Of a DNA stretch of 64,000 nt, positions 1-64,000 are shown piece by piece. A program made the translations under genes and the position numbers. The DNA is from Bolinopsis microptera. Lineage: Eukaryota; Ctenophora; Tentaculata; Lobata; Bolinopsidae. The first letter of the stretch is position 1. Every line of letters begins with the position of its first letter. A model generated the notes under the pieces. The model ran no database searches. It had not been told where the DNA came from and saw only the letters and a list, made by a program, of their open reading frames with translations. The stretch lies in the NCBI RefSeq assembly GCF_026151205.1, contig NC_087076.1, positions 7,600,902-7,664,901 of the forward strand, read 5' to 3'.

Positions 1-102
1 AAACGTTTGAAAAGTGATAAAACAAATAAAACATTTAGCACCTATTATCAAGAAACAAAGCCTTGCTAAATGGAGCACTGCATTGTCTCGCCCTGTGGCA
101 AC

Positions 103-110
103 TATAAAAG
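103..110 (+). promoter_or_regulatory. TATA box of the secreted peptide gene
   Basis: TATAAAAG lies 55 bp upstream of the peptide start codon, a spacing that would put initiation near 133. A CTTTCTGAGCAG acceptor-like site also ends 7 bp before the ATG, so the mature 5' end could instead be made by splicing. Confidence 0.5.
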
Positions 111-164
111 GGAGTGCTTCAACCAGGAATTTAGTTTTTATAAATCTTTCTGAGCAGTCACAAA

Positions 165-527
165 ATGATGAAGCTACTATTGACTGTACTGCTGTTCGCC
201 GTAGTTTTGATTTGCGATGCGGAGGGTGAGAAAAAGAAAGGAAAGGGCAGGAAATTTGTTCTCTTCGACAACGAATTGGAAGGTCTGTATTTTATGTAGT
301 TTTATGAAATTTTTCAATTAAAATCTTAGAAGTGATGGCTTCTATATAACAGCCCCCCGCTTGAGTATCACAAAGTTTTTAATGTTCAATTATTCTAACT
401 TTTATGTGATTTTACTATTGCAGATGGTTCAGTAGAAGATGATACGACAGGATTCGAGAGTCTGGTGAAAAGAGATGCACCTCGCAGGAAGAAACCACAT
501 GTTTTGTTTGACAAAGAAGATCAGTAA
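165..527 (+). CDS. Small secreted peptide precursor (two exons, 73 aa)
   Basis: Exons 165-282 and 424-527 join in frame (donor GGTCTGT, acceptor ATTGCAG) and end in TAA at 525-527. The first about 18 residues (MMKLLLTVLLFAVVLICDA) are a clear signal peptide. The rest is short, highly charged and cysteine-free. It has a Lys/Arg-rich stretch followed by KFVLFDNE, a dibasic site LVKRDAP in the middle, and RRKKPHVLFDKEDQ at the C-terminus. The motif VLFD(N/K)E therefore occurs twice, each copy after a basic cluster, as in a processed secretory peptide precursor. A TATA box lies upstream. On the opposite strand POLE runs off the window's left edge, so this gene would be nested in POLE intron 9. 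No family is recognised. A hormone or defence peptide role is only a guess. Confidence 0.7.
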
Positions 528-798
528 GATTGTAAGAGTGATAGAAGGAGATTACTGACACGGTGATGAATCAGCCAATGTGGCAGAGGAGGGATGTGTC
601 TAAAGAATGATGACTGATTTATTGATTACTCGGGTTTAAAAATCGATTTTCAAACACTAAAAAAATGAGTTACTTTTGCTTTTGGTGTTTTAAATAGACA
701 TCAGTAAGCTATTCCTTACTCCCCTGTAATCTATATTGCTTAAATTGATATCAATATTATTTCTTATCTCTATATCGAGTGTTTTACTGTTTCCCTAC

Positions 799-3768
799 CT
801 GAGGCTGTTCAGCAGCCATTCGGCACATATCCTCCGGGTCAACCTCAACCGGATCATATCTGAGCTTAGCTTTAGCAACAGCTTTGAGATTCTGGGAACC
901 TATAGGGAGGTAACTGTCACGCTGAACCCAGTAGAACGCGTCCAAGTGTGAACAGTGCCGTGATAGCCATTGTCCTGATCCTGACTCCTCCTTGAACCCT
1001 ATCTCTTCGTACATGTTCAAACCTGGACAGGAGATTAGTTTGAGATGGCAATTTAAAAAATACAGTAGCAAAGTTAACGTTTTATGATTTGACATGATTA
1101 TTTCAATCCTCATAGCAAAAAATACAATGACAATCCAGATTCGAAGGCTGGTGAATTTAGAATGACGATCGATTTTTAAACAATGTTTCATAATTCACCA
1201 TGAAATTCAGCTCGTGCGGAGACATAAGGGAAATCGAAGAAATCCCCGTTGTATGTAACGATAATATTAGGCGCTAGCTCCTGTATGTGCTCGAAGAACT
1301 TCAGTATCAAGTTCTTCTCATTTTCCTCATTTAGAATTATAAAGGGTCCCTCAAACTCCGGTCTGGGAGTGTACTCGAAATCTTCTATATCTTCCCCCAC
1401 AACCTGGCCAATAAACACCATTATAAAATCGTATTTTTAGCATCTGTAACATAAACATGTTTATCTTGCAATCTATAAAATAAAACACATTAAAAACGAA
1501 CAAATTTACGAAAACATCAAATTAAAAAGTGTCCGCAAAACCTCTCTGTTAGTGATCAGATAGCCCTGGCCGTCCACCATGTAACTAATCATCATGATAG
1601 AGTCAATAGCAGAATCAGGGAATTTGAGCGGCAGTTTGGTGGTCTCGATATCGTAGGCAAAGACCACCGGGTCAGGCGGGTCGATTATGTCTGGCCGTTT
1701 TGTGAGAATAGGATCGTCCTGACCTTGACCAACTACTGAGTACCTGCGAGTTTGGAAAATAGCTCATTATACTCTAGTAGCTACTCCCTGCTACAGGCTA
1801 CTGGAGTATTAGGTGGACGTGGCACCCCCCCCCCCTCATTAGGTGAGATTAAAAATCAAGTTTCTGCCATGAAATTACATCATTTTGTTTTGACTACCTC
1901 TCAGAACAATACATAAATATTTCGCTCTACGATGAAATAAAATAGAATCGATAATTAGAAGAAGCCTAAAGGCCGATAGGCTTCCCTAACATACCAATGA
2001 GCTACGAAGAGACTCTTATCAATGTTAGACCGCACATTATAGGGTACATCATACTCTCTCATGTCTATAATGTGTGTGCTGTGATCTGTATGTACTTTTG
2101 GACCTGAAAAATAAAAAACACGTTAAAAGTAGAATAATAATTAGTGCGTCTTACACCTAAACCACAGCCCCAAAAGGCAACCGTAAAACTCTCAAAATTA
2201 CAATACATTTCTGCTAAATCACAACATCAAGAAGTTTATCTCGGCGGTTAAACAGTAGCCGTTAGCACCCGGAAGAGCGGGATGTTACCGTAGTTAGTTT
2301 TGGTGGCGTGATGAGGTGCCATCATCTCTCGATACACATCTTCCTGTTTATCTTTCGTCTTGTTCTTGTTCACAACTGATGTGATGTATTTCCTTACCTA
2401 GCAGGACATGCCACCTTTAATAACTGTCTTAAATTAAGAAGCTTGAATATTGGATGTAAGATTTTTTTTAAAGATATCGTTGCGGATATATATATTCTGT
2501 AATACATTTTCATTTTCAGTAGTACATACAAGGATGTGCATTGTGCCTAGTAAACATCAAAGAAAAACTGTACCCTATTTAAAATTGGGGGACTTACCTT
2601 CAGTAAGTCACCGTTCGTCAAGAAAGAGAGTTTGATGTATATTTGCTGAAGTCCGATCAAATGGTTCTTGAGGTCTAAGTCTTCCTTTGATACCTGCACC
2701 ACCCCCATTGCAGTCCCACTGAATCTTTTACTGCAGAATTTTGTCCATTATTGTGAAATTCAGTCAAGCGAGTAGTGATCACTACCAGTTATATTGATTC
2801 GTTTGGAAAATCAGCACCATCTTTTAACTAATTTGCTATTTGGGATGGCAATATTTTCGGAAATGAAAATTTCTCGTACCAAGGCCAATATGGAAAGTTG
2901 ATTATCAAGAGAAACGTCATTGTCGGACGTGAGGAGAGCGAGGACTCCTCAAAAGCTCTAACTACATTAAATATATATGAATAAAACGCTGGCAACCGTC
3001 TCTCGGTTATTTCAAACAGTTACCTGAGGAAAGAGCAAACATCTTGTTCAGCACCGGCAGTGGCCCGTACGAAGAAGTACGGTTTGTACGGGATGGAAAC
3101 TTTGAACCTCCCACCATCCTCTGAAAAATTTCTTAATAATGGGATCTGCGTTCCACTTTAAAGTGCTTAAACATTTAAACAGTAAAATATTTAAAACATG
3201 GTTGATAAGCTGGAAAACATAAGATATTTCCCACTAATTATATAACCTTGTATGAAATAGTAATCCATGGCCGATACCAGTCTCTTCTCCTCGTCGATGA
3301 TCTCGGTTGGTTGCATGTTGACCATCCAGCCCACCTTTTCAGCAGGCTCGGTATGTCGACCGTACCCGAACCTCAAGTCCAGGTTATCATTGAACCTGTG
3401 TAGATAATTATAATTGTCCAGGTTATCATTGAACCTGTGTAGATAATTATAATTGAATAATTGTTTCTTATCAGATTCAACAATAAATATGTTTTTAAAG
3501 AAGAAATAATTGTCCAGATCTCGATCCGGATTTAACGTAGGTCTCTGCGTTTGTGTTTCTAAGAATTGAAACTCCAGGACTAATTATCAGCTATAAATTT
3601 CAATGACCAGATGTCATGCGATTATTCCACATAATGACATGTAAATGGAAGCCACAATGATATTAATTACCTGGCAGTTCGGACCCTGGCTTCATAGTTC
3701 TCATTTTGATCAGTTTTATCCTCATCCCGAGTAGAGCCAGCTCCGTAGCGTTGGTATCGCCCCGACAT
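799..3768 (-). CDS. POLE: DNA polymerase epsilon catalytic subunit, N-terminal part (exons 1-9)
   Basis: Leading-strand replicative polymerase, nuclear. Exons (minus): 3768-3671, 3395-3247, 3120-3024, 2730-2598, 2397-2289, 2103-1995, 1743-1542, 1403-1199, 1022-799; together 442 codons, ending at a GT donor, with the rest of the gene beyond the left edge. The protein aligns with metazoan POLE throughout: [18 protein letters not shown] and DYYFIQ near the N-terminus, then [11 protein letters not shown]. The proofreading exonuclease motifs follow: Exo [17 protein letters not shown] (catalytic Asp/Glu present), then [11 protein letters not shown] (Exo II) and [14 protein letters not shown]-like blocks. 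The polymerase domain is not in the window. The ATG at 3768 follows a TTAGCCAG acceptor-like site by 5 bp. The start of exon 2 lies in a 39-bp tandem duplication. Missing from view: everything after EQPQ. Confidence 0.95.
3377..3454. repeat. 39-bp tandem duplication spanning the POLE exon 2 acceptor
   Basis: Two adjacent identical 39-bp units (3377-3415 and 3416-3454) each carry the CTACACAG 3' splice site and the first bases of POLE exon 2. Both acceptors keep the reading frame. Use of the distal one would add 13 codons. Confidence 0.9.
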
Positions 3769-3807
3769 CGGGCCTGGCTAAGCTAATGTAAGAGTAGTGT
3801 AGTTAAA

Positions 3808-4114
3808 TACTGACAGTAAGTTGAGTTTGTTGATAGATACTGACAGTATTAGTTGAGTGTGTTGATATATACTGACAGTAAGTTGAGTTTGTTGATAGAT
3901 ACTGACATTAAGTTGAGTTTGTTGATAGATACTGACAGTATTAGTTGAGTTTGTTGATAGATACTGACAGTAAGTTGAGTTTGTTGATAGATACTGACAG
4001 TAAGTTGAGTTTGTTGATAGATACTGACAGTAAGTTGAGTTTGTTGATAGATACTGACAGTATTAGTTGAGTGTGATCAGATACTGACAGTAAGTTAAGT
4101 GTGTTGATAGATAC
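3808..4114. repeat. About 30-bp minisatellite between POLE and NCDN
   Basis: About ten copies of a unit like ATACTGACAGTAAGTTGAGT followed by TTGTTGATAG, with one-triplet length variants (CAGTATTAGT versus CAGTAAGT). It starts 40 bp upstream of the POLE start codon, so it occupies the POLE promoter or 5' leader region. Confidence 0.9.
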
Positions 4115-4271
4115 TTAATTTTAGATTAAGATTTTAAGAAATTAACTATTCTAATAGAGGGTCACAGGTATTTGGTAATCAGTAATTGTGTTGGCAGTGA
4201 AAACACAAGAAACGGATAAATTAAATTTGTTAAAAAAATATAATATATTAGCGGTTAAATATTTTTAAATG

Positions 4272-6273
4272 TCAACTTGAACTGACAATGAGTGACAACA
4301 ACTCTTCAAGTGCCCCGGCAACCTCATCCCCAACCTCTGAATAGTTCGCACTTTTCCTGATCAAAACATCCATATCCACACCATCGAACAGAATCTCCTC
4401 GGAGGATTTTTCAATCAAATCATAAATGGAATGTACTGAGCTCAGCCACACATTTTTTAAACCGGCCAAATCCTCTGAAGATTCCACTCCTCTGAAAGGA
4501 GAGATGAGGTAATTAATGGCTTTACAAGTCCATCCACTGCTGGTGTAATGGCCACACACGGACTGCAGTGGTTGATTTCTCTTGGTAAGACACAATAACA
4601 GATAGGAACAAACTTGTATCTGACATAGCGAGGAGGTCGATAAAACCTTGTCCTCGTGACAAAAGAGGTTACATAAACTCTGGGATACTCCTTCCCCTTC
4701 AGATACTTTTTCCAAGTCCAAAAATATGTCATATGTTAAAAGATCGTTGAATATTGGAGCAAGTACAAAGGGTTCGAGGAGTTCTGACCACCAAGAGAAA
4801 TTTCGAGTAAAAAGTAAACCAAATCATTTTGAACGTATTCTCTAAATTTCTTGTCCTCCATCTGGAAAATGACAGCAGAAACCAAAAAGCCCCCATAGTC
4901 GGAGTAGTTTTGATTAATAAAATAAAAGTCTTTGAGAGCACTAAAAGTGGAGATTATTTCGTTAACATCCGTTGAATCGTCCGAAAGCCACCGCATGAAC
5001 AACCTCAAAGCAGGTACAAATGTGGCTTGCTCGTAGAGTCCCTTCTGTATGTAAAACATGATGCTTGTCATCGCCATTCGGATATCATCAATAATCCCCT
5101 GCAATACTTCACCTTCCAATTTATTGTTCTCATCGACCATCTCACTAATGCAATTCTCAATAGTTCCACAACACACCACAACAGTCTCCAGACACCTATC
5201 TGACACTCCAACCTCTTCTGACTCCTCAAATCTGTGCACCAGCTCCTCCAGGGCTAGCTTCAGTTCAATGCATGTCAAGGAGTAGCAAATCTTAGTGCCT
5301 CCCCAGGAAGAACACGAGTAAACCTCCGTTAGAAAGGGAGCTACTTTTAAAAGGACTTGTCGTTTATTAGCTGGAATTTTAGACTTGAAGAGGTTCTCAG
5401 TACAGATAGGACTGTGGAGAAGCTAGGGATCTTTTGGTAGAGGAGAGGGGTGCTGGATACAAGTTGAATAGCACCAACCAGCAAGTTCAAATTCTTATCC
5501 ACTGAGGTCGGAGACTCAGTTTCAACGCTGTTTATGACTTTTTCAGCTGTCGAAATATAGCTCTTTTCGGTTTTGCTATTGCTGTGTCCACCTTGATGAA
5601 GTTTCCTGAACAAAAGACCTATCAAAGAACACCAATCGATCACATCCTCAAAGTCCTGAACATTAACTGATAACAGTTTGTCTAATAGCTGTACCCCCTG
5701 TTCTGGGCTGATGGCGTGGGCTAAAAACTGGAATATGCCCAGAACGTCTTGTTTGAGATCAGTCTCTTTGGATTCGAGTGTTACCTGAAGTAATCGACAA
5801 TATGAAAATGTAAAAATGTAAACATGTAAACACGGTAAAATGCGCTGACGTGAAATATTTGATAACCTTCGTGTAGTGTTTCCAAAAAATCTTATGTAGT
5901 AGATATTATCAATGGTAGATTGTTAAATAATCGTGAGCTCAATTCGTGGTACTTGATTCATAATGAATACACTCACTTCGATGAGACGATCAGCACACTC
6001 CAGCAAAGGAACCAAATAAGCTTCACTGAGGAAACAAGTTTTCATAACAGCAGCTGCTATCTGCCAGTACAGACCGGAATTCTCTCGACGAGAATCCACC
6101 CTCAAGAGTCTGGACACGAACCTAAACGAGACAGCCTGGGACAGTTTCTCTTGCAGTTCAGGTGACATTAGATCCGGCTTGATCACTTTGGATACTACAA
6201 TAAGGAGGGCAAACTTTTCAGAGTCGTTCTCGCAAGCCTTGAGCCGCTTTAGCAGTCCTTCTATCGTTGTCAT
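4272..6273 (-). CDS. NCDN: Neurochondrin, two exons, reading frame broken twice
   Basis: Neurochondrin is a cytoplasmic helical-repeat protein studied in neuronal signalling; the family also exists outside animals. Exon 1 is 6273-5977, ending RLIE at a GTGAGT donor. Exon 2 is 5784-4272. Together they encode about 600 aa; vertebrate forms are about 730 aa. Matching blocks include an N-terminal helix pair (KFALLIVVSKVIKPD), LLKVAPFLTEVYSCSSWGG, TCIELKLALEELVHRF and the C-terminal SSEDLAGLKNVWLSSVHS region. The frame shifts near 5362, at a TTTT run after INDKS, and again near 4780, after YFLLEIS. Similarity continues in the new frame both times. Either this is a decaying or polymorphic gene, or the assembly has two small indels. 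A CACCTCAG acceptor-like site lies 7 bp before the ATG. Confidence 0.8.
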
Positions 6274-6499
6274 GGCTGTGCTGAGGTGGAAGTCATTGGG
6301 ATATTTTTACAAAAACAAGTCATGTAACGTAATTCTGTGCTTAGAGGTAAAATTTACATATCTGTACAAGTAAAATTGTGTAATATATTGGAGTAATTTC
6401 CCGGTGTCTGGGGTCAGGCACGGTAGTAGATATAATATAAGTAAATTTCTCGTCACTTAATTGAATCAGTCACGGTCCCCGTTGTGCAAGTGCTGTGGG

Positions 6500-6602
6500 T
6501 AAGTTGAGTACATTCAGTGCTAAATTTTGTACAGTTCCCCAGGGCCCAGGTTTATGAAGTAAGTTGAGTACGTTCAGTGTTAAATTTTGTACAGTTCCCC
6601 AG
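6500..6602. repeat. Short duplicated segment
   Basis: A segment of about 43 bp beginning TAAGTTGAGTAC and ending ACAGTTCCCCAGG occurs at 6500-6542 and again at 6560-6602 with three substitutions. Confidence 0.8.
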
Positions 6603-7815
6603 GTTTATGATATAAAGAATAATTTATTTTCCACGTCTATGAGTGAATTTCTAGCTTGAGAACGGCCGAGAGTTTAATTATGCACGGTTCAAATTTACAG
6701 TTCTATTCTTTTTGCACAAAATCACTCTGTTGAGACAGTAAAACATTGAAATAACTTTTATGAAACATTTTGATTTAGTAAGAGAATATTCAAAATCAAT
6801 ATCAGACTTAAAACTTAATAATTTACTGTGTCAGCTATTTTCCCGTTGTGAAGGCAGTTTGTGCCCCCACTCGCACCCTCTCTCTCGTAAAATGTGAGAG
6901 AGCAGATGGGTTTGCCTTCATGCTAACTCCCCCTTGGAACCAAGTAAATAAACTCTATTCCGCGTATCTGTAATGAGAGTCTGTGTTAAAACAAGCCTAC
7001 AGTTACAGCACTCGTTTTGTGCTAGAAATTTGAATCATCATAGCTCATATCGCATTTGGCGGTGATTTGAGTGCACATTCCATCACAATACCGGCATACT
7101 AGGCTCTAATTGGATATATGAGACGCTTGACCGGTTATCTGAGAGGCTACAAATACTGGGATTGGGATCATGTGAACCTCTCTAAATCGTTTTTTCCTTC
7201 CTATATCGCGCACTTTCCGTTCCCCCCGAGAGGCCCGGTATATAGAAGTTTCACTGAACCAATCAAAAACTATATTTCCACTTAGGCTGATCCGCCAGTC
7301 GCCTTGAAATTCACCGAGGAAGCTTTGGAACTCATTTGAATAGTTCCGTTCACATTAAATTTGACATGTAGATCCTCATGCGATGGCAAACTACTACTCA
7401 GGAAGAAAAATATAATTTCAAAAGGTGATGTGCTTTCTTGTCGGCTGATTGAGATGGCCCATTCACCAGTATAAAGAGGGTACTTGGATATAAGGTGATG
7501 TTAAATTTGAGTCTGAATTTGAATATAAATGTTTATCCAAACCAGTAAGTTCCAATAGTCCAATAAATACACACACGTTTTTAAGTGTTTCAATGAATAA
7601 ATGAACAAATCTCTTACAAAAGCCAGCAGCAAATAACAGAAAATTACCCAACATAAAAGATACAAATTAAATATAACAAGTCGTAAGTCAAGTCAATAGA
7701 ATAAAAGTGAACGGCCATAATATACTCTGATACAGTTGAAAACAGTTATTATTTTAATGGATTCCTTCCAGAGCTAAATCTCGAACGAGATCTGGAAAGC
7801 TGAATGCGTGCAGAT
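6603..7815. other. Intergenic region, no gene seen
   Basis: No exon-like frame with recognisable similarity was found on either strand. The region is AT-rich, with a small GAGAGAG/CTCTCTC hairpin near 6885-6905. It separates NCDN from the minus-strand TenA-like gene and should contain the latter's 3' UTR. Confidence 0.5.
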
Positions 7816-8897
7816 TTATAATTCACTTCGGTCAGTCGAGAGTCTTGTTCCTGAAAAATAGAACTCGTCAGAAAAGGGGAATATAATTCAAAAATACCGT
7901 GTAGCACTTTATGTTTAAGTAGGATATTTAAATAAAATAACAGACCCATTAATCATACCACTTTTAAGAAGTCAATTTAATAATTTGAACACATTGTTCA
8001 TTCCCAACTCTCTCATGAGTATGTACGATACCAAAATATCTATTAAGTGCTGCTCGCGATAGTGCCCGAACGTATGTGAGGACTAGTGCTAAGCACGAAA
8101 TTAAGTCAAGGTATTATGTTTTATAATGTACGAAGGTTTCTTTATGAAAGAATGTAGTAGTGATACTGATACAGACTGAGAATAGACTTACTCGATTTGG
8201 CGGGCTCACATCTTGCAACAGAGTTGAAGAAGTTAACCTCACTTTGGATACTGGCGGTGAAAACTTCCAAAGCCTTCTCAGCTGTGACTACTCCTGCCTC
8301 GTAAGCCCACTCCACATGGTCTAGATACTCCAGGTACCCCGTACTATGTGGGTTAAAGTTTCTCTCCACCCAAGTAGTGTACACCCCAAAATCTTTAGTT
8401 CCAGATCCGATCTGTTTGCCTAGCCAAGACCAGAGTCTTTTACAGGGAGTAAGAGCTAATAACGTGTATATTGGACTGTCATTTTCAGAAACGTCTCTGA
8501 TGTGGGCAATATAGGCAGAAGCTGCCCCTCCCAGTTTGATGCCATCGGCACTTTTGATGTGCCAAGTATCGCAGGACTTGGCTCCCACTCCTTTCCAACT
8601 CTCAGATTTAAAATACAGATATTTCTGAAGAGTGGTGTTGTCATTGGACCTCTCTGCTGCTGTTCTCAGACACTGCATGACCTCGTAACAGTAGACAGTA
8701 TCATCCACCATGTAGCCCCCAAACTCAGAGGGGTCCAGACACCGTTCCTTCATCCCGTATAGTAAGTTCGAGTTTAGAGCTTGTTGCTGGTATTCAGCTG
8801 TTTGCTCCCACAAGTAGTCAGATAACTTCTGTTCAAGTTTCGAAGATTCTGATTCCATCACAAGGCACTGTGCTAAAACAAGTGACATGAAATACAT
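7816..8897 (-). CDS. Secreted TenA/thiaminase-II-like protein, copy 1
   Basis: Proposed exons are 8897-8192 and 7850-7816 (donor CGAGTAAGT, acceptor TTTTTCAG), 246 aa. The start at 8897 is preferred over the upstream ATG at 8927 because a TATA box sits at 8943-8950 and an acceptor-like TTGTTTTTAG ends 4 bp before it. A signal peptide (MYFMSLVLAQCLVM) precedes a TenA-type helical domain. It shows SEFGGYMVDDTVYCYE (equivalent of the TenA active-site Asp), LLALTPCKRLWSWLGKQIG (nucleophile-type Cys), VYTTWVE (Tyr) and SIQSEVNFFNS (C-terminal Glu). TenA enzymes salvage thiamin pyrimidine or act as haem-oxygenase-fold helpers, normally in the cytosol; a secreted animal form is unusual. With the second exon the tail reads RTRLSTDRSEL; unspliced it would be KSILSLYQYHYYILS. 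Confidence 0.75.
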
Positions 8898-8942
8898 GTT
8901 GCTAAAAACAAGAGCTCGAAAAGTCAAAAGTTACCAGAGGCT

Positions 8943-8950
8943 ATTTTATA
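8943..8950 (-). promoter_or_regulatory. TATA box of TenA-like copy 1
   Basis: TATAAAAT on the minus strand, about 46 bp upstream of the chosen ATG, implies initiation downstream of the ATG at 8927. Confidence 0.5.
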
Positions 8951-9160
8951 AAATAAAATCAAGTTGATCAACCAGAGAACATCAAAAAGAGAAAGCCCTC
9001 TAATGAGATTCAGTTTGGCAGTCTAGAGAATAACTCTACAACAATTCAAACGATGTATCATAATATATATTAATTTATGAAATGTGCCAGAAATTGGGAA
9101 GGGGATTCCTTATCAGCCCTTTTTTTAAAAAAGGGGTCGTAATTACATATACAAATAAAC

Positions 9161-9585
9161 CAGAGTAGAAAAATACGTGAGATAATTTTTTAAATACGCC
9201 GTATTTTGCGTATTTTTGCTTAGAAATAAAATACGTCAAAAATACGTTAAAATACGTTTTTCTTGAAATTTCATTTAAAGACTGAAGTTATGTCATTCGT
9301 TTGCATTTTTTTCAGACACATTTCTATTTAACTTCACGCTTTAATGCTTTGGTATAGCACGTGCCCAGTACTCTGAAGTCATATGCGAGGTGAAAACGAC
9401 AGAGCTACGCGAGTTTTGATAAAATCGTAAATTTATCTAAAGCAATAGTACTCATTACTTTATTGGAGCTATCAATGGTACAATAACACTTTTTACGTAT
9501 TTTATTCAACGAAAATAAAATACGCCGTATTTAACGTATTTTTGATATTTTATAAAATTCGTAAAATACGTATTTTTCAACTCTG
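9161..9585. mobile_element. hAT-type MITE (425 bp) with 8-bp target duplication
   Basis: Ends CAGAGTAGAAAAATACG and CGTATTTTTCAACTCTG form imperfect terminal inverted repeats. The element is flanked by an exact 8-bp direct repeat AAATAAAC (9153-9160 and 9586-9593), the size hAT transposases make. Subterminal regions are packed with AATACG/CGTATT motifs in both orientations. There is no coding capacity. Confidence 0.85.
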
Positions 9586-9593
9586 AAATAAAC

Positions 9594-10896
9594 TAGAACA
9601 CTAGCTGAAGCATTGATAAAGGGCTTTCAAGCAGCATTATTAAGGTTATCACATCACAGCCTATCATCATCAGTATTCAGTATTTGCAAGAGCCGACACA
9701 ATTCACATCACGGCGGCAGCTCTCTCCCAAACACAAAACTAGATGCTAAACAAAATTGGAGCTCGAAAATGAGGTTGGAAACTCGAGATTTTTAGCAAGG
9801 TTGTAGAAAAAGGATACGCAGCTACTTAGGCTTTCTAGATTTCTTTTCAATAACCTCGGAAGTGAGGGCAAATAGACGTTGTAAGCTAATTTAAGCTAAG
9901 TTTTACAGCCTCGTCGCATAACAACCTACAAATATTGCACGTGCGTGAGCAAGCACAGATCACCAATGCGCGTTTTCGTGCTTTATGATGCGTCATGACT
10001 AGATTACATTTACACTCATTCTCAGACTAATAAATATATGTACATAAATTTGGTTGTGATTGATATTGTTTGATAAAACGTATAGGGAATACTTAGAACT
10101 TTGTCGTCAAATGAAAGTCCATACTTTTTACAAAACAGATCTAGATGATGAAGAGAAATTAAAACAGAAGTGATAACTGATTTCTAATTCAAAATTTCGC
10201 TGCATTTCGATTATCGGGTTTTAGTTTACTATATTTAAAATCAATTTCCCTGGCATAGGTTTAAAAACGCGAACAATTTACTTAAAATTTATCTTTCGCC
10301 CTGACCAATGACCATATTTAACTCGCATATGCCAGAGCCCAAACCAGATACCCACCCCCCCCCCCCCCCCCCAGCTCTTTTCAAAAATCCAATTAGGACA
10401 GATATACTGATTTTAAGGCACTCATTAATAAGTACGTAAATCCTTTGAAAAATTACACCCGCTTATTTCCTAACTTCGATGTTAAGATGAACAAATGAGC
10501 GTTTCTGCAGACAATATTATGTAATAATTAATATTATTAAAGTTTGAGATAACATAAAAGGTAGACACGCTGATAACCAACATTGATCATTAAGAAGTTG
10601 TATGTAAGTCATATAATACATGATATTTTCCGGGAATTATTTCCCCGAATAGTGGTGAAAACAGGTAACCGATAATTTTCCCGCAAGGGTTGCCAGAGTA
10701 ATATGAGGACAGACTGCAAGTCACCTCAGACTGGCTGGCGGAAGTTTCAGAACATAATAATACCTTGGCTGTTGAGTGCCTCGAGCGATAAGTTTTAAGG
10801 TATGTTTTTAAACCTGCTGTTTGACTTGGTATGTATTATGTAATATGTATGTATATAATATTAATTTAATGCATAACCTGTAAAAAGTGAAACCAG
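9594..10896. other. Intergenic stretch, no gene seen
   Basis: Open frames are short and unrecognised. A run of about 18 C bases lies near 10355-10373. Nothing else is supported. Confidence 0.5.
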
Positions 10897-11494
10897 GGGT
10901 TAGCAAACTAAACGGTTCATGCCAACGCAATCGTCAGTGTTTAACTTTAAGAACTGCTAAAACCTGGCTATATAACCTGTAACGCACGTCACGTAGCAGC
11001 TCTCGCCCAAAAGCAAAATTAAGTGGGTTAGCAAACTAAACGATTCATGCCGAAGCAATCGTCAGTGTTTAAGAACTGCTAAAACCTGGCTATATGACCT
11101 GTAACGCACGTCACGTAGCAGCTCTCGCCCAAAAGCAAAATTAAATACTAAGTAATGACTATGCAATTGTGCTATTTTGACATTTATATTTTAATACTTT
11201 AAAGACTTCAGTCTAATAAGTAAGATTTCATGTATGCTAGTAAACATTTAAGTCATTTAAAATGTAAGTAAATCTATTGTGAACTGCTTTCAACTCTCAA
11301 ACACTGAGTTTATTTTCATTACAATAACTGTGTCTATTAATTGATAATGTGTCCGCGCCCCACAAGATACTCAATGTATTATTACAACTGTACAATCTCT
11401 TCAGTTACAGTGAAGTTGTGCAAATGACATCAGGCAGTGACGACAGACGCCCCAGAAAATATAACACAATTATTAGGGTAGTTACTCACGAAAG
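10897..11494. repeat. Interspersed repeat R1 with an internal tandem duplication
   Basis: A segment of about 120 bp (GGGTTAGCAAACTAAACG to AAAAGCAAAATTAA) is duplicated in tandem (10897-11024 and 11025-11145), followed by about 350 bp of unique repeat sequence. Nearly the same block occurs inverted at 18947-19450, and a fragment at 17394-17480. It may be an unclassified transposon. No coding frame or clear termini were found. Confidence 0.85.
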
Positions 11495-12221
11495 TATGCC
11501 GAATCAGGATTATCGAAATCTTCTCAGCTGTAACACTGCTGCCTTTATACTCGCCCAAAATCCAAATCGTTGAAAGAATTTGTTCACGAACTTAGCTGAA
11601 AAGGATTTACACAAGTTGTTCTGAAACCGAACAATTCGTATTACAATGTTTCGGGAGGGTCATAACGCACGCCCAAAACCTGCGAGGACCACTTTGAAAA
11701 TTTCTTTTCTGTCTTGAACCATTTTTCAGCTATAAGGGAAGTTGATAATGTTAGAATGGTCAGATCCCTGGTACATGTTTAAAATTTAGATAAATAAAGT
11801 CTCAATTCTCAACAACTGTTTTACAGATTAATATGAGTAATTAAAAGTAAGTTCCAATTTTAAGTCTATTTGTCGAACTAAAGAAATTAAAACATCACAG
11901 TGAAATGTAATATGGAAAGTTTTAAAATAAATAAGTCAATATAATTTAAAATTATACGTAATTATTGATTTTGAATTTAAAATGGGATGTTAAAAAGATC
12001 ATTTTACTGAGAAGAGGGAAATGACAGGTAAAAATTACTGTTAAAGGATCTTATGAACAGATCAAGGAATCATAGCAGCCCATGCATAAAACCGCTGAAC
12101 GTTTACCAAATATCATTATAACCGAACAAACAAACATCCTCTGCTTATCCAAAAGAGGCTGAAACTGATTTAATAAGCTTCTACGGAGTATCCTAGCAAT
12201 TTGAGTTTGTTTATCAGCATA
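11495..12221. other. Region downstream of RPA2, no further gene seen
   Basis: AT-rich sequence after the RPA2 stop codon. It should hold the RPA2 3' UTR and polyadenylation site, which were not located with confidence. Confidence 0.4.
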
Positions 12222-15200
12222 TCAGCAGTAGTCTGTCAGCTTGTAGTGCTCATCGTCAACAGTTGAATAGATGTGGCCTTCGTTGCTCAGAAAGTCAATA
12301 GCACTCCGAATCTGAGAGGAATCAGGTGAAGTAATTATTATAATTATTGAGGAATATATCCAAATTTGTTATTGGACTTTAAAGGTAAAAAGGATGTTTC
12401 AGTTCATTCTCTTATATGTATTTTATCATAAATTGGAGTGCGTTTCAGGTGCGTTCATCCTAAATTAATTTGTTAAATACACAATATGTTTATAAGTTAA
12501 CAGCTGCACGCCCTACCTGAGTGACTGAGAGGTGGCTTGTTATCTTAGACATCTCCATCACGCTCATCCCTATATCCGAGGACGACTTCTTCAGTGCGTC
12601 AAACACCTGTCAAATAGTAATTTGATTTAGATATCTTATATATATATATATGCAATTATCCATTGATCTAAATTTCTCCTGGTTTTTAAAAATTTTATTT
12701 TACTTAATTTTTTTAAATTGTATTTTAAATATACAACCAAAGCCCTCTCCCAAAATCCAACCCCATGATGATAAGTTCTAGCTACGTTACTGAACTGCCT
12801 TTCTTCGTTCAACATTGAAACATGTATTTTTCGATTCGATCAAGTTTGATATGTTCAACCGAATTGACGCAATACTATTAACAATAGACACCTTCAAACG
12901 TTATGCCCAAAAATCAATTTTCGATCAAACGGCAATTATATTAAGTAAGTTAGAGAACAGAAGTGCTATTCTGATCAGGCACGTAGCCAGGGGGGGGGGG
13001 GGGGCTAGGGAGAAGTGCTATTCTGATCAGGCACGTAGCCAGGGGGGGGGGGGGGCTAGGGAGAAGTGCTATTCTGATCAGGCACGTAGCCAGGGGGGGG
13101 GGGGGGAGCTAGGGAGAAGTGCTATTCCGAGAGACTATTTATTACATACCGACTGTTGAGCTGGCCCAAGTCCAGATGTTGAGTCGTTTCCGTTGGAGTG
13201 AGAGTTTCCATTTGTAAAGGTCCCGTTGGCAGCACCAGCCATACCTGAAATATAATAAACTTAATAGGGGTCCGTAAATTTGAACACGAAACTCAGAAGT
13301 GTTCATGTAACAACATGATCTGAGAATGATTCATATTTAAGGAATTCGCCTTGGTTCGTTGGTCGTTTTCAAATGGGTAATCTAGCCTTCAGAATCGAAT
13401 ATGCACGAGTCTACTTCGAACTTGAAGATGGGCTTGTTTTACTAATTACTAATTACTAATTACTAGTTACCAGTTACTAATTACTTATTACTAATTACTA
13501 ATCACGTAATTCATACCTAAGTGTAGTTTGATGCGCATGCGTTATTTCACATTATATTTAGGATCAAGTTACGGATCATTTATTATTTAAATACTTCTTT
13601 CAAGTAAAATAATTGCTTCTTATAAGAGTTACAGTTTTTAGAAATAACTCTTATATGCATGTTATATGTATATTGAGTTAGCTATAGGGGGGGGGGGGTG
13701 TCATGTCCGTCTATGTCCGCCTATGTCCTGTCCTTTTTGGATTCTATGAGACAAAAAGGACACGGACGGACATTGGCGGACTCAGACGGACATTGGCGGA
13801 CCCGGACGGACATTGGCGGACTTGGATGGACATTGGTGGACATTAGCGGACATTGGTGGACATTAGCGGACAAACATTTTGAGGACTGAAGAGTACTGAA
13901 GAGTACTGAAGAGTACTGAGGAGGATGGCTGAGAAGGATGGCTGAGGAGGATGGCTGAGGAGGATGACTGAGGAGGATGACTGAGGAGGATAACTGAGAG
14001 GGAGGAGAAGGATCAGGAAGACCCAGGAGGAGGAGGACCCAGAAGGAGGAGGACCCAGAAGGAGGACCTAGGAGGAGGAGGAGGAGAACTGAGGAGGAGG
14101 AGGACTCAGGAGGAGGACTGAGGAGGATGGCTGAGGAGGATGGCTGAGGAGGATGACTGAGAGGGAGGAGGAGGAGGAAGAGGAGAAAGAGGACTGAGGA
14201 GGAGAAGGAGGACCCAGGAGGAGGAGGACCCAGGAGGAGGACGACCAAGGAGGAGGACCCAGGAAAAGGCCCCAGGAGGAGGAGGCGGACTGGGGAGGAG
14301 GAGAACTGTTGAGGACTGATGAGGAGGACTGAGGACGAGGAGGAGAAGTAGGAGGAGGACTGAGGAGGGGAGGAGGAAGAGGACTGGGGAGGATCAGGAA
14401 GACCCAGGAGGACCCAGGAGGAGGAGGAGGAGGATGACCCAGGAGGAGGAGGAGGACTGAGGAAGACTGAGGAGGAGGACTGACGATGACTGAGAAGGAG
14501 GAGGACTGAGGAGTACTGAGGAGGATGGCTGAGGAGGATGGCTGGGGAGGATGGCTGAGGAGGATAACTGAGGAGGATGACTGAGAGGGAGGAGGTGGAG
14601 GAAGAGGAGAAAGAGGACTGAGGAGGAGAAGGAGGACCCAGGAGGAGGAGGACCCAGGAGGAGGACGACCAAGGAGGAGGACCCAGGAAAAGGCCCCAGG
14701 AGGAGGAGGCGGACTGGGGAGGAGGAGAACTGTTGAGGACTGATGAGGAGGACTGAGGACGAGGAGGAGAAGTAGGAGGAGAACTGTTGAGGACTGAGGA
14801 GGAGGACTGACGATGACTGAGAAGGAGGAGGACTGAGGAGTACTGAGGAGGATGGCTGAGGAGGATGGCTGGGGAGGATGGCTGAGGAGGATAACTGAGG
14901 AGGATGACTGAGAGGGAGGAGGTGGAGGACTCAGGAGGAGGACTCAGAAGGAAGAGGAGGAGAACTCAGGAGGAGGACTCAGGAGGAGGACTTAGGAGAA
15001 ATGAGAAGGAGGACTGAGGAGAACTGAGGAGGAGGAGGAGGAGGAGGACTGAATAGGAGGAGGAGAAGGAGGGGGACTGGGAGAGGACTGGGGAAGAGGA
15101 GGACTGATGAGAAGGATGAGGAGGAGGACCCAGGAGGAGGAGGACTAGGGACCGAGGAGGAAGAGGAGGAGGATGAAGAGGAGGAGGAGGACCCAGGAGG

Positions 15201-18200
15201 AGGAGGACTGAGGAGGAGGACTGAGGAGGACTGAGGAGGATGGCTGAGGAGGATGACTGAGAGGGAAGAGGAGGAGGAGGAGGAGGACTCAGGAGGAGGA
15301 GGAGGACTGAGGAGGACTGATAAGGAGGAGGAGGAGGAGGAGGACTGAATAGGAGGAGGAGGAGGGGGACTGGGGGAGGACTGAGGAGGAGGATGGAGGA
15401 CTGAGGAGAAGGATGAGGAGGAGGACTGAGGAGGACTGAGTATTGAGGAGGAAGAGGAGGAGGATGAAGAGGAGGAGGAGGACCCAGGAGGAGGACCCAG
15501 GAGGAGGACTCAGGAGGAGGAGGAGGACTGGGGAGGACTGAGGAGAAGGACTGTTGAGGACTGATGAGGAGGACTGAGGACGAGGAGGAGGAGTAGGAGG
15601 AGGACTGAGGAGGGGAGGAGGAAAAGGACTGAGGAAGATCAGGAAGACCCAGGGGGAGGAGGAGGAAGAGTAGGAGGAGGAAGCATCTAAATGTTATTTC
15701 CATTTTTGTCCGTTTTTGTCCATTTTTGTCCGTTTTTGTCCGCTCTATTTTTTGTCCGTTTTGAAAATATAGGGTTCCGAACGGACAAAAAACATGATCC
15801 CCCTATAACAGCAAAAATTGAACATTTTATTTAGCAATTTAGGTGTCTATTAATGTCCGCCCATGTCCGCCTATGTCCGCCTATGTCCGTCTATGTCCGC
15901 CTATGTCCGCCTATGTCCGTCTATGTCCGCCTATGTCCGTCTATGTCCGCCTATGTCCGCCTATGTCCGCCTATGTCCTGTCCTTTTTGGATTCTATGAG
16001 ACAAGCGGACATAGACGGACGTGACACCCCCCCCCCCGCTATAGATATTAGATACACATTCTGTATGTCAACTAATACCTAGCTCTTCTCATCCATTCAT
16101 TGCAAATAGTTTGATTAGATACAGACTGTCTTATGGTCGGATTTTTAAATCGTTTGCATCTTTCAGGCTTTATCAGGAATTTTAATTAAACTAATATTCG
16201 TAAATTACACACGCACACACGCACACACACATTTATTGAGATTATAGATGTGGATTCTCTTGGGGAAGTGAGGCATATTTGTTTACTTTAAAGGGTTAGG
16301 TTCTGTTCAGCACAAGAAAGAGGTGATGCACATTTTGTATTATGGAACGCTTGTAACGCTTGTAACTCCCTCTTGTTACCCCCTTTGGAGGTTCAGATTT
16401 ATTTTCTGAACGAAAGCTTGAAAATAACCGAAAAATCGACCTTGTTAATGTCATTTCAAAATTGCACGAGAAATCGATTTAACCAAGTTTCAGAACCTAT
16501 AAACATTTCCTCATCCCTCAAAATTGATGTTTTATAGTTAATACGAGCAACAATTAGCAACATATTTTGAACCTTCGGTTCAACTTAGGGGGTTAAAATA
16601 GAGCTGAGTTGTGTGGTAGACAAACTGAAACAGAAGATCAAGGCAATCGTCACCTTAACTGATCGAACAGGTACCAGCACGATTTTCAGAGTAAACTCTA
16701 GATCGATATGTTTGTTACAATATCTCAATATCAAATATGTTTATTGTAAGAGCTATTCAACTCATGATTTTTTTTCTGACCTAATTATTTGACATCATAA
16801 CCCTAATGCTCTAATGGGTTATCACCCAGGTCCCAGACTAACTAGCAGCTCCAATTCAACAATACTACTATACTGTATAGTGTATCAAGCTATCAAGGAT
16901 GCGCAGCTGTTTGAAGACAAGCTGGTTGACCACTTAATCCAAGTTTTCAAGGCCACAGCACACTTTCTACACATTACTATTTTTGTAGGATTATCTTCCT
17001 CGATGCTGCAGTAGTTTATAGTTTTAAAACCTAGCTGTGCAAGGATCATTGTGAACCTCGGATGGAAATTTCACATAATATTAACTCTTTAAAACATGCT
17101 CGAGATATTATGGTGATGGGGAAGTGCAGAGGTGTACTACAGCTATTGTAAGAATAACGTTATTGATTTTATTATGGCAAGGTGAAATCTTAATGAAATA
17201 AGATCGTGAGTAAAAAACTGTATTTTTTCAATGATAAAAATGATGCCTAACAAACTATGTATTAAAATAAATCGCTTTTCTTGCTGAACGGTAAATTCCA
17301 TATTTCACGAAGCAAAGAGTTGACCGTGATATTCATAAAAGGCTTCGTCTGATATTAGTACCCAAAAGCGAAAGTGCAGCTGTTGCAATGTGTCTTTCGT
17401 GAGTAACTACCCTGATAATTATATTATATTTTCTGGGGCGTCTGTCATCGCTGCCTGGCGTCATTTGCACAACTTCACTGCAATGTGTCAACGCTATGTG
17501 CTTATCTCCTTGAAGAGGACTCTTGAAATCCTTCAGATAGTCGAATATTACAGGAACAAATAGGATTCTGAAGGTCTAACATTATGTTCATAGTAACTGA
17601 CCAAAACAACAGTCAGATAACTGGTATCACCAGAAATCTTACGTTAACATGTTTACAAACCCATACTCAATTCTTATCCTACCAAAATTCTTACCCCAGC
17701 CCCACCTAAGTTAACCTTTATAAAGTGCCCACTTTGCAACCTTTTCATTATTCTTTGTGACGTTATTTCTTTAAATTTTACTTCAGCTAATAACACCAAT
17801 TATTGTTGTTCTTGGACTTTACGTTGTTAAGCTGCAAGGCAGCAGGGTCATCTATGAAAACCACTATTTTTCTTTTACTTCGGACAACCATGGCCGGCAC
17901 CAGCACTTACAGGAACCCGCATACTATTTTGATATACAGGGTGGGCCAAAAGTCAGTACCCATACGTTATTTGACGTAATTCTTTCTGGTACCATTTTTT
18001 TTAATCAAGGCTCATTTTCGCATAAATTTGATAGTTTAGATAGTCGGATCGAGCCAAAATTTATTAAATTGTGTTTGGCCATTCGAATTACGTTTGTCCT
18101 GAAAAAATGAGAGTTGTAGCTTCTCAGATGACCGATATACGAAGCATAACGAGTTTAGTCATTACGTGTGATCAGGTGATTGGCTTACCTAATCACGTGA

Positions 18201-21200
18201 TAAGGTGACCCCGTTAACCACCCCGTTAAACATTATGGGAATCGTTAAGGCTGACCAATTAAGGTGTCGTTTCACGGTGTCACATAATCACCCAGTCAAT
18301 TTTGTTAACGTTATACACAAAATGCTTGATAACTTCATCATTTCAAATCCGTTTCACATCATTCTTTTAGATCAGATGCAACATTTAATAATCTACCGTC
18401 TCTGAAAAAATTAGGCGTCCAGCATGTTCAGAAAAAACAATAAAGGTGTTTCATATTGAATGGGTGTGGTCTAAAATATTCGAATCTTCAAATTTTGGCG
18501 ACGGAATCCTCGAACAAGTAGGTACAGTATGCCATCTGCAAAGCAACAACTCTCAAATATAAAACACAGCGGAGGTATAAGACCCAACGTATGGGTACTG
18601 ACTTTTGGCCCACCCTGTATATTATTTCTTTTTACTTGGTTATCTCTTAGGTCGTTACCAACCCGCTGTATTTGTTTTTGTAATCAAATAGTTACCAAAA
18701 CGTTTGTAAAAACGTTGTAACGTCTAAGTTTCAATTATGATTTGCATTCTTACTTCTCAGCTATGTTTGAGCATAATAAGGAAATACAATATAGACGTTA
18801 AGGTCGACATTTTGAGAACATGGCATTTAATTTTTGAGCAGATTTAAGTTTTAAGTAGGATAATAACAATTGGGTGGGATTGATTAAAGTAACCCAGAAT
18901 CACAGGCACGTCAGTACTATCTATAAACTATTATAAGCTCGGCAATCTTTCGTGAGTAACTACCCTGATAATTATATTATATTTTCTGGGGCGTCTGTCA
19001 TCGCTGCTTGGCGTCATTTGCACAACTTCACTATAACTAAAGAGATTGTACAGTTGTAATAATACATTGAGTATCTTGTGGGGCGTCAGGCGTGGACACA
19101 TTATCAATTAATAGACACAGTTATTGTAATGAAAATAAACTCAGTGTTTGAGAGTTAAAAGCAGTTCACAATAGACTTACTTACATTTTAAATGGCTTAC
19201 ATGTTTACCAGCAAACATCACGATATCTTACTTAATAGACTGAAGTCTTTAAAGTATTAAAATATAAATGTCAAAATAGCACAATTGCATAGTCATTACT
19301 TAGTATTTAATTTTGCTTTTGGGCGAGAGCTGCTACGTGACGTGCGTTACAGGTTATATAGCCAGGTTTTAGCAGTTCTTAAACACTGACGATTGCGTTG
19401 GCATGAACCGTTTAGTTTGCTAACCCATTTAATTTTGCTTTTGGGCGAGAGGAAGTAACTTACTCCTTCCGCAACACATCCTGAGTTCATATGTAATTCG
19501 ATAGTTTTATCATTATAGGCGGGGTTTGGCTGTTGATATGATCGACAATTCTAGTACTTCCCTGCTACTAGTACTTCTCAACACCAGTATTTGAGCTTAT
19601 AATAGTTTATAAATAGTACTCAGTAACACAGTACTTAAAAGTTTTAATAGTTGTTGTTGGTATTTGTAACATAATTTTGTAGGCCTAAATCCTAATCATC
19701 TAATTACCTTGTCGTTATAAAACATTAATTTGAACAGAAACTTAGGACCTTAACCAATCAACCCCTCAGCTATGAACAAAGACCTCTTCTTTCTCACCAT
19801 TGTCGTAGCTCACCTTATCTTGGTTCAAACTTCTCCTAAAGATGGACAGAAGTTATCTGACTACTTGTGGGAGCAAACAGCTGAATACCAGCAACAAGCC
19901 CTGAACTCTAGTCTGATATACGGAATGATGGAGAGATGCCTGGACCCATCTGAGTTTGGAGGCTACATGATGGATGATACTCTCTACTGTTACGAGAATT
20001 CGTTGATTCTCAAGAAAGCCGGGGATCGTTCCAATGACAACGCTACGCTCAAAGAGTTCATGGAGTCCAAGGCTGATAGTTGGGAAGAATACTGGGAGTG
20101 GCTGAAGGACATTTGGCATGTTGAGAATGCTGGGGGTATTAAGATGGGAGAAGCCGGTCAAGCGTACGTGGATCACATCAGAAATGTGTCTGAGAATGAA
20201 AGTCCTGTGTATACCATCCTGGCGCTGACACCCTGTGCCAAGCTATGGCCTTGGTTAGGCAAACAGATCGGATCTGGAAGCAACGATTTCGGAGTTTACA
20301 CTTCTTGGGTGGAGGAGAATCTTGTCCCAACCAGTACCGGATACATGGAATACCAAGATCAAGTGGAATGGGCTTACGAGGCAGGAGTAGTCACAGCTGA
20401 GAAGGCTCTGGAAGTTTTCACCGCCAGTATCCAAAATGAGGTTAACTTCTTCAACTCTGTCGCGAGATGCCAGCCGGCTGCAGCTGACTCCAGTGCTTTA
20501 CCTTGGAGTGGAACTATCTTGTTCACCCTTTTCTTCGCTACCGTTGGAATGATGATTGATCATTAGAATTCAGAATTTCAATGTTACATATTATTTCTTT
20601 TTACTTGGTTGTCTCTTATGTCGGAACCAACCCGCTGTATTTGTTTTTGTAATCAAATAGTTACCAAAACGTTTGTAAAAACGTTGTAACGTCTTAGTTT
20701 CAATTATTATTTGCATTCTAAGTACCTAAGTGCAGTGTGATGCGCATGCGTTATTTTTACTTATGTTTTGAGTTAATAAACTATGATGATTGTATATGAA
20801 TTTTACTTGATAGAGTGCTTATCTTAAAATTAAATGTTTTTACAGGCTCTAATGATGTAGTTTTACAAAGATTTCAAGCCTTACGTTGTGTGTTTCCCTT
20901 CGTGTCCAAAAGCATTATTATATTATAGTTAGGATCAAGTTACGGATCATTTATTATTTAAATACTTCTTTCAATAGTCCGAGACGAAAAGGAAACTCGT
21001 TAGCTTTTTGTGTTAAAAGCGATTTCTCGGCGGTTATCACTTCTCTAGATGATGCTTTAAAAATTTGGCCACTATTGCATTTTTGTAATAAATGCAATAG
21101 GGGCGTTTTCGGCCACACCCTTTTTTAGGGTTTCGCGGTCTCTCGAATTTTTGTATTTCAGCCCAGAAACGTCGTAGAGATTATTCCGATACACCAAAAT

Positions 21201-24200
21201 ATGCCTAATAGCCATATTTATATACAACTTATGAAGCAATATATACCTTATACGGGTAAACCGCCCCTAAAATGTCACCCACCCCTAAAACGCCACTCTT
21301 GATTGATTGGATCCCATCTTCTTAGAAAGTATCTTACCTAATCATTTGTAACTCCTAAACATAAAAAAATATCATTCAGACCCTGCTACATCCTGAAATT
21401 GAATCTAAATGATGCCATAAGGGCATTTTTTTTCACTTTGTACGAATTTTTTACTTTTGAAAAAAAGCGCACAATTTTATAACTCTGGAATTCATTAATA
21501 TTAACTCGGTTTTGGTCTAGGATAGTGATATTTACATATTTTAGCAACTTTGTACATATGACTGGAGATATGGAAAGTTATACATTACTCAATATTACTA
21601 CCCTCCCCTAAAATGTCACCTGGCCGCCCCCTAAAATGTCATTTTATCAGATTCTGGCTTTGAGACTACAAGCACCATAAAATGGAGGTACCAGCCTATT
21701 AAACATCATATTTAGCATCTAATGGTAATATTGGAAAGCTTTGGCAGCTCAAGGAATTAGTTTTATTTTATTAATTGCAATAAACATCCCCTAAAATGTA
21801 TAATTATCCCCCCTAAAATGTCATATTAACCTGATCAAATTACTCAGGCTTTTCCTAAGATGCAATGCATACTCACATTTCGTTAATAGTTGATGTTAAT
21901 AATTAACAAGTGCCAAAACAAGAGCTATTATCGCACACCATGCGAACAAAATACAAATTTGACATTTTAGGGGAGAAAAAATGACATTTTAGGGGGCATA
22001 TCATAGGTTAACCATAAACTAGTAAGTACCAAAAACCGTAGTTTTTGACATTCAATTTTGCTAAAAGCAGTCAAATCTAGTCTATAGAGATGGTCAGATC
22101 GATTACTGGGTTGGCTTAGTTAACTACAGGTCACTAAAATTGCCAAAATGCAGGATGATGTTAAAAATCCCAAAAAATGCAATTAAAACATGCAATTTGC
22201 ACAAGGTTAAAATCACATTGAATCCATTTCTTTTGTGCCAATTGTTAGTTTATAACTAGATAATCTAACTACAGGTGTAAATTTTGTTGACTGAGTTACT
22301 GTTTTGCCGGGAGCAGGACTATTGAGCGGTGGACTGTTGAGCGTAGGACTGTAGGTCGGTGAAGGTCGGAAGTAGGACTGTAGAGCGGTGTCAAGTCGCC
22401 AGGGTAGGACTCTAGAGCGGCCGCCCTTATAGATCTCACAACATGAGGACTTTAGAGCGGTACGATCCTAAAATGAGGACTGTAGAGCGGTGGACTGTTG
22501 AGCGGTGGACTGTAGACCGGCGAAGATCGGAAGTAGGACTGTAGAGCGGCCCTCCCTTATAGATCCCATAACATGAGGACTCTAGAGCGGTACCCTCCTA
22601 TAACATGTGGACTCTATAGCGGTTGAAAAGATTGAACACTCAACGAAGCTAAGTTATACATTGTAACTCGTGATTGATTATGGTCATGACATTCTAGGAT
22701 GAAAACTTTATTAAAGAGTCATTTAGACCTAGGATTAGGTCTAGGAGCTCGATGAATGATGGGACAACATCGTCGACTGAGAGGGGACACAGGGAAAGAC
22801 CCAGGGTGCTCCACCTTGATGATTGGGTATCTCTGCGTGTATCACTAAGAGTTGATAGAATAGCTGAGGACATACTCTGAAAGTTGCGTCCACGTACCAA
22901 GAAGGACTTCGCTGGAGTAGGAATCGAATTTGATATACGAAAACTGGATACTCCGTGATATTTATACCATACCTTCGAAATCCTAACAAGATATCGCACT
23001 GCGATGGGATCTGATCTGAATCAGTCCCGTCACCAGATTGATGAACATAAGATATCCTTAGTTGGCGCTAAAGCGTCACGCGATGCGATCCTCATTCCTA
23101 AATGATCTGCACGAACTTGATCGGTACTCTGCTTAGCGAAATCACATTGATAGTTGATACGAACAGTTCACTAAAATACCGAAGACACGTTTTACATTTT
23201 TGAGTAGCAGGGGAATATTTCAATCATTTGGAAGACGTTGAAACCGACCAATAATCTTAAATTAAGTTACACTATAATATAAGTAATGAAATATTTATAA
23301 TAAGTAAATGAAAATGTTCATTAACTCCATGACTCTTTAATAAAGTTATCATCCTAGAATGTCATAACCATAATCAATCACGAGTTACAATGTATAACTT
23401 AGCTTCGTTGAGTGTTCAATCTTCAAATTTTCAACCGCTATAGAGTCCTCATGTTATAGGAGGGTACCGCTCTAGAGTCCTCATGTTATGGGATCTATAA
23501 GGGAGGGCCGCTCTGCAGTCCTACTTCCGACCTTCACCGGCCTACAGTCCACCGCTCAACAGTCCACCGCTCTACAGTCCTCATTTTAGGATCGTACCGC
23601 TCTAAAGTCCTCATGTTGTGAGATCTATAAGGGCGGCCGCTCTAGAGTCCTACCCTGGCGATTTGACACCGCTCTACAGTCCTACTTCCGACCTTCACCG
23701 ACCTACAGTCCTACGCTCAACAGTCCTCCGCTCAATAGTCCTACAGCCGTTTTGCCGTAAGTTCTGGGTATTCAAAAAAAAGTCCCCAAAATGTCGCAAA
23801 AAGTAAATTGACTAAATTCCACCATTTTTTTTCAACAGAGAGAGAAATTCTGGTCGACACCTCTCAGAAATAGGTTATATTTGTCCCAGAAATGGTTAAA
23901 ATTAATAATTGAGCAACATTCTGAGTGCTACACAACCTGTTTTAGCTGACGTTTTAGGGGTGGTGCACGTGACATTTTAGGGGGTGATTACGGTTTTGAG
24001 GTACTTCCTTTAGTGAGTGAATGTTTTCAAGTAGCTTAATGTTTTAATAAGACAAAACAAATAGTACTAGTGACAAAAGATAAATCAGGCCTCCTGTACA
24101 TTTTGTAATTATCACACATATAGAGTTGAAATTTTAGGGGTGGTGTTTTAAAAGTGACTCCATTTCAACGTCAAAAAAATTGTACCTGATTTTATTTTCA

Positions 24201-27200
24201 AATTTCCAAATCTTCCTGGCAGGCTAGAAAAAGGTTTAAATATTATTCCTAGACACTTTAGAACCCTGTAAATTTAGCCCTAACTCGGCAGTCGGCAATC
24301 TGGGCCCAAAAAACAGGTGACGTTTTAGGGGCGGTTTACCCGTAATGCTTAATTTCGGAAATGTGGCTGAAAAACGGATTTTTACCGCGCGAACAATGAC
24401 AATACTCACATTGTGGGCTATTAGACTGTTAACTAGAAAGGTCCTAAAGACTCATGTGCAATATAGCACAACGGAGTAGACTTATTTACGAACACTTTAG
24501 TGAACGTTATGTAAACGCTGTGATCTATTATTCGTTATGTTAACGTTGTGATCTATTATTCGTAAATCGTAATGTTAACGGTGTGATCTATTATTCGTTA
24601 TGTTAACGCTGTGATCTATTATTCGTTATGTTAACGTTGTGATCTATTATTCGTTGGTTACAGTGTGATCTATTATTCGTTATGTTAACGTTGTGATCTA
24701 TTATTCGTAATGTTAACGGTGTGATCTATTATTCGTTATGTTAACGCTGTGATCTATTATTCGTTATGTTAACGGTGTGATCTATTATTCGTTATGTTAA
24801 CGGTGTGATCTATTATTCGTTATGTTAACGGTGTGATCTATTATTCGTTATGTTAACGGTGTGATCTATTATTCGTTATGTTAACGGTGTGATCTATTAT
24901 TCGTTATGTTAACGGTGTGATCTATTATTCGTAATGTTAACGGTGTGATCTATTATTCGTTATGTTAACGGTGAGATCTATTATTCGTTATGTTAACGGT
25001 GTGATCTATTATTCGTTGGTTACAGTGAGATGAGATTGTTAACCCGGAACTATGACGGAAGTAGGGTCAGATGATTAGAGTCAGCGAGGCATACAGGTTT
25101 ACTAAAGGAAACTACGTTAGGATAGCGGGAATCTCTCGAAAGTATGGTAAACTAGCTAGGGAAAATACTGGAAGCATTGACGCAGAGATAATGGACCTAA
25201 ATCTCCGTAAGGAGGCAAGTCATGTGACCAATCAAGAAGCATTGAGGCAGAACGAGTTATCATAGGGAAGTAGCCAAAGGTAATTGTGGGCCGCTCGGAA
25301 CTACGGCAATGACTAAAGGAGGGAAGACTTGATCGAGGGAAAAAGACAATTACCGGCGGTCAAATTGCCAAATTGACGATTGAACCAACATCTCACGAGG
25401 CTTCTGAGGGATTACGGGAGTTTCAGGCAAGGATGAGTGGAGAAAGAGAGTTCAATTTGAAACAGTTTTTTTTGTTTTCGCCAAGAATTTCTTGAAGGAC
25501 AATGAATTCAATGTGTTTAATTTCGATCTCATACCTCAAGGTTATAAATTAAACATTTAAAGTTTAACACCAACGATCGAAACATTCTTTATTTTAAAAC
25601 CGTATAGTTTTGGTCGTATAAATTATAATAAATTATAGTCGAATTTACCGTGCGATGCAATCCATCACTGCACCTTCTCAATGACTTCCATTCCTTAGTG
25701 GATGTACACATATTGTGATTTTGAAGAAAATTGTGGGCTTTGCGACACATTATATACTGTTCCTAATTAGGCCCCTTCCAGCCATTGCCACTGCGAATTT
25801 AGCCTAAATCCTGCCTACTTAATTGCGAAGTCTGCGATATTATCACTCCTGCCTAGTAATCTAATTTACCCAGTGCAGATCAGCAGTATATTACACTAAA
25901 TCCGCAGGTTTCCTCTTAATTTTTTATGGCAAAACCTGCCTCATTAACTAGTGATCCTGCATCAACAGCGCAGGTATTTGTTATTTGGCAGGATTTGCTA
26001 TTAACTGGGCAGGATTTGTTATAAAATTATCAATCCTTGCCGGATAGATGACAGCAGTGTTAAAGTTAAATCGGCAGGTTTTCTATTAACTTGGCAGGAT
26101 TTGTTATAAAATTATCAATCCTTGCCGGATAGATTACGGCAGTGATAAAGTTAAATCGGTAGGTTTTCCATTAACTTGGCAGGATTTGTTATAAAATTAT
26201 CAATCCATGCCAAATAGATTATGGCAGTGATAAAGTTAAATCGGCAGGTTTTCCATTAACTTGGGAGGATTTCTTATAAAATTATCAATCCATGACAAAT
26301 AGATCATGGCAGTGTTAAAGTTAAATCGGTAGGTTTTCTTTTACACTTGGCCCAAAAGTGACTACCCACACGCAACCTTTTAATAACTCACGTAATTCGT
26401 CTCCAAATTGCACCAAAATTTCAGAGATTATAGATATGGGTCAAACTTAGATTTCTTGAAAGTTTCGTAAGCCAACTCAAAATTTTTTGCACACATTTGG
26501 CTTGATAATTTAAAACCTATCCCAAAGTTTCAAGTTCATTGTTCAAAATTTGGCTGAGTTATGACCATTTCAAAATCCATCGGATACATGATCCGAGAAC
26601 TCAGTCAGTGATCTCTGCACTCAATCAGTGATCTCGTCACTCAATCTGATCAAGAGTAAGGCGTTAGCGTGTATTAATGAGGTTCATTAGGCTTTACCAA
26701 AAATACTGAGGAGATGACGACCTGATCATGATTGATCGGATACCGATAAAGACTTTGCTAGACAGGAAAACACCAAGTTTTAGGATAAATGAAATCAACT
26801 AATCAGCAGGGCTAACAAGCCCTGAAACGGTGACACCACCATTAATTCGTGTTATAGCGTTTTAGGTGCTGTCAGCTGTATAGGCCGGCCCATGTAAGCA
26901 GGCTGCAACCAATCAAGCGGTGCATGTGAGCCAAACAGGCCATATTTAACCATGAAGTGACGAGATCACTGACTGAGTGCTCGGATCACGTATCCGATGG
27001 ATTTTGAAATGGTTATAACTCAGCCAAATTTTGAACAATGAACTTGAAACTTTGGGAAAGGTTTTAAATTATCAAGCTGATAATTTTTTATCGAACTGAG
27101 TGTTTTTTTCAGCAGCATAAATCGCTCCCACACGGTAACAAAAGGTTGTAAATTATATTGTATAGTGTTATCTTTATCAGATGTACGTGTAACTTCATTT

Positions 27201-30200
27201 CCCAATATCTTCAGAATATTTTGTAACTTAAGCCATGGCATGATGAAATCACTGAAGATATGTGCCGTGAGTAGGTATGAAGCTATTAATAATTGCAGTG
27301 TCAGAACTCAGAAATCGGAGCCCTGGGCGTAAGGTTTGAGCTACTCAAGTGGAAATTATACCAACATTCCAGCCATAGAATTAAAACAGAATTTGATCAC
27401 AAAAACTGTAGCGTACTTTGAGTTTGAGATAAGAGCAGTAGAGCCCCTCCCAGATTGCAACATTGCCATGTAGAAGTAGTGACTGCACTAACAATATTTG
27501 TTACATGGGCTGACTCCAACTTACTTTTTATCTAGACAGACATCAATTTAATGGTGAAATTTAATGGTGAATAATGGCGAAGAATGGAGAATGATTTTTA
27601 AGGTGAATTGAGTATCCAAATTGTAAAATTTCACCATTTTACACGGCTAATGTAACAACATATTTTGAAGATATTAGGAAAGGATTTACACAGAATTTAC
27701 ACAGGATTTACACAGTATTAAAATTAAATTATAGATCCATTATGGACCGTCATAATTGTTTACAGAGATTAATGAAAACAATCATCTTTGCTTGAAGTCA
27801 GGGCCAGGGTTATCCTTAAATCTTAATTATGACTAATTCGCGAGGTTCTCACCAAATTGATAGTAAAATTGTTTAAGTTTCGCGCATTTGAATTACGTTG
27901 ACGCATATCTACGGTGAAGCTATTTCGCTCTTCGGGGCGAAAAATGAACTGAGTGTTTTTTAACAGCATACAACTATGATTCATTCATTTTTATTGATTG
28001 TAAGGAACGAACCTGTGACTAGCAGGGCTAACAAGCCCTGAAACCGTGACACCACCATTAATTCGTGTTAAGTGCTGTCAGTTGTATAGGCCGGCCCATA
28101 TAAGCAGGCTGCAACCAAACAAGCGGTGCATGTGAGCCAAACCGGCCATATTTAACCATGAAGTGACGAGATCACTGACTGAGTGCTCGGATCACGTATC
28201 CGATGGATTTTGAAATGGTCATAACTCAGCCATATTTTGGACAATGAACTTGAAACTTTGGGAAAGGTTTTAAATTATCAAGCCAAATGTGTGCAAAATC
28301 TAAGTTTGACCCATATCTATAATCTCTGAAATTTTGGTGCAATTTGGAGACGAATTACGTGAGTTATTAAAAGGTTGCGTGTGGGTAGTCACTTTTGGGC
28401 CACCCTGTATCTTATAGAAAGAAAGCTGCTTATTTAGTTTAAAATCTGCGATCACAAATGTTATAAGTTATTTGGAATTTTGCCTACTTGGCACCAAAAC
28501 TAAAAGTCAATGAAACCGAGCTGATTAGCGCAGTCAAGAAATTTATTATCGGAGGTAATAAAAAGCTGACAACCACTGATTGGTACTGAATCTCCATGCA
28601 ATTTCAACGATAATGCTACTCCTCCTCATGCTCCTCCTCCCCCAGCCCCCTCCGCTTGCTCCTGCTCCTGTTCTTGCTCCTCTTTCTGCTGCTCTTTCTG
28701 CTCCTGCTACTACTCCTCTTCCTCCTCCTGCTCATCCTCCCCCTGCTCCTCCTCCTCCTGCTCCTGAACCTCCTGCTGCTACTCCTCCACCTGCTCCTCC
28801 GACCTCCTGCTCCTGCTCCTGAACCTCCTGCTGCTACTCCTCCACCTGCTCCTCCGACCTCCTGCTCCTGCTCCTCCTCCTCCTGCTCCTGAACCTCCTG
28901 CTGCTACTCCTCCACATGCTCCTCCGACCTCCTGATCCTGCTCCCCTCCTCCTGCTCCTGCTCCTGAACCTCCTGCTGCTACTCCTCCACCTGCTCCTCC
29001 GACCTCCTGCTCCTGCTCCTCCTCCTCCTGCTCCTGAACCTCCTGCTGCTACTCCTCCACATGCTCCTCCGACCTCCTGATCCTGCTCCTCCTCCTGCTT
29101 CTCATGATCCTCCTGCTGCTACTCCTTCACATGCTCCTCCGACCTCCTGCTCCTGCTCCTCCTCCTTCTGCTCCTGAACCTCCTGCTGCTACTCCTCCTT
29201 CTGCTCCTGAACCTCCTGCTGCTACTCCTCCACATGCTCCTCCGACCTCCTGATCCTGCTCCTCCCCCTGCTTCTCATGATCCTCCTGCTGCTACTCCTC
29301 CACGTGCTCCTTCTGCTCCTCCTCCTCATGCTCCTGTTCTTCCTCACCCCCCACTTCCTCTTGCTCCTCCTCCTCCTCCTGCTCCTGTTCTTGCTCCTGT
29401 TCCTCCTCCTGTTCCTCCTCCCTCTCCTCTTGCTCCTCCTCCTCTTCCTCCTGCTTCTCCTTCTCCTCCTCCTCCAGCTCCTCCCCTCCTCTTGCTCTTG
29501 CTCCTCCTCCTCCTCCTCCTCCTCCTCCTCCTCCTCCTCTTCCTCTTCCTGCTCCTCCTCCTTTATCCTAATATAAGTAGTATATGGAAAATATGGAAAT
29601 CATAGCCTTCCGATTTCCGAATGTAGGTACGGACTAGGAACCGACCGGATATTCACGCGGCTGAATCCGGTTCCGGCCGGATATCCGAGTAGCATGAAAC
29701 GTGAACAAAATCAGTTTCCAGAAAAACTTTGAAAAGATTTTGACTTTACAAATCTTTGGTCAGAGTCATTCTCGATACGTACCTCTGAAGGCAGAGCTCC
29801 CGCTTCCGAGCTCGTATTGCAAAAGGAGGCCTGCCTTCCGAGATCGTATTACAAGGAGGAAGCCTCGAGTCCAAAATTGTACATCGAGGAGTTAGGAACG
29901 GACTTTAGAAAACCGAAAATAATATGTACTTCCTTCGGCTCATAATGATCAGGGTAGCATGAACCGTGGACAACCGTCAGCATCTCTTAACCCACTCGCC
30001 TGCTGACCTACAATTTAAAGTACGGACTAGTCACACTTTTCAATTCGACGGTGCAGGTGTCATACGTACTTTTAAATTTTTATTGAAAAGAACTGTCCAA
30101 AAAATCCAAACAATCGTTTTTGAAGTACGACTTCTCATCTAAGCTGCTGACGTAACCTTGTCACTTGTTAGCCAAGAACTTCCCTAAATCGTTACCACTA

Positions 30201-33200
30201 GACATAAACAATAAACATGACCATTACTACCAGACATTCATTAAATCCGCAGCATTCGACTTTATATATTTAACGGAAAACCTGCCTAAATAGAGCAAAC
30301 CTGCTGTGGTTAGGGGAAAGAATAGGCAGGTTTTGTGTTTATTTTTCAGTCTTTCCTTTATATTTAACAGAAAACCTGCCTAAATAGAGCAAACCTGCTG
30401 AGGGTAGGTGAAAGGTGAGGCAGGTATTGTCTATTGCAGGCTTTTCTATTAGTATTAATCAACAACTCAATAAAATAATCACGTGAAATACACCTCTGCG
30501 CGAATACGATAAATAGGCAGGATTGCGGTTAATTTTACGGGAATAATTTTAAAACTTTAAATTGATTATCAGCCTTAATGTAAAACCTGCCAAATTAGGT
30601 GGCAGGTGGCAATGGCTGGAAGGGGCCTCTAATTTGATGATTAAAGCCTTCCACGATTTAAAGCGATAAGAAAAGTTTACTTACTGTTTCATTTTAAGTA
30701 ATTTCTGGTACGAATTTCCTCACCAGTGCGGAATGCGGAATGGAGAATGCAATGAAGACAGATAAGTTTTAAACACGTCACACACTTTAAATTTAAGACG
30801 GTGCAACGCAAAGAATAATTAATCCGTCCAAAGACATAGTTTATCTCTGTTATTTGCGGATATAGGTGTAGTGGTCGTTACTTTTAACTAATGTACTGAA
30901 AAGTCGATTTTGATATTGGACTTCGTCCTGATTCTTTTTCTGTAAATGGGGAAATAACCAAAGTTATTATGTTGGTTCTAATGACCGATACGTCATTTTA
31001 ATCATCTGAATTCTGACCAATACGAATTTGAACTTTTGACTTTCAATTTCGGGGACAGCAATGATGTAATTTATACCAGATAACGATGGTACCACTACCG
31101 CTGCCTAGTGATGTCACCTACAGAGCTGAAGCTGTAAGCTAATTAGAAAAGTAACTGATCTAATTATTTTGCACCGTGGTTTTCATTCAGCCTTTGCAGT
31201 TTGCAGAACTCATTCTTCAATCTTTTGGCTTTAAATGGTTTCATCGGGTTCATTGCCACGTATTAGTATTTCAATAATTACACCACACCTGTCTGCAACA
31301 TGCAGTGAACGTATTTTGCGCAGATATTTTGCCTCTTTTTTATTGTTGCACTGAGAATACTCTGTTAACACGTCACTTACTCGTATACAATTAAACCTTG
31401 GACACCCTGTAGTATTAAAATATAATTAATTCTAACAAACCCAGGCATGATCAAGCAGCTTGGGTTCCTTATTTTGGTCCAGTTTCTCGTCGTTGACGCT
31501 TCTCCTAAAGATGGACAGAAGTTATCTGACTACTTGTGGGAGCAAACAGCTGCATACCAGCAACAAGCCCTGAACTCTAGTCTGATATACGGAATGAGGG
31601 CGAGATGCCTGGACCCATCTGAGTTTGGAGGCTACATGTTGGATGATACTCTCTACTGTTACGAGACTTCGTTGAGTCTCAAGAAAGCCGGGGATCGTTC
31701 CAATGACAACACTACGCTCAAAGAGCACATGGAGTCCACGGCTGATAGTTGGGAAGAATACTGGGAGTGGCTGAAGGACATTTGGCATGTTGAGAATGCT
31801 GGGGGTATTAAGATGGGAGAAGCCGGTCAAGCATACGTGGATCACATCAGAAATGTGTCTGAGCATGAAAGTCCTGTGTATACCATTCTGGCGCTGACAC
31901 CCTGTGCGAAGCTATGGCCTTGGTTAGGCAAACAGATCGGGTCTGGAAGCAACGATTTCGGAGTTTACACTTCTTGGGTGGAGGAAAATCTTGTCCCAAC
32001 CAGTACCGGATACATGGAATACCAAGACCATGTGGAATGGGCTTACGAGGCAGGAGTAGTCACAGCTGAGAAGGCTTTAGAGATATTCACCGCCAGTATC
32101 CAAAATGAGGTTAACTTCTTCAACTCAGTCGCGAGATGCCAGCCTCGACCACGCCGCGAATCTGGTATGTATTTTAATCTAATAATTGAATTTCTTTCTC
32201 GGTTCACAGAAATGTCGGATGGTTCTTTTTACCCTAAATGCCGACATGATAACGGATAAAATCTTAGATACATATCATATCTCATGACGGTACTGTTTAA
32301 AGAAACCTTGAGACATACAAGTGTGTAAGATTCAAAATTATAAGAATTTTAAAAATATACAGGAGTTGAAGTTTTAAACAACAGTCCGTTCGTGGATTTT
32401 TTCATTGATATAAATCAAGTTTTCCTATAAAAAGTCTTAAACAACAATCAGTTCGTGGATTTTTTCATTCATATGAATCAAGTTTTCCTATAAAAATATT
32501 ATGTCCCTTGTCCAGTCCATTAAGCTTATAGAGCCTCGCATTGCTCGTTCTTTGCTCTGTAAACGTCCGTTTGGTCTTCGCAGAAAGACTCGATATCATA
32601 AATCTTGAAATACCTCTGGAAGGCTTTAGAGAGATCCGGAGGGGCTGCTTCAGAGAAGAATATCCACACATTGTTGAACAGTTTTTTGTAAGCTTTCTTC
32701 ATTTCCTTGGTAACAAGGGTTTCCATGGCATGCTTGGTGCAACATGTGTAGAAAGCATCACTTATTTCGGCAGCGCAGCTAGGATCACATGTGGCCTTCC
32801 TTTCCATGTTCAGATATATACCCATCACTCTGTTAGCGATAGACGTTATCGACTCTGCCTCCAGGTCTATGGTACCCATTGCCGTGAGAAATTCTGTGAT
32901 TTCTTTTTCAACTCTTTTCAAGGAAAGGCAACCATCGTCTCCACTGAAGGTATTGTCGATTAACTTGCCCCCTAAAGAGTACATCTTTGAAGTTTCTAAG
33001 ACACAGTCTTTCCCGTTCTTTACGCCACAAACTGCATTTGTTAAACCATAAAGGATTGTTTTCAATGATTTCCAGTCAAGATTGTCCACAACATTATTGA
33101 ACATGCTCCCATCCAAACCTAGCATCTCAAACAGGATACCGTTGTAATTCTTGGCACAGCGAGCAGAAGCTCCAATCATTTCAGGACACTCACATAGAGC

Positions 33201-36200
33201 CGAGGATACAGGGACCACAATGTAGTCAATAATGGATTGCATCGATCCTTCGAGAGACTCGGCATCAATAAACTTTCTGAAGGAAGCAGGGCCATTATCC
33301 TTGAAGTGCTTGAACAGCTGACAAGGCTTCTTCTTGCACTCTCCCAGATCCCGGAATTCTTTACGGCAGTTGCAGCCAAACAGCCAGTTCTCACTGGAGT
33401 CACATTCCTGTGATTCCTGTGGGCAGATTTGGGATTCAAGCATACCAAGCATCATGTTGACCTCCGGGGTGAAGGACGAACCAAACTCGCTCAGGTATTC
33501 ACTTGCCTTGACCTTCGCCATACCCTCAGCATTAATCAGAGATACCACAAACGAATCGAGCACACTGGTGTCATCTGCACTAAATTTATATTCCTCACCA
33601 GGTTCCCCACCAGGTTCCCCACTGAGTTGCCCACTAAGTTCCCCAGTAGGTTCCTGAGCCACAGAAAGAACAATACAGGACAGAAGAACCACAATCTTCA
33701 TCCTGTTCATAATAGGAAGTTGCTATGTCAAGTGGGCATAAAAATCTTAGTTAAAATTTAGTAATGTTCACAGCTATAATTATATTATCATTGAATAGGA
33801 AAATGGGCATTCGTGAATCTTCCGATTCAGATCAAATTGAAATGAGGAGTTTAGATATCATAAAAACATGAGGCATAACCCGGCTGGATAGTGGAACTAA
33901 GGCCGAAAAGACGATCGGCTATTAATCAAAGAATAAATCACGTGACGGCAAACAAATCCTAATTAGCACTAGCCACTAGATCAACGTTAATATCCAGTCA
34001 GTGCACTTAAAAAAACCTTTATTAAAACTTCATGTCTAGCTATAAAATTTCTTCATCCACAGAAGAAGGGATATAAAATAAGGTGAGGTATTAACTGGCA
34101 TGGTTATAAGAAAAATTCCAGCAATTAGATTAAAATATAATCACCATCAGCAGCAATTTGAACCAGGTCCAAATATTCAAGATAAGAGGCCAGAGGGCCT
34201 TGACCTGATGATCTTATTAAGGGTTAACCCCTTAAGTCTAAACCAACATGTTAATAAATTTATCACAAAATTATGTGCAGGGTTGTATGCTCAGTGCATA
34301 TTTGATAAGGTCCTATCACATTAACGTACCTGGTTATGACTAGTTATGACTTGTTATGACACATACACGGCCCTATGACTGTGGACGATAACGGTAAGAA
34401 TAAGGTACTGAGCTACACGTGCGTCACTAAATCAATTACTTAATTAGATAATTACTATCACCAAGTCCTGATATCAGCTAACCAATTAGTGATAAAATAA
34501 TAGGGACGCTGAGAGCTCACCAGGACAAGAATTCAAAATGTTCACTCATCTCTGAAAATCATAAAGAATAGGGGACTCGAACTCCATACCTAAACTTTTT
34601 TTCTTAACAAGGATGATCGGACCATAATTCAAAATTCAGCAATTAAAAGTTGTCTAAATAGCTCACATTTATCTGTTTCAGGGAACGATTGTCAAGGAGA
34701 AGCATGATAAATATGATCAATTGAATAGAGCGACGAATCAAGACAAATTTTCCTAAATTGTAGAATTAACTTTGCGTTTTTTTGTATTTTTAAAATCAAT
34801 TTGGGCTATTTTTGTTTGTAGTAAATCAAGTATCCTTGTAGCACATCAGTCAATCAGTCAGCTAATAATTGGCGCCTTCATGTCTACTTAAATGAGCTCA
34901 GTTACAGATAAATAATAATGTTCTCTGCAAAATAAAAAGTCTGCTAAAAACTCGTTTCTAAGCAGAAAAAAAATCACGATTTCAAGGAAGGAAGTTCTTT
35001 TCTTGAAAGAAATGAAAACCAAATCTTGTCTAGAATAAAACAAATTCTAACCTCCCGGAGCGGATAATCCCTTCTTCAACTTCAGATGAGATCTGACCAC
35101 CTCCAGGATATGATTGCTGATCTCGTTGTGGGACTCCAGGGGAGCAACCTTGAATGCGATCACATTTCGTTGGTCGTTGAGGGAGCGGAGGTGACCGTAC
35201 ACCCGAACATAGGTGTGGGTACGGGTCATATTGCTTGTATCCTCCTGGGTGATTAGTAAGTAATTAGTGAGTAATAAGTGAGTAATTAGTGAGTAATTAG
35301 TAACTAATTAGTAACTAATTAGTGAGTAATTAGTGTGTAATTAGTGTGTTATTAGTGAGTAATTAGTGAGTAATCAGTGAGTAATCAGTGAGTAATTAGT
35401 GATTAATTAGTGAGTAATTAGTGTGTTATTAGTAAGTAACTAGTGTGTAATAAGTGAGTAATTAGTGTGTAATTAGTGAGTAATTAGTGTGTTATTAGTA
35501 AGTAATTAGTGTGTTATTAGTGTGTAATAAGTGAGTAATTAGTGAGTAATTATTGAGTAATTAGTGAGTAATTAGTGAGTAATTAGTGAGTAATTAGTGA
35601 GCAATTAGTGTGTAATTAGTGAGTAATTAGTGAGTAATTAGTGAGTAATTAGTGAGTAATTAGTGTGTAATTAGTGTGTAATTAGTGAGTAATTAGTGAG
35701 TAATAAAAGATTGATGATGAACGGCCTCATTTCTAAGCATCTCCCTTGAAATGATACAAATACTTTACTGGTCGCCTAACTTATAAAAGGAAAGACGAGG
35801 CTGTCTCTATGCTAGTACATAACTGTAAAATAACGAACAAAATACATAAATGAACACAGAGAAACACCTAGCAGGAACCCACCTCTCCCTCCTGAATGAA
35901 CTTTCTCACACTAATAGGAGGTCCAGTGTAATCGTCTATCTTGTAGGTGATGCTGGTTGAAGCCTCTATAATGTCCCTTACCATACCTACAAACGTTACC
36001 TGAGGTACCATGCTTTAGTATATAATTCAGATAATCCTATTAGTCAGACAATTTCCGTGAGGTTCTCACATCTGATTTATACAGGGTGTTTAAGTAGTGG
36101 TGTAGTAGTGACCCAGATGTTATTCTTCGTAAGCCAAGTGTGAAGGAGTGATCTAGCTCTACTTTGCTAATAAATCTATTAGAATTGCCGTTTAAAACTG

Positions 36201-36733
36201 CAATTTCGAGATTATAACTGACCAGATGAACATCTACTCCTTTGTAGTTGAAAATGTCGTCAGCAGGGTTGTGGTCAGCCTGGAGCATCATGGCTACCGT
36301 TACTGGCATCAAACTCGTAGGTTTGTTAGAGCTTTCTGGTTTCCGGCTTCCTGAAAATAGTCAAGACATTAAACAGGGCTGGACTACAGTTTACAGATTT
36401 TGAAGAGTTTTTTGTGTAATGTTAACGGCCACAAGTAGTAAAGTTAACTTAAAAAACCACGGTGAAATTTCAAAAATTGCGAGCTCCAAAGATGTACTCT
36501 ACAGAAACATGTCTCATTCAATCGGGTGCGTTTCCCTCACACAAGGAGTATTCGAACCAACAACAACAGCAAGCATTTCTCAGGAGAAGAGCTTTACCTC
36601 CGGGCGAAGTGAAGCTTTGATCTCCTCCAGCGTTAAAACCGCCCCCAGTGTTACCTCCTCCAAAACCTCCCCCTCCAGTGTTGGCAGAGTTACCACCAAA
36701 TCCACCACCAAATCCACCGGCTCCTTGAAACAT
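12222..36733 (-). CDS. RPA2: Replication protein A 32 kDa subunit, seven exons with a 21.8-kb intron
   Basis: Subunit of the nuclear single-strand DNA-binding heterotrimer. Exons (minus): 36733-36598, 36350-36223, 35999-35883, 35244-35052, 13244-13150, 12606-12517, 12311-12222; total 849 nt, 282 aa (human 270). Domain order fits RPA2: a Gly-rich N-terminus ([14 protein letters not shown]), an OB fold ([45 protein letters not shown]), a Ser/Asn/Gly linker, and the C-terminal winged helix ending [20 protein letters not shown]. Phases match at every junction, including across the giant fourth intron (G|GT, linker). That intron contains two plus-strand TenA-like genes, a minus-strand secreted-protein gene and several transposons. 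The ATG comes 1 bp after a TATTGTAG acceptor-like site. eIF2D ends only 277 bp upstream. Confidence 0.93.
12961..13127. repeat. Triplicated hAT-end-like unit with G runs
   Basis: Three tandem copies of about 52 bp: AGTGCTATTCTGATCAGGCA, then CGTAGCCAGG, a 13-14-base G run and GCTAGGGAGA. CAGGCACGTAGCCAGGGG resembles hAT transposon termini. The array lies in an intron of RPA2, just 3' of exon 5 on the minus strand. Confidence 0.75.
13688..16037. mobile_element. TGTCC-repeat element, copy 1 (2.35 kb, non-autonomous)
   Basis: Starts with a G tract then TGTCATGTCCGTCTATGTCC and ends GGACATAGACGGACGTGACA followed by a C tract, giving terminal inverted repeats. It is flanked by GCTATAG (13681-13687 and 16038-16044), a 6-7-bp target duplication. 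Subterminal arrays of a 10-12-bp unit (TATGTCCGCC and its complement) surround a core TGTCCTTTTTGGATTCTATG that occurs at both ends in the same orientation. The centre is a GGA-rich minisatellite. No transposase is present. A second copy is at 49930-55650. Long open frames across it are artefacts of the repeats. Confidence 0.85.
13890..15685. repeat. Polypurine GGA minisatellite
   Basis: About 1.8 kb of almost pure purine on the plus strand, built from GAGGAGGACTGAGGAGGA, ACCCAGGAGGAGGA and GATGGCTGAGGAG variants, with higher-order duplications (a block at 14240-14380 recurs near 14660-14790). Minus-strand Pro/Ser/Leu frames here are not genes. Confidence 0.95.
16045..17936. other. RPA2 intron 4 sequence without a recognised gene
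   Basis: AT-rich intron with a short CA-rich stretch near 16210-16230 and an R1 repeat fragment at 17394-17480. No supported gene on either strand. Confidence 0.45.
17937..18617. mobile_element. mariner-type MITE, copy 1 (681 bp)
   Basis: Terminal inverted repeats CAGGGTGGGCCAAAAGTCAG and CTGACTTTTGGCCCACCCTG flanked by TA on both sides, as in Tc1/mariner insertions. It has no transposase. It interrupts a copy of sequence also found after TenA-like copy 2: the host sequence continues at 18620 as ATTATTTCTTTTTACTTGG, matching 20588 onward. Confidence 0.85.
18618..18760 (+). repeat. Duplicate of the TenA-2 3' flank
   Basis: ATTATTTCTTTTTACTTGGT followed by CCAACCCGCTGTATTTG and AAAACGTTTGTAAAAACG matches 20588-20720 directly downstream of the TenA-2 stop codon. 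No TenA coding sequence remains upstream, so this is either a relic of a fourth copy or a dispersed repeat captured in the 3' UTR. Confidence 0.7.
18947..19450. repeat. Repeat R1, inverted copy
   Basis: Reverse complement of 10897-11494, with one rather than two copies of the internal 120-bp unit plus part of a second. The pair flanks RPA2 exons 5-7 as an 8-kb-spaced inverted repeat. Confidence 0.85.
19716..19722 (+). promoter_or_regulatory. TATA box of TenA-like copy 2
   Basis: TATAAAA 50 bp upstream of the start codon. A CAACCCCTCAG acceptor-like site also ends 2 bp before the ATG. Confidence 0.5.
19772..20566 (+). CDS. Secreted TenA/thiaminase-II-like protein, copy 2, GPI-type tail
   Basis: Single exon, 264 aa. 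Signal peptide about residues 1-20 ([20 protein letters not shown]). The TenA-like all-helical domain spans about 27-232. Positions matching the TenA active site are Asp69 in MMDDTLYCY, Cys155 in [17 protein letters not shown], Tyr176 in VYTSWVE and Glu223 in SIQNEVNFF. Extra cysteines (56, 73, 233) and four N-glycosylation sequons (45, 90, 138, 142) fit an extracellular protein. The C-terminus is small residues (AAADSSA) followed by a hydrophobic stretch ([15 protein letters not shown]), typical of a GPI-anchor signal. It lies inside RPA2 intron 4 on the opposite strand. Enzyme activity is unproven; a binding role for a thiamin- or haem-like ligand is possible. Confidence 0.85.
   Translation: MNKDLFFLTIVVAHLILVQTSPKDGQKLSDYLWEQTAEYQQQALNSSLIYGMMERCLDPSEFGGYMMDDTLYCYENSLILKKAGDRSNDNATLKEFMESKADSWEEYWEWLKDIWHVENAGGIKMGEAGQAYVDHIRNVSENESPVYTILALTPCAKLWPWLGKQIGSGSNDFGVYTSWVEENLVPTSTGYMEYQDQVEWAYEAGVVTAEKALEVFTASIQNEVNFFNSVARCQPAAADSSALPWSGTILFTLFFATVGMMIDH
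20567..21250. repeat. Host interspersed repeat at the insertion site of element B
   Basis: After the TenA-2 3' flank, 20720-20990 shares blocks with 13510-13610 (GATGCGCATGCGTTATTT, GGATCAAGTTACGGATCATT). From about 21130 the sequence resembles the arms at 52540-52860 (CAACTTATGAAGCAATAT). No gene seen. Confidence 0.6.
22310..23748. mobile_element. Mutator-like element (MULE), copy 1, 1.44 kb
   Basis: Terminal inverted repeats of about 415 bp (22310-22722 and 23329-23748), nearly identical, flanked by an exact 9-bp target duplication GTTTTGCCG (22301-22309 and 23749-23757). Both features are diagnostic for Mutator-like transposons. The repeats consist of spaced motifs AGGACT(C/G)TAGAGCGG and GGACTGTTGAGCGG. 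The interior keeps a fragment of MULE transposase, so this is a deletion derivative. Confidence 0.92.
22694..22999 (-). pseudogene. MULE transposase fragment (frameshifted)
   Basis: In one frame [20 protein letters not shown] followed by H matches the MULE catalytic block (D-[AG]-TF...P..F.QL..IH, first catalytic Asp). Similarity continues in another frame as [15 protein letters not shown]. The frame break and missing N- and C-terminal parts show that it is dead. Confidence 0.8.
24503..25024. repeat. 28-bp minisatellite
   Basis: About 18 tandem units of GTTATGTTAACG then GTGTGATCTATTATTC, with the base after AACG varying (G, C or T) and two shortened units (GTTGGTTACAGTGTGATC). Confidence 0.95.
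25025..25768. other. Intron sequence, no gene recognised
   Basis: An open frame at 25071-25265 has no recognisable similarity or splice context and is treated as chance. Otherwise AT-rich. Confidence 0.4.
26344..28407. mobile_element. mariner-like element with long inverted repeats and internal duplication
   Basis: The right end is GGCCCAAAAGTGACTACCCA-type (complement) plus CACCCTGTA; the left end is slightly degraded (CACTTGGCCCAAAAGTG). TA occurs at both outer edges. The inverted repeats run about 280 bp. An inner block (GCAGGGCTAACAAGCCCTGA onward) occurs in direct orientation at 26813-27080 and 28021-28285, suggesting two copies merged or one inserted into another. No transposase. Confidence 0.75.
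28610..29570. repeat. Polypyrimidine CTC minisatellite
   Basis: About 1 kb of CTCCTCCTGCTCCTG-type units with a repeating block of about 80-90 bp (ACCTCCTGCTGCTACTCCTC, then CTGCTCCTCCGACC). Pro/Ala- and Leu-rich open frames across it are low-complexity artefacts. Confidence 0.95.
30635..31446. other. Region upstream of TenA-3
   Basis: AT-rich, no gene seen. A TTCTAACAAACCCAG branch-point and acceptor-like string ends 2 bp before the TenA-3 start codon. CACCCTGTAGT near 31403 resembles a mariner end, but no partner was found. Confidence 0.4.
31447..32259 (+). CDS. Secreted TenA/thiaminase-II-like protein, copy 3
   Basis: Open frame of 270 aa with an 18-residue signal peptide ([18 protein letters not shown]). 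The mature domain is nearly identical in DNA to copy 2 from CTTCTCCTAAAGATGG to GCGAGATGCCAGCC, with all active-site-type positions kept (ALTPC Cys, DDTLYCY Asp, VYTSW Tyr, NEVNFF Glu). The C-terminus differs: CQPRPRRES, then either 15 read-through codons or a possible 45-nt intron (GTATGT...TTCACAG, 32165-32209), then [16 protein letters not shown]. Both readings stay in frame, and neither has a GPI tail. Plus strand, within RPA2 intron 4. Confidence 0.83.
   Translation: MIKQLGFLILVQFLVVDASPKDGQKLSDYLWEQTAAYQQQALNSSLIYGMRARCLDPSEFGGYMLDDTLYCYETSLSLKKAGDRSNDNTTLKEHMESTADSWEEYWEWLKDIWHVENAGGIKMGEAGQAYVDHIRNVSEHESPVYTILALTPCAKLWPWLGKQIGSGSNDFGVYTSWVEENLVPTSTGYMEYQDHVEWAYEAGVVTAEKALEIFTASIQNEVNFFNSVARCQPRPRRESGMYFNLIIEFLSRFTEMSDGSFYPKCRHDNG
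32526..33710 (-). CDS. Secreted cysteine-rich protein, single exon (394 aa)
   Basis: Signal peptide about residues 1-18 ([18 protein letters not shown]), then a 15-bp-unit repeat coding [18 protein letters not shown], then about 350 residues of predicted helical protein with 18 cysteines, including CNC, CEC, CDPSC and CC groups. A secreted, disulfide-bonded product is likely. No family is recognised. It is intronless and lies in RPA2 intron 4 on the same strand as RPA2. The neighbouring TenA-like genes are also secreted-protein genes, so the intron looks like a site that accumulates such genes. A second ATG (codon 4) is an alternative start. Confidence 0.8.
   Translation of the reverse strand: MNRMKIVVLLSCIVLSVAQEPTGELSGQLSGEPGGEPGEEYKFSADDTSVLDSFVVSLINAEGMAKVKASEYLSEFGSSFTPEVNMMLGMLESQICPQESQECDSSENWLFGCNCRKEFRDLGECKKKPCQLFKHFKDNGPASFRKFIDAESLEGSMQSIIDYIVVPVSSALCECPEMIGASARCAKNYNGILFEMLGLDGSMFNNVVDNLDWKSLKTILYGLTNAVCGVKNGKDCVLETSKMYSLGGKLIDNTFSGDDGCLSLKRVEKEITEFLTAMGTIDLEAESITSIANRVMGIYLNMERKATCDPSCAAEISDAFYTCCTKHAMETLVTKEMKKAYKKLFNNVWIFFSEAAPPDLSKAFQRYFKIYDIESFCEDQTDVYRAKNEQCEAL
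33711..35051. other. RPA2 intron 4, 5' part
   Basis: AT-rich, no gene recognised. A short GACTAGTTATGACTTGTTATG repeat lies near 34340-34365. Confidence 0.4.
35252..35705. repeat. 11-bp minisatellite abutting RPA2 exon 4
   Basis: About 40 units of GTGAGTAATTA (minus strand ACTAATTACTC). It occupies most of RPA2 intron 3 and ends 8 bp from the exon 4 acceptor, so the polypyrimidine and branch-point region of that 3' splice site is made of the repeat. Confidence 0.95.
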
Positions 36734-37009
36734 CCTACAATAGGGAGATTGGTGTTTTAATTCTGCGATCAAGCATCAAGTTTTATACACATCATTTAGA
36801 ATAGCTTAAATTGAAAATAAGGTGTAGTGAGTACGGGTGATCCTGTTGATTGAAAATCTGAAACGCAGTAAGGCGACCCAAACTTCTAAAAACACCCATT
36901 TACCCTCAGACATATTACAAACAAAAACATATTCACAAATCACAAATACCAATGTTGAATTTTTACACTGTATTAATAACCGAGAAAAGAAAACGTTTGC
37001 CCAAATTAT

Positions 37010-40000
37010 TCAGCTAGAATCAACAAATGTTTTAGGAATTTTATATTCATCTATTAAAAGTTTAGAAGCAAGTCTCCTGGCGTCACCCTGTACCAGAACA
37101 TTGGACTCCGTTCTCAGGCCAGGTACCACCGCCGCTGACGAAGACATCACGTGTTGAAGTTTTTGTGCTAGCTCCTTTGCTTCGATCCCAAACACCTCAA
37201 AGTTCGAAATGATGGTTACTTTTTTGTTTCCTGTTCTTTTTTCCACTTTAAACTGTATCGGGGGCAGGTCTCCCTTGACGGTAATGGGAAATTTGTCAGG
37301 AAGCGAGATGACGTAGCATTTTCCACAGTTTGATTCCACTTTCTGAATGACCTGGTTCCACTGGGCGGTGAGGTCACGTGTCTTTATGATTGTGGAAAGA
37401 AGGGGATCTAGTCGAACTAGTTTCTTGTTGTCAGGATCGGCTAGGTCGTGAGATTTTATGTAGGTAATCACGTTATCCCGCAAAGTTTTCCGTGACAGAA
37501 TATCACCTTTTTTGTGTCCTGAGATTATATTAGTTTTATTACTAGTTATTTCAAGATCAAGCTAGCATGTAGATTAATCAACTTGTACACTGAGCAGATT
37601 TCTTCAGATAAAATTAATCCTAATAGCCCAATATAAATCTGATATATTTTAAGTATATATCCTTACCATATAAGGAAAATAGTCGAGTCACGTGCGCATT
37701 GCACGTGAAAGCCTGAACAATAGCAATATTTTCTTCTTCCTCCACCTCCTCTTCTTCTTTTTCCAGCTTCTTTACTCCCCTTAAACTTGGGTGAGCAAAG
37801 TTGACTTCTGTTATCATCAAGACTCCTGAAACATTTTGAAAAAATTAAGATCAACAATATTTTTACCGATCATCGTCCAGAATCAGTTTACCTTACTCGG
37901 GATTATTACGACGGGTTTATTAACGACCGGTTAAAATATGGTTCGGGAAAAATATGGCGAAATTGCTCAAAACCCACCACATTTTCCTGGTCGCCATTTT
38001 ACCGGTGTCCAACCTTTCAATTTTAGATTCAAAAATTTTGTCTCAGATGTAAATGTCCTTATTAGAGATAAGCAAGTTTAGAAATTTTCGCATTGCTAAA
38101 ACTTGTGAAACAAGTCGAATTATCAATAATTGTTGAAAGTAGACAGAAATAATGACTCGTGGTTAATCAAACTAGATGGAAAATAATTTTTAACATTTGA
38201 AGCGTAACAACCAGATCGATATTAAGATAAAGGGAGAGCTGTTTAGTCTTCCAATAAGTTGTAATCATCTTCGTTATCTTCATCTGGATCATCCCTTTCA
38301 TCAGTTTTAATTAAGTCAAGTTTTAATTTAATTGTTACTTTTACTTTGAGTCCTATTTCATTATGTAGAGATAGTCAATACCTAAGAAATTAAAAATTGG
38401 CCGGGGGGGTACCAATGGCATAGAATGGAGACAAATGGCATAAAATTCATCAAATGGCATAGAAATTTCATGGCATAAATGGAAATTTTGTTTGGCCAAT
38501 TCTCCATTTATGCCAATTTATGCCATGAATTTAGGTCTTCATATTTGACCTTTAGGATGACTTTAAATTCGCAAATATTATTAGTACTTGAATAAGAGAC
38601 ATGTTTCATGCTTTATAACGCTTGGAATGATCTTTAAAGATTCATATGACAAATAAAGAAAATAGAAATGTATTATATCAAACATATACCAAACATTTGA
38701 CTATTCAAGAAAAGCAAATTCGAAAGTAGGACCCTAGAGCGGAGTCAAATCGCCAGGGTAGGACTCTAGAGCGGAACCCCCTTACCGGACCCATACTATG
38801 AGGACCCTAGTGCGGAGTCAAATCGCCAAGGTAGGATTCTAGAGCGGAACTCCCTTACCGGACCCATACTATGAAGACTCTAGAGCGGTACCCACATGCA
38901 CATTTTAGAGCGGTTAGAAATTTGAGAGTAAAGTTTGTTTTTAAGATTGAGCTATGTTTTTTAATCAATGATTAATAATAGTCGTCACATAATGATGATA
39001 GAATTGATACAACTTATTATACATTAATACTGCGAATCAAATATCTTAAAATACAGGGTGGGCCATAAGTCAGTACCCATACGTTGGCCTTTATAGCTCA
39101 GTCACTGAGTGCCCAATTTAAATACTTCTTTCTGGTATGACTTAGTACCACCACTGGTTCGAGGAATTTGTCAACTCGAAAAATATTCGCGTTCATTTTT
39201 TTCAAATGGAGGTTCATTTTCACATTTATTTGATAATTTGGATAGTCGGATCAAGCTAAATGTTATTGAATTGTGTTTGGCCATTCGAATTACGTTTGTC
39301 CTGAAAGAATTAGAACTGTACCTTCTCAGATGACCGAGATATGAAGCATAACGAGTTTATTCATTACGTGTGATCAGGTGATTGGTTTACCTAATTACGT
39401 GATAAGGTGCCCCCGTTAACTACCCCGTTAAACATTATGGGAATTGTTAAGGGTGCCCAATTAAGGTGTCGTGTCACGGTGTCACATAATCACCCAGTCA
39501 ATATTGTTAACGAGATACAGAAAATGCTTGATAACTTCGTCATTTCTAATCCGTTTTGCCTCATGTTTTTAGATCATATGCAACATTTGATAATATACCG
39601 TCTCTGAAAAAATTAGGCGTTCAGCATGTTCAGAGAAAACAATATAGGTGTTTTAATATTGAATGGGCGTGGTCTAAAATATTCGAATTTTTAAATTTTG
39701 ACGACGGAATCCTCGAACCAGTAAGTACAGTATGCCATCTGCAAAGCAACAGCTCTCAAATATAAAACACGGCGGAGCTATTAAGGCCAACGTATGGGTA
39801 CTGACTTTTGGCCCACCCTGTAGTTCACTCAGTTCCTCGACCATCACGTTCCTCAACATGTCAAGGTGGGAGAGTGAGACAATGTCATGATCGTCGTAGA
39901 CTTTTACTAAATGTGCCAGTCGGCTGTCCTTGGTACGCTGTGGAAACTCCCTGTACCCAATTCGTCATGAAGTAGTCAAGGAAGTCGTCGAAGCCAAGGT

Positions 40001-43000
40001 GGGAGGGTATAAGATCTAGGAGCTCCATGAAAGAAGGGAGAACATCGTCCACTGGGAGAAAGGCAAGCTGCATAGCGCATATAAGTCTACGTATCCACAC
40101 TCGAACAGGACCTGAAGTCCAGGAATTGGTAAGGGGGTCGTTAATTCCTTCGTCGTAGTCCTTCTTCAGTCCGTTCTCCCGTACCCATCTCAGCTGTTCG
40201 TCCCCGCATGAAGACGGCCTTCTCAGGAGGAGTTAAGTAATAACTGTTACTCAGCATATTGTAGATAGTTGTAAAGAGGAGTAGGAATCGAATCTGATAT
40301 ACTAAACTAAATTCTCTGTGACATTTATACTGCACTATCGAAATCACTAACAAGAACCGCTATGCGATGGGATCTGATCTGGAACATACCCTGTCACTAG
40401 ACTGAACATGAGATACCCTTAGTAGGTGCTAAAGTGTCACGCGATGATCCTAAATGATCTGCTTGAGTGCACGTACTTGGTCGGTATTTCGCTTAGCGAA
40501 ATCACATCGACCAGTTCATAATTATACCTCTTTATCAAAGAATCTTTTTGCATTTTAGAGTAGCATCAGGATATTTCAGTCAAATGGAAGAAGTTTATAC
40601 CGAACAATTGTCTAACGTATCTAAAAATTACAATATGATATGATGTATAATATAAATAATCTAGGACAATTTTCTGCTTCAACAACTCCATGAATTATTC
40701 TAATCTCACTATTATAATAATCAATCACGAGTTGTATCTAATCTGATTTCAATCTTCCGACCAAGTCCACTCTACAGTCCGATCTCAAATTTCTAACCGC
40801 TCCAAAATTTACATGTGGGTACCGCTCTAGAGTCCTCATAGTATGGTTTCGGTAAGGGAGTTCCGCTTTAGAGTCCTATCCTGGCGATTTGACTCCACTC
40901 TAGGGTCCTTATAGTATGATTCCGGTAAGGGGGTTCCGCTCTAGATTCCTACCCTGGCGATTTGACTCCGCTCTAGGGTCCTACTTTTGACCAAGTACGC
41001 CATACAGTCCCCCGCTCTACAGTCCTACAGCCCAAATTGCGAGATGTTCAAAATCCTACAATGATTATACTAGATTAACGTTATTATAGAAAACTAATTA
41101 AGGAGTGCTATGTTGCCATGCAGCAGTGAATATGAAGATATTTAAGCAATATATTATGTCATCATAATTTTGTATGTAGTTGTCTGGCTTAGAAGTCACA
41201 AATTTCTGTATCACTGTACCCTTTTTCTGATCTTTGACGACTATGATTCCCTGCATCTCCAAATTCTTCATTAAAACCCCAACTTTCTTGAACTTAGTCT
41301 GTTTGATCTCAGCGGACCCTGCTAGGCATGGCTTCACATGCTGACTGAAAATAGTAAGATTTCAGCAAATAAAATTCTATCAGATTTATCAACATTCCTG
41401 TATCTGTTGAATAAGAAATTGCTTCTAGTATAAGTTTGAAGTCTGAACACTGACTACCATACTTATAGAGACTATTTATAAAACTGATTAGTATGAAAAC
41501 CTGGATCCCTCACCTGTAAAAATTGCTGATAAGAATAGGAAGGTCTGTCTTCTTTAGAGAGGTCTTCAGTGCTCTGTAACAAGCTTCCATAATGATATCA
41601 TCTTTACTTATTGCTACCTCTGAGAAAATTGTTTAAGTGGTGAGGCTCCTGTTATTCAATATAAATATTAAACCATAAAATGTAATTAAAATTGCAGAAA
41701 CATCTAATTTAAACACACGGGTTGCAAGACACATGTTACCTTCTAACGATGTCGCAATGCTTTCAACAGCAGAACTCAAGTCTTCTTGATCAGTTGCCAC
41801 TTCTTCTGTTTTATCAGTTTCTACCCCTTCAGAGTGTTCTCCTGGTTCATCGCCCTCTACTTCTGTCTGGATATAGCTTATCAGAGATACAAAATGTATG
41901 TGATATATTGATTAATTAATATATCAATTAATAATAATCTATGTAAAACTGTCTTCTCTGGCGAATTCTACCTGGGAACTTGGTAGAGGTAAAGAAGGAA
42001 GTTTCTCTTTAGTTCCATAATGCCACAGCTGATCTTGATATATTTGATAAATGTGTATTCCCTTGCCCTTGAAGCCTCGTTGGATCGCCTCCTGCCGAGA
42101 AAGTGCCCATGTTCCGACAGCTAAAGCGGCCCCGTTACTCGGCCCGCAAATAGCGACAATCTGAGGGTGAAATTGGGCATTTTTTCAACGGCTTGGATTT
42201 GTAAGAAGACATCCAACATTCTATCTGGATAATTGGAGGCTGATAAGTTGAACGTGTTGTTTTAACCCCTTGAAACAAAGTAGAACATCAAAGCGGCCTG
42301 CATGTATTATAATAGAACGCACGTGAAATATATATTTTTCGCGGGTTCATTGCGCCTTACTGATAGCCCTGTAGCAGCGCGCGTTACGTAAAAGTGTTCG
42401 AGCGTTTGTAACCGTCCGAAATATTTATATCTTTCGAAACACTGTTGCTTAGAAATTAATACAGAATGGCTCATGCAATTTTGATTGAAATAAATTTTCG
42501 TGCACATACAGAATGAATGGTTAATAATTTAATATATATGTAGACCAAGGTCTGTGCACGGGATGCTTCCTGGAAGAATCCAGTTCTTTTAGCGGGGCAC
42601 CCTACCTAAAGCCAAATTGAGATATAATAATCATATTCCTAAGAAATAATCAGAAATCGAATACCAATCAAATAATATGATATATATGAGTAGTAACCAT
42701 ATTTACTATGCAAAATGCCCCAACCACATAGTGTAAATTTATATAGAATTCAAATTCCATATCATCATTAAACCTCAATACCTAGTCAATATAATAGCCC
42801 AAGCAAAATTAATAATACCATAAAAAAACTTCAAGCGGTCCGCAAGGAAGGTTAAAGTAAAGATAGTTGTAATTACTCACATCACCAACGTCCCAATATT
42901 CTGGAAGAGAACTTGTATAGATGCCGGGTAACATGAGATGTGCACCTCCTAGCAACTTGTCCAACACGTTATACGGCATAATTACTCGGGGCACTGAAAC

Positions 43001-44213
43001 AGTTCAAATAAACACTAGTATTTCCATCACTAAAAAACCTGGCGTTAAGCCTGAGCACAAAATATAAAACACAGTAAAATCACTATGAAGGACAGATTTT
43101 TGAAGAGAAGCTTCTCTGCCGTTTCCTTGACCGAAATTTCGAGGTTTTGGCTGAATTTTTGACCAGAGACCAATCAGTGAGGTCGGTGAGAGTGACACAA
43201 GTCGCCATCAAGGTATTGGAACCAGTATATCCGGAGAAAACTTTGACGGAATGAATATTTTGAATATGTCCTACCGGTAGGACATATTCAGATTTCAGCT
43301 TTCCGCGACCCAAATTTCATTGTTTTGACTGAATTTTTCTTGAATGGTCACTCAGGATGGCACAAGACACGATTGAGGTAGCGAAAGTTCTATTCTCAAA
43401 GAAAGCCCTGATAAACGGAAAATCATCATAATAGAAAAAGAGATTTTGGAAGATTTTTGAAGAGAAGCTGTTCTGCCGGTTCCTTGACCGAAATTTCGCG
43501 GTTTTGGCTGAATTTTTGACCTAATTAATCACTAATTAATTGAGCTACCTACACAGATCAGGGATCCGCCAGAGAGTGTGAACAGTGGGAATTGGGACAT
43601 TATCTTCCTCTAGTGTCATAAACAGGGGTACTTTGTCAATACTGTGAACCTGATAAGTAAACAAGGTTTAATCCATAAATACGCAGTGATATGAATTACA
43701 TATATTATATATATTGAAACTATGTTGAACTCGATAATTAGAGCAAAAAGTGTCAAAAATATTGTGATTTTTCTACCTGAATGAATCCCAAACTGTCATA
43801 ATGTGGAAGTAGTTTCGTAGCGAGTACATTAGCTTTGTTTTGTAGCACTGTGATTATTTCTGGATTTTTCGAGAAAGTTTCTTCAACTATATGTCGAAAC
43901 TTCTTCCTGTAATTGTTAACTCTGATAGTTGAATGACCTTAAATGTCGATTAGGGATGAATGTACTTCGAATAAAACGATCTAAACGATGTTTTTATTTT
44001 CTTAAAGAAGAATTTGGGTCATGCAATTAAAAATCGCAGGATCATCACACTTGCAGACATATTGTCTAAGCCCCCCTAAGATTGCCCCCCCCCCCCCCCG
44101 CAATCTTAGGGGGGCGCCAAATCGTTGAATGTGGGACAATTTCGAAACTGCACTTACTTCTCAGAGGTCTTTAGTTGGACACTAGATTTCACTTTGAATG
44201 GCTTACAAAACAT
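37010..44213 (-). CDS. EIF2D: Eukaryotic translation initiation factor 2D (ligatin), ten exons
   Basis: Cytoplasmic factor for non-canonical initiator-tRNA delivery and for recycling 40S subunits. Exons (minus): 44213-44158, 43906-43777, 43649-43553, 42993-42881, 42160-41972, 41876-41740, 41619-41514, 41344-41220, 37825-37667, 37517-37010; total 1,620 nt, 539 aa (human 584). Order: N-terminal MFCKPFKVKSS, the PUA-containing part (TLWRIPDLLPRV, LLGGAHLMLPG, GAAVAVGTWAL), an acidic linker, a winged-helix/SWIB-like middle (LKKTDLPIL, NKKLVRLDPLL) and the SUI1 domain (KKVTIISNFEVFGIEAKELA, then ALEEYxIP-like LLIDEYKIPKTF). Intron 8 holds a MULE with a nested mariner MITE. An acceptor-like ATTTTTAG lies 18 bp before the ATG. 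Confidence 0.95.
39054..39820. mobile_element. mariner-type MITE, copy 2 (767 bp), nested in MULE copy 2
   Basis: Ends CAGGGTGGGCCATAAGTCAG and CTGACTTTTGGCCCACCCTG flanked by TA. Internally similar to copy 1 (for example TAATCACCCAGTCAAT and CCGTTAAACATTATGGGAA), but with about 90 bp extra near the left end. Confidence 0.85.
39823..40353 (-). pseudogene. MULE transposase fragments (copy 2)
   Basis: Minus-strand pieces LPVDDVLPSFMELLDLI then DDFLDYFMTNWVQ, and in another frame RTKDSRLAHLVKVYDDHD with LSHLDMLRNVMVEELSEL. These match the region following the catalytic block in copy 1, with frame breaks. Upstream, VYQIRFLL-like sequence at about 40280 is shared with copy 1. Confidence 0.65.
43261..43290. 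other. Perfect 30-bp palindrome
   Basis: TGAATATGTCCTACC followed directly by its reverse complement, within eIF2D intron 3. Around it, a segment (TTTTTGAAGAGAAGC to TTTTGGCTGAATTTTTGACC) is duplicated at 43095-43165 and 43450-43520. Confidence 0.9.
44071..44114. repeat. C-tract hairpin in eIF2D intron 1
   Basis: CCCCCCTAAGATTG, about 16 C bases, then CAATCTTAGGGGGG: a 14-bp stem. The sequence after it (CCAAATCGTTGAATGTGGGA) matches 49842-49865 in the hAT-like element, so it is a relic of that family. Confidence 0.85.
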
Positions 44214-44574
44214 GCTATAACTTTAACATACCTAAAAATATCACAAAAACTGTATTAATTGGGCAGACAGGGCAACAATTTGATATTCCTAAGAGAACAT
44301 AGTCGATACTTTCACAAACATTTTATATGCCTTTTTTAAAGAACACAAATGAATACTATCAAAATTCATTCAAAATAATCGATCAAGTCTATGTCACAAC
44401 AAACAATACAATAAACCTAATATAAACAAATTAAACCCCAGATATATCTAAAATTCTACAAAAGTACAGAAGTTTGCTTCAAAAATTGTTATTGATGTTA
44501 AAGCGATAGATGTACATTTTCCATTTGTCTTGTCTTTAGCTTGCATTGTAGAAGAATTTCTTTGAATCCAATCT

Positions 44575-47500
44575 TTAACACCCCTCAGTCTTGATTAAGT
44601 TGGAATCAGCAAACAAATGTTGTTTTGAATACTCCCATATCATAATGGAAGCAGACACGTGAACATTCAGCGATCTGATTAGACCTAGTTGAGGGATCTC
44701 AACACAAACATCCAAATGGCTCAACAACTCAACGGGTATGCCATCCCTTTCCCGTCCCAACACTAGAACTGACTTTCTGGGAAACTGGAATCTGTCGAGA
44801 TTTACACTGTCTGAAGCCTGTTCTACACCGACTATTGTGTACCCCAGACGTTTCATCTTTTTAAAGTATTCTACAGTAGGAGTTGTGTCATAGGACACCT
44901 CCTCAAACTCTATCCATTTCTCAGAAGTCATACTCAAGGACTTGAAGTCTTTGTTGTTAAGAACCTCCAAGTTGTTTACCACCATAGTCTTCACTCCAAA
45001 TATTTCACCCGTACGAGACAACCCACCAAGGTTGTTACCTTTGCTGATCAGTGAAGCAAACACGACAAGGTCACCTTTTTCAGTTGAGCCTCTGTCAAAA
45101 TCAATACCAAGGTTAGTTGCCATAATCTGCCAAGGGGTTATCTTTTTCTGCAAGGATGAAAACTCAGTCAAATCTTTAAATCGTATGATGTAATCCAACT
45201 GCTCCCGAGATTCTGGTTTTGGTAATTCCATGAAATTACCAGAGATCACAGGATAATCCATTTGAAAATCAAAACCTTCTATTTCCCTTTTCATAACACA
45301 TTCGTTTTCCAGAACGCTGTGTTGCTGAGGCAAGGACAAGAATATGTTGAACAAACATAGGTCGTTAATTATGTTAAACTTTGAAAAAAAGACTTTCTTT
45401 TCAATGTGCTTTGAAAGTAGCTTGCTGTACTCAGTTGATTCGGTAATGAAATCTACTTGAATTTTGTAGTAGTGTGGTAGATCCCAATTATGTTTATCAT
45501 ACACGGGCGATAGTAAAACCAAACAGCAACAAGCAAAGCTCCTTACATTGTGATTGTTTGCACAGGTCCAAACACTGATTCTCTGCAATGCCTCATCCAA
45601 CAGTGATTTTTCCAGCAGCTTTTTCTCATTTAGGTACATCAAGTGATGATAAAGGATTGAGAACAAGGCACTGAGAAGAGCATTACTGTTCGTGACTTTT
45701 CGAGAAGTTTCCATCATTCCAAATACTGATGACACTGTATCAGGGTGTTTTGAAAGGATGTAGCAAGCGCCGCATTCAATGAAGCAACGAACTGAAGGCT
45801 GAGATTCAAGAGTCAAGCACATCATTACATCTTTAAGTAGACTATTGATACCCTCATTATTCATTTTCTTTACTACTGCTGGGATCAAGCATAATAAAGC
45901 CTGTGCTATTCTAATCTTTGTTCTATTTGGCAGGGAGTTCTGTAGGGCAGACTTATCAAGGTTCCGGAAAGATGTCAAGTAGAAGTCAACAACAGTAGTT
46001 GACAAGGCAGGAAATCTTTCTATGATTACGAAGAGCATGTTCAAAACTTGAACCCTCACAAATGGAACACCTTTTTTCAACCTCTGGTACAAAGTGTTGA
46101 CAGGAATTTCCTCTCCCAAGTGTTCTATGTAAGCCATCAAATCATCCTGATTCTGTTTCTCTCGAGACTGTGTCACCCCAAACAGGGACAAGTCTGTCAA
46201 AAGGTCAAGGTAACATGCTGCATTCTTCATTTCACATGTAGTGTACAAGGAGAGATGTTCAACAACAAGGCCCATAACCATTTCCTTTGAGTGTGTCAGC
46301 TCCTTGAAGTCAAAAACTGTCTTGATAACTGCCTTGGCGCATTCAGGGTGGTCCAGGACGGTGGGGTTAAACATTGTAGAGCAAAATGAGTCCAGCAAAT
46401 CCCAATATGTACCTGAATTTGAGAAGTCTTGTAACACACCCACAGTATATGGAAGACTCTCATAAAACATTTCAGCATCTTCATTAATGATTTTCGGAGT
46501 AATGTGCTTTATGAAATTAAAAATCATTTGGATAACATATGGGTCTTTCATTTTTTGAATGCTTTCAATTCCTAAGTTGAAGACATTGCAAATATCTTTG
46601 TTATCAAACTCAGTGGTGTAAGGGTAAAGGAAGGCAAAGCAAGTCCAAGAGCTCTCTAAATTTACAAGGGATTCTGATGAGAGATAAGGTAGAAGCCACT
46701 CCAAACTTCCAGGACTCTCCGGAAGAGATAATTCATAAGAATCTTTTATCCTATAAATAGCTTGAATAACCACAGAGCTTTGCACCATAACTAGAGATTC
46801 GCTTTCTTTGTTCTTTATTGATGAGAGAAGATCAATGATGAATGATGGTACCATTCCTTGTTGTAGCATAAACTGTGCAGAGAAGTTTGCTAAAAAGCAT
46901 GCTAAATGTTTTAATCCCTGCTTAGATTCAGTACTTATGCTTTTCGATTGATGGATATCTTCTGAATGCCTGATGAAGAAAAGAGAGCAATTCTCAAAAA
47001 TTGAAGAAGAATTATCCTGGCAAAACTTCAGAATATCACTATTTTTGGAACGTCCTTTGAAGAAGTGTAAAACGATGTTAACGCTGATAACTGAAATTAT
47101 AACTGAATTTTTTGATACATACAAGTTCATACCACAGTTCAGCAAAGGTTGGAACACAGAGGTAATGATTTTATCATGAAGTAGCCCTTGGTCATCACCC
47201 ATAGCCAACAGCAGAGCAAAACCCTGAGTCTTAGCAAAGCTTTCTTTCTGAATGGCTAGTTCTTGCATTACAAAGTCTTCAAAAGCTCTGCCAGCGGTCT
47301 CTGCGTCATAGTCTTTTACCAATAAAGACAGCTCTTTCCAAAGAGAATGGTTAGAATCCAATGTATGCTCAATATAGACCAAGTTGAGTAATGTTTGAAT
47401 CGAACAGAGCACATCTTTTCCATTTACTGCTACATTATTGGATATGAAACGTAGCATAAATCCTTGAACAGCCCCTTTGACTTTATGAGGTTGTGTTGAC

Positions 47501-48792
47501 AAAACTGTTCTACAAAGTTGAGCCAATTGGTGCACACAGCCTTCACCCACTTTGTATGGTAGCTTTATGTTTGACAAAAGATGTGTGAGCATTGTTAGAG
47601 GAGTTGAGCTGCTTTTTGTCTTACTGAGAAATACAAGCAAATTTTTGAGGAATGATTTGCTGATTGAACTGTCTGCCTCACAGAGAATTGTGGTAAAATA
47701 GTTTTTAAGTTGATGAAAAATTGGAGGACCTTCACCTTTTGCAATAAAATTCGGTCTGTAGAACATGTAAGTATTATGAATATGTGAAAATAAAAGCGTT
47801 TCCAAGACAGTTATACCTTCTTTGGTCAAAAATGCTTTAGGAGGCAAATCTAGGAGAAGCTGAAACCCCCACCTTGAAATCATTTTGGATTCCTGGAACA
47901 TCAGTCTATTGAAGATTGTGGCTACCCATCTAATGTCCAGTTTTTCTTCAGTAGCATAGTCATAGAGCTTCGGGATCTTGGCTAAAACAGGACGAATGAT
48001 GTGACCCTGAGTTTCTTCTAAGGTCTCCAAAACAACTAGAAGATCTTCCATAATTTCTTTTCTATCAGCAGGATATGAAATATTTGGGGTAGTCATCAAG
48101 AAATTGACAAGAAAGAGAGATCTTTTACGGATACAGCAATCCTTATCATTGAAACATTCTATCAGTTTATCCCAAAGAGTAGGACGGTGTAGAATGGATG
48201 ACACCAAATTACTGTCGAATGAGAGAGAACTTGTGATATCACTTAGGGTTATCAGCAGTGCTTTTGATGGCAAATGTTCAATTAAATCAGAAATGAAATC
48301 ATTTTTGATGTCAAAAGAAAATGTCAAAGGAATTTCAAAAATACCAGTAAGAGCAGAGACTGCAGAATGGTCCATCTCCTCAGTTGTCACAGCTGAATAT
48401 ATTCTTTTAAGTTGCAGCCTAAATTCTCCCACAGGAAAGAGAAGTCGATGATTATGGGTCTCCACTATTACAGATAGAACTTTAGATACTAGAAGACATG
48501 TCTGATATTCACATTCAGCAAACTTATCACAAATCATTACCGTTAAAATGTTCCATTGATCAATGATTTCAGTAGTCGATATCCCATGCTGTAGAGCCCT
48601 GGTCAGCTCAAGAAACTGCTCAATCCTATTGTAATAAATTGTATCTGGTAATTTGGCACAAATCAATGCGTTTATACACAACGATGTTGCTTTAGCTCCA
48701 TGTTCATCCAGAAGGAGTTTCCCAAGTTCTGAAATGTTTGTTCCTAGATTTTCAGTAGATGTGAGAAAATTGGACAACAGCTCTTCAGACAT
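44575..48792 (-). CDS. TARBP1: TARBP1-like tRNA guanosine-2'-O-methyltransferase (TRM3 family), intronless
   Basis: 1,405 aa in one exon (human TARBP1 about 1,620). Residues 1 to about 1,210 are a long helical-repeat region. The last about 170 residues form the SpoU/TrmH methyltransferase fold, which methylates tRNA G18 ribose using SAM. Motif 1 is NLGGLSRTGEIFG, motif 2 VLVLGRERDGIPVELL and motif 3 VEIPQLGLIRSLNVHVSASI, forming the trefoil-knot SAM site. Motif 2 has Arg where human TARBP1 and most relatives have Asn (GNE). A TTTTTTTTAG acceptor-like site ends 15 bp before the ATG, so a 5' UTR exon or a spliced leader may be joined there. The stop lies 362 bp from the eIF2D start. Lack of introns is unusual beside multi-intron neighbours. 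Confidence 0.92.
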   Translation of the reverse strand: MSEELLSNFLTSTENLGTNISELGKLLLDEHGAKATSLCINALICAKLPDTIYYNRIEQFLELTRALQHGISTTEIIDQWNILTVMICDKFAECEYQTCLLVSKVLSVIVETHNHRLLFPVGEFRLQLKRIYSAVTTEEMDHSAVSALTGIFEIPLTFSFDIKNDFISDLIEHLPSKALLITLSDITSSLSFDSNLVSSILHRPTLWDKLIECFNDKDCCIRKRSLFLVNFLMTTPNISYPADRKEIMEDLLVVLETLEETQGHIIRPVLAKIPKLYDYATEEKLDIRWVATIFNRLMFQESKMISRWGFQLLLDLPPKAFLTKEGITVLETLLFSHIHNTYMFYRPNFIAKGEGPPIFHQLKNYFTTILCEADSSISKSFLKNLLVFLSKTKSSSTPLTMLTHLLSNIKLPYKVGEGCVHQLAQLCRTVLSTQPHKVKGAVQGFMLRFISNNVAVNGKDVLCSIQTLLNLVYIEHTLDSNHSLWKELSLLVKDYDAETAGRAFEDFVMQELAIQKESFAKTQGFALLLAMGDDQGLLHDKIITSVFQPLLNCGMNLYVSKNSVIISVISVNIVLHFFKGRSKNSDILKFCQDNSSSIFENCSLFFIRHSEDIHQSKSISTESKQGLKHLACFLANFSAQFMLQQGMVPSFIIDLLSSIKNKESESLVMVQSSVVIQAIYRIKDSYELSLPESPGSLEWLLPYLSSESLVNLESSWTCFAFLYPYTTEFDNKDICNVFNLGIESIQKMKDPYVIQMIFNFIKHITPKIINEDAEMFYESLPYTVGVLQDFSNSGTYWDLLDSFCSTMFNPTVLDHPECAKAVIKTVFDFKELTHSKEMVMGLVVEHLSLYTTCEMKNAACYLDLLTDLSLFGVTQSREKQNQDDLMAYIEHLGEEIPVNTLYQRLKKGVPFVRVQVLNMLFVIIERFPALSTTVVDFYLTSFRNLDKSALQNSLPNRTKIRIAQALLCLIPAVVKKMNNEGINSLLKDVMMCLTLESQPSVRCFIECGACYILSKHPDTVSSVFGMMETSRKVTNSNALLSALFSILYHHLMYLNEKKLLEKSLLDEALQRISVWTCANNHNVRSFACCCLVLLSPVYDKHNWDLPHYYKIQVDFITESTEYSKLLSKHIEKKVFFSKFNIINDLCLFNIFLSLPQQHSVLENECVMKREIEGFDFQMDYPVISGNFMELPKPESREQLDYIIRFKDLTEFSSLQKKITPWQIMATNLGIDFDRGSTEKGDLVVFASLISKGNNLGGLSRTGEIFGVKTMVVNNLEVLNNKDFKSLSMTSEKWIEFEEVSYDTTPTVEYFKKMKRLGYTIVGVEQASDSVNLDRFQFPRKSVLVLGRERDGIPVELLSHLDVCVEIPQLGLIRSLNVHVSASIMIWEYSKQHLFADSNLIKTEGC

Positions 48793-49770
48793 AACTGGGA
48801 CTGAACCCTAAAAAAAATATTGTTTACAGTAATATAAATAAGGTATGTATAAATTTGGATGTTTTGATTTTAAAGAATGATAAAACGATACAATTATACA
48901 ACTTGTAATAATAATATCATAAATAAATTGAAATACTGACTCTAAATTGAAACATCCAGCATTGCTAGAAGAAGACTTCGAATTTAACAACATGCAGCTC
49001 ATGAGCTCAATGAAGCTAAATTTAAGATTTTCAACTATGTAACTCAATAATTTGGTTCTGATACGAAATCTGCCATTCACAAATGACAAACGAACTGCTA
49101 AGTTACAGTCTTACAAAAGGCGAAGTAATTGAGCCGGCAGAAACTGTTAGGGACTCGGGTGATTCTATCACACAACTGCTCTTGGGCACCACACATCCAG
49201 AAAATTATCCAATCAGCAAGGACCATGCTTTACTATGTGACATGAACCGAACAAGAGACTAGGAAGCTTGTGCCTTGGAAGGATGTGAAACAAGAAACTG
49301 TTTAGAAAACAGTTTGTTAATAACTGTAAATTAAATCCTGACTAAATAAGGCAGATGCACCTACAAGCAGATATCCAAGAAAGGTTAGCAGGTTTTCTAA
49401 CAAAGGACTTAAAAAATGGATAATGACTAGAAGAAATCTCAGTATGAAACTCATCAGCCTATCAAAATAATATTCAAGATAATAAAGAAAAAAAAGGGGG
49501 GGGGACCCCCAACCCACATAGCTGAGACACCTCACAGCAAGTAGACTAAAGTGGCTCTTACTTGTGAAAGGTGTATCAAATACCCGTCGAAACGGTGAGT
49601 TGGGAATCAGTAAAATTTTACACGACATATAAAAGCTACAATATATTATCCATAAAATTTACATAAACAAACCTCATAGCTAGTCTTCTGAGGTCTGAGA
49701 TTGAAGGATACATCACCCAGTCCAAGGTGCTGAGCTTTTTGTCTTCCTCTGATTCCCCTGAGTGCTATGT
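48793..49770. other. Upstream region of the TARBP1-like gene
   Basis: No recognised gene. Short minus-strand frames (48808-49089 and 49317-49628) lack similarity or splice support. A G/C-run (GGGGGGGACCCCC) lies near 49497. Confidence 0.4.
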
Positions 49771-50269
49771 GTGTGCTTCAGTGGCGTAACAAAGGGCCCT
49801 GCTGACCCCGCTGTGTGGGGGGGCACCATCTTAGGGGGCACCAAATCGTCGTTTGAATGTGGGACAATTTGGAAAAACTTAACTACGGTACTAACAAAAG
49901 TGGGCGTAATGCTCTAGAAATACACTTTTGGGGGGGTGTCATGTCCGTCTATGTCCGCCTATGTCCTGTCCTTTTTGGATTCTATGAGACAACGGACGTG
50001 TTTTTTGGGACATTGGCGGACACGGACGGACATTGGCGGACTTGGACGGACATTGGCGGACTCGGACGGACATAGGCGGACCCGGACGGACATAGGCGGA
50101 CTCGGACGGACATTGGTGGACATTAGCGGACATTGGTGGACATTAGCGGACAAACATTTTGAGAATTTTTCGCAACTTGTATTATAATCTTGTACAAAAC
50201 AAACGACTTATTAATCACACTAAAGCTATTAATAGCTTTAACTTATTATATCAAATTATATAGGGACCC

Positions 50270-52335
50270 AGGAAAAGGCCCCAGGAAGAGGAGGAGGACT
50301 GGGGAGGAGGAGGACTGTTGAGGACTGATGAGGAGGACTGAGGACGAGGAGGAGGAGTAGGAGGAGGACTGAGGAGGGGAAGAGGAGGGGAAGAGGAAGA
50401 GAACTGGGGAGGATCAGGAAGACCCAGGAGGAGGACCCAGGAGAAGGACCCAGGAGGAGGAGGAGGAGGACTGAGGAGGATGACTCAGGAGGAGGAGAAC
50501 TCAGGAGGAGGACTGAGGAGGACTGAGAAGGAGGAGGACTGAAGAGTACTAAAGAGTACTGAGGAGGATGGCTGAGGAGGATGGCTGAGGAGGATGGCTG
50601 AGGAGGATGACTGAGAAGAATGACTGAGGAGGATGACTGAGAGGGAGGAGGAGGATCAGGAAGACCCAGGAGGAGGAGGAGGAGGAGGACCCAGAAGGAG
50701 GACCTAGGAGGAGGAGGAGAACTGAGGAGGATGACTGAGGAGGAGGAGGACTCAGGAGGACTGAGAAGGAGGAGGACTGAGGAGGATGGCTGAGGAGGAT
50801 GACTGAGAGGGAGGAGGAGGAGGAAGAGGAGGAAGAGGACTGAGGAGGATCAGGAAGACCCAGGAGGAGGACCCAGGAGGAGGAGGAGGAGGAGGACCCA
50901 GGAGGAGGAGGAGGACTCAGGAGGACTGAGGAGGAGGACTGACGATGACTGAGAAGGAGGAGGACTGATGAGTACTGAGGAGGATGGCTGAGGAGGATGG
51001 CTGAGGAGGATGACTGAGGAAGATGACTGAGAGGGAGGAGGAGGAGGACTCAGGAGGAAGACTTAGGAGAAATGAGAATGAGGACTGAGGAGGATGAAGA
51101 GGAGGACCCAGGAGGAGGAGGACTGAGGAGGAGGACTGAGGAGGATGACTGAGAGGGAAGAGGAGGAGGAGGAGGACTCAGGAGGAGGAGGAGGAGGACT
51201 CAGGAGGACTGAGAAGGAGGAGGACTGAATAGGAGGAGGACTGAATAGGAGGAGGAGGAGGGGGACTGGGGGAGGACTGAGGAGGAGGATGGAGGACTGA
51301 GGAGAAGGATGAGAAGGAGGACTGAGGAGGACTGAGGACTGAGGAGGAAGAGGAGGAGGAGGACCCAGGAGGAGGACTCAGGAGGACTCAGAGGACTGGG
51401 GAGGAGGAGGACTGTTGAGGACTGATGAGGAGGACTGAGGACGAGGAGGAGGAGTAGGAGGAGGACCCAGGAGGAGGAGGAGGACTCAGGAGGACTGAGG
51501 AGGAGGACTGACGATGACTGAGAAGGAGGAGGACTGAGGAGTACTGAGGAGGATGGCTGAGGAGGATGGCTGAGGAGGATGACTGAGGAGGATGACTGAG
51601 GAGGATGACTGAGAGGGAGGAGGAGGACTCAGGAGGACTCAGGAGGAAGAGGACTCAGGAGGAGGACTTAGGAGAAATGAGAAGGAGGACTGAGGAGAAC
51701 TGAGGAGGAGGAGGACTGAATAGAAGGAGGAGAAGGAGGGGGACTGGGAGAGGACTGAGGAGGAGGACTGCTGAGAAGGATGAGGAGGAGGACTGAGGAC
51801 CGAGGAGGAAGAGGACGAGGATGAAGAGGAGGAGGAGGAGGACTGAGGAGGATGACTGAGAGGGAAGAGGAGGAGGAGGAGGACTCAGGAGGAGGAAGAT
51901 GAGGACTGAGGAGGACTGAGAAGGAGGAGGACTGAGGAGGAGGAGGAGGAGGAGGACTGAATAGGAGGAGGAGGAGGGGGACTGGGGGAGGACTGAGGAG
52001 GAGGATGGAGGACTGAGGAGAAGGATGAGGAGGAGGACTGAGGAGGAGGACTGAGGAGGACTGAGGAGGAAGAGGAGGAGGAGTTTTTCAAATTGTTGCT
52101 ATAATTGATTTAAATAAAAATTTGTTGTTTTCTTGATCCAGGAGGAGGACCCAGGAGGAGGACTCAGGAGGAGGAGGAGGACTGGGGAGGAGGAGGACTG
52201 TTGAGGACTGATGAGGAGGACTGAGGACGAGGAGGAGGAGTAGGAGGAGGACTGAGGAGGGGAGGAGGAAGAGGACTGAGGAAGATCAGGAAGACCCAGG
52301 AGGAGGCCGAGGAGGAGGAAGAGTAGGAGGAGGAA
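50270..52335. repeat. Polypurine GGA minisatellite, second array
   Basis: About 2 kb, same unit types as 13890-15685 but with a different block order and length, so the arrays have been reshuffled since the two element copies split. Confidence 0.95.
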
Positions 52336-52356
52336 GAATCTAAATGTTATTTCCAT

Positions 52357-55345
52357 TTACTCTAGTAGCAGAGAGGAGTTGAGTGTGCACTTCAATGTCC
52401 ACAATTTTTGACCACACAGGGTCTTTCATTAGGTCATTCCAAACCAAAATCATCTAGGTAGCAATTTTGTATCGCTAGTCCCAGTCCTACAGGGCGAAAT
52501 TTCTAAATTGCCCCCAGGCGCCAATTTGGGATTTTTGTATCTCGGCTTCTAAAAGACTTAGAGACTTGAATATTGGCTTAAAATAACGGCAATACCCTTA
52601 TTTATATACAAGTTATGAAGCAATATAAGGTCTCAAGTGCCTAGTTTTAAAGATATTTACGAAAAACTGTTTTTTGGCTCATCGCAGCCGGAATTATCGG
52701 ATTATTTTTATATCTCGAGCTAGAAAGATCGTAGAAACTTCTCCGATATTGAAAAATATTCGCAATGAGCACATTTATATAAGACTTATGAATCACTGTA
52801 TGCTCTAAAATGCTTATTTGTAGAAATATTAGCAAAAATCGGTAATTTTGGCTACACCAATACAAATTTGGTAATTCGTTTTGTCTTTTTTTTGCAAATT
52901 TTCACGTTGCAATTTTCAAGATGCGGTTTGTGGCTATCGATAGGGCTTTATATGCTATTGTATGGTTTTGATACAATCCTTCAGCACCTAGGACATTGGC
53001 AATAGGGGTCACAAACCCTGAAATGTCAGGAACTGGGCAGTGGCCGAGATAAATATTTGATAATTACTTGGACTCTTGACTCACATCCATCCTTTCAACG
53101 GTTAGTTAGACATCTTAAACCAGTATTGAACGTTGAGTAAAACTTCTAATCCATTTGTAGCTCAGGTCATGTGCCCCAGAAAAACACGCCTGAGTGACAG
53201 TGGGCCTTATCGATCATGAGCCGCAAATCACAAGGGCATTCGTACTCTTGGCTTAAATTGGCTCTTCGTTAGTATCATCAATTAGATTTCTAACTTCTAT
53301 TATATCATCTGCCTGTCCAGTGTCCATCCGTCTCTTTGAGATTCATTATTAATTCAAGTTCAGTCATTTCGTTTCTGTTCAACTGTAGGCGTAATGAGGG
53401 ACTTCAGTCCAGCAATAAAGTCAATATCTCTAGATTTAGCAATATTTGGTTTCGCTACTTTTAAGGTAATTGTGTTCAGCAAGCAAGGTTGTAAGTTTCC
53501 AGCCCTACGCCCCTACTGCCCCAAAATATTGCCCCCCCCCCCACCCCCGGGGCACTAGTAATACTGGAGCACTGGTAATGCACATGGTATAATGCTGATT
53601 TTTTGCTTAACATAGCTCATTTTAAAGTTCCTTTTTCAGCAGTCTTCCCTATCATAATTCATACTGGCATAAAAACAGATTCACCTCCTTTATCTCTAAA
53701 TATAATCTTGAACCTGGGCTCTACAGAATTAGAATTAGAATTAGAATCAAATTTACACAGCAATACAATAATAATAGTAAATAATTTAGGGATAGATACA
53801 GGTTATCTAATGTCCATCTCAGCATTTACAATTTACATTGAGTCATGAATTAGAATTATGTGGGGCACAAAGTCACTGAGGGACAAGTATCGTTGGGCCC
53901 GAAGTTCTGGGACCCAAAGTTGCAGGTGCCAGAGGTCCTTAGGCTGACAATTGGGGCAAGAGGTTGGTGAATATTCGATAACCTGTAGAGCCCAGGTTCA
54001 AGATTATATTTAGAGATAAAGGAGGTGAATCTGTTTTTATGCCAGTATGAATTATGATAGGGAAGACTGCTGAAAAAGGAACTTTAAAATGAGCTATGTT
54101 AAGCAAAAAATCAGCATTATACCATGTGCATTACCAGTGCTCCAGTATTACTAGTGCCCCGGGGGTGGGGGGGGGGGGGGCAATATTTTGGGGCAGTAGG
54201 GGCGTAGGGCTGGAAACTTACAACCTTGCTTGCTGAACACAATTACCTTAAAAGTAGCGAAACCAAATATTGCTAAATCTAGAGATATTGACTTTATTGC
54301 TGGACTGAAGTCCCTCATTACGCCTACAGTTGAACAGAAACGAAATGACTGAACTTGAATTAATAATGAATCTCAAAGAGACGGATGGACACTGGACAGG
54401 CAGATGATATAATAGAAGTTAGAAATCTAATTGATGATACTAACGAAGAGCCAATTTAAGCCAAGAGTACGAATGCCCTTGTGATTTGCGGCTCATGATC
54501 GATAAGGCCCACTGTCACTCAGGCGTGTTTTTCTGGGGCACATGACCTGAGCTACAAATGGATTAGAAGTTTTACTCAACGTTCAATACTGGTTTAAGAT
54601 GTCTAACTAACCGTTGAAAGGATGGATGTGAGTCAAGAGTCCAAGTAATTATCAAATATTTATCTCGGCCACTGCCCAGTTCCTGACATTTCAGGGTTTG
54701 TGACCCCTATTGCCAATGTCCTAGGTGCTGAAGGATTGTATCAAAACCATACAATAGCATATAAAGCCCTATCGATAGCCACAAACCGCATCTTGAAAAT
54801 TGCAACGTGAAAATTTGCAAAAAAAAGACAAAACGAATTACCAAATTTGTATTGGTGTAGCCAAAATTACCGATTTTTGCTAATATCTCTACAAATAAGC
54901 ATTTTAGAGCATACAATGATTCATAAGTCTTATATAAATGTGCTCATTGCGAATATTTTTCAATATCGGAGCAGTTTCTACGATCTTTCTAGCTCGAGAT
55001 ATAAAAATAATCCGGTTATTCCGGCTGCGATGAGCCAAAAAACAGTTTTTCGTAAATATCTTTAAAACTAGGCACTTGAGACCTTATATTGCTTCATAAC
55101 TTGTATATAAATAAGGGTATTGCCGTTATTTTAAGCCAATATTCAAGTCTCTAAGTCTTTTAGAAGCCGAGATACAAAAATCCCAAATTGGCGCCTGGGG
55201 GCAATTTAGAAATTTCGCCCTGTAGGACTGGGACTAGCGATACAAAATTGCTACCTAGATGATTCTGGTTTGGAATGACCTAATGAAAGACCAAAAATTG
55301 TGGACATTGAAGTGCACACTCAACTCCTCTCTGCTACTAGAGTAA
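52357..55345. mobile_element. 3-kb foldback element with near-identical 1.37-kb arms
   Basis: The left arm (52357 to about 53732) and right arm (about 53981 to 55345) are inverted copies beginning TTACTCTAGTAGCAGAGAGG; the central loop is about 250 bp. It sits between ATT repeats. The unoccupied site is visible in TGTCC element copy 1 (TTATTTCCATTTTTGTCC near 15698), showing insertion with a 3-bp duplication. Arms hold repeated TTATGAAGCAATATAAGG-like sequence also present around element B. No coding frame is supported. Confidence 0.88.
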
Positions 55346-55808
55346 TTTTTGTCCGCTCTATTTTTTGTCCGTTTTGAAAATATAGGGTACCGAACGGACA
55401 AAAAAAATGATCCCCCCTATAACAGCAAAAATTGAACATTTTATCTAGCAATTTAGGTGTCCATTAATGTCCGCTAATGTCCGTTTACGTCCGTCTATGT
55501 CCGCCTATGTCCGTCTATGTCCGCCTATGTCCGCCTATGTCCGTCTATGTCCGCCTATGTCTGCCTATGTCCTGTCCATTTTGGATTCTATGAGACAAGC
55601 GGACATAGACGGACGTGACACCACCCCCCCCCCCCCCCCCCCCCCCCCCCACTTTTTTATAGATCTTACCGGTGTATCCTCTGAAATCATCTAATTTGTT
55701 CACTTTTAGGTGCACTTTTAGGTGCCAAAAGGGGAGGTGGCGCCAACAGGAGGGCGCTTTTAGAGTGGGGGGGGGGGCAACAGGCAACGTTACGTCACTG
55801 GTGTGCTT

Positions 55809-56071
55809 CATAGCAGATCAAACCTGAATCATGTTCTGATGTGATTTTTGACGTGGCTCTTAGCTTCTTTATTGTGGTCAGCTATCATCTCAGAGATACG
55901 ATCTCACAGTGCAGAGTGGTCCCATACCTCCAGATATTGTAAAGACTAGTGGGACAAAGGACCATTTCTCTGACTGAAGAACTTTCTCTTCATAGAGATC
56001 TTTGATAGAGATCTTTGATTAAACTAAGCTCAGTTAATGTAAGAGCCGCTTTAGAAAGCACTGGAGTTTAT
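55809..56071. repeat. Target region of the copia element
   Basis: GCAGAGTGGTCCCATACCTC to GAGATCTTT (55911-56013) recurs at 61730-61822 beyond the 3' LTR, so copia inserted into or beside a locally repeated sequence. Confidence 0.75.
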
Positions 56072-56217
56072 TGTTAATCTTATATACCATTTACAGGATG
56101 GCAGAAACTCCAGGAGGCTTTGTCTGACTTGATTTGTATTCCTCGTTTGAAGTTTATGTTTCTATCATCCACTAGTGTTACTGTCTCACTTTATTGAATT
56201 AAAAGTGATAGCAGGAA

Positions 56218-59200
56218 ATGTCGGAAAATCAAGTGAACAGTAGTGGACCACCTATCCCTAAGTTAGGAGATTCTTATCTTTTGTTCAAGAAAGAAGTGAA
56301 ATTGTGGTCGGCAACCACATTGATCGAAGAAAAGCGTCAAGCAGGATGTATTGTTTTTATGTTACCTCAGAAGGCTAAGTCTGAGGCAGTGGAAGTTCCA
56401 CTTGAAGTATTACAAAATGGCAGAACAGACACAGTAGAAGGTGCTGAAGTAAAGACATCGGGATTAGACTGCCTCCTGGAGGTCCTTGATGGAATTTATC
56501 TTGAAGATTTGGCTAAGGAAAAGTTCAAGACTTATGACATGTTCAGAAAGTTAAGTCGGGAAGGAAGCCAAGATGTCAAGGAGTTTATTTCGTCATTCGA
56601 AAAAGTTGTAAAACGAATGGAAGAGCATGATATTAAGCTTCCACAACCTGTTCTAGCGTATGAATTACTTAGAAGTTGTAATGTTAGTGATTACAAGTAT
56701 TCTGTTGCCATTACTATGTGTGGCGACTTAACATACACTAACATGAAAGAAACGATAAAGAAGATCACAACTATGAAAGATCCAGAAAGTTCACACCAGA
56801 GAATGATTGGTGTAGTTAAAGAAGACTCTACATTTTATACTGGTAACTCCTGTATTGAAAATCAGTCTAATATGTATGATGAATACGAAAATGAAAATGA
56901 AGTACTGAATGCTCAGGAAATGGAGCAGCATGCATTTTACAGCCAAGGAAGAAGTGGCTATTCGGGAAGAGGATACCGGGGATATGGCTTTAGAAGAGGA
57001 AATGGTAGAGGAGCCAAAGGATACCGACAACAGAATCAACAGCAGGAAAGTCAACATCAGGTAGCTGCGGGTGTCAGAAGTGACAGAAAAATGAACCCAA
57101 CAGACAAATATGGGCGGCATTTTACTTGTAATGTTTGCAAGTCGATTTACCACTTTTCTAGAGATTGTCCAGAACGCCGCAGAATAAACAAAAGTGGAAA
57201 TCAGGTAACGAGTGAGAATGTAAATCTCTTTATGAATGCTCCTGCCCAAGAAGAGAACTCAAATGTTATGGACCAATTTACCAGTGACAACTTTGGGTTA
57301 GCAGTTCTTGACAGTGGATGCAACAAAACGGTTTGTGGAAAGGAATGGTTGAAAGTCTATCTTCAGTCGCTGTCTCCAGAAGATTTCATTAAGGTGTGCT
57401 ATGAAGAGAAACATGTATCGTTTAAATTTGGAGATAATGCACCATCAAAGTCAAGGACATGCTGCACATTCCCAGCCGTTGTATGTGACAAACAGGTGAA
57501 CATTGTGGCACAAGTTGTTGATGATCAGATTCCATTACTGATTAGCAAACAGTCAATGAAAGATGCTAGAATGGTATTGGACTTTGGAGATGACACAGTG
57601 AAGGCTTTTGGTGTAAAGCAGAAAATCATCTTCAATGAATCAGGACACTGTAGCATCCCTCTGAGCAAGAATACTATCCATCAACAAGTCTGCTTATGTA
57701 AATCAGGAGAGGAAATTGTAAACCTGACCATGGAAAGTACTGACAAAAGAAAGATAGCGATTAAGCTACATAAGCAATTCGCCCATCCCCCACCTGAAAA
57801 GTTAAAGTCACTCTTAAGAACAGCAGGACAGCTTACCAAGGAAATTGCTCGAGAGATTGACACAGTATCGTCTAACTGTGATGTGTGCAAGAGATACAAG
57901 CGACCGAATAATCGTCCAGTAGTCTGTATGCCTTTAGCCAAAGACTTCAATGATACCGTTGCCATGGATATTAAGGTGTACGACAAGAATAAAAACATTT
58001 ACATCCAGCACATGATTGACCATAAAACCAGATTCTCTGCTGCAAAAGTTATCAGGTCAAAAGACAAGGAAACCATTGTGGAAAGTGTCTTTACACACTG
58101 GATCAACACTTTTGGACCACCGAAGAAGTTCATGAGTGACAATGGAGGGGAATATGTTAACAAAAGTTTTGTTGACCTCTGTGAGAAATTCAACGTTCAT
58201 ATCATCACTACTGGAGCTGAAGCACCTTGGAGCAATGCCCTTGTAGAACGGCACCATGCCCTTTTGTCTAACAGTATGATAAAGATCATGGAAGATACTA
58301 AATGCTCAGTTGAAGTTGCTTTAGCATGGGCCTGTCATGCCAAGAACACTTTGGCAAATGTAAATGGTTTCTCGCCATATCAGTTAATCTTTGGCAAAAA
58401 TCCATCTCTCACTTCTATTGATGATCCCTATGCTAGTCCAACGATTGTTGAAGATGAGAGTCCAAGTGAAACTGTTGCCAAGAACATCTCTGCCATCTAC
58501 AGTGCTCGAAAAAGAATGATGGAAAGCGAAGCTAGTGAGATGATCAGACGTGCCATTAGATCAAAAACTAGAGAAGTGTACACTGATGAGATACAGTCGG
58601 GTGATATGGTATACTACAAAAGAAATGATGATAAGCGATGGCGAGGACCAGGAACAGTTATAGGTGTGGACAAGAAAGTTGTAGTTGTAAGACATGGTGG
58701 GTATATTGTTCGATGCCACCGGATTCATGTTGTCAATGTAAATGAACTGTACTCAAAAGATGTTTCCGAAGTAAGTGGGACCGATCCACCAGATGAGCCT
58801 AATCCCACTGTTGAAGAATTTTACAATGCAACTCAAATGCTGAAAAATGATGTTCTGTTGAACGCTTTCGATATTGCTCCTGCTGAAGAGGATGATAATA
58901 ATACTGTAAGCACAGATAATATACCACAAAGCAACGAAACTAATGTAGAGGAATCAATGTCTACAAAGGAGCAGAAGTTCTGCAAAGCTAAGTCAAAGTA
59001 TGAGAAGAAGAAGGTCAGTATCGAAGTGTTAAACACTGACCCCTATAAGTCACAGAAGACTGACGAAATCGAAAAATGGAAGCAAAACAATGTGTATGAA
59101 GAGGTTGAGGCTCACGAAGTAGATGATCAGTTTGTCCCCATTTCGACAAGGTGGGTCACAAATGACAATGGTCATAAGAAAAAGGCCCGTTTGGTAGCTC

Positions 59201-60510
59201 GAGGTTTTGAGGAAATTCCTCTTGATAGTACCGAAAGAGTCAGTCCTACTTGTCGAAAAGAATCTCTAAGACTTCTATTCACAGTAGCAGCATCAATGAA
59301 GTGGCCTATTCATTCTCTTGATATAACCTCAGCATTTCTACAAGGTAAACCAATTGAGCGACTAGTTTATCTTACCCCTCCAAAGGAATGCTATAAACCA
59401 GGAATACTGTGGAAGCTGAACAAATGTGTTTATGGACTGTCAGATGCTGCAAAGATGTGGTACAGAAATGTAAAAGACCACAGTGAACAAGCTGGTTTAA
59501 GGAAATGTTTATATGATGATGCTCTGTTCTTTTCAAGAGTTGACAAAGAAGATCTTGCAGGAATAATGACTGTACATGTAGATGACTTCATCTATGCAGG
59601 GACCAAAGGTTTTGAGTCTAATATTCACAAAGATGTGCTGCATGGATTTGAGATTAAGTCACAGGAAGCATCGCGATTCACATATCTTGGACTTGAGGTG
59701 GAACAAGATCCAATCTCATATGAAATCACTGTTGGACAGTCAGATTATATCAGTGCTTTAAAGACCATAGGACTATCAAGTAACAGAAGAAGCCAGAAAA
59801 CACATGCTCTGACTCACGAAGAGTATGTACAGTACAGATCAGGTGTTGGACAACTTATCTGGTTATCTGTCCAAACCAGACCAGATATTTCGTTTGATGC
59901 TTGTCAGTTGAGCAATAATCTGAAAGATCCCAACGTCTCAGACATAATGCTTCACAACAAGATAGTCAAAAAGCTTAAAACTGATGAAGATGCCCCACTG
60001 ACCTTCAGAGAACTGCCTAACATAAAGAATGGAGTAAGACTACTTACATACAGTGATGCATCGTTTGGAAATCTTAGTAACAATGGTAGTCAGTGTGGGT
60101 ATCTGATACTTATTTCGGATAAAGATGGTAGAGTCAAAAACCCTGTCTGTTGGAAATCTGTAAAGTTGGACAGAGTCTGTTACAGTACTTTAGCCGCTGA
60201 AAGCCTTGCACTCCTGAAAGCGGCTGATCACACCATTTTTATTCAGCAAACACTACAACAAATACTGGGAGATTCTTTAAATGTGACCATAGACTGTTTT
60301 ATTGACAATAAAGGACTTCTAGAGCTTGTACAGAAGACAAAGGACCCCATTGAAAAAAGACTGATAGTTACCATGGCATCACTAAGGGAAATGGTTGAGA
60401 AGGGTGAAATAACTGTTAACTTTATGCCCTCAAGGACGATGCCTGCTGATGTTTTGACTAAGAGAGGGCCTAGTTCTCAAAGTCTGCGTATGTGTTTTGA
60501 GAGGGACTAG
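56218..60510 (+). CDS. Copia gag-pol polyprotein (1,430 aa)
   Basis: One uninterrupted frame. Gag occupies residues 1 to about 330 with a CCHC knuckle (CNVCKSIYHFSRDC, about 303-316) after an Arg/Gly-rich stretch. An aspartic protease motif VLDSGCNKTVCG is at about 364. The integrase has its zinc motif from HKQFAH (about 518) to CDVCKRYK and a D,D-35-E set in AMDIK (about 582), SDNGGEY (about 640) and VERHHA (about 676). The reverse transcriptase has SAFLQGKP (about 1039) and catalytic VHVDDFIYAG (about 1119; His replaces the usual Tyr of YVDD). RNase H starts at YSDASFGN (about 1278). The protease-integrase-RT-RNase H order is diagnostic of copia. The start codon overlaps the primer-binding site. 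Confidence 0.96.
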   Translation: MSENQVNSSGPPIPKLGDSYLLFKKEVKLWSATTLIEEKRQAGCIVFMLPQKAKSEAVEVPLEVLQNGRTDTVEGAEVKTSGLDCLLEVLDGIYLEDLAKEKFKTYDMFRKLSREGSQDVKEFISSFEKVVKRMEEHDIKLPQPVLAYELLRSCNVSDYKYSVAITMCGDLTYTNMKETIKKITTMKDPESSHQRMIGVVKEDSTFYTGNSCIENQSNMYDEYENENEVLNAQEMEQHAFYSQGRSGYSGRGYRGYGFRRGNGRGAKGYRQQNQQQESQHQVAAGVRSDRKMNPTDKYGRHFTCNVCKSIYHFSRDCPERRRINKSGNQVTSENVNLFMNAPAQEENSNVMDQFTSDNFGLAVLDSGCNKTVCGKEWLKVYLQSLSPEDFIKVCYEEKHVSFKFGDNAPSKSRTCCTFPAVVCDKQVNIVAQVVDDQIPLLISKQSMKDARMVLDFGDDTVKAFGVKQKIIFNESGHCSIPLSKNTIHQQVCLCKSGEEIVNLTMESTDKRKIAIKLHKQFAHPPPEKLKSLLRTAGQLTKEIAREIDTVSSNCDVCKRYKRPNNRPVVCMPLAKDFNDTVAMDIKVYDKNKNIYIQHMIDHKTRFSAAKVIRSKDKETIVESVFTHWINTFGPPKKFMSDNGGEYVNKSFVDLCEKFNVHIITTGAEAPWSNALVERHHALLSNSMIKIMEDTKCSVEVALAWACHAKNTLANVNGFSPYQLIFGKNPSLTSIDDPYASPTIVEDESPSETVAKNISAIYSARKRMMESEASEMIRRAIRSKTREVYTDEIQSGDMVYYKRNDDKRWRGPGTVIGVDKKVVVVRHGGYIVRCHRIHVVNVNELYSKDVSEVSGTDPPDEPNPTVEEFYNATQMLKNDVLLNAFDIAPAEEDDNNTVSTDNIPQSNETNVEESMSTKEQKFCKAKSKYEKKKVSIEVLNTDPYKSQKTDEIEKWKQNNVYEEVEAHEVDDQFVPISTRWVTNDNGHKKKARLVARGFEEIPLDSTERVSPTCRKESLRLLFTVAASMKWPIHSLDITSAFLQGKPIERLVYLTPPKECYKPGILWKLNKCVYGLSDAAKMWYRNVKDHSEQAGLRKCLYDDALFFSRVDKEDLAGIMTVHVDDFIYAGTKGFESNIHKDVLHGFEIKSQEASRFTYLGLEVEQDPISYEITVGQSDYISALKTIGLSSNRRSQKTHALTHEEYVQYRSGVGQLIWLSVQTRPDISFDACQLSNNLKDPNVSDIMLHNKIVKKLKTDEDAPLTFRELPNIKNGVRLLTYSDASFGNLSNNGSQCGYLILISDKDGRVKNPVCWKSVKLDRVCYSTLAAESLALLKAADHTIFIQQTLQQILGDSLNVTIDCFIDNKGLLELVQKTKDPIEKRLIVTMASLREMVEKGEITVNFMPSRTMPADVLTKRGPSSQSLRMCFERD

Positions 60511-60741
60511 TATTTTTAAAGAGTGAACATCGAATTTATTTTTTATTTATGGATTTATCATTTATATTTTTAGCTTTTTCATACATTTTAATGTCATTTT
60601 TGTTTTGAGTCAGAATCTTTATTTTTTACTTTTGCAGATTAGTTTTTAAAATCAGTGCGTGTGAGTTTCATGGGATTTTTAAAGTGCAAACTAAGTTATT
60701 TGACTAGTTTTGCTATGTTTATAAAAATGTTTACTTTAAAA

Positions 60742-60777
<36 letters not shown>

Positions 60778-60897
60778 TAATAATAATTTAAAGACCGAAG
60801 TCCCGGCCAATAGCCTGGTTCCCCTGGGTTGTTGTAAAATGATAATATAAAAATCCGAAGTCCCGGTCAGTAACCTGAACTGTGTTTAGGATAACTG

Positions 60898-60931
<34 letters not shown>

Positions 60932-61320
60932 AAAAGGGGATATATATTAGTCAGTTGAGACACCTGTTTAACCTCCCTCTGAAGTCCTCCTTTATGAGGC
61001 AGCCTTTTAGCCTGCATAACTCTTTGTGGAGCTGGTATTGATTTGTTTGTTTTGGTTCATTACCACTGGCTTTTAAGTTAGTTGAGAGGATTGCATAATC
61101 TATCCTCATATCACACCCATCTCATTTAATCATCATTCACATATGGCCATTTATACACAGAAGAAAGAAGATTTATAAAGATCTACAGAAGAAGCATTTC
61201 TAAACAGCTGCCAACGCCTAACGAATAAGTTCTCCTGCTACATGTTCTGGTATCCGTGAAGATCGCCTAATAAAGCCGGATACCGTGAAGAAACAGAAAG
61301 AAAAACTAAAAGAGGACTGA
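60511..61320 (+). other. Copia 3' non-coding region with A tracts
   Basis: About 810 bp between gag-pol and the 3' LTR, long for a copia element. It contains two A-rich tracts (60739-60778 and about 60898-60929), each followed or preceded by a copy of CCGAAGTCCCGG(C/T)CA, so a segment of about 60-90 bp is duplicated with its A tail. Confidence 0.7.
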
Positions 61321-61539
61321 TGTTAATCTTATATACCATTTACAGGATGGCAGAAACTCCAGGAGGCTTTGTCTGACTTGATTTGTATTCCTCGTTTGAA
61401 GTTTATGTTTCTATCATCCACTAGTGTTACTGTCTCACTTTATTGAATTAAAATTTATCTCCAGGATTAAATTATATCGAGTTATATGATTTAGCTATAA
61501 GGCGGTTTATAAATGTTGTAATTATTATTATTATTATTA

Positions 61540-62012
61540 TTCTTCTCGTTCTCATGCGCACTGTAAATTTTATCTAGTTGCTAAAAAATATTTGAGTCGC
61601 AAATTAGGATGAGCGACCCTGATGTCAAAAAAGTTTTTTCGAATAGTGCATACAGTCCAACAGTTGCTACATAAAGACGGGATTCATCCTGGGTGTCGGT
61701 CTTCCTGGAGAATGAAGTCAGCTGGCCAGGCAGAGTGGTCCCATACCTCCAGATATTGTAAAGACTAGTGGGACAAAGGACAATTTCTCTGACTGAAGTA
61801 CTTTCTCTTCATAGAGATCTTTCTTCTCGTTCTCATGCGCACTGTAAATTTTATTTAGTGGCTAAAACGTATTTTAGTCGCAATTAGGATGAGCGACCCT
61901 GATGTCGAAAAACGTTTTTTCGAATAGTGCATACAGTACAACAGCTGCTACATAAAAACGGGATTCATCCTGGGTGTCAGTCTTCCTGGAGAATGAAGTC
62001 AGCTGGCCAGGC
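61540..62012. repeat. Tandem duplication of about 280 bp
   Basis: TTCTTCTCGTTCTCATGCGC to GAATGAAGTCAGCTGGCCAG occurs at 61540-61729 and again at 61821-62011, with the 93-bp GCAGAGTGGTCCC segment between. About 5% divergence by eye. Confidence 0.85.
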
Positions 62013-63560
62013 TGGTTCTATCCTAACTTCTTTACACTTTGCCTCTTGAAGAAAGTAAGCTGCAGTCAAGAAAACAACAAATTTTTCAAAAAAAGCAGTG
62101 TCTCTTGTGGTATTATAGCATATGGAAACTTATCCACCTAATTTACGACCAAGAGCGTAGTAGACACTGTTCACACTTCCGCAGGCACATTTTAATAGAT
62201 AATAAAGATTAAATTCCTTTATCAATTAAATATTAAAATATGCTGCGTGTTACCAGCATTCACGTAAATGTTTTTGATGATTGCAGCCTCGAAAAAAACA
62301 CGCGCACGTAAACTACCGATTGGATACGCTACAAGAGCCGCGCGCTGAGTTACATTGTAAAATCTGATTATTGAATTATAAAATTGAAAAAACGTGCACT
62401 TTCTTGCGCGTTTCTATAAAAATTATATTTTAAAACATTTTGTCATACGTTGTATGATCCGCCGCGCACGAGTGCGCGGCTCCCCCTGTATCGTAGAAAC
62501 TCTACAGGGGTAGAGTGAAAACCATAGTGAAACGACTGTGGGGGTCACGACGTGATACAAAAAACATTCTATTTTTAAAAATTTATAGAACTACATGATC
62601 GAGCGCGCGATTTTTGGCAACTCTTCATTATTTAATTGGATCGCACACGCAATGTTTACGGCCTGCGCGAACGACAGAAATTTCCTTAAAATTATTCTGC
62701 TTCTGAAATTTTGGCTCTAGTAATTAACAAATGTGACATTATTTGTAATTGCAATTGTATAGATTGTAATTACACATGTAATTGTTTACCTGAGGACCCC
62801 AGGCTATTATGTTCATTAACATAAATAAAGATTTGGCGGAATGACAGGCTGAGCGCGGCCCAGTAAGTAATTGTTAGATAACAATTAAATAAATTCTGTG
62901 CGCGGTGCTTACAGCTAGGCTGCACCTAAATTTAAATTTGAATTTATTTATGAATATAAAATTATGTATTAATTGTTTTGTGGTTAAACAAATGTTGTCC
63001 TTCTTAAAAAATTGTTTTTCTTAACTCCAAATATACAAACAGTCTTATCCAACACGAAATTTGTTGTATCACGTATAGTAATGACCCCCATTGTACATTA
63101 TACGTTGTAAGGCTATTGTTTTCTTAGCCGATTTTGTAGATACAATTTGGAATTTTTTCATTTTTGATCCTTTTAAGCTGCCCGAAATGAACCATAAAAC
63201 TAAAAACACGCAACTGTGGCTTTTGACTTGTTTTTGCACTTCCCGCATTTGGAATTTGGTTGGTGTGTTATTAATATTAATATGAACACTGAAAACGTGT
63301 GATTTTCTTGATACAATTATTTTTTCCTTATCGGGCAATTTTCGAGTAGTAAAACAAAATCGTTCATCTTTTGGCAGGACTTTCTGATTAAACCATAATC
63401 ACGATTTCCTGTATTGTTACTTATATTAGATCAGTTTGAGGACTGCTGGTATTTCGTTCACGTAGCTCTCTTATCAGCAGTTTTGTGTGCGCGTTGAATT
63501 ATCTCTCTGGCTTTGTAGATTTGTATACATTGTTTGTACATTTTCTGTACAACGTGTACG
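62013..63560. other. Non-coding region with GC-rich hairpins
   Basis: No protein gene recognised. Contains GCGC-rich patches (CCGCCGCGCACGAGTGCGCG at 62460, CGAGCGCGCG at about 62600) in otherwise AT-rich DNA. It could be the 5' region of the unit whose frame begins at 63561. Confidence 0.4.
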
Positions 63561-64000
63561 ATGCCTTTGCCGCTACAGAATGAACACTTGGATATGATAG
63601 ATGATGCTATGGTTATGAATGGCCAGTTCCTTACGGAGTATGTGAATCAGATACACATGGCAACTAACAGTATTTTCAAGGAGATTAGAAGTAAAATCGG
63701 TGCCGAACACAACGATGATGTGCAATTTGACAAACTGAATCAGAGAAGTGTGCCTAGAGAGAGGTTATCAGAATGGCTAGAGACAGTGTGCTGTTTGCTG
63801 AACGATTATTGTGGTCCATTGTTACAATCTGCCACAGAAACAGCTACCGACAACAGGGTGTTCAGGAAAGAAAAAATAGAAGATGCGAATAAGATCATAG
63901 AACTTCAAGAGAAGTTACTCTCTAAGCAAGAAGAAGATATGACAAAAATCAGTGATCTGCAGGAGAAGTTAGCTTTGAAGAAGGATGACGAGATTGGAAC
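63561..64000 (+). CDS. Unrecognised coiled-coil protein, N-terminal part
   Basis: Open frame from ATG at 63561 through the window end (146 codons). Starts MPLPLQNEHLDMIDDAM; the middle contains WLETVCCLLNDYCGPLL; from about residue 105 there is a heptad-rich, highly charged coiled coil (IIELQEKLLSKQEEDMTK). No signal peptide. It could be the first exon of a host gene or ORF1 of a non-LTR retrotransposon, which often combine a short N-terminal domain with a coiled coil; neither can be shown without the downstream sequence. Confidence 0.5.
   Translation, partial: MPLPLQNEHLDMIDDAMVMNGQFLTEYVNQIHMATNSIFKEIRSKIGAEHNDDVQFDKLNQRSVPRERLSEWLETVCCLLNDYCGPLLQSATETATDNRVFRKEKIEDANKIIELQEKLLSKQEEDMTKISDLQEKLALKKDDEIG

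Follow-up and report, generated by a model that had tools for sequence, protein, structure and literature searches.

As judged by comparison of their translations, three genes of the lobate ctenophore Bolinopsis microptera clearly encode TenA proteins. We propose that these would be secreted, thiamin-cleaving enzymes of the TenA_C kind, similar to BtTenA, and put the probability of this reading, which takes in activity, secretion, and type of enzyme, at about 0.62. The genes lie within the window (the whole stretch of 64,000 nucleotides that was analysed), on contig C5, which is at least 16.7 Mb long, and among eukaryotic neighbors that include neurochondrin and a SUI1/SWIB protein. They span about 24.5 kb, and searches of the genome assembly turned up no further copy. 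A search for mitochondrial COX1, meant to characterize the host, gave no match. The three open frames that a preliminary description had pointed to are all present. The features of the locus are as follows:

19772..20566, + strand: gene 1 (copy 1), 264 aa in an uninterrupted frame; hydrophobic leader (roughly residues 1-20), TenA domain (roughly 25-233), then a C-terminal tail with a hydrophobic stretch
19830..20475, + strand: core of gene 1, 646 bp, with 96.3% identity to that of gene 2
31447..32259, + strand: gene 2 (copy 2), 270 aa; hydrophobic leader, TenA domain, tail mainly hydrophilic
31499..32144, + strand: core of gene 2, 646 bp
32165-32209, + strand: possible 45-nt intron of gene 2, the reading frame preserved with or without splicing
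8192..8897, - strand: main exon of gene 3 (copy 3); hydrophobic leader and TenA domain, ending in a donor-like GA/GTAAGT
8209..8835, - strand: core of gene 3, sharing 77% identity with that of gene 1
7816..7850, - strand: candidate last exon of gene 3, predicted only; 11 residues including a split codon, hydrophilic

Assignment to the TenA family

When protein sequences of the PDB are searched with phmmer, the best match is BtTenA (2a2m), with E values of 1.1e-21, 8.9e-20, and 4.9e-18 for copies 1, 2, and 3, and every match with E below 0.01 is of the TenA type. The C-terminal part of the NCBIfam family NF011301 matches at 1e-16, 6.3e-15, and 7.4e-13 (same order). A check against the Pfam profile TENA_THI-4 (PF03070), suggested in the preliminary description, did bring out the TenA match, but at 19.7, 20.7, and 21.7 bits it fell slightly below the curated cut-off of 22, which is a threshold for annotation and not a biological trait.

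The BtTenA-like sub-class has been delimited by an E value of at most 1e-15 together with at least 50 residues identical to BtTenA (Stentz et al. 2023, PMC10277260). All three E values lie below that limit, as calculated on a database of the size of the PDB rather than nr, and copies 1 and 3, the two for which identities were counted, share 54 and 51 residues with the 198-aa segment of BtTenA over 204 columns (26% and 25%). The active-site cysteine of the sub-class is there, as C155 in copy 1 and at the corresponding position of copies 2 and 3. So is the glutamate, E223, though as only one of the double Glu, standing between N222, which is S in copy 3, and V224.

Homology this strong to a solved TenA implies that the proteins would adopt the helical haem-oxygenase-like fold. 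The AlphaFold models were poor (pLDDT 44.8 for the first and 53.4 for the trimmed domain), because only three sequences were usable. With the first model, the best Foldseek match was 2a2o (E 8.6e-8, TM 0.47) and all eight matches with E of 0.001 or less were TenA chains, but Foldseek uses amino acids along with 3Di, so these matches are partly driven by sequence. With the trimmed-domain model Foldseek gave nothing at E of 0.001 or less (the best was yeast THI20, at 0.14), and VIA-align 2, whose best match had a Z of 3.1 and an rmsd of 7.2 over 145 aligned residues, gave no TenA among the 24 rows listed (26 chains had Z of at least 2). We regard these structural comparisons as uninformative and base the fold on homology of sequence.

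Catalytic residues, gene ends, and a proposed mechanism

Mutants D44A, Y47F, Y112F, C135A, and E205A of B. subtilis TenA are impaired or dead (PMC5623701), and Cys164 and Glu229 of BtTenA are the equivalents of Cys135 and Glu205 (PMC10277260). When the Bolinopsis proteins are aligned with B. subtilis 1yaf (numbered with a chain offset of 27), D69, Y72, Y132, and C155 fall upon D44, Y47, Y112, and C135. When they are aligned with BtTenA, C155 and E223 fall upon Cys164 and Glu229. All five residues are identical in the three copies. The active-site set given in the preliminary description is right as to Asp, Cys, and Glu, which match tested positions, and wrong as to the tyrosine of the motif YT.W. 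That residue, Y176, lies opposite Y156 of B. subtilis; the tyrosines with functional tests behind them correspond to Y72 and Y132. Two differences from the B. subtilis pocket are seen, W159 in place of Y139 and N183 in place of Y163, which we take to be a pocket residue, and BtTenA carries the same W and N. Y139 was assigned to the pocket by matching its number to Y132 of P. furiosus (PMC5623701).

All three copies begin with a hydrophobic N-terminus. The best 13-residue Kyte-Doolittle windows of their leaders score 2.81, 2.35, and 1.93, and sequons for N-glycosylation (strict pattern) number 3, 3, and 1 in copies 1, 2, and 3. Sequence matches, alignments, and hydropathy support this much of the original description: in a genuine animal genome, TenA domains that keep their catalytic residues follow an N-terminus that resembles a leader. 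The TenA domain of each gene is contained in a single open frame, and a splice-like AG stands immediately 5' of each ATG. At the other end of gene 3, the candidate last exon (7850-7816) is preceded by a TTTTTCAG acceptor, recognized by eye and not among the acceptor-scan matches listed, and the end at 7816 originally given for this gene is consistent with a splice to that exon. The hydrophobic stretch in the tail of copy 1 resembles a GPI-anchor signal and may possibly provide a membrane anchor. A scan of acceptors for GPI-like last exons of copies 2 and 3 found no convincing hydrophobic tail. Chance frames with hydrophobic stretches turned up in that scan.

We propose that the leader directs the protein into the secretory route and that the helical TenA domain binds the aminopyrimidine half of thiamin, with D69 at the amino group and with Y72 and probably W159 flanking the ring. 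C155 would be the nucleophile that attacks the pyrimidine, E223 and Y132 would be its partners, and the thiazole would depart. The reaction might then be completed by water, as in thiaminase II, or by an organic base, as in thiaminase I and the zebrafish enzyme. Thiamin would in this way be destroyed or processed outside cells, in a role that could be digestive, defensive, or antimicrobial.

Evolution of the copies

The similarity between genes 1 and 2 ends close to both ends of the mature domain; beyond the core it is undetectable, and the flanks are dissimilar. In gene 3, the outermost 60 or so bases at each end of the region compared with the gene 1 core are 95-97% identical. The core is under purifying selection, with dN/dS (NG86) of 0.29, 0.16, and 0.15 for the three pairs. 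Amino-acid changes between copies 1 and 2 cluster in the first half of the core (Fisher P 0.0016 for the contrast of halves, divided at residue 129 by a split that was picked after the alignment was viewed, and counting among the 4 of the second half residue 236, at the extreme edge of the shared block). Within the first half, nine of nine changes are nonsynonymous, which under neutrality has a P of 0.07-0.14, so that the excess is not significant by itself and only the contrast of halves is. Positive selection in the first half was considered and dropped. The variable residues include 53, 67, 76, 79, and 96. We take the copies for probable tandem duplicates of older date: gene conversion would have homogenized their catalytic core, while their leaders and tails, which differ among the copies when the ends are aligned, diverged.

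What else might the three proteins do? An alternative view is that they perform classical TenA salvage, a secreted enzyme hydrolysing the aminopyrimidines that arise when thiamin breaks down, and so yielding HMP for symbionts or other microbes and leaving thiamin intact. The tested catalytic residues are the same as those of salvage TenA, and the NCBIfam family salvage_TenA (TIGR04306) does match, weakly (2.8e-6, 1.5e-5, and 7.2e-5), but its scores of 27.2, 24.8, and 22.6 bits are far under the cut-off of 130. Salvage for the animal's own use is disfavored by the lack of Pfam matches in the genome to TMP-TENI (ThiE) and HK (ThiM), a weak absence, because the positive control, thiamin pyrophosphokinase, was missed as well, and a search with PF03070 failed to recover the very genes studied. 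In the same scan of the genome for thiamin-pathway families, the sole clear match was to an SLC19-type carrier (2.8e-27, on C4); PF08543 had a single match, at 27.6 bits against a cut-off of 27, which looks ribokinase-like by eye. We regard salvage as unlikely, and more doubtful still is the idea that the proteins bind something or serve a structural purpose outside the cell, with TenA residues kept by descent. The unlike leaders and tails would suit a non-enzymatic protein of that sort, as would the concentration of changes in the first half of copies 1 and 2. It is harder to reconcile with the presence of five of five functionally tested residues in every copy and with dN/dS of 0.15-0.29.

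A haem-related function had also been entertained in the preliminary description. Haem oxygenases and diiron proteins do share the fold (PMC5623701), and when Foldseek was run with the first model, itself poor, haem oxygenases came far down the list, starting at E 0.11. Nothing else speaks for a haem or diiron function, which is very improbable: the thiaminase set of Cys, Asp, Glu, and Tyr is complete, residues of the thiamin pocket are kept, the close PDB matches are TenA-type throughout, and Pfam's haem-oxygenase family gives no match at E up to 10. Least credible of all is bacterial contamination or a very recent insertion of bacterial DNA. The nearest relative at hand is indeed bacterial, BtTenA, but three copies lie close together on a chromosome-scale contig amid eukaryotic genes, with leader-like N-termini and splice-like sequence before each ATG, and homologues occur in several further animal phyla (PMC10277260). 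A scan of genome contigs for bacterial relatives with a profile of the gene family yielded 22 pattern stretches, none confirmed, and one with the BtTenA segment yielded 11, none confirmed; the latter missed BtTenA itself and therefore says little. Plasmid sequences searched with copy 1 gave no match.

Comparison with known TenA proteins

The occurrence of such genes in an animal had seemed unexpected in the preliminary description, a view contradicted by the literature. Stentz et al. (2023, PMC10277260) report members of the BtTenA-like sub-class from cnidaria, echinoderms, molluscs, lancelet, and fish, and Richter et al. (2023, PMC9839694) proved thiaminase I activity for a TenA-like protein of zebrafish, whose gene is one of two in tandem that encode signal sequences. 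Since fish, molluscs, and cnidarians were known before to carry TenA-type genes, what is added here is mainly another animal group and details of how copies evolve. New are the phylum, Ctenophora (we found no report of a ctenophore thiaminase in the papers searched), the 96%-identical core of 646 bp with dissimilar flanks, the cluster of changes in its first half, and the possible anchor tail. Its presence in ctenophores would put the family on a very early branch of the animals, and gelatinous plankton would become a candidate source of dietary thiaminase. With three copies at one locus, Bolinopsis would offer a compact system for testing function.

The TenA of B. subtilis (thiaminase II, 1yaf) is a cytosolic salvage enzyme. 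Its D44, Y47, Y112, and C135 are kept in Bolinopsis, as is E205 by way of Glu229 of BtTenA, yet its sequence score is only marginal (E 0.025 with the profile). BtTenA (BT_3146; structures 2a2m and 2a2o), which degrades thiamin (PMC10277260), is, for each of the three copies, the best match with a solved structure and has the same Cys, Glu, Asp, and Tyr. The Bolinopsis proteins differ from it in their leader-like N-terminus and eukaryotic host, in Cys56 and Cys233, which have no Cys counterpart, and in being longer at about residues 200-208 and shorter near 192. Ctenophores are not among the animal groups named for the sub-class in the available part of its description (PMC10277260). The zebrafish genes are adjacent paralogues in direct repeat, 64% identical, with the equivalent of Cys135 conserved, and comparison by description sets three exons in zebrafish against a domain within one open frame in Bolinopsis. 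The activity of the zebrafish enzyme is proven (PMC9839694), whereas that of the Bolinopsis enzymes is inferred from their likeness to these relatives.

The three genes and their surroundings

The preliminary description had read three genes in the window, each encoding a leader followed by a TenA domain, and all three are there:

19772-20566, + strand, gene 1 (copy 1): hydrophobic leader, then TenA domain; from the reading frame
31447-32259, + strand, gene 2 (copy 2): hydrophobic leader, then TenA domain; from the reading frame
8897-8192, - strand, gene 3 (copy 3), main exon, ending at a donor-like site: hydrophobic leader, then TenA domain; from the frame and a splice-site scan
7850-7816, - strand, gene 3, probable small last exon; identified by eye

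Protein and DNA searches of the 264.65-Mb assembly each returned these three copies (3/3 scored candidates in each) and no fourth in the stretches it covers. Identity to copy 1 is 83% for copy 2 and 64% for copy 3 across the full length; across the core, the block common to copies 1 and 2 and its counterpart in copy 3, it is 94% and 71%.

All three N-termini are strongly hydrophobic, with 13-residue maxima of 2.81, 2.35 and 1.93. An AG lies 2-4 bases upstream of every start codon in the three genes, which would suit an intron in the 5' leader or trans-splicing, a process that occurs in ctenophores. At the C-terminus of copy 1, a spacer of small residues precedes another hydrophobic stretch (maximum 2.19). 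GPI-anchored precursors likewise carry a small-residue spacer and then a hydrophobic C-terminal stretch, and the tail of copy 1 resembles them in both respects. In copies 2 and 3 the maxima of the read-through tails are only 1.06 and 0.79. To judge by these tails, copy 1 may be tethered to the membrane and copies 2 and 3 soluble.

Near gene 2, on the opposite strand, a Cys-rich reading frame of 398 aa (32526-33722, -) begins with a leader-like stretch and stops some 270 bases away from the gene; Pfam gave no match for it at 0.001. Upstream of gene 3 (10897-11500) and gene 1 (17394-19451) lie pieces of an inverted repeat, mostly 92-95% identical, which are possibly a mobile element. Inverted arrays of a GGACT(G/C)TAGAGCGG-like unit, seen by eye, occupy 22320-22640 and 23410-23740; units resembling it also occur at 38728-38888 and 40825-40982. 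The long low-complexity arrays at 13915-15681, 28619-29562 and 50283-52083 are AGG-rich or CTC-rich and give spurious ORFs, because they are open in several frames. The window also holds a Copia-type retrotransposon frame of 1432 aa (56212-60510, +), matching reverse transcriptase (RVT_2) and integrase, and an uninterrupted 1410-aa frame (44575-48807, -), long for a single animal exon, with a SpoU methylase domain at its end; I take it to be TARBP1-like. Elsewhere in the genome, ionotropic glutamate receptor genes cluster on contigs C12 (11.78-11.81 Mb; long uninterrupted frames of 765-949 aa) and C3 (15.86-15.94 Mb). The best PDB match of a receptor from this genome is the ctenophore receptor ML032222a, presumably from Mnemiopsis, a 123-aa stretch of which matches 27 places (34 candidates scored; best identity 79%). 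These matches give good support to the assignment of the genome to a ctenophore.

Family and active-site residues

Among PDB sequences all three proteins match BtTenA, the TenA of Bacteroides thetaiotaomicron (E = 1.1e-21, 8.9e-20 and 4.9e-18 for copies 1, 2 and 3). Matches to the remaining TenA structures are weak: with copy 3 alone, 2qzc comes up at 0.0014. A four-sequence profile, with BtTenA among its members, found 3ibx (0.0028), 2gm7 (0.0038) and B. subtilis 1yaf (0.025). The copies score 19.7-21.7 bits with the Pfam TenA model, slightly under its cut-off of 22, and far under the cut-off of the NCBIfam salvage TenA model. A BtTenA-like sub-class has been set apart from the usual TenA_C and TenA_E groups (PMC10277260), and the strong BtTenA match together with the sub-cut-off scores suits membership in it.

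In B. subtilis TenA, the mutants D44A, Y47F, Y112F, C135A and E205A are described as impaired or inactive (PMC5623701). Alignment with 1yaf (chain numbering offset by 27, counted by hand: chain D71 = D44, chain C162 = C135) places D44, Y47, Y112 and C135 at D69, Y72, Y132 and C155 of copy 1. Alignment with BtTenA (chain number minus 12) pairs C155 with Cys164 and E223 with Glu229, residues named as the counterparts of Cys135 and Glu205 (PMC10277260). D69, Y72, Y132, C155 and E223 are the same in 3/3 copies. The earlier claim of intact Asp, Cys, Tyr and Glu positions thus holds for Asp, Cys and Glu (D69, C155 and E223), but the tyrosine it named, that of 'YT.W' (Y176), pairs with Y156, outside the mutant-tested set. 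Copy 1 differs from B. subtilis TenA in having W159 for Y139 and N183 for Y163, the latter presumably part of the B. subtilis pocket; BtTenA likewise has W and N at these positions. P. furiosus Tyr132 packs on the pyrimidine (PMC5623701), and Y139 is taken, by numbering offset, as its counterpart.

Divergence, probable conversion and selection

Copies 1 and 2 have in common a block of 646 bp at 96.3% identity (19830-20475 and 31499-32144). In a blastn comparison of their 7-kb and 5-kb surroundings no similarity was found beyond it, and their in-frame leaders and tails align poorly. The simplest account is gene conversion of a constrained core between older duplicates; alternatively, the core alone may have been copied recently. 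Copy 3 lies further away (dS about 1.1-1.2), and its likeness to the others is uneven. In 60-base windows of the compared core, identity to copy 1 is 95% in the first and 97% in the last but drops to 48% in the middle; for copy 2 the two end windows give 93% and 92%. Compared with 10,000 shuffles, copy 3 has longer runs of identical codons for the same residue, both against copy 1 (longest, P = 0.026; two longest jointly, P = 0.0018) and against copy 2 (P = 0.029 and 0.0049), which suggests conversion at the ends of the core; stronger constraint there is a possible alternative.

Over 210 codons, dN/dS for the three pairs is 0.29, 0.16 and 0.15 (NG86) or 0.35, 0.17 and 0.17 (YN00), so the proteins are being maintained. 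For copies 1 and 2, the codons that differ up to residue 129 are 9 nonsynonymous and 0 synonymous, those past it 4 and 10 (Fisher P = 0.0016, at a cut point picked after seeing the data). At 5/9 of the first-half nonsynonymous sites each copy has a different residue. Since 9/9 nonsynonymous changes have a probability of 0.07-0.14 under neutrality, diversification of the first half is only suggested.

Function and known relatives

Genes of this kind are already known from several animal phyla, BtTenA-like animal genes having been reported in 2023 (PMC10277260). No report of a ctenophore thiaminase or TenA was found among open-licence PubMed Central papers, where the one paper to come up is apparently a CRISPR review; the supplementary tables of PMC9839694, which extend to further invertebrates, may hold a ctenophore entry. 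The words 'thiamin' and 'TenA' are absent from the main text of a Mnemiopsis HGT paper (PMC6005172).

Three stretches on contig C4, among 9 candidates, score above the cut-off as an SLC19-type folate/thiamin carrier. The genome search detected no ThiE- or ThiM-type gene, an absence that carries little weight because the same approach missed thiamin pyrophosphokinase, the control, and PF03070 missed the three TenA genes themselves.

The most likely function of the three genes, by analogy, would be cleavage of thiamin outside the cell. BtTenA breaks down thiamin (PMC10277260), and in zebrafish a TenA-like protein, produced recombinantly, acts as a thiaminase I (PMC9839694). The zebrafish genes lie next to each other as a direct repeat; they share 64% identity, and their signal sequences are less well conserved (PMC9839694). 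The ctenophore genes closely match that description.
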